Source of the DNA: Erythrobacter donghaensis
GTDB taxonomy: Bacteria; Pseudomonadota; Alphaproteobacteria; Sphingomonadales; Sphingomonadaceae
Reading direction: 5' to 3'
Assembly: GCF_001557325.1 (NCBI RefSeq)
Contig: NZ_LSJS01000052.1
Location: 1-24,838, forward strand
Length of the DNA stretch: 24,838 nt
The translations under genes were made by a program, and so were the position numbers. The first letter of the stretch is position 1, and every line of letters starts with the position of its first letter. Under the pieces are notes generated by a model. That model made no database searches. It worked only from the letters and a program-made list of their open reading frames with translations, and was not told the origin of the DNA. Shown here piece by piece: positions 1 to 24,838 of the stretch.

Positions 1-16
1 GCCTCAGTGTGGGCTC

Positions 17-925
17 CTAAGGCAGCACCAGCGGGCTCAGCGCGCGCACCCGGTTGCCGGCGCCGTCGCGCACCCCGCGCTGATCGAGCACTGCGGCGGT
101 CTCGATCACTTCCAATGCGTCCATCGCCTTCTTGTAGCGTTCCGCGTCCTGGATCCACGCGCCGGCCTTGGCCGCGCCCGGCATGCCCCGCACCTCGTCG
201 ATCGCGGCCTGGTAGCGTCCCTGCTCGAGCGCCCAGCGCGCGCGCTCGAGGCGCTTTTGCGGCTGCGGCGAGGGCGTGGTCTCGCGGCGGAAGATGAAGA
301 GCTGCTTCAGTTCGCGCTTGAAGGCTCCCCATGACGGGCCCTCGCTGCTCTGCTGGAGCTCGGGGCCGAGGCCCTCGAGCCGGGCGACGAGGCTGTCGAG
401 CCGGACGGGGTTGCGCGCGAAGTCGATGATCGTGCCGACCGCGTTGGGCCACTGGTCGCCGAAGCGCAGCCGCAGCTGGTCGGCGAGGTAGCCGAGCTCC
501 GCCCCGCGCTCGACCGAGCGGCGCGTGGCGAAGGCGATCAGCAGGCTCTCGGCGCGCGCGGCGTTGCCGGCGGCGGCCTGGGCCTGGAGGTCGAGGCGAG
601 TAAGGCGCTGCTCGGCGGCAGCGAGGCGCTGGTCGATGCCGCCCTGCTGCTCGGCGACGCGCTCGACTGCCTGCTCGGCCTTCTGCGCGGCGGCAAGCGG
701 CGTGGGGCTGGCGGTGAGCTCCGGGGTGGGCGCGGCGGCGGCGGGCGAAGGCGCGGCGGTTGCGGCGGTGCGCTGGGCACCGGTGCCGGCGAGGTTGTAC
801 CACACCACCCAGCCCGCCAGCCCCGCGCCGAGCGCGAAGGCGAGGAAGGCCGCCATCAGCGCACCGCGCATCGACCCGGATGCACGGGGGGGCTGGTGAA
901 GCGAAGGTTCTGGCTGCGATGCCAT
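17..925 (-). CDS. Membrane-anchored coiled-coil protein, mitofilin/HemX-like (COG4223 type)
   Basis: A 302-residue protein. The N-terminus is short and cytoplasmic, followed by one membrane helix at about residues 19-43 (rich in Ala, Leu and Gly, ending in a Trp/Tyr cluster). Next come an Ala/Pro-rich linker (about 48-75), a predicted coiled coil (about 75-125, many Gln, Glu and Arg) and a helical C-terminal domain. I chose the ATG that begins MASQPEPS because the stretch upstream of it is low-complexity and overlaps hemD. The gene lies 50 bp downstream of hemD on the same strand. Alphaproteobacteria often carry a mitofilin/Mic60-like gene directly after hemC-hemD; the family is thought to shape or organise the inner membrane. 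The role here is inferred from topology and position. No catalytic motif is visible. Confidence 0.72.
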   Translation of the reverse strand: MASQPEPSLHQPPRASGSMRGALMAAFLAFALGAGLAGWVVWYNLAGTGAQRTAATAAPSPAAAAPTPELTASPTPLAAAQKAEQAVERVAEQQGGIDQRLAAAEQRLTRLDLQAQAAAGNAARAESLLIAFATRRSVERGAELGYLADQLRLRFGDQWPNAVGTIIDFARNPVRLDSLVARLEGLGPELQQSSEGPSWGAFKRELKQLFIFRRETTPSPQPQKRLERARWALEQGRYQAAIDEVRGMPGAAKAGAWIQDAERYKKAMDALEVIETAAVLDQRGVRDGAGNRVRALSPLVLP

Positions 926-975
926 GGCGATCCGTTCTTGCGACCCTGCTTGCATGCTGTCCCCGGCGCGCGCTG

Positions 976-1692
976 CTACGGCTGCCGGGGCGGGATGGGA
1001 GGAATGGAGCGCGCCTCTCGGCACAAGTCAAATGCCAATTGCAGAAAGGTGCTCTCGTCGGGCGTGGCGGCGGTGTGGATGGCGGCCCATTCCCCGCCTG
1101 CCGCCGCCGCGATGCGCGGACCGAGCGCGGCAAGAGTGATGCACGCGCGCGGCAGGCCGAGGCGGTCCACCTCGGCGGCAAAGTGGCGAGCGGTGGCGGC
1201 GGAGTGGAGCAGCACCAGCGCCTCGCCCGAGGCCAGGAGCGGGGCGGCGGGATCGAGCGGCAGGGCCTCGCTGCGATAGGCGATCACCTCGGCGAAGGTA
1301 ACGCCCGCAGGCGGCGCAAGCGGCACATGCTCCTCGCCCGCGATGCGCAGGAGGTGGCGGGGGGCAGCTATGGTGTCGAGCACGCCCTGCAACCCCCCGC
1401 TGCCGGTCATGGCGACGCCGAACCCGGCCGCCCGCGCTGCGGCGGCGGTCGCCTCGCCCACCGCGAAGACGGGCTTGGACGTGAGGCGCGCAAGCTGCGG
1501 GCCGCCGTGCAGGATCGCGTTGGCGCTGCCGATCAGCAGCCCGTCGAAGCGCGCGGGATCGGGGCAGTCCCAGGCGAGCGGCCGGATCGCCGAGAGCGGC
1601 TGGCCGGCGATGGAAAGCCCCAACGCGCGGGCCCGCTCCAGTGTCGCGGTCAGCCCCGGCTCGGGTCGCAGCGCAAGGAGATGGAACGTCAA
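976..1692 (-). CDS. hemD: Uroporphyrinogen-III synthase
   Basis: Predicted to cyclise hydroxymethylbilane, the HemC product, to uroporphyrinogen III with inversion of ring D; cytosolic tetrapyrrole pathway. The 238-residue product has the family length and the diffuse two-lobed pattern of HemD: LLIGSANAI near residue 52, VFAVGEATAAAARAAGF near 74 and VLLHSAATARHFA in the second lobe. The start is inferred to be TTG: the hemC stop and this TTG overlap as TTGA, and no later ATG or GTG keeps the first conserved strand (LLALRPEPG). HemD is poorly conserved, so the call rests on these motifs plus its position behind hemC. Translation is likely coupled to hemC. Confidence 0.87.
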   Translation of the reverse strand: MTFHLLALRPEPGLTATLERARALGLSIAGQPLSAIRPLAWDCPDPARFDGLLIGSANAILHGGPQLARLTSKPVFAVGEATAAAARAAGFGVAMTGSGGLQGVLDTIAAPRHLLRIAGEEHVPLAPPAGVTFAEVIAYRSEALPLDPAAPLLASGEALVLLHSAATARHFAAEVDRLGLPRACITLAALGPRIAAAAGGEWAAIHTAATPDESTFLQLAFDLCREARSIPPIPPRQP

Positions 1693-2630
1693 ACCGCCGC
1701 CCGGAAGTGCGCCGCGACGCTTTCCGGCGCGCGGGCGAGGAGGTCGGCCGCCAGCGCCTCGACCGCGGCGTGGTCGCCCGGCGCGAAGGCGGCGCTGCCC
1801 TCGATCCGCGCGGCCCCGTCGGGCGAGAACAGCGCGGCGCGCATGCTGAGGGTGCCTTCGCCCCCCTCGCACAGCACCGCGACCGGCGAGTGGCAGGTGC
1901 CGCCCAAGGCGGCGAGCAAGGCGCGCTCGGCCTCGAGCTCGGCGCGGGTCGGGGCGTGGTCGATGGCGGCGAGGAGCGCGGTGGTCGCGGCGTCGTCGGC
2001 GCGGCATTCGATCGCGATCACACCTTGCGCTGCGGCGGGGATCCATTCGTCGGAGCCGAGCGGCGTGCCCACCTCGGACTGGTCAAGCCGCTCGAGCCCG
2101 GCGGCGGCGAGGAAGGTCACGTCGGCCTCGCCCTCGGTAAGCTTCCTGAGGCGCGTGGCGACATTGCCGCGGAAGGTCACGACCTTGCAGTCGGGCCTGA
2201 GGTTCAGGAGCTGCGCGGCCCGGCGCGGCGCGCTGGTGCCGACGGTCGCGCCTTGCGGGATCGCGGCAATGCTCGCAGCGCCCACAAGGCAATCCCGCCG
2301 GTCGGCGCGCGGGAGGAAGGCGGGGAAGTGGAAGATGTCGGGCCGGATCGTCTCGACGTCCTTGGCCGAGTGGACCGAGAGGTCGATGCGCCCCTCGCCC
2401 AGCCACTGATCGAGCTCCTTGGTCCACAGCGCCTTGCCGCCGATCTCGGACAGGGGGCGGTCGAGCACCTTGTCGCCGCTCGCGAGCACGGGGACGAGTT
2501 CGACCGCCTCCTCGGGCCAGCCATGGGCGGCGCACAGGCGCGCGCGGGTCTCGAAAGCCTGCGCCATCGCGAGCGGGGAATTGCGGGTGCCGAGGCGCAG
2601 GCGCGGCGTGCTTCGTACAGGTTCGGTCAT
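1689..2630 (-). CDS. hemC: Hydroxymethylbilane synthase (porphobilinogen deaminase)
   Basis: Joins four porphobilinogen molecules into hydroxymethylbilane, a cytosolic step of haem synthesis. The 313-residue protein matches the family length. Motifs seen: LRLGTRNSPLAMAQA at the N-terminus, GGKALWTKEL, SVHSAKDV with the catalytic Asp (about D91), GTSAPRRAAQL, and FRGNVATRL. The dipyrromethane-cofactor cysteine is C246 in ALGGTCHSPVAV, a variant of the more familiar GGCxxP loop. The ATG beginning MTEPVRST was chosen because the longer upstream reading frame runs into the divergent tsaD gene and is low-complexity. The 3' end overlaps hemD by 4 nt. Only 44 bp separate it from tsaD. Confidence 0.96.
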   Translation of the reverse strand: MTEPVRSTPRLRLGTRNSPLAMAQAFETRARLCAAHGWPEEAVELVPVLASGDKVLDRPLSEIGGKALWTKELDQWLGEGRIDLSVHSAKDVETIRPDIFHFPAFLPRADRRDCLVGAASIAAIPQGATVGTSAPRRAAQLLNLRPDCKVVTFRGNVATRLRKLTEGEADVTFLAAAGLERLDQSEVGTPLGSDEWIPAAAQGVIAIECRADDAATTALLAAIDHAPTRAELEAERALLAALGGTCHSPVAVLCEGGEGTLSMRAALFSPDGAARIEGSAAFAPGDHAAVEALAADLLARAPESVAAHFRAAV

Positions 2631-2643
2631 GGCCGCGCTTGCT

Positions 2644-2663
2644 CTAGCCCGCGCAAGGGCTAG
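2644..2663. repeat. Perfect 7-bp inverted repeat between hemC and tsaD
   Basis: CTAGCCC, a 6-nt GCGCAA spacer and GGGCTAG form a perfect inverted repeat. It fills much of the 44-bp gap between the divergent hemC and tsaD starts. It could be an operator or a leader hairpin on either transcript. No run of T follows it on either strand, so it is not a typical terminator. Confidence 0.5.
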
Positions 2664-2674
2664 ATGGAAGCCGG

Positions 2675-3760
2675 ATGGGTTCAACAGCACACACCTTGGA
2701 AGCCAAAGCACTCGGGCGACTGGTACTCGGGATCGAATCGAGCTGCGACGAGACCGCGGTCGCGCTGGTGCGCGGCGACGGGACGATCGTGGCGCAGGCG
2801 ATCGCCAGCCAGGAGGCCGAGCACGCGCCCTATGGCGGGGTCGTCCCCGAGATCGCCGCGCGCGCCCATGCCGAGCGGCTGGCGCCGATGCTCGCAAAGG
2901 TGATGGGCGACGCGGGCGTAAGCCTCGATGAGGTGGACGCCATCGCCGCCACCGCCGGGCCGGGGCTGATCGGCGGGGTGATGGTCGGCCTCGTCAGCGC
3001 CAAGGCGCTCGCGATGGCCTCGGGCAAGCCGCTGCTGGCGGTCAACCATCTGGAGGGCCACGCGCTCTCGCCGCGCCTTGCCGATGCGGAGCTCGCCTTC
3101 CCCTACCTGCTGCTGCTGGTCTCCGGCGGGCATTGCCAGATCCTCGCCGTCGAGGGCGTCGGGCAATACCGCCGCCTTGCCACCACCATCGACGATGCGC
3201 TGGGCGAGGCCTTCGACAAGACCGCCAAGATCCTTCGCCTCGGCTACCCGGGCGGGCCTGCGGTCGAGCGGCTGGCGCTGGAGGGCGATCCTCACGCGGT
3301 GCCCCTGCCCCGCCCCTTGAAGGGATCGGGCGAGCCGCACTTCTCCTTCGCAGGCCTCAAGAGCGCCGTGCTGCGCGCGGTCGAGAGCGGCGCGCACACG
3401 CCCGCCGATATCGCCGCGAGCTTCCAGCAGGCCGCGGTCGAGTGCCTGATCGACCGGCTCGAACGGGCGCTGGAGCGCGCAGGGCCCTTCCCGGCGCTGG
3501 TCGTGGCCGGGGGCGTGGCTGCCAACAAGACGGTCCGCGGCGCTCTGGAACACCTCGCCGGAAAGCATGGGATGCGCTTCACCGCCCCGCCGCTCGCCCT
3601 GTGCACCGATAACGCCGCGATGATCGCCTGGGCCGGGCTCGAACGCCTCGCACACGAGGGCGCAGACTTCGCTGGCGACCCGCTAGACTTCGTCGCCCGC
3701 CCGCGCTGGCCGCTCGACCCGGCGGCCGAGGCGGTCCGCGGCGCGGGGTACAAAGCATGA
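2675..3760 (+). CDS. tsaD: tRNA N6-adenosine threonylcarbamoyltransferase (TsaD/Gcp)
   Basis: Transfers the threonylcarbamoyl group from TsaC/Sua5-made threonylcarbamoyl-AMP to A37 of ANN-reading tRNAs, acting with TsaB and TsaE. The 361-residue sequence has the whole ASKHA-fold signature: [13 protein letters not shown] (about 18-30), [12 protein letters not shown] (54-65), the metal-binding histidines H125 and H129 in [56 protein letters not shown] and [10 protein letters not shown]. The start is placed at [13 protein letters not shown]; a GGAAG-like ribosome site sits just upstream with short spacing. The stop overlaps the gpsA start (ATGA). It is divergent from hemC, a pairing common in alphaproteobacteria. 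Confidence 0.97.
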
Positions 3761-4788
3761 GTGAGGGGGGCATGAGCGAGCTTCAGACCATCGGCGTCAT
3801 CGGCGCAGGCGCATGGGGCACCGCGCTCGCGCAGATGCTCGCGAGCGACGGGCGCGCGGTGGTGCTGTGGGCCTACGAGCCGGAAGTGGCTTCTGCGATC
3901 AATGCCGAACATCGCAACCCGCTCTACCTGCCCTCCGCCACCCTCGCCCCGACGATCCGCGCGACGGGCGATCTTGCCGATCTCGCGCGGCTCGAGACCG
4001 TGCTGGTCGTCACCCCCGCGCAGGTGCTGGGCAGGGTGCTCGCGGGCCTTCCCGCCCACCCCCGCGACCTGGTTCTGTGCTCGAAGGGGATCGAGGCGGG
4101 CACCGGCAGGCTGATGAACGACGTCGCGCGCGAGGCCGCGCCCGGCAGCGCCATCGCCGTCCTGTCCGGCCCGACCTTTGCGCACGAAGTCGCCGTCGGC
4201 CTGCCGACCGCCGTCACCCTCGCCTGTGGGGGCGGCCTTGCGCAGTGGGAGCGGCTTGCCCCCGCCCTCGCCCGGCCCGCCTTCCGGCCCTACTATTCCG
4301 ACGACGTCGCCGGCGCGGAGATCGGCGGGGCGGTCAAGAACGTGCTCGCCATCGCCTGCGGGGTGGTCGACGGCCTCGGCCTCGGCCAGAACGCGCGCGC
4401 GGCGCTGATCGCGCGGGGCTACGCCGAGATGCTGCGCTTCGGCGAGGCGCTGGGGGCACGCGCGGAGACGCTCGCGGGCCTGTGCGGCCTCGGCGATCTG
4501 GTGCTGACCTGCTCCTCGACCTCGAGCCGCAATTTCAGCCTCGGCAAGGCGCTCGGAGAGGGGGCAAGCGCCGCCGCGCTCATGGCCGACCGCCGCACCG
4601 TGGCCGAGGGCGCGCACACCGCGCCCGTGCTCGCCGGACTGGCCGAGGCACGCGACATCCCCATGCCGATCGTCGCCGCGGTCGACGCGATCCTCACGGG
4701 CGAGGACGCGCGCGCGGTGGTCGCCGCGCTGCTCGCCCGCCCGCTGAAGGCCGAGCGCGACGGGGCCGAACGGGACGTTCCTGCGTGA
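3757..4788 (+). CDS. gpsA: Glycerol-3-phosphate dehydrogenase [NAD(P)+]
   Basis: Reduces dihydroxyacetone phosphate to sn-glycerol 3-phosphate, the backbone for phospholipid synthesis; soluble. The 343-residue product carries the N-terminal Rossmann motif [13 protein letters not shown] (about 13-25), CSKGIE with K110, [12 protein letters not shown] (135-146), the catalytic-lysine segment [13 protein letters not shown] (K194), and [12 protein letters not shown] followed by SRNFSLG. Two starts are possible. The ATG used here overlaps the tsaD stop as ATGA. A second ATG at 3772 gives MSELQTIG, has a GAGG element five bases upstream, and is closer to the usual family N-terminus. The 3' end overlaps the flippase gene by GTGA, so the three genes look translationally coupled. 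Confidence 0.96.
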
Positions 4789-6317
4789 CCGCACCTGCCG
4801 CCGCCACGCCCGCCGACGACAGCGACGATCTCGCCCGGCTCGCCAAGGGCGGGCGCACCAACACGCTGGGCTTCGTGATCCGCCTGATCGCGCGCATCCC
4901 CTTCCTCGTGATCGCCACCCGCCTCTACGGGGCCGAGGCGCTCGGGCGCTTCGCCTCGGCGCTGGTGCTGATCGAGATCATCGCGCTGGTGTGCTCGCTG
5001 GGCGAGAAGCGCGGCCTTGCCCAGCGCCTGTCCGAAGGCGCGGGCGAGGACCGGGAGGCGGAGACCAACCTCGTCTATGACGGCATCCTGCTCGCGCTCG
5101 CCTACTCGGCCGTGGCGGCAGGCGTGCTGCTGCTGTTCCCCGAACCGATGTTTCCCAACGGCACCAACAGCGCGTGGGACATCTGGCTGGTCGCCACCAT
5201 CCCCGCCTTCGCCGTGACCGAGATCCTGCTCGCCGCCCAGGCCTACCGCTTCGACATCGCCACCACGGTGCGCGCGCGGGCGGTGGTCGAGCCGTGGACG
5301 ATCTCGATCGGGGCGGGGGTGTTCTTCCTCATCCCCGCGACCCGCGATGCCGGGCTGGCGCTGGCCTTCATCGCCTCGATCTATGCCGGACTGCTCACCG
5401 CGCTTTGGCCGTTCCTCAGGAGCTACGGCCTGCCCCGCGGCTGGCAGCCGCGCCCGCGCGCGATGGCCGCGATGGCCGCGCGCGCCTTCCCGCTGGTCGG
5501 CGCCGACGCGATCGAGCGCGGGACGCGGCTGCTCGACATCTTCATCCTCGGCCTGTTCGCGCCTCCGCAGGCGGTGGGGATCTACTATGCCGCGCAGCAG
5601 ATCGCCTCACTGCCGCAGAAGCTGAAGACCAGCTTCGAGCCGATTCTCTCGCCGGTCATCACCCGCAACCTGCGCATCGGCAACATGGAGGCGATCGCCG
5701 CGCAGGTGCGGCAGGTGGGGTTCTGGATCATCGCGGTGCAGCTCGGCATCGCGCTGATGCTCGGCGTTCCGGGCGAGGCGGTGATGGGCCTGTGGGGGCC
5801 GGACTATGTCGCGGGCACCGCCGCGCTCGCCTTCCTGCTCGCGGCCGAGGTCGCCGCCTCGATGGCGGTCGTCTCGGAGAGCGTGCTGGTCTACATCGCG
5901 AGGAAGCGCAATCTGGCGATTTCGGTCGGCATCATCGCGCTGCAAGCCGGGCTGACGATCGCGCTGATCGAAGCGGCGGACCGCTTCGGCCTCGGCAAGG
6001 GCTACGAGGCGGCGGGCGCCGCGGGCGCGCTGATGGTGGCGCTGGCGGTCTCGAGCCTCGTCAAGGCGCTGCTGCTGAAGCGCCTGCTGGGCGCAGCCGT
6101 ATCGAACTGGCGCTGGGCGCTGGTCCACGCCGCCGCGCCCGCGGTGGTGGTGGGCTACGGCTTCACCTGGCTCCCCGAATGGACCGAGCTCGTCTTCGGC
6201 GTGCCCGCGATCCTTGCGGTCTATGCCCTGGTGGTCTGGCGGCGCGGCTTCGGCGAGGATGACAAGGTGCTGTTCAGGAAGCAGGTCGTCCCCGACCCGG
6301 CGACCGACCTGCCCTGA
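4785..6317 (+). CDS. Polysaccharide/oligosaccharide flippase-like membrane protein (MOP superfamily)
   Basis: A 510-residue integral membrane protein with about twelve or more hydrophobic segments spaced through its length. The N-terminal segment has the Wzx/MOP look (RTNTLGFVIRLIARIPFLVI, then RLYGAEALGRF), and the middle has IERGTRLLDIFILG followed by AVGIYYAAQQIASLPQKLK, as in lipopolysaccharide O-unit and exopolysaccharide flippases. The GTG start overlaps the gpsA stop (GTGA); the open frame runs far upstream as a shadow of gpsA and was trimmed. The likely role is moving a lipid-linked sugar or similar lipid across the inner membrane; the substrate cannot be read. No glycosyltransferase genes are nearby, which is unusual for a dedicated Wzx, so a housekeeping role next to gpsA is possible. 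Confidence 0.85.
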   Translation: MTAPAAATPADDSDDLARLAKGGRTNTLGFVIRLIARIPFLVIATRLYGAEALGRFASALVLIEIIALVCSLGEKRGLAQRLSEGAGEDREAETNLVYDGILLALAYSAVAAGVLLLFPEPMFPNGTNSAWDIWLVATIPAFAVTEILLAAQAYRFDIATTVRARAVVEPWTISIGAGVFFLIPATRDAGLALAFIASIYAGLLTALWPFLRSYGLPRGWQPRPRAMAAMAARAFPLVGADAIERGTRLLDIFILGLFAPPQAVGIYYAAQQIASLPQKLKTSFEPILSPVITRNLRIGNMEAIAAQVRQVGFWIIAVQLGIALMLGVPGEAVMGLWGPDYVAGTAALAFLLAAEVAASMAVVSESVLVYIARKRNLAISVGIIALQAGLTIALIEAADRFGLGKGYEAAGAAGALMVALAVSSLVKALLLKRLLGAAVSNWRWALVHAAAPAVVVGYGFTWLPEWTELVFGVPAILAVYALVVWRRGFGEDDKVLFRKQVVPDPATDLP

Positions 6318-6408
6318 GTCCGTTTGCAACCTCGAGCATGGGCGAAGCCGCCTCAGGCTGCTAATGCCCGCGCCCTGTTAACGATTCGTGCCGGAGAACC
6401 CCGTCCTC

Positions 6409-6981
6409 ATGTCCGCCGATCTGACCGCCTACCTGCCGCTGATCGTCATTGCGCTTGTCGCGCTCGCGGTGCTGGTGTGGATCATCAGCCGTCAGGGCCG
6501 CCGCGCAAGGGTGACCGACGAGGACGGCGCGCCCGGCATCTTCCGCGACGTGCTCGAGGAAGGCGCCGCGCCCGCCGCGCGCAACCAGGCGCTGATCGAC
6601 GCGCCGCGCGGGCTCGAGGCGATCCAGGGCGAGCTTTCGGCCATGGCCAACGCGCAGGTCACCGCCGCCTCGCCGCTCGGCACCGATGCCGAGGCGGGCC
6701 CCGCCCCCGAGCCAGCGCCTGCCCCGGTCGCCGCCGGCCCCGCCGACGACCTCACGCGCATCAAGGGCCTCGGCCCCAAGCTCGCCGCGCTGCTCGGCGA
6801 GTTCGGCATCACCACCTTCGCCCAGATCGCCGCGTGGACGCCCGCGGAGATCGAGCGGATCGACGCCAAACTCGGCCGATTCTCGGGGCGGATCGTCCGC
6901 GACCAATGGGTGGAGCAAGCCAGACTACTCGCTGCGGGCGACGAAAGCGGCTTCACCGCAAGATTTGGCAATAATGGATGA
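6409..6981 (+). CDS. Membrane-anchored helix-hairpin-helix protein
   Basis: A 190-residue protein of unknown function. One N-terminal membrane helix (about residues 5-25) is followed by a basic stop-transfer stretch (RQGRRAR). An acidic, Pro/Ala-rich linker (about 30-110) leads to a C-terminal HhH-type domain: DDLTRIKGLGPKLAALLGEFGI, then TFAQIAAWTPAEIERID. The KGLGPKLAALL hairpin is a classical non-specific DNA-binding motif and is shared with COG3743-type proteins, some of which are annotated as 5' nuclease-like. I saw no nuclease catalytic residues. The ATG at 6409 is preferred over the GTG at 6388 because GGAGA lies about twelve bases upstream. A membrane-tethered DNA binder is possible, but that is inference. 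Confidence 0.8.
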   Translation: MSADLTAYLPLIVIALVALAVLVWIISRQGRRARVTDEDGAPGIFRDVLEEGAAPAARNQALIDAPRGLEAIQGELSAMANAQVTAASPLGTDAEAGPAPEPAPAPVAAGPADDLTRIKGLGPKLAALLGEFGITTFAQIAAWTPAEIERIDAKLGRFSGRIVRDQWVEQARLLAAGDESGFTARFGNNG

Positions 6982-7053
6982 AATACCCCGAAGGTTGACG
7001 TCCAAACCGTGTTACAGTCCCGACTTGGGATTCGTTAACGCGGGAGAAGGCCG

Positions 7054-7410
7054 ATGGCTTTGCGAATCTTGGTGGCCGAGGACGAATTCATCACCGCCTT
7101 CGATCTGTGCGATACCTTCGAAGAGGCGGGCTACGAAGTGCAGGGGCCGCATGCCGGGATTTCCTCGGCGATGCTCGCCTGCCAGAAGGAACGCCCCGAT
7201 GTGGCGCTGCTCGATATCGAGCTGGCGGACGGGCTGAGCCTTGAACTCGCGCAGAAGCTCATCGACGAGAACGTGCCGGTGATCCTCCATTCCGAACCCG
7301 AAGACACCCGCGCGCTCGCGATGCGCTTCCCCAGGGCGACGACGCTGGTGAAGCCCTGCCCGCCGGCCAAGCTGCTCGACACGGTGAGCCGGGTGGTGAC
7401 GCCGGCGTGA
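7054..7410 (+). CDS. Single-domain response regulator (CheY-like receiver)
   Basis: A 118-residue stand-alone receiver domain without an output domain. It has the acidic cluster AEDE (8-11), the phospho-acceptor D54 in ALLDIELADG, a Ser in VILHSEP (about 80) in place of the usual switch Thr, and the conserved Lys in LVKPCPP (K100). A strong ribosome site, GGAGAAGG, ends three bases before the ATG. It resembles the small receivers common in sphingomonads, which often act as phosphate sinks or partners of HWE/HisKA2 kinases. No cognate kinase is adjacent; the hybrid kinase near 22-23.5 kb has its own partner. Stop at 7410 is followed at once by a GC-rich hairpin. Confidence 0.9.
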   Translation: MALRILVAEDEFITAFDLCDTFEEAGYEVQGPHAGISSAMLACQKERPDVALLDIELADGLSLELAQKLIDENVPVILHSEPEDTRALAMRFPRATTLVKPCPPAKLLDTVSRVVTPA

Positions 7411-7441
7411 GGGGCCCTGAGCCCCTTCCCTTGGGGAGGGG
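7411..7441 (+). terminator. Overlapping GC hairpins after the response regulator; possible terminator
   Basis: Two hairpins compete for the same bases. The first is GGGGC / GCCCC with loop CCTGA (7411-7425). The second is CCCCTTCC / GGGAGGGG with a CTTG tetraloop (7422-7441, one G-T wobble). Only AATT follows, with no T run, so intrinsic termination would be weak. GC-rich intergenic hairpins of this kind seem common in sphingomonads. Confidence 0.35.
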
Positions 7442-7702
7442 GAATTGCGGGCACCGGTGATGAAGCAACCTCGCGCAGCCCCTTGCCCGTCCGCCCCAAC
7501 CCTGCGATGGCTGGGATAAGCAAGACAGGCAGGAGCAATTGCGCGTGGCTGTATGGCAAACAGGCGGCCCCGCGCCGAGATCCGCGTCCACAGCCCTCGG
7601 GCATGTCGGCCCGCAAGGCCGAACGGCCGCCCGCAGCGATGCGACCGCAAGGTCGCGTGAGCGAGGATTTCGCGCGCCGGATGGCGTGCGGGAAGCAAAA
7701 GC
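7442..7702 (+). other. Non-coding stretch with tandem stem-loops upstream of maiA
   Basis: No convincing gene lies between the response regulator and maiA; open frames crossing it are shadows or low-complexity. Its 3' part holds three stem-loops in about 85 bases. They are TCGGCC/GGCCGA with loop CGCAA (7606-7622), GCGACC/GGTCGC with a GCAA tetraloop (7641-7656), and CGCGCGCC/GGCGTGCG with loop GGAT and one G-T pair (7671-7690). The last ends about 12 bases before the maiA ATG and so could affect its ribosome site. It may be a structured leader or one copy of a dispersed repeat; the rest of the genome is needed to decide. Confidence 0.5.
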
Positions 7703-8338
7703 ATGAAACTCTACGGCTACTTCCGCTCGTCAACCTCCTACCGCCTGCGCATCGCCCTCGGCCTCAAGGGCCTCGCCTTCGAGAACATCCCGGTCGATCT
7801 GCGCACCGGCGCGAACAAGGACGCTGCCTTCACCCAGCGCAATCCCTTCGGCTCGCTCCCGATGCTGGAAGCCGACGGGCGCGACCGAGCGCAGTCGATG
7901 GCGCTGCTCGAATGGCTCGACGAGGCCTATCCGAGCCCGCGCTTCCTGCCCGCCGATATCGAGGCGCGCTACACCGTGCGCGAGCTGGCCTATGCCATCG
8001 CGACCGAGATCCATGCGGTCAACAACCTGCCGGTGCTCAAATATCTCAAGGACCCGCTCGGCCACTCACAGGACGAGATCGACATCTGGTATCGCACGTG
8101 GCTCAAGCGCACGCTCGATCCGGTGGAAGCGCGCCTCGCACAGCTGGGCACCGGCGATTTCCTTCATGGCGATGCGCCGGGGCTGTTCGAGATCGTGTTG
8201 ATCCCGCAACTCGCCAATGCGCGGCGATTCGATTACGACCTTGGCGCCGGTCCGCACATGACCCGCATCGAGGCCGCCTGCCTCGCGCTCCCCGCCTTCG
8301 CCGCGGCGCACCCCGACAGGCAGATCGACGCGCAATAA
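7703..8338 (+). CDS. maiA: Maleylacetoacetate isomerase (zeta-class glutathione transferase)
   Basis: Isomerises 4-maleylacetoacetate to 4-fumarylacetoacetate with glutathione, the penultimate step of tyrosine/homogentisate breakdown; cytosolic. The 211-residue protein starts MKLYGYFRSSTSYRLRIAL, containing the zeta-class active-site SSxxxxR motif (Ser at 9-10, Arg at 14). It continues with the glutathione-site region NPFGSLPMLEADG and the QSMALLEWLDEAYP segment, then an all-helical C-terminal domain. Family length is about 210-220. The following gene, 25 bp downstream, is a fumarylacetoacetase, which makes the pathway assignment firm. Homogentisate dioxygenase is not in the window. The leader carries strong hairpins. 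Confidence 0.93.
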   Translation: MKLYGYFRSSTSYRLRIALGLKGLAFENIPVDLRTGANKDAAFTQRNPFGSLPMLEADGRDRAQSMALLEWLDEAYPSPRFLPADIEARYTVRELAYAIATEIHAVNNLPVLKYLKDPLGHSQDEIDIWYRTWLKRTLDPVEARLAQLGTGDFLHGDAPGLFEIVLIPQLANARRFDYDLGAGPHMTRIEAACLALPAFAAAHPDRQIDAQ

Positions 8339-8363
8339 GCACAACGTCTCGGGAGGACACCAA

Positions 8364-9374
8364 ATGAAACTCGCAACCCTCGACAACGGCACGCGCGACG
8401 GCATGCTGGTGGTGGTCAGCAAGGACCTCACCCGCTGCTGCGCGGCAGGCTACATCGCGCCGACGATGCAGGCCGCGCTCGACAACTGGGAGCGGGTCGC
8501 GCCCGAATTGGAAGTGCTCGCCCGCGATGTCGAGCACGAGGCGGTGCCGTGCGAGCGCTTCCACGAGCGCCAGGCGCACTCGCCGCTCCCGCGCGCCTAT
8601 CAGTGGGCCGATGGCAGCGCCTATATCAACCATGTCGAACTGGTGCGGCAGGCGCGCGGGGCCAAGGTGCCCGAGAGCTTCTACTCGGACCCGCTGATGT
8701 ACCAGGGCGGCTCGGACTCCTTCCTGCGCCCGCGGCAGGACATCCCGCTGGGCGATCCGGCGTGGGGCTGCGACATGGAGGGCGAGATCGCCTGCATCAC
8801 CGGCGACGTGCCGATGGGCGTGAGCGTCGAAGACGCCGCTACGCACATCCGCCTGCTGATGCTGGTCAACGACGTGTCCTTGCGCGGGCTGATCCCGGCC
8901 GAGCTGGAGAAGGGCTTCGGCTTCTTCCAGTCCAAGCCCGCGAGCGCCTTCTCGCCGGTCGCGGTGACGCCCGACGAGCTTGGCGATGCGTGGAAGGACG
9001 CGCTCATTCACCTGCCGCTGATGGTCGACCTCAACGGCCAGCCCTTCGGCCGCGCGAACGCCGGGGTCGATGCGACCTTCAACCTCGCGCAGCTCGTCGC
9101 CCACGCCGCCAAGACCCGGAACCTCGCCGCGGGCACGATCATCGGCACCGGCACGGTCTCGAACAAGGGCGCCGACGGCGGCCCGGGCACCCCCGTCAGC
9201 GAGGGCGGCGCAGGCTATTCCTGCATCGCCGAGATCCGCATGATCGAGACGATCCGCGATGGCGCGCCCATGACGCCGTTCATGCAAGCCGGCGACACCG
9301 TTCGCATCGAGATGCGCGACGATCACAACCACTCGATCTTCGGCGCGATCGAACAGCATGTTGTAGCCATGTAA
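8364..9374 (+). CDS. fahA: Fumarylacetoacetase
   Basis: Hydrolyses fumarylacetoacetate to fumarate and acetoacetate, the last step of tyrosine catabolism. The 336-residue protein has the FAH-fold C-terminal domain. Probable metal ligands are D109 in FYSDPLMYQGG, E139 and E141 in GCDMEGEIAC, and D170 in LVNDVSLR; the catalytic Lys is probably K191 in FFQSKPASAFSP. These are assigned by analogy with the animal enzyme. GTGTVSNKG and the C-terminal GDTVRIEMRDDHNHSIFGAIEQ are also family-typical. A good ribosome site, GGGAGGA, precedes the ATG by six bases. It is cotranscribed with maiA (25-bp gap). The specific FAH role rather than a generic FAA-hydrolase is supported by this pairing. Confidence 0.92.
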   Translation: MKLATLDNGTRDGMLVVVSKDLTRCCAAGYIAPTMQAALDNWERVAPELEVLARDVEHEAVPCERFHERQAHSPLPRAYQWADGSAYINHVELVRQARGAKVPESFYSDPLMYQGGSDSFLRPRQDIPLGDPAWGCDMEGEIACITGDVPMGVSVEDAATHIRLLMLVNDVSLRGLIPAELEKGFGFFQSKPASAFSPVAVTPDELGDAWKDALIHLPLMVDLNGQPFGRANAGVDATFNLAQLVAHAAKTRNLAAGTIIGTGTVSNKGADGGPGTPVSEGGAGYSCIAEIRMIETIRDGAPMTPFMQAGDTVRIEMRDDHNHSIFGAIEQHVVAM

Positions 9375-9387
9375 TGCAGGGGTATTT

Positions 9388-9401
9388 GCTCCCCGGGGAG
9401 C
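9388..9401. repeat. 14-bp perfect palindrome downstream of fahA
   Basis: GCTCCCCGGGGAGC reads the same on both strands and starts 14 bases after the fahA stop. As RNA it would need a CCGG loop. No T run follows on the plus strand, so it is a poor intrinsic terminator; a dimeric protein site is also possible. Confidence 0.4.
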
Positions 9402-9460
9402 GCCGTTGCGCAGGTACCGCATGATGGTAGCCCCGTATCGCCCCGTCTGATGTTCCCGAA

Positions 9461-9478
9461 ATGTTTCACGTGAAACAT
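9461..9478. promoter_or_regulatory. parS: parS centromere site (ParB-binding)
   Basis: The 18-base perfect palindrome ATGTTTCACGTGAAACAT contains the 16-base sequence TGTTTCACGTGAAACA, identical to the consensus chromosomal parS bound by ParB/Spo0J across bacteria. It lies between fahA and an aldehyde dehydrogenase gene, 59 bases before the latter's ATG, and is intergenic. ParB loads here as a CTP-dependent clamp, spreads, and recruits SMC and ParA for origin segregation. No parA or parB is in the window, which is common because parS sites are scattered around the origin. I saw no second copy here. Confidence 0.93.
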
Positions 9479-9537
9479 TGGCGGCGCGAGCGAAGTGCCG
9501 CTAAAGCCAAACCTCCCCAGCAAGAGCGAGCCTGACA

Positions 9538-10989
9538 ATGACCACCTACCCCACCCTCAAACTGTTCATCGACGGCCAGTGGATCGAGACGGGCGATGCC
9601 GGGGCGATGGAGGTGGTCAACCCCGCAACCGGCGCGGGCATAGCGCAGTGCCCCAAGGCGGGCCCCGCCCAGCTCGACGCCGCCTTGAAGGCCGCGGGCG
9701 ATGCCTTCCCGGCGTGGAGCGCGACCTCGGGCGCCGAGCGCCACGCGATCCTGCGCCGCGCCGCCGATCTGCTGCGCGAGCGCGCGCCCGCCATCGCCAA
9801 GGTCGTCACCGCCGAAATGGGCAAGCCGCGCGCGCAGGCGCAGGGCGAGATCACCGGCTCGGCCGATATCATTGATTTCCTTGCCGAAGAAGCCAAGCGC
9901 CGCGGGGGTCGGCTGATCCCGACCCGCGGCCGGCAGCTGATCGCGCAGATGGTGACGCACGAGCCCGTCGGCCCGGCGGTGCTGCTGACCCCGTGGAACT
10001 TCCCGGTGAACCTCCCCGCCAAGAAGATCGCAGGCGCGCTCGCGGCGGGGTGCACCGCGATCCTCAAGCCCGCCGAGAACACGCCCGGTTCGGCGCAGCT
10101 GCTGGTCGAATGCTTCGTCGATGCGGGCCTACCGGCCGGGGTGCTGAACCTCGTCCACGGCGATCCCGGCCCGATTGCCGAGCGCCTCGTCACCTCGCCG
10201 GTCACCCGCAAGGTGAGCTTCACCGGATCGACCGCGGTGGGCAAGCAGCTCGGCGCGCTCGCGGCGACCCACATGAAGCGCTTCGCGCCCGAGCTCGGCG
10301 GCCATGCGCCGGTGATCGTCAGCAAGCACGCCGATCTTGCCCGCGCGGTCCAGATGTGCGCCACGACCAAGTTCCGCAATGCCGGCCAGGTCTGCGTCTC
10401 GCCGACCCGCTTCCTCGTGGCGCGCGAGATCTACGATAGCTTCGTCGCCGAATTCGCGTCCATCGCGGGCAAGATCAAGGTCGGCGATCCTGGCGCGGAT
10501 GACAGCGTCGAAATGGGCCCGCTCGCCCATGCGCGGCGGATTTCCGCGATGGAGCAGGTGGTCGCCGACAGCGGTGGCAATCGCGGCGAGGTCGTCACCG
10601 GCGGCTCGGTGATCGAGAGCACCGGCTTCTTCTTCCAGCCCACCGTGATCGCCAACCCCGCGCCCGACAGCCGCTTCATGCTGGAGGAGCCCTTCGGCCC
10701 GATCGCCGGGATTGTCCCCTTCGAGACAATCGAGGACGCGGTCGGGATCGCCAATTCGCTGCGCTACGGGCTTGCCGCCTATGCCTTCTCGGGCAATCTC
10801 GACGAGGCGCACTACCTCGGCCGGGCGCTCAGGGCCGGGATGGTGGGGATCAACCAGCTGATCGTGTCCTCGCCCGAGACTCCCTTCGGCGGGGTGGGCG
10901 ACAGCGGGTTCGGATCGGAAGGCGGCGAGGAAGGCTACCTGGCCTTCACCGACACCAAGCTGGTGATGCTCGCCAAATCGGGCGGGTAG
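9538..10989 (+). CDS. NAD(P)-dependent aldehyde dehydrogenase, succinate-semialdehyde dehydrogenase-like
   Basis: Oxidises an aldehyde to the acid with NAD(P)+; soluble. The 483-residue product has the full ALDH set: TPWNFPVNLPAKKIAGALAAG with N154, KPAENTPGSA with K177, the nucleotide-binding FTGSTAVGK, the general base E252 in FAPELGGHAP, the catalytic C286 in RNAGQVCVSPTRF, and EEPFGPIAGIVPF near 390. The C-terminal ETPFGGVGDSGFGSEGG and the Arg soon after the catalytic Cys resemble GabD-type succinate-semialdehyde dehydrogenases. Substrate remains inference. No obvious Shine-Dalgarno is seen; the start follows homologous N-termini (LKLFIDGQW). A parS site lies 59 bases upstream, so ParB spreading might affect its transcription. 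The neighbouring tyrosine genes are separate. Confidence 0.9.
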   Translation: MTTYPTLKLFIDGQWIETGDAGAMEVVNPATGAGIAQCPKAGPAQLDAALKAAGDAFPAWSATSGAERHAILRRAADLLRERAPAIAKVVTAEMGKPRAQAQGEITGSADIIDFLAEEAKRRGGRLIPTRGRQLIAQMVTHEPVGPAVLLTPWNFPVNLPAKKIAGALAAGCTAILKPAENTPGSAQLLVECFVDAGLPAGVLNLVHGDPGPIAERLVTSPVTRKVSFTGSTAVGKQLGALAATHMKRFAPELGGHAPVIVSKHADLARAVQMCATTKFRNAGQVCVSPTRFLVAREIYDSFVAEFASIAGKIKVGDPGADDSVEMGPLAHARRISAMEQVVADSGGNRGEVVTGGSVIESTGFFFQPTVIANPAPDSRFMLEEPFGPIAGIVPFETIEDAVGIANSLRYGLAAYAFSGNLDEAHYLGRALRAGMVGINQLIVSSPETPFGGVGDSGFGSEGGEEGYLAFTDTKLVMLAKSGG

Positions 10990-10992
10990 AGC

Positions 10993-11139
10993 TTATCCGA
11001 GCAACCGCGACAGCAGTGACTTCGGCTTCTCCATCGGCTGGATGCGGCCATAGCGCGCGCGGCGCGAGTATTCGTTCGAAAGGCAAACAGTACGGCGCAT
11101 GGGATCCGGTCCGCTGGACCAGATAGTCGGCTTTTCCAT
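10993..11139 (-). CDS. Small basic protein of unknown function (48 residues)
   Basis: A 48-codon reading frame beginning MEKPTIWSSGPDPMRRTV and ending PMEKPKSLLSRLLG. It has an Arg-rich middle (YSRRARYGRI) and the tetrapeptide MEKP at both ends. A GGGGA element lies about eight bases before the ATG. It converges with the aldehyde dehydrogenase gene, whose stop is only three bases away. No membrane helix or known domain is visible. The coding call rests on the start context, moderately high GC at third positions and a plausible basic composition; I have an impression, unverified, that similar mini-proteins occur in related genomes. An overlapping longer frame on the same strand looks like a shadow. 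Confidence 0.6.
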   Translation of the reverse strand: MEKPTIWSSGPDPMRRTVCLSNEYSRRARYGRIQPMEKPKSLLSRLLG

Positions 11140-11160
11140 CGTTGCGTCCCCGAATCGGCG

Positions 11161-11310
11161 GCTTTGTTATGCTGCGGAAGCTAACACCAAACCTGTGGAT
11201 AAAACGAGTCCTAATGACCTTCTGCGCGAAATTGCTTAAGAGGAAGTCAATAGGGAGAAGCCCGGTGAAAGCGGTTTGGTTCCCGATTTTGCGCAAATCC
11301 GGTTAAACAG
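11161..11310. other. AT-rich intergenic island
   Basis: By direct count this 150-base stretch is about 47% GC, far below the rest of the window. It sits between the 48-residue gene and the end of the lactate monooxygenase-like gene and contains no convincing reading frame. It holds a perfect DnaA box and a CtrA-like near-match (TTAA, seven bases, TCAA at 11236-11250). It could be the promoter region of the small gene, a regulatory or replication-related site, or recently acquired DNA. Confidence 0.5.
11194..11202 (-). promoter_or_regulatory. Perfect DnaA-box sequence
   Basis: TGTGGATAA on the plus strand is TTATCCACA on the minus strand, the strict DnaA consensus. It lies within the AT-rich island and about 1.7 kb from parS. 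A single 9-mer can occur by chance, and no cluster of further boxes was found nearby, so replication function is only a possibility. Confidence 0.4.
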
Positions 11311-11319
11311 CGCGTGGGG

Positions 11320-12486
11320 CTAGCCGATGGTGCGGCGCACACCCGCAGCGCGCACGTCGGCGAGCGTGGGGTAGCCGTTGACCGCCATCAGCAAATCGGC
11401 CTCGGCGAGGATCGAGCGCAGCACCCAGGCGGCACCCTCGGCCCCGCCGAGCGCGAGGCCGTAGGTGTAGGGCCGCCCGACGCCGACCGCGCGCGCGCCC
11501 ATCGCCAGCGCCTTCACCGCATCGGTGCCCGAGCGCACGCCGCTGTCGAACAGCACCGGCACATCGCCCGCCGCGGCGACGACATCTTCGAGGAGGTCGA
11601 TGGTCGCGATCCCGCCGTTCGCCTGCCGTCCGCCATGGTTCGAGCAATAGATTGCGTCCGCCCCGCTATCGACCGCTTGGGCCGCGTCGTCGCGGTGGCA
11701 GATGCCCTTGAGGACGATCGGCAGCTTGGTCACCGACTTGAACCACGCCATGTCGTCCCAGGTCAGCACCTGGCCGAATGTGGCCGCCCAGGTGAAGATC
11801 GCCGCCGCCGGATCCTCCTCCGGAGGCTTGGCCAGCAGCGAGCGGAACACGGGATCGGTGAAGTAGTTCTGGAGCACCTTGCCGCGCAGCTGCGGGAAGT
11901 TCGAGGCGTTGAGATCGCGCGGCCGCCAGCCCGTCACCCAAGTGTCGAGCGTCACCACCAGCGCCTTGTATCCGGCGTCTTCCGCGCGGCGGATCAGGCT
12001 TTCGGCGAGCTCGCGGTTCTTGGGGGTGTAGAGCTGGAACCACGCGGGCGTCTCCCCGCAGGCGCCCTTCACGTCCTCCAGTGGATCGTTCGCGAGGGTC
12101 GAGGCGCAGAACGGCACCCCCGTCAGCGCCGATGCGCGCGCGGCGGCGATGTCGCCGTGACGGTCCTGCGAGGCCTCGCCATTGAGGCCGATGGGGGCCA
12201 TGAACAGCGGGGTTGGGTAGCGGTGGCCGAAGAGTTCGATCGACAGGTCGCGCGTCGAGCAATCGACCATCATGCGCGGCACCATGCCCCAGTGGTGGAA
12301 GGCGGCCGCGTTCTGGTCCTGCGTGTGTTCATCCCCGCAGCCGCCCGCGACATAATTCGTCAGCATCGGCCCGAGCGCCTCGTGCGCGCGCTTTTCAAGC
12401 GTGGCGAAATCGACCGGATAGGTGGGCAGGATGCCCCTGAGGCCGGCGTTGTAGATCTCGTTCTGCATCGCGCCGAAATAGGTCAT
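11320..12486 (-). CDS. FMN-dependent alpha-hydroxy-acid oxidase, lactate 2-monooxygenase-like
   Basis: A 388-residue flavoenzyme of the glycolate oxidase/lactate dehydrogenase family. Visible motifs are YVAGGCGDEHTQ near 45, MAPIGLNG near 96, LDTWVTGWRPRDL near 180, LPIVLKG (K260), the catalytic H284 with R287 in YCSNHGGRQANGG, and FDSGVRSG with GVGRPYTYG for phosphate binding. The N-terminal QNEIYNAGLRGILPT and the TW..GWRPRDL...NFP segment closely recall mycobacterial lactate 2-monooxygenase (lactate + O2 to acetate + CO2), rather than LldD. Oxidase or dehydrogenase chemistry cannot be excluded. The ATG giving MTYFGAMQ has GGGAGAG upstream. It lies downstream of the cio operon on the same strand, separated by 128 bp with a hairpin repeat. 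Confidence 0.87.
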   Translation of the reverse strand: MTYFGAMQNEIYNAGLRGILPTYPVDFATLEKRAHEALGPMLTNYVAGGCGDEHTQDQNAAAFHHWGMVPRMMVDCSTRDLSIELFGHRYPTPLFMAPIGLNGEASQDRHGDIAAARASALTGVPFCASTLANDPLEDVKGACGETPAWFQLYTPKNRELAESLIRRAEDAGYKALVVTLDTWVTGWRPRDLNASNFPQLRGKVLQNYFTDPVFRSLLAKPPEEDPAAAIFTWAATFGQVLTWDDMAWFKSVTKLPIVLKGICHRDDAAQAVDSGADAIYCSNHGGRQANGGIATIDLLEDVVAAAGDVPVLFDSGVRSGTDAVKALAMGARAVGVGRPYTYGLALGGAEGAAWVLRSILAEADLLMAVNGYPTLADVRAAGVRRTIG

Positions 12487-12518
12487 GGCGGCGGCTCTCT
12501 CCCTGCGTTCTTGTGGTC

Positions 12519-12564
12519 GCATCGCTTAACGCCGAAAACCGGTTCCCACTTTTCGGCGCGATGC
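12519..12564. repeat. Alphaproteobacterial-type intergenic hairpin repeat
   Basis: The inner stem CGCCGAAAA / TTTTCGGCG (12530-12538 and 12550-12558, perfect 9 bp) encloses an 11-base loop, CCGGTTCCCAC. An outer stem GCATCG / CGATGC (12519-12524 and 12559-12564) extends it past a five-base bulge. The core AAAACCGGTTCCCACTTTTC resembles a dispersed intergenic element I recall from many alphaproteobacterial genomes. It lies between the DCC-type gene and the lactate monooxygenase-like gene; it may affect mRNA ends or stability there. Confidence 0.7.
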
Positions 12565-12614
12565 TTGTTTGCCCGGGAGATCAGCCGATGCGGCGCGCAA
12601 GGGCAAGGGCTTTT

Positions 12615-12956
12615 CTAGGCGAACAGCCGTTGCAGGCGCGGGCGCAGGCGCAGGAAGCGGATGTAGAGCGCCTCGAGCAGACCCAGCACACGCGGGTTCC
12701 TGGCGGCAAGACCGAGCGGGCGCAGCAAGGGGATCGCGCGCCACATCGCGGCAAAGGCTGCCGCGCCATCGTGGATCACCCCGTCCTCCTCGGCATGGAA
12801 GCGGGCGAGCAGCTGCGCGCGGTCAACGGGGCAGGACGGGTCGCTCCCCTCGGCAACATCGATGAAGGCGATCCGCCCGCGCCGGTCGAGCCGCCGCATC
12901 AGCGCGATCTCGCGCAGGCAGAGCGGGCAGGCGCCGTCGTACCAGACCTTGACCAT
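12615..12956 (-). CDS. DCC/DUF393-type thiol-disulfide oxidoreductase-like protein
   Basis: A 113-residue protein starting MVKVWYDGACPLCLREI, which contains the defining DxxCPLC motif of the DCC1-like (DUF393) family, a thioredoxin-fold group with a CxxC pair. The remainder (FIDVAEGS, then DGVIHDGAAAFAAMWRAIP and a helical C-terminus ending RPRLQRLFA) matches the family layout. The ATG overlaps the stop of the upstream DUF2474-type gene as TGATG, which fixes the start. It is the last gene of the cioAB operon. Exact function of the family is unclear; a redox or thiol-handling role beside a sulfur cluster is inference. Confidence 0.85.
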   Translation of the reverse strand: MVKVWYDGACPLCLREIALMRRLDRRGRIAFIDVAEGSDPSCPVDRAQLLARFHAEEDGVIHDGAAAFAAMWRAIPLLRPLGLAARNPRVLGLLEALYIRFLRLRPRLQRLFA

Positions 12957-13090
12957 CAGGGCGCGATCCACAGGCGGATGACGTAAGCGACCGCGCCGAG
13001 CACGGCGACGCTCGCGGCCCAGATGCCGACCATCCAGAGCAGGCGCTGCCAGAAGGGGCCCTCGGGCGGTTGCTCGGGGGGCTTGAGCAT
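12956..13090 (-). CDS. DUF2474-type small membrane protein, probable CioAB accessory micro-subunit
   Basis: A 44-residue protein with a Pro-rich N-terminus (MLKPPEQPPEGPFWQRLLW) and one membrane helix (about residues 18-42, including VGIWAASVAVLGAVAYVIRL). This is the pattern of DUF2474 proteins, which are encoded after cyanide-insensitive bd oxidase subunits and look analogous to CydX/CydS. It lies 34 bp after cioB and overlaps the next gene by TGATG. AGGG in GGTAGGGCAACGATA precedes the ATG. The assignment rests on length, topology, key residues and position. It probably stabilises the oxidase, by analogy. Confidence 0.85.
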   Translation of the reverse strand: MLKPPEQPPEGPFWQRLLWMVGIWAASVAVLGAVAYVIRLWIAP

Positions 13091-13124
13091 TATCGTTGCC
13101 CTACCGCTTCGCTGCTTGAGGGCA

Positions 13125-14120
13125 TCAATGATACCCCTCGTCCGCGACCTTGCCGCGGAACACCCAATAGGCCCAGGCGGTGTAGCCGATGATCAGCGGC
13201 ATGGTGATCGCGACCCCGATCAGCATGAAGATCTGACTGCGTTCGGGCGCAGCGGCGTCCCAGATGGTGAGGCCGGGGGGCACGACATAGGGCCAGATCG
13301 TCACGCCGAGCCCGCTCATCCCGAGGAAGAACAGCGCGATGGCGAGCCAGAAGGGCTTGGAGTTGCGGTCGCGCGTGATCGCCCGCAGCATCGAGACGGC
13401 GATGATCGCGGTCACCAGCGGCACCGGCGCGACCCAGTAGATCTGCGGCGCGGCGAGCCAGTGCGCGGCATATTCGGCGTTGAGCGTTACGTTGTAGAGG
13501 CTCACCGCCCCCATCAGCGCGATGGTGGCGATGGCCGCGCGCACCGCGAGCTTCCTCGCGTGGGCCTGCTCCTCGCCGTCGAGCTTCCAGATCAGCCAGG
13601 TGCTCCCCAGCAACGCATAGCCCGCGACCGTGCCGAGGCCGGTGAGCAGAGTGTAGGGGGTGAGCCAATCCCACCAGCTCCCGGCATAGGCGCGGCCCTC
13701 CACCTCGATCCCCTGCAGCAGCGCGCCCAGCGTCATCCCCTGTGCGAGCGCGGCGACGAGGCTGCCGCCGGTGAAGGCCATGTCCCAGAACTTCTGGTGC
13801 GCCGGGTCGCGCCAGCGATATTCGAAGGCGACCCCGCGGAACACGAGCCCGAGCAGCATCGCGATGATCAGCGGATAGGTCGCGGGCAGGATCACCGCGT
13901 AGGCCAGCGGGAAGGCGGCGAACAGCCCCCCTCCCCCCAGCACCAGCCAGGTCTCGTTCCCGTCCCACACCGGCGCGATCGAGTTCATCGCCCGGTCGCG
14001 CTCGCGCCCGGCGTTGAAGGTCGGGAACAGGATGCCGATGCCGAGGTCGAAGCCGTCCATCACCACATAGGCGAAGACGGCGAAGGCGATGATGAAGGCC
14101 CAGATGACGGTCAGGTCCAT
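13125..14120 (-). CDS. cioB: Cyanide-insensitive cytochrome bd-type quinol oxidase, subunit II
   Basis: A 331-residue polytopic membrane protein. The start MDLTVIWAFIIAFAVFAYVVMDGFDLGIG is the hallmark of CydB/CioB, followed by IAPVWDGNETWLVLGGGGLFAAFPLAYA and FRGVAFEYRWR, both near-universal in the family. About eight membrane helices are visible. It partners subunit I to reduce O2 to water with electrons from ubiquinol. The start is the ATG that overlaps the cioA stop (TGATG); a GTG one codon upstream is less likely. The micro-subunit gene follows after 34 bp. Confidence 0.95.
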   Translation of the reverse strand: MDLTVIWAFIIAFAVFAYVVMDGFDLGIGILFPTFNAGRERDRAMNSIAPVWDGNETWLVLGGGGLFAAFPLAYAVILPATYPLIIAMLLGLVFRGVAFEYRWRDPAHQKFWDMAFTGGSLVAALAQGMTLGALLQGIEVEGRAYAGSWWDWLTPYTLLTGLGTVAGYALLGSTWLIWKLDGEEQAHARKLAVRAAIATIALMGAVSLYNVTLNAEYAAHWLAAPQIYWVAPVPLVTAIIAVSMLRAITRDRNSKPFWLAIALFFLGMSGLGVTIWPYVVPPGLTIWDAAAPERSQIFMLIGVAITMPLIIGYTAWAYWVFRGKVADEGYH

Positions 14121-15574
14121 CACACCGGCTCCTTCTCGTCAGGCGCCTGGGTGGGCAGCGTCTCGGCGCCGCCCGGGTTCTGCGTCGGCCCGGGGGTTAT
14201 CCCGGCGGTGCGGATCGGGCCGACATCGCCGCGCTTGACGCCGTATTCGCCCGGCTGCGGCGTCTTGCCCATGAGGCGCAGGATATACCACACCCCGATG
14301 CCGAACACGGTGAAATAGACGAGGACGAAGGCCAGCAGCGAGGCCGCGACCGCGGGCGCATCGAGCGGGCTGGCGGCGTCGGCGGTGCGGAGCAGCCCGT
14401 AGATCACGAAAGGCTGGCGGCCGACTTCGGTGGTGATCCATCCGGCCAGCACCGCGGCAAATCCGCTCGGCCCCATCAGCACGGCGGCGCGGTGGAGCCA
14501 GGGCATGTCATAGAGCTTGCCCCGCACCCGCCCCCACAGGCTCCACAGCCCGATCCCGAGCATCGCAAAGCCGATGCCGACCATGATGCGGAAGCTCCAG
14601 AAGACGATCGGCACGGGCGGCTCCATGTCGTCGGGCACCGTGTCGAGCCCGGCGAGCGGCGCGTCGAGATCGTGCTTCAGGATCAGCGAGGAGGCCTTGG
14701 GTATCTCGATCGCATAGCGCACCGTCTTGGCCTCGCTGTCGGGGATGCCGAACAGGATCAGCGGCGCACCTTCGGGGTGGCTCTGGTAGTGGCCCTCCAT
14801 CGCCATCACCTTGGCGGGCTGGTGCTCGAGCGTGTTCAACCCGTGCATGTCGCCGGCGAAGATCTGCGCCGGGGTGACGATCGCGGCCATCCACATCGCC
14901 ATCGAGAACATTTTTCGGGCATGCGGGTTGGCGCGGTCCTTGAGCAAGTGCCACGCGCCGACTGCGCCGACCACGAAGGCCGTCGTCAGGTAGGCTGCCA
15001 TCACGGTGTGGACGAGGCGATAGGGGAAGCTGGGGTTGAAGATGATGTCGAGCCAGCTCGGCCCCGGAAGGAACTGGCCATTCGCGCCCATTTCGAAACC
15101 CGTGGGCGTGTGCATCCAGCTGTTCACCGAGAGGATCCAGAAGGCCGAAACGAAGGTGCCCAGCGCCACCATGAAGGTCGCGAAGAAGTGCAGCTTCTTG
15201 CCGACCTTGTTCATCCCGAACAGCATGACGCCGAGGAAACCCGCCTCGAGGAAGAAGGCGGTCAGCACCTCGTAGGCCATCAGCGGCCCGATCACCGGCC
15301 CGGCCCTGTCGGAGAACACCGACCAGTTGGTGCCGAACTGGTAGGACATGACGATCCCCGAGACGACGCCCATCGCAAAGGCGATCGCGAAGATCTTGAG
15401 CCAGTATTTGAACAGGTCGAGATAGACCGCCTTGCCGGTCCTGAGCCACAGCGCCTCGAGCACCATCAAGTAGCTCGCCAGCCCGATCGAGAAGGCCGGG
15501 AAGAAGAAGTGGAAGCTCACCGTGAAGGCGAACTGGATCCGCGCGAGCAGCAGGGCGTCGAGGTGTTCGAACAT
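14120..15574 (-). CDS. cioA: Cyanide-insensitive cytochrome bd-type quinol oxidase, subunit I
   Basis: A 484-residue haem-bearing subunit. Probable haem ligands are H22 in SFHFFFPAFSIG, H189 in RLVHTVMAAYL and M331 in FWSFRIMVGIG; E102 and E110 lie in the conserved YEVLTAFFLEAGFLG segment. GWITTEVGRQPFVIYG is the conserved C-terminal signature. The stretch between the GDMHGLNTLEHQPAK region and M331 is short, lacking the long Q-loop insert of E. coli CydA, which points to the CIO class. CIO enzymes oxidise ubiquinol and resist cyanide and sulfide. The gene lies 104 bp after the TauE/SafE gene on the same strand. AAGGGA precedes the ATG. The tail after the last helix is soluble and Pro-rich. 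Confidence 0.95.
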   Translation of the reverse strand: MFEHLDALLLARIQFAFTVSFHFFFPAFSIGLASYLMVLEALWLRTGKAVYLDLFKYWLKIFAIAFAMGVVSGIVMSYQFGTNWSVFSDRAGPVIGPLMAYEVLTAFFLEAGFLGVMLFGMNKVGKKLHFFATFMVALGTFVSAFWILSVNSWMHTPTGFEMGANGQFLPGPSWLDIIFNPSFPYRLVHTVMAAYLTTAFVVGAVGAWHLLKDRANPHARKMFSMAMWMAAIVTPAQIFAGDMHGLNTLEHQPAKVMAMEGHYQSHPEGAPLILFGIPDSEAKTVRYAIEIPKASSLILKHDLDAPLAGLDTVPDDMEPPVPIVFWSFRIMVGIGFAMLGIGLWSLWGRVRGKLYDMPWLHRAAVLMGPSGFAAVLAGWITTEVGRQPFVIYGLLRTADAASPLDAPAVAASLLAFVLVYFTVFGIGVWYILRLMGKTPQPGEYGVKRGDVGPIRTAGITPGPTQNPGGAETLPTQAPDEKEPV

Positions 15575-15678
15575 GGTTCGCAGCTAATCCCTTGCCGGCG
15601 GCGATCAATTGCTTTTGCCGCAACCGAGATACGGTTTGAAGCCGAAAGGGTTGCAGGAGCCTGGCGAGAAGGCGCGGC

Positions 15679-16461
15679 TTAGGCCCACAGCGCCTGTCCG
15701 CTGCGGTAAAGCATGTAGGTCGCGACGGCGAAGATCAGCAGCGCGAACACGGTCTTGAGCTGGCCGCCTGCGGCAAGGCGGTGCGAGGCGCGGGTGCCGA
15801 TCAGGCCTCCGGCTGCTCCCCCGGCGATGAACACGCCTGCAAGGCTCCAGTCGACCAGACCGGAGACGGCATAATTGCCCGCCGTCGCCAGCCCGAAGGC
15901 GGTCACCGCGACAAGGCTGGTGCCGACCGCGTTCACCATCATCATGTCGGTCGAGGCGATCAGGCCGGGAACGATCAGAAAGCCGCCGCCGATCCCGAAG
16001 AAGCCGCTGAAGGCGCCGGTGCCGAGGCCATATGCGACAAGCCGCGGGGCATTGTCGCGGCCGAGCCTCACGCCGGGGGTGCCGACCGCCTTGCGGCTGC
16101 GCAGCATCAGGGCTCCGACCACCAGCATCAGCAGCGCAAACAGGAACAGCAGCTTTTCGCCGTCGAAGCTCTTGCCGAGGCTCGATCCGGCGAGCGCGCC
16201 AATCACGCCGACGGTCGCGTAGACCGTCCCGCAAGGCCAGCGCACATCGCCCGCCCGCGCGTGCTGGGCAAGGCCGATCGCGGCATTGGCGGCGACCGCG
16301 AGCGCGCTGGTGCCGATCGCGACGTGGGGGTTCTCGACGCCCACCAGATAGACCATCAGCGGCACGGCGAGGATCGACCCGCCGCCGCCCACAAGGCCGA
16401 GCGTGAAGCCGACCAGAACGCCCGACAGTCCGCCGAGCGTCAAGTGGAGGGTGTCGATCAC
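15679..16461 (-). CDS. TauE/SafE (TSUP) family sulfur-anion exporter
   Basis: A 260-residue membrane protein with about eight helices and two related halves: GGLSGVLVGFTLGLVGGGGSILAVPLMVYL near the N-terminus and GAFSGFFGIGGGFLIVPGLI at the centre, the two Gly-rich repeats of the TSUP fold. NPHVAIGTSALAVAANA and NAVGTSLVAVTAFG follow each repeat. The GTG start overlaps the preceding stop (GTGA); the frame upstream of it is a shadow of the neighbour. TSUP proteins export sulfite, sulfoacetate, thiosulfate or similar anions. Beside a persulfide-dioxygenase-like gene, sulfite export is the natural reading, but the substrate is inferred from context. Confidence 0.9.
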   Translation of the reverse strand: MIDTLHLTLGGLSGVLVGFTLGLVGGGGSILAVPLMVYLVGVENPHVAIGTSALAVAANAAIGLAQHARAGDVRWPCGTVYATVGVIGALAGSSLGKSFDGEKLLFLFALLMLVVGALMLRSRKAVGTPGVRLGRDNAPRLVAYGLGTGAFSGFFGIGGGFLIVPGLIASTDMMMVNAVGTSLVAVTAFGLATAGNYAVSGLVDWSLAGVFIAGGAAGGLIGTRASHRLAAGGQLKTVFALLIFAVATYMLYRSGQALWA

Positions 16462-16883
16462 GCCGTGCCCCGCCCTTCGGCGAGGCGCGCAATCCCCATG
16501 CCGACCAGCATCGCAGCAACAAAAATCGCGGCAGGCACGGGCGCCACGGCGAGCGCGGCAAAACCGGGGCCGGGGCACAGACCGGCAATCCCCCAACCGA
16601 TGCCGAACAGCGCCGACCCGCCGACCAGCCGCGGGGTAATGTCGCGCGCGTCGGGGAGCGAGAAGGTCTCAGCGAAGGCAGGGCGCTGCATCCGGCGCTG
16701 GATCGCCCAGGCGAGCGCCATCACCAGCACCGCGCCGCCCATCACGAAGGCGAGCGTCGGGTCCCAGGCTCCGAACAGATCGAGGAATCCCCGCACCCGC
16801 GCCGGATCGGTCATGCCGCCGATGGTGAGCCCCGCGCCGAAGATCGTGCCCGAGACGAGCGGCAGGATGAGCGCGCGGATCAT
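16458..16883 (-). CDS. YeeE/YedE-family half-transporter (DUF6691 type)
   Basis: A 141-residue protein with about four membrane helices. Signature segments are SGTIFGAGLTIGGMTDPARVRGFLDLFGAWDPTL and, in the C-terminal half, GSALFGIGWGIAGLCPGPGF, with a Cys (IAGLCPGP) like the thiosulfate-relaying Cys of YeeE/TsuA. It is the C-terminal half-equivalent of full-length YeeE; the preceding gene encodes the other half, so the two probably assemble. The ATG overlaps the preceding stop (ATGA), and the 3' end overlaps the exporter gene (GTGA). Transport of thiosulfate or another reduced sulfur species is inferred from family and context. Confidence 0.9.
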   Translation of the reverse strand: MIRALILPLVSGTIFGAGLTIGGMTDPARVRGFLDLFGAWDPTLAFVMGGAVLVMALAWAIQRRMQRPAFAETFSLPDARDITPRLVGGSALFGIGWGIAGLCPGPGFAALAVAPVPAAIFVAAMLVGMGIARLAEGRGTA

Positions 16884-17329
16884 GGCAGCACCGCAAGGCC
16901 AAGCGCGTTCATCGCGGCTACGGTCGCAAAGCCGGTCGCCATGAAGACTGCCACCGCGACCAGCGAGCGCTGCGAGAGGCGGCTCATCCCGCACACCCCG
17001 TGGCCGCTGGTGCATCCACTGCCGAGGCGGGTGCCGAAGCCGACGATGAGCCCGGCGGCGACCAGCGTGACCGGATCGGCGAAGGCGGGCAGAGCGGAAG
17101 CGGTCAGGCGGGTGACCAGCAGCGCGCCCAGCGGCAGGCCGACGACGAAGGCCCAGGCTGCGCTGCGCGGCAGCGAGCTCTCGGCTATACCAAAGGCGCG
17201 CGCGGCAATGCCCGAGACGCCCGCGATCCGCCCTGCCCCCAGCAGCATCAGCGCGGCGGCGAGGCCGATCAGCCCGCCGCCGATCAGCCCCGCCAGCGGC
17301 GCGGCATCGGGAAAGCCGGGCAAGCTCAT
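16880..17329 (-). CDS. YeeE/YedE-family half-transporter (thiosulfate uptake-like)
   Basis: A 149-residue membrane protein with about four helices and the strongly conserved GFGTRLGSGCTSGHGVCGMSRLS segment (two cysteines within the SGCTSGHGVCG motif). In YeeE/TsuA such cysteines pass thiosulfate through the membrane. The N-terminus (LIGGGLIGLAAALMLLGAGRIAGVSG) is also typical. The ATG overlaps the stop of the upstream metallohydrolase gene (ATGA), and the stop overlaps the next half-transporter (ATGA), so the pair is translationally coupled. It acts in the inner membrane; the exact sulfur substrate is not known. Confidence 0.92.
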   Translation of the reverse strand: MSLPGFPDAAPLAGLIGGGLIGLAAALMLLGAGRIAGVSGIAARAFGIAESSLPRSAAWAFVVGLPLGALLVTRLTASALPAFADPVTLVAAGLIVGFGTRLGSGCTSGHGVCGMSRLSQRSLVAVAVFMATGFATVAAMNALGLAVLP

Positions 17330-18258
17330 ACCGCGTTGACCGGCAGCTTGAGGTAGGTGACGCCGTTCGCTTCCGGCGGGGGCAGGTGTCCGGCGCGCAT
17401 GTTGACCTGCACGCTCGGCAGGATCAGGCGCGGCATGGCCAGGGTCGCATCGCGCGCCTCGCGCATGGCGACGAAATCATCCTCGGCGATGCCGTCATGG
17501 GCGTGGACATTGCCCGCACGCTCGGCAGCAACGGTGGTCTCCCACACATATTCGCTGCGGCCCTCGGGGAGGTAGTCGTGGCACATGAACAGCCGCGTCG
17601 CAGGCGGGAGCGCGAGGATGCGGCGGAGCGAACGGTAAAGCGTGCGCGCATCGCCGCCGGGAAAGTCGGCGCGCGCGGTGCCGTAGTCGGGCATGAACAT
17701 GGTGTCGCCCACGAACACCGCGTCGCCCACCACATAGGCGACGCAGGCGGGGGTGTGACCGGGGACGTGCAGCACCGTGACCGGCAAGGCGCCGATGGTG
17801 AAGCTGTCGCCATCGCGGAACAGCACGTCGAACTGCGACCCGTCGCGCGCGAACTCGGTGCCGGCGTTGAACAACTTGCCGAACACGGCCTGCACGTGGG
17901 TGATCTCGGCACCGATGGCGATCTTCCCGCCGAGCCGCTCCTGCAAATAGGGCGCGGCCGAGAAGTGGTCGGCATGGGCATGGGTTTCGAGCAGCCATGT
18001 CACTTTCAATTTCTGCGAAGTGACATGGGCGATCACCGCGTCGGCGGAGGTGGTCGCGGTGCGGCCCGAGGCCGGGTCGAAATCGAGCACCGAGTCGATG
18101 ATCGCCGCCTCGCGGGTCGCAGGGTCGTGAACGACATAAGTGACGGTGAAGGTGGTAGGGTCGAAAAAGCTCGCGATTTCCGCGCGCAAGGCAGGATCGG
18201 CGGCAGCGTGGGCGGCCTGCGCGCGGGCCTGCTCCAGCACGGGATCGGGGCTGCTCAT
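17326..18258 (-). CDS. Persulfide-dioxygenase-like MBL-fold metallohydrolase (ETHE1/Blh type)
   Basis: A 310-residue metallo-beta-lactamase-fold protein. Metal ligands follow the family pattern: H93, H95, D97, H98 in THAHADH, H168 in VPGHTP, D185 in VGDTMF and H227 in MCHDYLP. DYGTARADFPGGDA is the counterpart of the GRTDF segment of ETHE1 enzymes, and the LPSVQVNMRAG ending is typical of the Blh branch. Such enzymes oxidise glutathione persulfide to sulfite with O2 using one iron. The start is the ATG with GGAGAAA five bases upstream; an in-frame ATG at 18282 lacks a ribosome site and falls at the predicted transcription start. It heads the sulfur/cio block. Confidence 0.9.
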   Translation of the reverse strand: MSSPDPVLEQARAQAAHAAADPALRAEIASFFDPTTFTVTYVVHDPATREAAIIDSVLDFDPASGRTATTSADAVIAHVTSQKLKVTWLLETHAHADHFSAAPYLQERLGGKIAIGAEITHVQAVFGKLFNAGTEFARDGSQFDVLFRDGDSFTIGALPVTVLHVPGHTPACVAYVVGDAVFVGDTMFMPDYGTARADFPGGDARTLYRSLRRILALPPATRLFMCHDYLPEGRSEYVWETTVAAERAGNVHAHDGIAEDDFVAMREARDATLAMPRLILPSVQVNMRAGHLPPPEANGVTYLKLPVNAV

Positions 18259-18263
18259 CACGG

Positions 18264-18270
18264 TTTCTCC
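18264..18270 (-). promoter_or_regulatory. Ribosome binding site fixing the metallohydrolase start
   Basis: GGAGAAA on the minus strand, five bases before the ATG at 18258. It decides for that codon against the in-frame ATG at 18282, which has no such element. Confidence 0.7.
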
Positions 18271-18288
18271 AATCACTTTCATAAATCG

Positions 18289-18317
18289 TGTATATGTATT
18301 GCCATGGGCGCAGTCAA
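18289..18317 (-). promoter_or_regulatory. Sigma-70-type promoter for the sulfur/cio block
   Basis: On the minus strand TTGACT (18317-18312) and TATACA (18294-18289) are separated by exactly 17 bases, close to the housekeeping consensus. Predicted transcription start is near 18282. The -35 element lies just before the divergent peroxiredoxin start, so the two directions share regulatory DNA. The AT-rich stretch 18271-18300 is a candidate operator for the ArsR-type regulator encoded at 18964. Confidence 0.65.
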
Positions 18318-18334
18318 GGACTATGCTCACCCGC

Positions 18335-18967
18335 ATGGACCAACCCGCCGCCCCCCTGCGCATCGGCGATGCTGCCCCCGATTTCGAGGCACGCAGCACC
18401 ATCGGCCCCGTGAGGCTCTCCGCGCACCGGGGCCGCTGGCTCGTGCTGTTCTCGCACCCGGCCGACTTCACCCCCGTGTGCACCACCGAATTCGTCGCCC
18501 TCGCCCGCGAGGCCGATGCTTTCGCCCAGCGCGGCTGCGACCTGATGGCGCTCTCGGTCGACAGCCTCTTCGCCCACTTCGCCTGGCTGCGCATGATCCG
18601 TGACCGCTTCGGGGTCGAGGTGCGCTTCCCGATCCTCGAGGATCCGACGCTGGTGATCGCCCGCGCTTTCGGCATGGTCTGCGCCGCCGACCGTGACAGC
18701 GGCGCGGTGCGTTCGACCTTCTTCATCGACCCCCACGGCGTGATCCGGGCGATGACCTGCTATCCGGCGAACCTCGGCCGCTCGATCCCGGAGATGCTGC
18801 GCATCCTCGACGGGCTGCAGGCGGTCGATGCCAAGGGCGCGCTGGCCCCGGCCAACTGGCGCCCGGGCGATCCGTTGCTCGAGCAGCCGGGCCACGATCT
18901 CGATGCGGTGTTCGATGCCGAGGAGGCGACCGCGTGGTTCCTGCGCGAGACGGGGCCGAACGCATGA
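18335..18967 (+). CDS. 1-Cys peroxiredoxin (Prx6 type)
   Basis: A 210-residue thiol peroxidase. The peroxidatic C49 lies in LFSHPADFTPVCTTEF, the Prx6-family signature; later segments FPILEDPTLVIARAFGM, RSTFFIDPHGVIRAM and LRILDGLQAVD are typical, as is the long C-terminal extension. No partner resolving Cys is evident in the expected place, so a thiol such as glutathione would regenerate it. Start uncertain: the in-frame ATG at 18323 would put an AAGGA element only two bases away, while the ATG at 18335 leaves fourteen. It is divergent from the metallohydrolase gene and overlaps the ArsR gene by ATGA. A role against peroxides or reactive sulfur species is inferred. Confidence 0.9.
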   Translation: MDQPAAPLRIGDAAPDFEARSTIGPVRLSAHRGRWLVLFSHPADFTPVCTTEFVALAREADAFAQRGCDLMALSVDSLFAHFAWLRMIRDRFGVEVRFPILEDPTLVIARAFGMVCAADRDSGAVRSTFFIDPHGVIRAMTCYPANLGRSIPEMLRILDGLQAVDAKGALAPANWRPGDPLLEQPGHDLDAVFDAEEATAWFLRETGPNA

Positions 18968-19320
18968 GCATCGCCGAGGCGGCACTCGTCGAGGCGCTGA
19001 AGGCGCTCGCTCACCCGCTGCGCTGGCGGATCCTTCGCACGCTCGCGAGCGGCGAGCGCAATGTCGGCGAGATCGAGCAGGCGACGGGGATCGGCCAGCC
19101 CGCGCTCTCGCAGCAGCTCGGCGTGCTGCGCAAGGCGGGGTTGGTGGTGACCCGCAAGGATGCCAAGCTGGTGTTTTATGCGCTCGCGGCAGAGGCGATC
19201 GGGGGCATCACGGATGCGCTGTCGGGCCTCGCGCCGGAGCGCCCCGCCCCGGCGCGCGCGATGGCTTCGCCGCAGCGCACGCCCACCCCCGGCGTCGCCA
19301 ACTTTGCGCGGCTGTCCTAG
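18964..19320 (+). CDS. ArsR-family transcriptional repressor without cysteines
   Basis: A 118-residue winged-helix regulator. LVEALKALAHPLRWRILRTLASGERNVGEIEQATGIGQPALSQQLGVLRKAGLVVTRKDAKLVFYAL covers the ArsR fold, with the recognition helix around GQPALSQQLGVL (the pattern is continuous; only short pieces are diagnostic). Confidence 0.
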   Translation: MSIAEAALVEALKALAHPLRWRILRTLASGERNVGEIEQATGIGQPALSQQLGVLRKAGLVVTRKDAKLVFYALAAEAIGGITDALSGLAPERPAPARAMASPQRTPTPGVANFARLS

Positions 19321-19991
19321 GACGAGGGCGGCGGGCCCGCCAGCGCTGCGCGCAGGCGGCGACGCACGAGGAAGGGCTCGAGCCAGCGGCCGACCAGATA
19401 GATCGCCGCGAAGATGCCCGCCAGCGCATAGCCCTCATCGGGCGAATGGCGTCCCTCGTCCTTTTTCTCGTCCTTCTTCTTGTTCGGATCCTCGGGTGCG
19501 GGCGCGCCGAGGAATTCGTCGACCGGGTGCAATTTCTTCACCGGCTTGGGTTTCTCGTCCTTCTTCCCGGCCTGCTCGCTCGCCTCGGCCCCGGCTGCCT
19601 CCCATGCGTTGATGGTGATCGCGGCTTGCGCGAAGCCGAGGAACAGCAGCGGGGTGAGGAAGCACAGCAGCAGAGCGTGGCTGAACAGGTCGAAGCGCAG
19701 CACCGCGCCCGCGCCCGCCTGCTCGATCCACATCCGCCCGCGGGTGAACGTCGCCAGCTTGTCCTGCGCGGCCGGATTGCGCTTGGTGTAGGTCAGCACC
19801 CCGCCTTCTTCCGAAAGGGTGGTGCCGGCGGTGCGCAGCAGCGGATCGATCCGGGCAAAGGCCTCGGCCGCGGACATGCCTGCGTCGACCGGCACTTCGC
19901 CGCGCACGCGCCAGATCTTGTCGATCAGTGGCAGGCTGAGCCCAGGCATGGCGCGGCGCGGTGTTTCGAGCGTTCCTGCAGCTCCGCTCAC
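19317..19991 (-). CDS. Unknown membrane protein coupled to a sterol-desaturase-family gene
   Basis: A 224-residue protein that I do not recognise. An N-terminal soluble part (about residues 1-95, including MPGLSLPLIDKIWRVRGEV and TRGRMWIEQAG) is followed by a membrane helix (about 105-125, LLLCFLTPLLFLGFAQAA). A highly charged Lys/Glu/Pro loop (about 140-180, many KKDEK repeats) precedes a second helix (about 190-210, YALAGIFAAIYLVGRW) and a basic tail. The GTG start overlaps the desaturase stop (GTGA). Its stop overlaps that of the convergent ArsR gene at CTAG. It may assist the hydroxylase or act in the envelope; nothing shows a catalytic role. Confidence 0.75.
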   Translation of the reverse strand: MSGAAGTLETPRRAMPGLSLPLIDKIWRVRGEVPVDAGMSAAEAFARIDPLLRTAGTTLSEEGGVLTYTKRNPAAQDKLATFTRGRMWIEQAGAGAVLRFDLFSHALLLCFLTPLLFLGFAQAAITINAWEAAGAEASEQAGKKDEKPKPVKKLHPVDEFLGAPAPEDPNKKKDEKKDEGRHSPDEGYALAGIFAAIYLVGRWLEPFLVRRRLRAALAGPPPSS

Positions 19992-21001
19992 TCTGCCGGT
20001 TCCAGCGCGGGCTGCATCGAGCCGCCATTGCCGCCGCCGAAGCGCTTGGCGAACCACGCCTTGCCGTCACGCCAGCCTTCGCGGAAGGGGAAGATCATCG
20101 TCTCGCCGATGTCCATCCGCCGCCCGCCTTCCATGCCCAGCACCTCGGCCTCGCCGTCGACGCAGGTGCCGAACATGCGGTCCCAGATGATCCAGGTGCC
20201 CGAATAGTTGCTGCGGGTCGCCTCGTAGTCCTGCGAGTGGTGGACCGAATGGTGCTCCACGGTGTTGAAGATGAAGCGCCACCAGCGCGGCGTGTTGAAG
20301 CGCACGTTGATGTGCTGATAGACCGACACCGTCATCCCGATCGCGCCCGCCAGCAGGAAGGCGCGCGGCAGGAAGTCGAAGAAGCCGCCGATCCCGAGCC
20401 CGATCAGGAACAGCTCGACCGGATTGCCGACCGCGCCCTTCTGGACGTTGAGCTGCGTGATGTAGTGGTGCGGCGCATGGGTCAGCCACAGCGGATGCCA
20501 GTTGTGCATCGCGCGGTGCATCCAGTACTGACCGAAGTCGAAGATCATCGAGATGATCACCGCCTGCACGAGCAACGGCAAGCCGGTGAACCAGCTGAAC
20601 TTATCCCAGTCGAAGGCGCCCTGCACCGCCGCGATGATCGCCCCGTCGCCGATATAGGCATCGACCATCCCGAGGAAGGTCATGCCCAGGCCGACATAGA
20701 ACACGTCGGTGGCGAATTCCTTCCAGGTCAGCTGCCAGCTTTCGTAGCGCGGGTTGACCCATTCGAGCACCAGCAGCAGCACCGTCCAGCCCAGCCGGAT
20801 CGCGATCGCGGTCGAGGCGACGGCGAGCCAGTTGGGGGCGTAATACCAGAAGGCGATCGCCGCGAAGAGCATGACGGGCTGGAACCAGGTGAAGACGAAC
20901 CGCTTGATCGGCCCGCCCTCGACCTTGCCGATATTCTCCCAGCCGACGGTCACGGGCGCATCGGCCCCGATGATCCGCTTGCCAACCTGAACTCCGGCCA
21001 T
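19988..21001 (-). CDS. Sterol desaturase/fatty acid hydroxylase family protein
   Basis: A 337-residue integral membrane di-iron enzyme. The histidine clusters are complete: H162-H166 in MHRAMH, H175, H178 and H179 in THAPHH, H230, and H250, H251, H254 and H255 in EHHSVHH. Several hydrophobic helices precede them (about 33-80 and 140-160). Family members hydroxylate or desaturate sterols, fatty acids, carotenoids or sphingolipid chains with O2; the substrate here cannot be read. The ATG beginning MAGVQVGKR is used because AGGGG lies six bases upstream, and the longer frame is a shadow. The downstream membrane protein overlaps by GTGA. Confidence 0.9.
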   Translation of the reverse strand: MAGVQVGKRIIGADAPVTVGWENIGKVEGGPIKRFVFTWFQPVMLFAAIAFWYYAPNWLAVASTAIAIRLGWTVLLLVLEWVNPRYESWQLTWKEFATDVFYVGLGMTFLGMVDAYIGDGAIIAAVQGAFDWDKFSWFTGLPLLVQAVIISMIFDFGQYWMHRAMHNWHPLWLTHAPHHYITQLNVQKGAVGNPVELFLIGLGIGGFFDFLPRAFLLAGAIGMTVSVYQHINVRFNTPRWWRFIFNTVEHHSVHHSQDYEATRSNYSGTWIIWDRMFGTCVDGEAEVLGMEGGRRMDIGETMIFPFREGWRDGKAWFAKRFGGGNGGSMQPALEPAE

Positions 21002-21053
21002 GACGCACCCCTGTTCGCAAACTGTCGCATTCTTGCCCTGCCAGCCATGGCGA

Positions 21054-21069
21054 CCTCGCACGCGCGAGG
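21054..21069. repeat. Short perfect hairpin upstream of the desaturase gene
   Basis: CCTCGC, a four-base loop and GCGAGG form a perfect 6-bp stem about 50 bases before the desaturase ATG. It would lie in the mRNA leader, or next to the promoter. No T run follows it, so it is unlikely to be a terminator for the response regulator gene. Confidence 0.35.
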
Positions 21070-21136
21070 AAGTGGACAAATGACGTAGAACTGCGCGAAC
21101 CCGAAGCAAGTAACTGGTATTGAACAACCCTGCCGG

Positions 21137-22048
21137 TCAGTCGGCCATCAGTCTCACCGCAATCGCGGTCGCCGCCGCGCGGGTTTCAACCCCCAGCTTG
21201 CGGAACACCTGTTCGAGATGCTTGTTGACGGTGCGCGGGCTGATGCCGAGGATCTCGCTGATTGTCTTGTTGGTCTTGCCGTAACTGACCCACAAGAGCA
21301 CTTCGGCCTCGCGCCGGGTGAGGCCGGCCTGCTTCTGGAGCGCGGCGATCTTGCCGTCCTCGCGCACCTCGGTGAGCTTGACCAGCACCTCGCCGGGACG
21401 GTCGCTTTCGAGCAGCGTGAGGTCGATCTCCATGCCCCGCACGCTGGCGCGCATGGTGGCGGTGGGCTGCATCGCCTCGCCCGCGGTGAGCAGCGCAATC
21501 GCCTCGTCGAGCGCATCGGGAAGCCGCGCGCTCTCGGGCGTCCAGGCGGGATCGATCGCGACGAACAGCGCGTCCGCCTGCGGGGTCGACCAGGCGAGCG
21601 CGCCGCCATCCCCCAGGGCAGCGAGGCTGCGCCCGGCAAAGCCCAGCGCCAGACGCGAACGGTGCGCCCCGCGCGCATTGGCGAGGTGAACGCGGATCCG
21701 CGCGAGCAGCTCCTCGATGACGATCGGCTTCCTCACGTAGTCCACCCCGCCCGTGCCGAATGCGGCGACGGCGTGTTCGGGATCGGTGAGCCCGGTGAGG
21801 AAGATCACCGGGATGTGCGCCGTCGCAGGCGCGCGCTTGATCGCCTGCGTCGTCTCGATCCCGCTGATCCCGGGCATCACCGCATCCATCAGGATGAGAT
21901 CGGGCTGCACCTCGCCGAGCAGTTCCAGCGTCGCCTCGCCGCTGCGCGCGACCAGCACGGTCATGCCCTCGGCATCGAGGGTGTCGACCAGGAAGCGGAG
22001 CGAGTCCGGGTTGTCGTCGACGACGAGGATGGTGTCCTTATACGGCAT
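21137..22048 (-). CDS. LuxR-type response regulator
   Basis: A 303-residue DNA-binding regulator. Residues 1-122 form a receiver with acidic DD at 11-12, phospho-acceptor D55 (LILMDAVMPGISG) and K107 (VRKPI). A middle region (about 125-235, with ALAWSTPQADALFVAIDPA and EVLVKLTEVREDG) looks like a degenerate PAS-type module, which I could not identify. The C-terminal LuxR helix-turn-helix (about 241-300) is clear: LTRREAEVLLWVSYGKTNKTISEILGISPRTVNKH. The ATG overlaps the kinase gene by 11 bases. It is the presumed partner of that kinase and probably activates a set of nitrogen-related genes, inferred only from the allophanate hydrolase upstream. Confidence 0.9.
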   Translation of the reverse strand: MPYKDTILVVDDNPDSLRFLVDTLDAEGMTVLVARSGEATLELLGEVQPDLILMDAVMPGISGIETTQAIKRAPATAHIPVIFLTGLTDPEHAVAAFGTGGVDYVRKPIVIEELLARIRVHLANARGAHRSRLALGFAGRSLAALGDGGALAWSTPQADALFVAIDPAWTPESARLPDALDEAIALLTAGEAMQPTATMRASVRGMEIDLTLLESDRPGEVLVKLTEVREDGKIAALQKQAGLTRREAEVLLWVSYGKTNKTISEILGISPRTVNKHLEQVFRKLGVETRAAATAIAVRLMAD

Positions 22049-23519
22049 CGGCCTGCACCGCTTTGGCGAGATCGGCGAGCGCCTTCAAGTCGAAGCTGTC
22101 GAGCGCGGCCCGCATCCTTTCCGCGAGCGGCGCGGCTTCGGGGGCGAGTGCGGCGACGGCGTCGATCTCGGCCTCGATCGCGCGGACGTGGCCGATCCGC
22201 ACCAGCCGTTCGATCTCGGCGCAGTGCGCGGCCGCGAGCGGCGCGATGACCAGCGGCAGCGCGGGCATGGCTCGCGCCTCGGGCGCGGCTGTGCGCGGCT
22301 CGCCGGCGGCGCGCACCCATTCGATGCCGAGCTGGCCCGCGACCGCGTCGAGCAGCGTGTCGAAGGCGAAGGGTTTCACGATGAAGCCGTCATGATCGCC
22401 CCCCGCGCCCTCCGCCAGCGGAGCCTCGCCCGAGAGCATCACGATCCGCAGGGCAGCGCCGTGGCGGCGGCGCAGCTGGGCGGCAAGCTCCCAGCCGTTT
22501 GCCTCGCCCAGCATCACGTCGCACAGCACGAGGTCAGGCTGGAACTGCGCGGCGAGCGCGAGCGCGGTGTCCGCGTCGCCAGCGGTGCGCACCTGGAAGC
22601 CGAGCGGCTCGAGCAGCTGGCGCACCACGGCGAGGTGCGCCGCATCGTCGTCGATCAGCAGCACCCACCGCTCGCGCCCGACATAGCCGATCACCGCGCC
22701 AGCCTCGGGCGCAGGCTCGCTTGGCGGGGTGAGCGGCTGCGAGAGCATCAGCCGCACGGTGAAGCGCGATCCCTCGCCCGGCAGGCTGTCGAGCCGGATC
22801 TCGCCGCCCATGATGTGCACCAGCGCCTGGGTGATGGCGAGGCCGAGGCCCACGCCCGGGCGCTCGGCCGCAGGGCCGCCGACCCGCTCGAAGGGGGCGA
22901 AGATGCGCGCCGCATCCTCGGGCGCGATGCCGATGCCGGTGTCGATCACGGCGAAGGTCGCCAGCTCGTTGCGGTAATCGACCTTGAGCGTCACCGAGCC
23001 GGCATAAGTGAACTTGATGGCGTTGGCGAGGAGGTTGATCAGCACCTGCCGCAAACGCTTGGGATCGGCGTGGACGAACTCAGGGATGCGCTCCGGCCGC
23101 TCGAGCACCAGCGCGAGGCCCTTGGCCTGCGCCTGGAGGTCGAGCATTGCCATCAGCTGGTCGAGGAACTCGGGGAAGCGGATCGCCTCGCGCGTCAGCG
23201 TCATCGCCCCGCCCTCGACCTGGGCGATGTCGAGCAGGCCTTCGACGAGGTGCGCGAGGTGCTCGGCGCTGCGGCGGATCACGCGGGCGGCGGCGAGTGC
23301 GTCCCTGCCCTCGCCGCGCTCGATCAGCTGGGCATAGCCATAGATGGCGTTGAGCGGCGAGCGGATCTCGTGGGCGACGCTGGCGAGGAAGCGGGTCTTG
23401 GCCTCGTTGGCGGCCTCGGCGGCGTCCTTCGCGGCGGCGAGGCGCGCAAGCGCCTCCGCCTCGGGGGGCGCGGCGCCAGCCCCCTCGCGCTTGAGCCAGT
23501 CGAGGATCCGCCCCGCCAC
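22038..23519 (-). CDS. Soluble hybrid histidine kinase
   Basis: A 493-residue kinase with no membrane segment and no recognisable sensor domain. A short coiled coil (about 20-45) leads to HisKA with phospho-acceptor H50 (SVAHEIRSPLNAIYGYAQL), HATPase with N166 (NLLANAIKF) and G boxes (DTGIGI, GVGLGLAI). A receiver follows, with D334 (LVLCDVMLGEANG) and K382 (IVKPF). A C-terminal helical segment (about 415-490) may be an Hpt-like or dimer region; no clear phospho-acceptor His was seen. The GTG start lies four bases after the allophanate hydrolase stop; it is weakly supported by a ribosome site, so the start is approximate. The signal is probably cytoplasmic or delivered by a partner. Confidence 0.88.
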   Translation of the reverse strand: MAGRILDWLKREGAGAAPPEAEALARLAAAKDAAEAANEAKTRFLASVAHEIRSPLNAIYGYAQLIERGEGRDALAAARVIRRSAEHLAHLVEGLLDIAQVEGGAMTLTREAIRFPEFLDQLMAMLDLQAQAKGLALVLERPERIPEFVHADPKRLRQVLINLLANAIKFTYAGSVTLKVDYRNELATFAVIDTGIGIAPEDAARIFAPFERVGGPAAERPGVGLGLAITQALVHIMGGEIRLDSLPGEGSRFTVRLMLSQPLTPPSEPAPEAGAVIGYVGRERWVLLIDDDAAHLAVVRQLLEPLGFQVRTAGDADTALALAAQFQPDLVLCDVMLGEANGWELAAQLRRRHGAALRIVMLSGEAPLAEGAGGDHDGFIVKPFAFDTLLDAVAGQLGIEWVRAAGEPRTAAPEARAMPALPLVIAPLAAAHCAEIERLVRIGHVRAIEAEIDAVAALAPEAAPLAERMRAALDSFDLKALADLAKAVQADAV

Positions 23520-23523
23520 TGGG

Positions 23524-24838
23524 TCACCGCGAGGCGATGTAGGCGCGCCAGCCGCCCAGATGGGTGATGTCCTCGGCGCCGGTGAGCGCGCGCGGCTCGG
23601 CGACGAAGCCCTTGACGCTGCTGCCGTCGGCGAGCGTGACCGTGCCGATCGCGAGCGGCGGGGGCACCTCGGCGACGAAGCTGCCGAAGCTGGCAAGGTC
23701 GAGCTCGTAGACCTCGAGCGCGATGCTCGCGCCTTCCTCGCTGTGCACCAGCGCGGGCTTGGGCGGCACCGTGTCGGCCATCGCATAGAGCCGGTAGTTG
23801 GGCGCGGTGGTCGCCGCGCCGACGGAGCGCGCGCCGCGGCTGGTCAGCTGCCAGTGCAGCGGCATGCCTTCGAGGTGGGCGCCCACGACGGCGAGTTTGA
23901 CGGTGTCCATGTGCTCTCCAAGGTCGAGTGGCGGGAGGGGTGGCAAGGCGGCTAAGGTCAGATAGGCACCCGCGAGGGCAATCAATGCCTTGTCGCTATG
24001 GGCCGGGCCGATCAGGGTGATCCCGAAGCCCGTGTTGTTGGATTTCGCCCCCGCCGAGACGGCGATGGCGGCCATGTCCAATAAGTTCACGAAATTGGTG
24101 TAGAACCCGAGGTTGCTGTTCAAGGCCACCGGCGCCTCGCGCAGTTCGGCCACCCGGTAGCTCGTGCCGGTGGTCGGGAAGGCGAGCGCATCGACCGCGC
24201 CCCACATCGCCTCGGCCTCGCGCGCCAGCTCGGCGAGGCGGTAGATCCCGTTCCACAGCTCGGTCGCCAGCATCGCCGAGCCCGGCGCGATCACCTCGCG
24301 CACCACCGGATCGATCGCGAGCGGGTTGCGCTCCAGCAGCGGGAGGATCGCGGCGGCGCGCTCGGCCACCCAGGGGCCGCCGTAGAGCAGCCGCGCGGCC
24401 TCGAGCAGCGGGGCGATGTCGATCTCGACCAGCGTGTGTTCGCGCGCGAGCGCTGCGAGGGCGCGCTCGTAGAGATATTCGGCCTCGACATCGCCGAAGA
24501 ACTGGCGCTGGTCGCGGCGCGGCACGCCGATGCGCCTGCCGCCGAGCGGGATATCGGCGCGCGGGCGCGACCATGCGTCTTGCGGGTCGAACCCCGCCAG
24601 CACATCATCGAGGAGCGCGGCATCCTCCAGCGCGTCGGTGAACACCGTGATGCAATCGAGGCTCCGGCAGGCCGGCACCAGCCCGCGCGTGCTCCACCGG
24701 CCCTTGCTCGGCTTGAAGCCGACGAGGTGGTTGAACGCCGCCGGCACCCGCCCCGAACCCGCCGTGTCGGTGCCGAGCGCGAAACCCACCAGCCCCGCCG
24801 CCACCGCCACCGCCGATCCGGACGAAGACCCGCCGCTG
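23524..24838 (-). CDS. atzF: Allophanate hydrolase (amidase-signature), 5' end beyond the window
   Basis: Hydrolyses allophanate to ammonia and CO2, completing urea or biuret/cyanurate breakdown. Read from the window edge, the first residues are the amidase-signature SGGSSSGSAVAVAAG, then FALGTDTAGSGRVPAAFNHLVGF with the nucleophilic-Ser region; the N-terminal Lys of the Ser-cisSer-Lys triad lies outside the window. The amidase domain runs about 290 residues further. The C-terminal domain after the internal MDTVKLAVVGAHLEG (about 130 residues, ending LGGWRAYIAS) matches the extra domain of AtzF-type allophanate hydrolases and separates it from plain amidases. About 437 codons are visible of about 600. 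The hybrid kinase follows within four bases. Confidence 0.9.
   Translation of the reverse strand, partial: SGGSSSGSAVAVAAGLVGFALGTDTAGSGRVPAAFNHLVGFKPSKGRWSTRGLVPACRSLDCITVFTDALEDAALLDDVLAGFDPQDAWSRPRADIPLGGRRIGVPRRDQRQFFGDVEAEYLYERALAALAREHTLVEIDIAPLLEAARLLYGGPWVAERAAAILPLLERNPLAIDPVVREVIAPGSAMLATELWNGIYRLAELAREAEAMWGAVDALAFPTTGTSYRVAELREAPVALNSNLGFYTNFVNLLDMAAIAVSAGAKSNNTGFGITLIGPAHSDKALIALAGAYLTLAALPPLPPLDLGEHMDTVKLAVVGAHLEGMPLHWQLTSRGARSVGAATTAPNYRLYAMADTVPPKPALVHSEEGASIALEVYELDLASFGSFVAEVPPPLAIGTVTLADGSSVKGFVAEPRALTGAEDITHLGGWRAYIASR

What the first reader, a model, noticed from the sequence alone, without database searches (positions are those of the whole stretch)
9461..9478. Perfect consensus parS site between fahA and an aldehyde dehydrogenase gene
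TGTTTCACGTGAAACA matches the universal chromosomal parS consensus at all 16 positions and extends to an 18-base palindrome. Established knowledge: ParB/Spo0J loads at such sites, which cluster near the origin. The site therefore places this window in the origin-proximal domain. It also lies 59 bases before an ATG, so ParB spreading could silence or tune the dehydrogenase gene.
Basis: partly seen in the sequence, partly recalled or inferred. Interest (0 to 1): 0.75.

Follow-up and report, generated by a model that had tools for sequence, protein, structure and literature searches.

The report
Centromere sites scattered across a chromosome
A DNA signal that bacteria usually keep beside their replication origin occurs 9 to 86 times per genome in many relatives of this bacterium, spread round the whole chromosome in the four that were mapped, where it likely loads the chromosome-sorting protein ParB at many places, including this one, which lies halfway along a chromosome arm in two relatives.

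Summary
The palindrome is real: TGTTTCACGTGAAACA at 9462-9477 within a 20-bp palindrome. It does not mark the origin region. The window's own genome is not held; in relative G024, 12 of 20 window genes tried, fahA among them, are collinear at 175-190 kb, half an arm from the parB/parS cluster at the GC-skew origin; fahA in G047 agrees. The surprise is number and spread: in 47 of 114 genus genomes the 16-mer (up to 1 mismatch) occurs 9-86 times, in the other 67 it occurs 0-4 times. Beside a normal cluster next to parB, copies are spread from origin to terminus in four single-contig chromosomes; in G024 over half of the intergenic ones lie in convergent gaps; positions are largely shared between species. 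Four such genomes have one ParB-domain protein, so no Noc-like reader is needed. Many copies adjoin a stretch with about 10.75-bp A/T periodicity; some carry GAACA 6 bp away. Best reading: chromosome-wide ParB loading sites; binding and function are untested. Tuning of the dehydrogenase gene is not supported: in 9 of 20 judgeable related loci that gene is not next to the site.

The parts
9462..9477 (.). parS-type 16-mer TGTTTCACGTGAAACA, exact
9460..9479 (.). 20-bp perfect palindrome that contains the 16-mer
   Evidence: sequence
9428..9461 (+). short degenerate 11-bp periodic stretch (tagccccgtat / cgccccgtctg / atgttcccgaa) abutting the site; weak counterpart of the arrays of relatives
   Evidence: sequence; A/T power at 10.75 bp in the 100 bp left of the site 4.28, just below the 95th percentile (4.41) of the better of two flanks at random positions; below the array threshold, so suggestive only
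8364..9374 (+). fahA-like gene (fumarylacetoacetase family); the site follows its stop codon in 22 loci of one clade, the window included
9538..10989 (+). aldehyde dehydrogenase family gene; downstream neighbour in this window, not a constant neighbour of the site

Best explanation
The palindrome between fahA and the dehydrogenase gene belongs to a set of parS-type sites (9 to 86 per genome in 47 of 114 genus genomes) that are scattered from origin to terminus in the four relatives mapped, and it likely serves as a loading site for the cell's chromosomal ParB far from the origin. Shown: the copies, their spread in four genomes, their largely shared positions between species, their preference in G024 for convergent gaps and avoidance of divergent ones, the ordinary cluster beside parB, and the absence of a second ParB-domain protein in four of these genomes. 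Inferred: that ParB binds the dispersed copies in the cell, and that it loads there as a CTP clamp. Inferred further: that the copies add local compaction or SMC loading along the arms, with the strongest sites kept near the origin so that the origin cluster still wins segregation. The helically phased A/T stretch beside many copies is predicted to be a bent or wrapped DNA module that helps the complex form; the GAACA element 6 bp away would be an accessory half-site.
For: Copy number: 47 of 114 genus genomes hold 9-86 copies at up to 1 mismatch, the other 67 hold 0-4; the reversed pattern gives 0 in all 114. Family-wide 7 of 397 exceed 4, four of them members of that set; there the reversed pattern occurs once each in 3 of 397. 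In 1.46 Mb of G024 (stretches mostly chosen at sites): 51 exact, 11 with one mismatch, 0 with two; 200 composition-matched palindromes average 0, 0.005 and 0.1. It is the commonest 16-bp palindrome there: 51 copies against 2 for the next. Spread: dispersed copies uniform from origin to terminus in four single-contig chromosomes (KS p 0.88, 0.49, 0.52, 0.98). Conservation: of 60 dispersed sites fetched from four other genomes 59 were located in the G024 sample and 46 have a G024 site at the same place; two more fall on a G024 site that my stretches cut in half. Same reader: 25 of 83 dispersed one-mismatch copies carry T5C, the change found in 11 of 12 one-mismatch cluster copies (chance 1 in 24, p 3e-15). 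One PF02195 protein only in G024, G100, G001 and G009. Position-dependent quality: exact copies lie nearer the origin than one-mismatch copies (stratified p 5e-5 over four genomes). Context in G024: 25 of 46 intergenic sites in convergent gaps, which are 12.5% of intergenic bases (p 1e-11); 3 of 46 in divergent gaps, 32.7% of bases (p 2e-5).
Against: No ParB binding data exist here. Extra parS clusters at mid-arm are disfavoured in Caulobacter (PMC5815017, passages), so many working sites would be expected to harm unless weak or controlled. The origin bias of exact copies is significant alone in only two of four genomes (p 0.0023, 0.00064; 0.22 and 0.19 in the others), the genomes share ancestral sites, and faster mutation of late-replicating DNA could give the same gradient. 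T5C is the commonest dispersed change overall but a minority in G024 (1 of 10), G047 (3 of 34) and G004 (7 of 23), where T1G and C8T are frequent. The ParB substitutions that mark the clade cannot be told from plain descent, and one genome with 16 sites (G007) keeps the ancestral state at four of the seven positions in the DNA-binding domain. Accessory modules vary: the G024-type array is absent from the sites fetched in G001 (0 of 8), G086 (0 of 8) and G100 (0 of 11) and rare in G009 (2 of 20). At the fahA locus 13 of the 35 scored rows of the clade lack the site, and the FahA tree needs 11 gains or losses of it, so this copy is not indispensable.
Confidence: 0.6

Rival explanations
1. The dispersed copies are sites of another DNA-binding protein (a Noc-like paralogue or a transcription factor) that happens to share the parS sequence.
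For: Dispersal of 16-bp palindromes round a chromosome is what Noc sites show (PMC7383237, passages). Some genomes hold further ParB-domain proteins: G047 3, G086 5 matches. A transcription factor without a ParB domain was not searched for.
Against: G024, G100, G001 and G009 have a single PF02195 match yet carry 63, 33, 20 and 28 copies. Dispersed and cluster copies share the T5C change. Copies in G024 avoid divergent promoter gaps, unlike operators. There is no depletion near the terminus in four genomes, unlike Noc sites.
Confidence: 0.13
2. The element is a transcription terminator: the C-rich 11-bp array is a Rho-binding stretch in the RNA and the palindrome is an RNA hairpin or a roadblock at its 3' end.
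For: In G024 the array lies on the sense strand of the gene before it in 35 of 45 cases and often starts just after the stop codon; the palindrome is at the 3' end of the C-rich strand in all 45. Rho sites are described as 78 nt, C above G, with C every 11-13 nt, then a hairpin (PMC6407284, passages). By those criteria 43 of 54 dispersed G024 sites pass against 57% of random positions and 208 of 574 free gene 3' ends, and C/G exceeds 1.5 in 57% of the sites against 13% of random positions.
Against: A hairpin would allow compensatory pairs of changes; beside 51 exact and 11 one-mismatch copies the G024 sample holds no two-mismatch copy. The window's own flank fails the criteria. The unit is not the C-rich one in G009 or G100, where it reads like GCTTTGNCGNT or TTTTGCGC by eye, and the array is missing at the sites fetched in G001 and G086. 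The palindrome is followed by no T run in the window.
Confidence: 0.1
3. An ordinary origin-proximal parS site.
For: Perfect consensus; most bacteria keep parS near the origin (PMC5815017, passages).
Against: The fahA locus is 0.50 and 0.51 of an arm from the parB cluster in two single-contig relatives; the same sequence occurs all along those chromosomes.
Confidence: 0.05
4. A palindrome that spread as a selfish or mobile element and carries no function of its own.
For: A large, clade-limited copy number; periodic arrays beside many copies; 11 gains or losses at the fahA locus.
Against: No shared flank beyond the array in G024; positions shared between species, 46 of 59 located; the 16-mer kept at 0.95 against 0.44-0.51 in its flanks; no decayed two-mismatch tail in the G024 sample.
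Confidence: 0.07

Closest known systems
Chromosomal ParABS parS sites (Caulobacter, Bacillus, Streptomyces)
   Same: Same 16-mer; a cluster lies next to parB in each of the eight genomes whose parB region was read for it, and T5C occurs in cluster and dispersed copies alike.
   Different: Known parS sites are almost exclusively near the origin; even 22-copy genomes keep them there (PMC5815017, passages). Here copies run evenly to the terminus in four genomes.
Noc and its NBS sites (Bacillus nucleoid occlusion)
   Same: Many palindromes round the chromosome, away from the origin (PMC7383237, passages).
   Different: The sequence is parS, not NBS; no ParB paralogue in four of the genomes; no depletion near the terminus.
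SegB of Sulfolobales (archaeal partition protein)
   Same: A partition protein with dozens of palindromic sites scattered over the chromosome, the best-conserved ones near its own genes, proposed to compact DNA (PMC12284271, passages).
Gyrase-binding motif of E. coli
   Same: Phased 10-bp G/C variation, read as DNA bending ability, and cleavage sites enriched downstream of transcribed operons (PMC6379681, passages), like the 10.75-bp A/T periodicity beside many sites here.
   Different: Here the stretch is one-sided, ends in a parS-type palindrome and differs in unit between species; gyrase binding was not tested.
Half-parS binding of Pseudomonas aeruginosa ParB
   Same: ParB contacts with the chromosome besides the origin-side parS1-4 (PMC10419367, title and start of abstract only).
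   Different: Those are half sites; here full 16-mers are kept.

Membership tests
parS (ParB loading site) | 16-bp palindromic consensus TGTTTCACGTGAAACA | tested here: met
parS (ParB loading site) | a chromosomal ParB in the genome | tested here: inconclusive
   Own genome not held; 60 of 61 genus genomes sampled have a TIGR00180 match over the cut-off, a few of them only weak ones
parS (ParB loading site) | bound by ParB in vivo or in vitro | not testable with these tools
   needs ChIP-seq or a CTP-clamp assay
Origin-proximal parS cluster (the usual, not the defining, place) | lies near the origin, beside parAB | tested here: not met
   In relatives the fahA locus is 0.50 and 0.51 of an arm away; inferred for the window's own genome
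Noc/NBS system | a ParB paralogue besides chromosomal ParB | tested here: not met
   one PF02195 match in G024, G100, G001, G009; more in G047 and G086
Noc/NBS system | sites missing near the terminus | tested here: not met
   uniform in four genomes
Rho-dependent terminator | 78 nt with C above G and C every 11-13 nt before a pause site | tested here: inconclusive
   43 of 54 G024 sites against 57% of random positions; the window's flank reaches a chain of five, not six
Intrinsic terminator | GC-rich hairpin followed by a T run | tested here: not met
   the 16-mer is followed by TTGGCGGC in the window
Mobile palindromic element (REP, MITE) | shared flanks or ends at unrelated places in related genomes | tested here: not met
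   flanks differ beyond the array; positions shared, 46 of 59 located

The most novel reading that the evidence does not exclude
A polycentric bacterial chromosome: one ParB loads not at a single origin-proximal centromere but at dozens of parS sites along both arms, many placed like eukaryotic cohesin at the 3' ends of convergent genes and often set at the end of a helically phased, bendable DNA module, with site strength graded from origin to terminus.
Probability: 0.3. Interest if true: 0.92.

Novelty: new variant of a known kind. Interest (0 to 1): 0.74.

Why it matters
A clade that keeps dozens of consensus parS sites as far as the terminus, with a normal cluster beside parB, breaks the rule and offers a natural experiment on why mid-arm parS sites harm other bacteria. 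It makes several questions directly testable: whether ParB and SMC can load at many places, what sets the permissive zone, and whether local DNA shape governs ParB loading. It is also a practical warning: a perfect parS in this clade says nothing about distance from the origin.

Tried and rejected
Origin proximity: rejected from skew, parB and locus position in G024, and from parB and locus position in G047. ALDH tuning: rejected as a general role. KOPS-like polarity: array orientation is mixed on both arms (strand column, read by eye). Noc-like paralogue: not found in four genomes. Rho terminator: kept only as a rival. ParB specificity: I first placed the clade's T-to-I change at Caulobacter T179 (a note of mine); the paper's numbering and the 6t1f alignment put it at 161, and the known contact residues R173 and G201 are unchanged. 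Even spacing: not more even than chance (P 0.11 and 0.60). Papers: (parS, Porphyrobacter, ParB) 0 papers; (parS sites, Sphingomonadales, chromosome segregation) 1 paper, read in passages. Searches showed titles and abstract starts of 20 of 56, 4 of 4, 20 of 75, 10 of 256 and 4 of 4 papers; none of those shown reports dispersed full parS sites in this clade. Livny 2007, the main survey of parS placement, is not held, so I cannot say what it covered.

Limits of my own tests: gene calls in G024 are from a codon-usage script of mine, not from a standard annotator; eight dispersed sites that it puts inside genes may include wrong starts. The phase test chose the orientation by power, which inflates coherence, and cluster sites showed coherence too (R 0.69 at 10.75 bp) with low power. 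The reverse-strand ORF test is mechanical: 7 of the 11 loci with the dehydrogenase next to the site also show an open reverse frame there, so for the 8 others I rely on the 1.2-kb room before the dehydrogenase as well.

Full report
Observation. The 16-mer TGTTTCACGTGAAACA lies at 9462-9477 in a 20-bp palindrome (9460-9479) between a fumarylacetoacetase-family gene (8364-9374) and an aldehyde dehydrogenase gene (9538-10989), both on the + strand. It is the only match within three mismatches in the window, where 0.03 are expected.

Whose DNA it is. No whole genome is held for the window. The FahA protein is 96% identical to that of Erythrobacter oryzae and others; by their titles the 80 best loci (of 494) are mainly Erythrobacter, Porphyrobacter and Altererythrobacter. 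In a tree of 81 FahA proteins all 22 rows with the site after fahA (up to two mismatches; 80 rows could be scored) fall in one clade of 36 rows (support 97/93). Of the other 14 rows of that clade 13 lack it and one could not be scored; none of the 45 rows outside has it. The tree needs 11 gains or losses of the site, at least 5 of them forced by well-supported branches. Across the 22 carriers the 16-mer keeps the majority base in 95% of cells, against 51% and 44% in the 38 bases beyond its two neighbours on either side.

Not the origin. In G024 (one contig, 3,090,363 bp) GC skew, sampled in 73 stretches, is mostly negative up to about 0.96 Mb and then weakly positive; parB (948.6-949.1 kb) and a cluster of eight parS sites (950.1-955.0 kb) lie at that turn, and the skew turns back between about 2.5 and 2.7 Mb. 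Twelve of 20 window genes tried, those from 17 to 15574, are collinear with G024 174.7-189.7 kb; two further ones (17326, 18323) lie near 3,071 kb, about 200 kb away round the circle, one has only a weak match elsewhere, and five have no match in the sample. The fahA site there is at 184,019 with one mismatch, 0.50 of an arm from the cluster. In G047 (one contig, 3,279,145 bp) the fahA site is 0.51 of an arm from the parB cluster; its skew was not computed. dnaA is not near parB in either, in line with a report that dnaA is not kept near ori in Sphingomonadales and that parAB may be the better anchor (PMC8116508, passages).

Many copies. In 114 genomes of the genus the counts at up to one mismatch are bimodal: 47 genomes with 9-86, 67 with 0-4, and the reversed pattern 0 in all. 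Of 397 genomes of the family 7 exceed four; four belong to that set, the others have 14, 8 and 6. Of those, G252 has a cluster plus seven scattered copies, G185 five scattered ones, and G421 two clusters. In G024 the 63 copies are 52 exact and 11 with one mismatch. In the 1.46 Mb sampled there were 51 exact, 11 with one, none with two and one with three mismatches, against 0, 0.005, 0.1 and 1.5 for 200 composition-matched palindromes. The sampled stretches were mostly chosen around sites; in the unselected 1-400 kb the figures are 5, 2, 0, 0, and one further exact copy, at 99,999, is cut by a stretch border. Dispersed positions are uniform between origin and terminus in G024, G047, G100 and G086 (KS p 0.88, 0.49, 0.52, 0.98).

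Kept in place. I fetched 60 of the 106 dispersed sites of four other genomes (my count; stretches). Of these, 59 could be located in the G024 sample and 46 have a G024 site at the same place: G047 17 of 19, G009 14 of 20, G001 7 of 8, G004 8 of 12. Two of the misses (G009, G004) fall on the 99,999 site that my stretches cut. The sample favours sites, but it covers only 47% of the genome, so neither the 59 of 60 located nor the coincidence, mostly to within tens of bases, is what sampling alone would give.

Context. By my own gene calls (coding fraction 0.896), 46 of 54 analysable dispersed G024 sites are intergenic: 25 in convergent, 18 in co-directional and 3 in divergent gaps; 8 fall inside called genes. 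Convergent gaps are 12.5% and divergent gaps 32.7% of intergenic bases (p 1e-11 and 2e-5). At the fahA locus 11 of 21 related loci that carry the site have the dehydrogenase gene next to it and 9 do not; the contig of the last (L031) ends too soon. In 8 of the 9 the dehydrogenase starts about 1.2 kb further on and a reverse-strand ORF of 371-393 codons stops 0-19 bp from the site. One reading is that the site first sat between convergent genes and came to precede the dehydrogenase when that gene was lost; this order is inferred.

Which protein reads it. Among 61 genus genomes 60 have a TIGR00180 match over the cut-off; in most the best match is near 1e-55, in a few it is much weaker. G024, G100, G001, G009 and the low-copy G016 have a single PF02195 match; G047 has 3 and G086 5. 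Dispersed one-mismatch copies are not random: of 83 in six genomes 25 are T5C, 21 T1G, 17 C8T and 7 A7G. By genome T5C makes up 6 of 6 in G009, 5 of 6 in G100, 3 of 4 in G086, 7 of 23 in G004, 3 of 34 in G047 and 1 of 10 in G024. Cluster copies in eight genomes (one of them low-copy) are 37 exact, 11 T5C and 1 T1C. The shared T5C points to one reader; T1G and C8T were seen in these genomes only among dispersed copies and may be weaker sites. Exact copies lie nearer the origin than one-mismatch copies: medians 0.41 and 0.81 in G024 (p 0.0023), 0.11 and 0.54 in G047 (p 0.00064), 0.33 and 0.56 in G100 (p 0.22), 0.31 and 0.76 in G086 (p 0.19); stratified p 5e-5, the floor of 20,000 permutations. 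Selection for weak sites away from the origin would explain it and would fit the dislike of mid-arm parS clusters in Caulobacter (PMC5815017, passages). Faster mutation far from the origin would explain it too.

ParB itself. Comparing 18 high-copy with 10 low-copy genomes, 15 alignment columns separate them (at least 85% in each group); 7 lie within 29 residues of the DNA-binding domain, at Caulobacter positions 152, 156, 161, 163, 164, 167 and 180. R173 and G201, which contact parS and are conserved in ParB (PMC7383237, passages), are kept. One high-copy genome (G007) keeps the ancestral residue at four of the seven. As the high-copy genomes are close kin, this is a correlation only.

Accessory modules. 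In G024 45 of 54 dispersed sites have, on one side, an array of roughly 11-bp units (about YAGACCCCNTT) of 44-99 bp; the palindrome is at the 3' end of the C-rich strand in all 45, with gaps mostly in phase (two weaker opposite-strand matches overlap the same arrays). Twelve of 59 array matches in the sample have no site within 80 bp and nine dispersed sites have no array; none of the eight cluster sites has one. The flanks' A/T signal peaks at 10.75 bp in G024, G047, G004, G009 and G001 (mean power 3.8, 3.6, 3.0, 2.0, 1.8); cluster sites peak weakly at 11.0 bp (1.7), about as weakly as G001. Taking the better flank, power exceeds the 95th percentile of random positions in 41 of 54 sites in G024, 14 of 20 in G047, 7 of 12 in G004, 6 of 11 in G100, 5 of 20 in G009, 1 of 8 in G001, 1 of 8 in G086 and 6 of 47 cluster sites; the G024-type unit reaches threshold in 45, 15, 6, 0, 2, 0, 0 and 0 of the same (one G100 stretch was too short and was dropped). 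So periodicity recurs with different units in some species and is missing in others, which suggests DNA shape rather than a fixed RNA or DNA word. A known parallel is the phased G/C variation of the gyrase motif (PMC6379681, passages). A second module, GAACA exactly 6 bp after the palindrome, is in 3 of 54, 1 of 20, 4 of 12, 2 of 11, 4 of 20, 5 of 8 and 6 of 8 dispersed sites (G024, G047, G004, G100, G009, G001, G086) and 0 of 47 cluster sites; offsets 0-23 were scanned in five of the genomes and it occurred at 6, except once at 5. The window's site has no GAACA there and only a weak periodic stretch.

Mechanism and rivals. I take the dispersed copies to be ParB loading sites kept mostly away from promoters and read by the one chromosomal ParB. 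The steps from sequence to binding, and from binding to compaction or SMC loading, are inferred. A terminator role has real circumstantial support in G024 (43 of 54 sites pass published Rho-site criteria against 57% of random positions; C/G above 1.5 in 57% against 13%), but not the expected paired changes, nor the same unit in other species. A Noc-like second protein is excluded in four genomes as far as PF02195 can tell. A selfish element is hard to square with shared positions and unshared flanks.

Novelty. parS as a sequence is old. A set of dozens of consensus copies reaching the terminus, with phased modules, I found in none of the papers whose titles and abstract starts I was shown (capped lists), with the limits that most subscription papers and the 2007 parS survey are not held. 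I file it as a new variant of a known kind.

Noticed in passing
L033:12931, L036:13925, L039:12947, L047:13040, L050:12149, L053:12977: In the low-copy sister lineage a different palindrome, close to AAGTTTCAATTGAAACAA (2-3 mismatches from parS), recurs 1-3 kb after fahA in six loci.
   Followed up: no
G252 and G185 (family members outside the high-copy set): Smaller numbers of scattered parS-type copies (seven and five), possibly independent starts of the same thing.
   Followed up: partly
dispersed sites of G001, G086, G004, G009, G100, G024, G047: GAACA at a fixed 6 bp after the palindrome in 25 of 133 dispersed sites read and 0 of 47 cluster sites.
   Followed up: partly
L182-L201 (G009), L242-L252 (G100): The 11-bp periodic stretches, where present, look by eye to have species-specific units (about GCTTTGNCGNT in G009, TTTTGCGC-like in G100), as if evolving in concert across loci.
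   Followed up: partly
G024 145780-145845, 278803-278889, 559814-559890, 660996-661061 and others: Arrays of the same unit without any parS-type site within 80 bp.
   Followed up: no
G024:C1:2037439, L189:1559, L210:1519, L177:1388: A parS-type site at the same place in G024, G009, G004 and G047; in G024 it is inside a called gene, and the frame reads MFHVKH by eye.
   Followed up: no
window 17326-18726 (-): ORF that resembles the bifunctional sulfur transferase/dioxygenase Blh family below its cut-off; its G024 match lies about 200 kb from the fahA locus.
   Followed up: no
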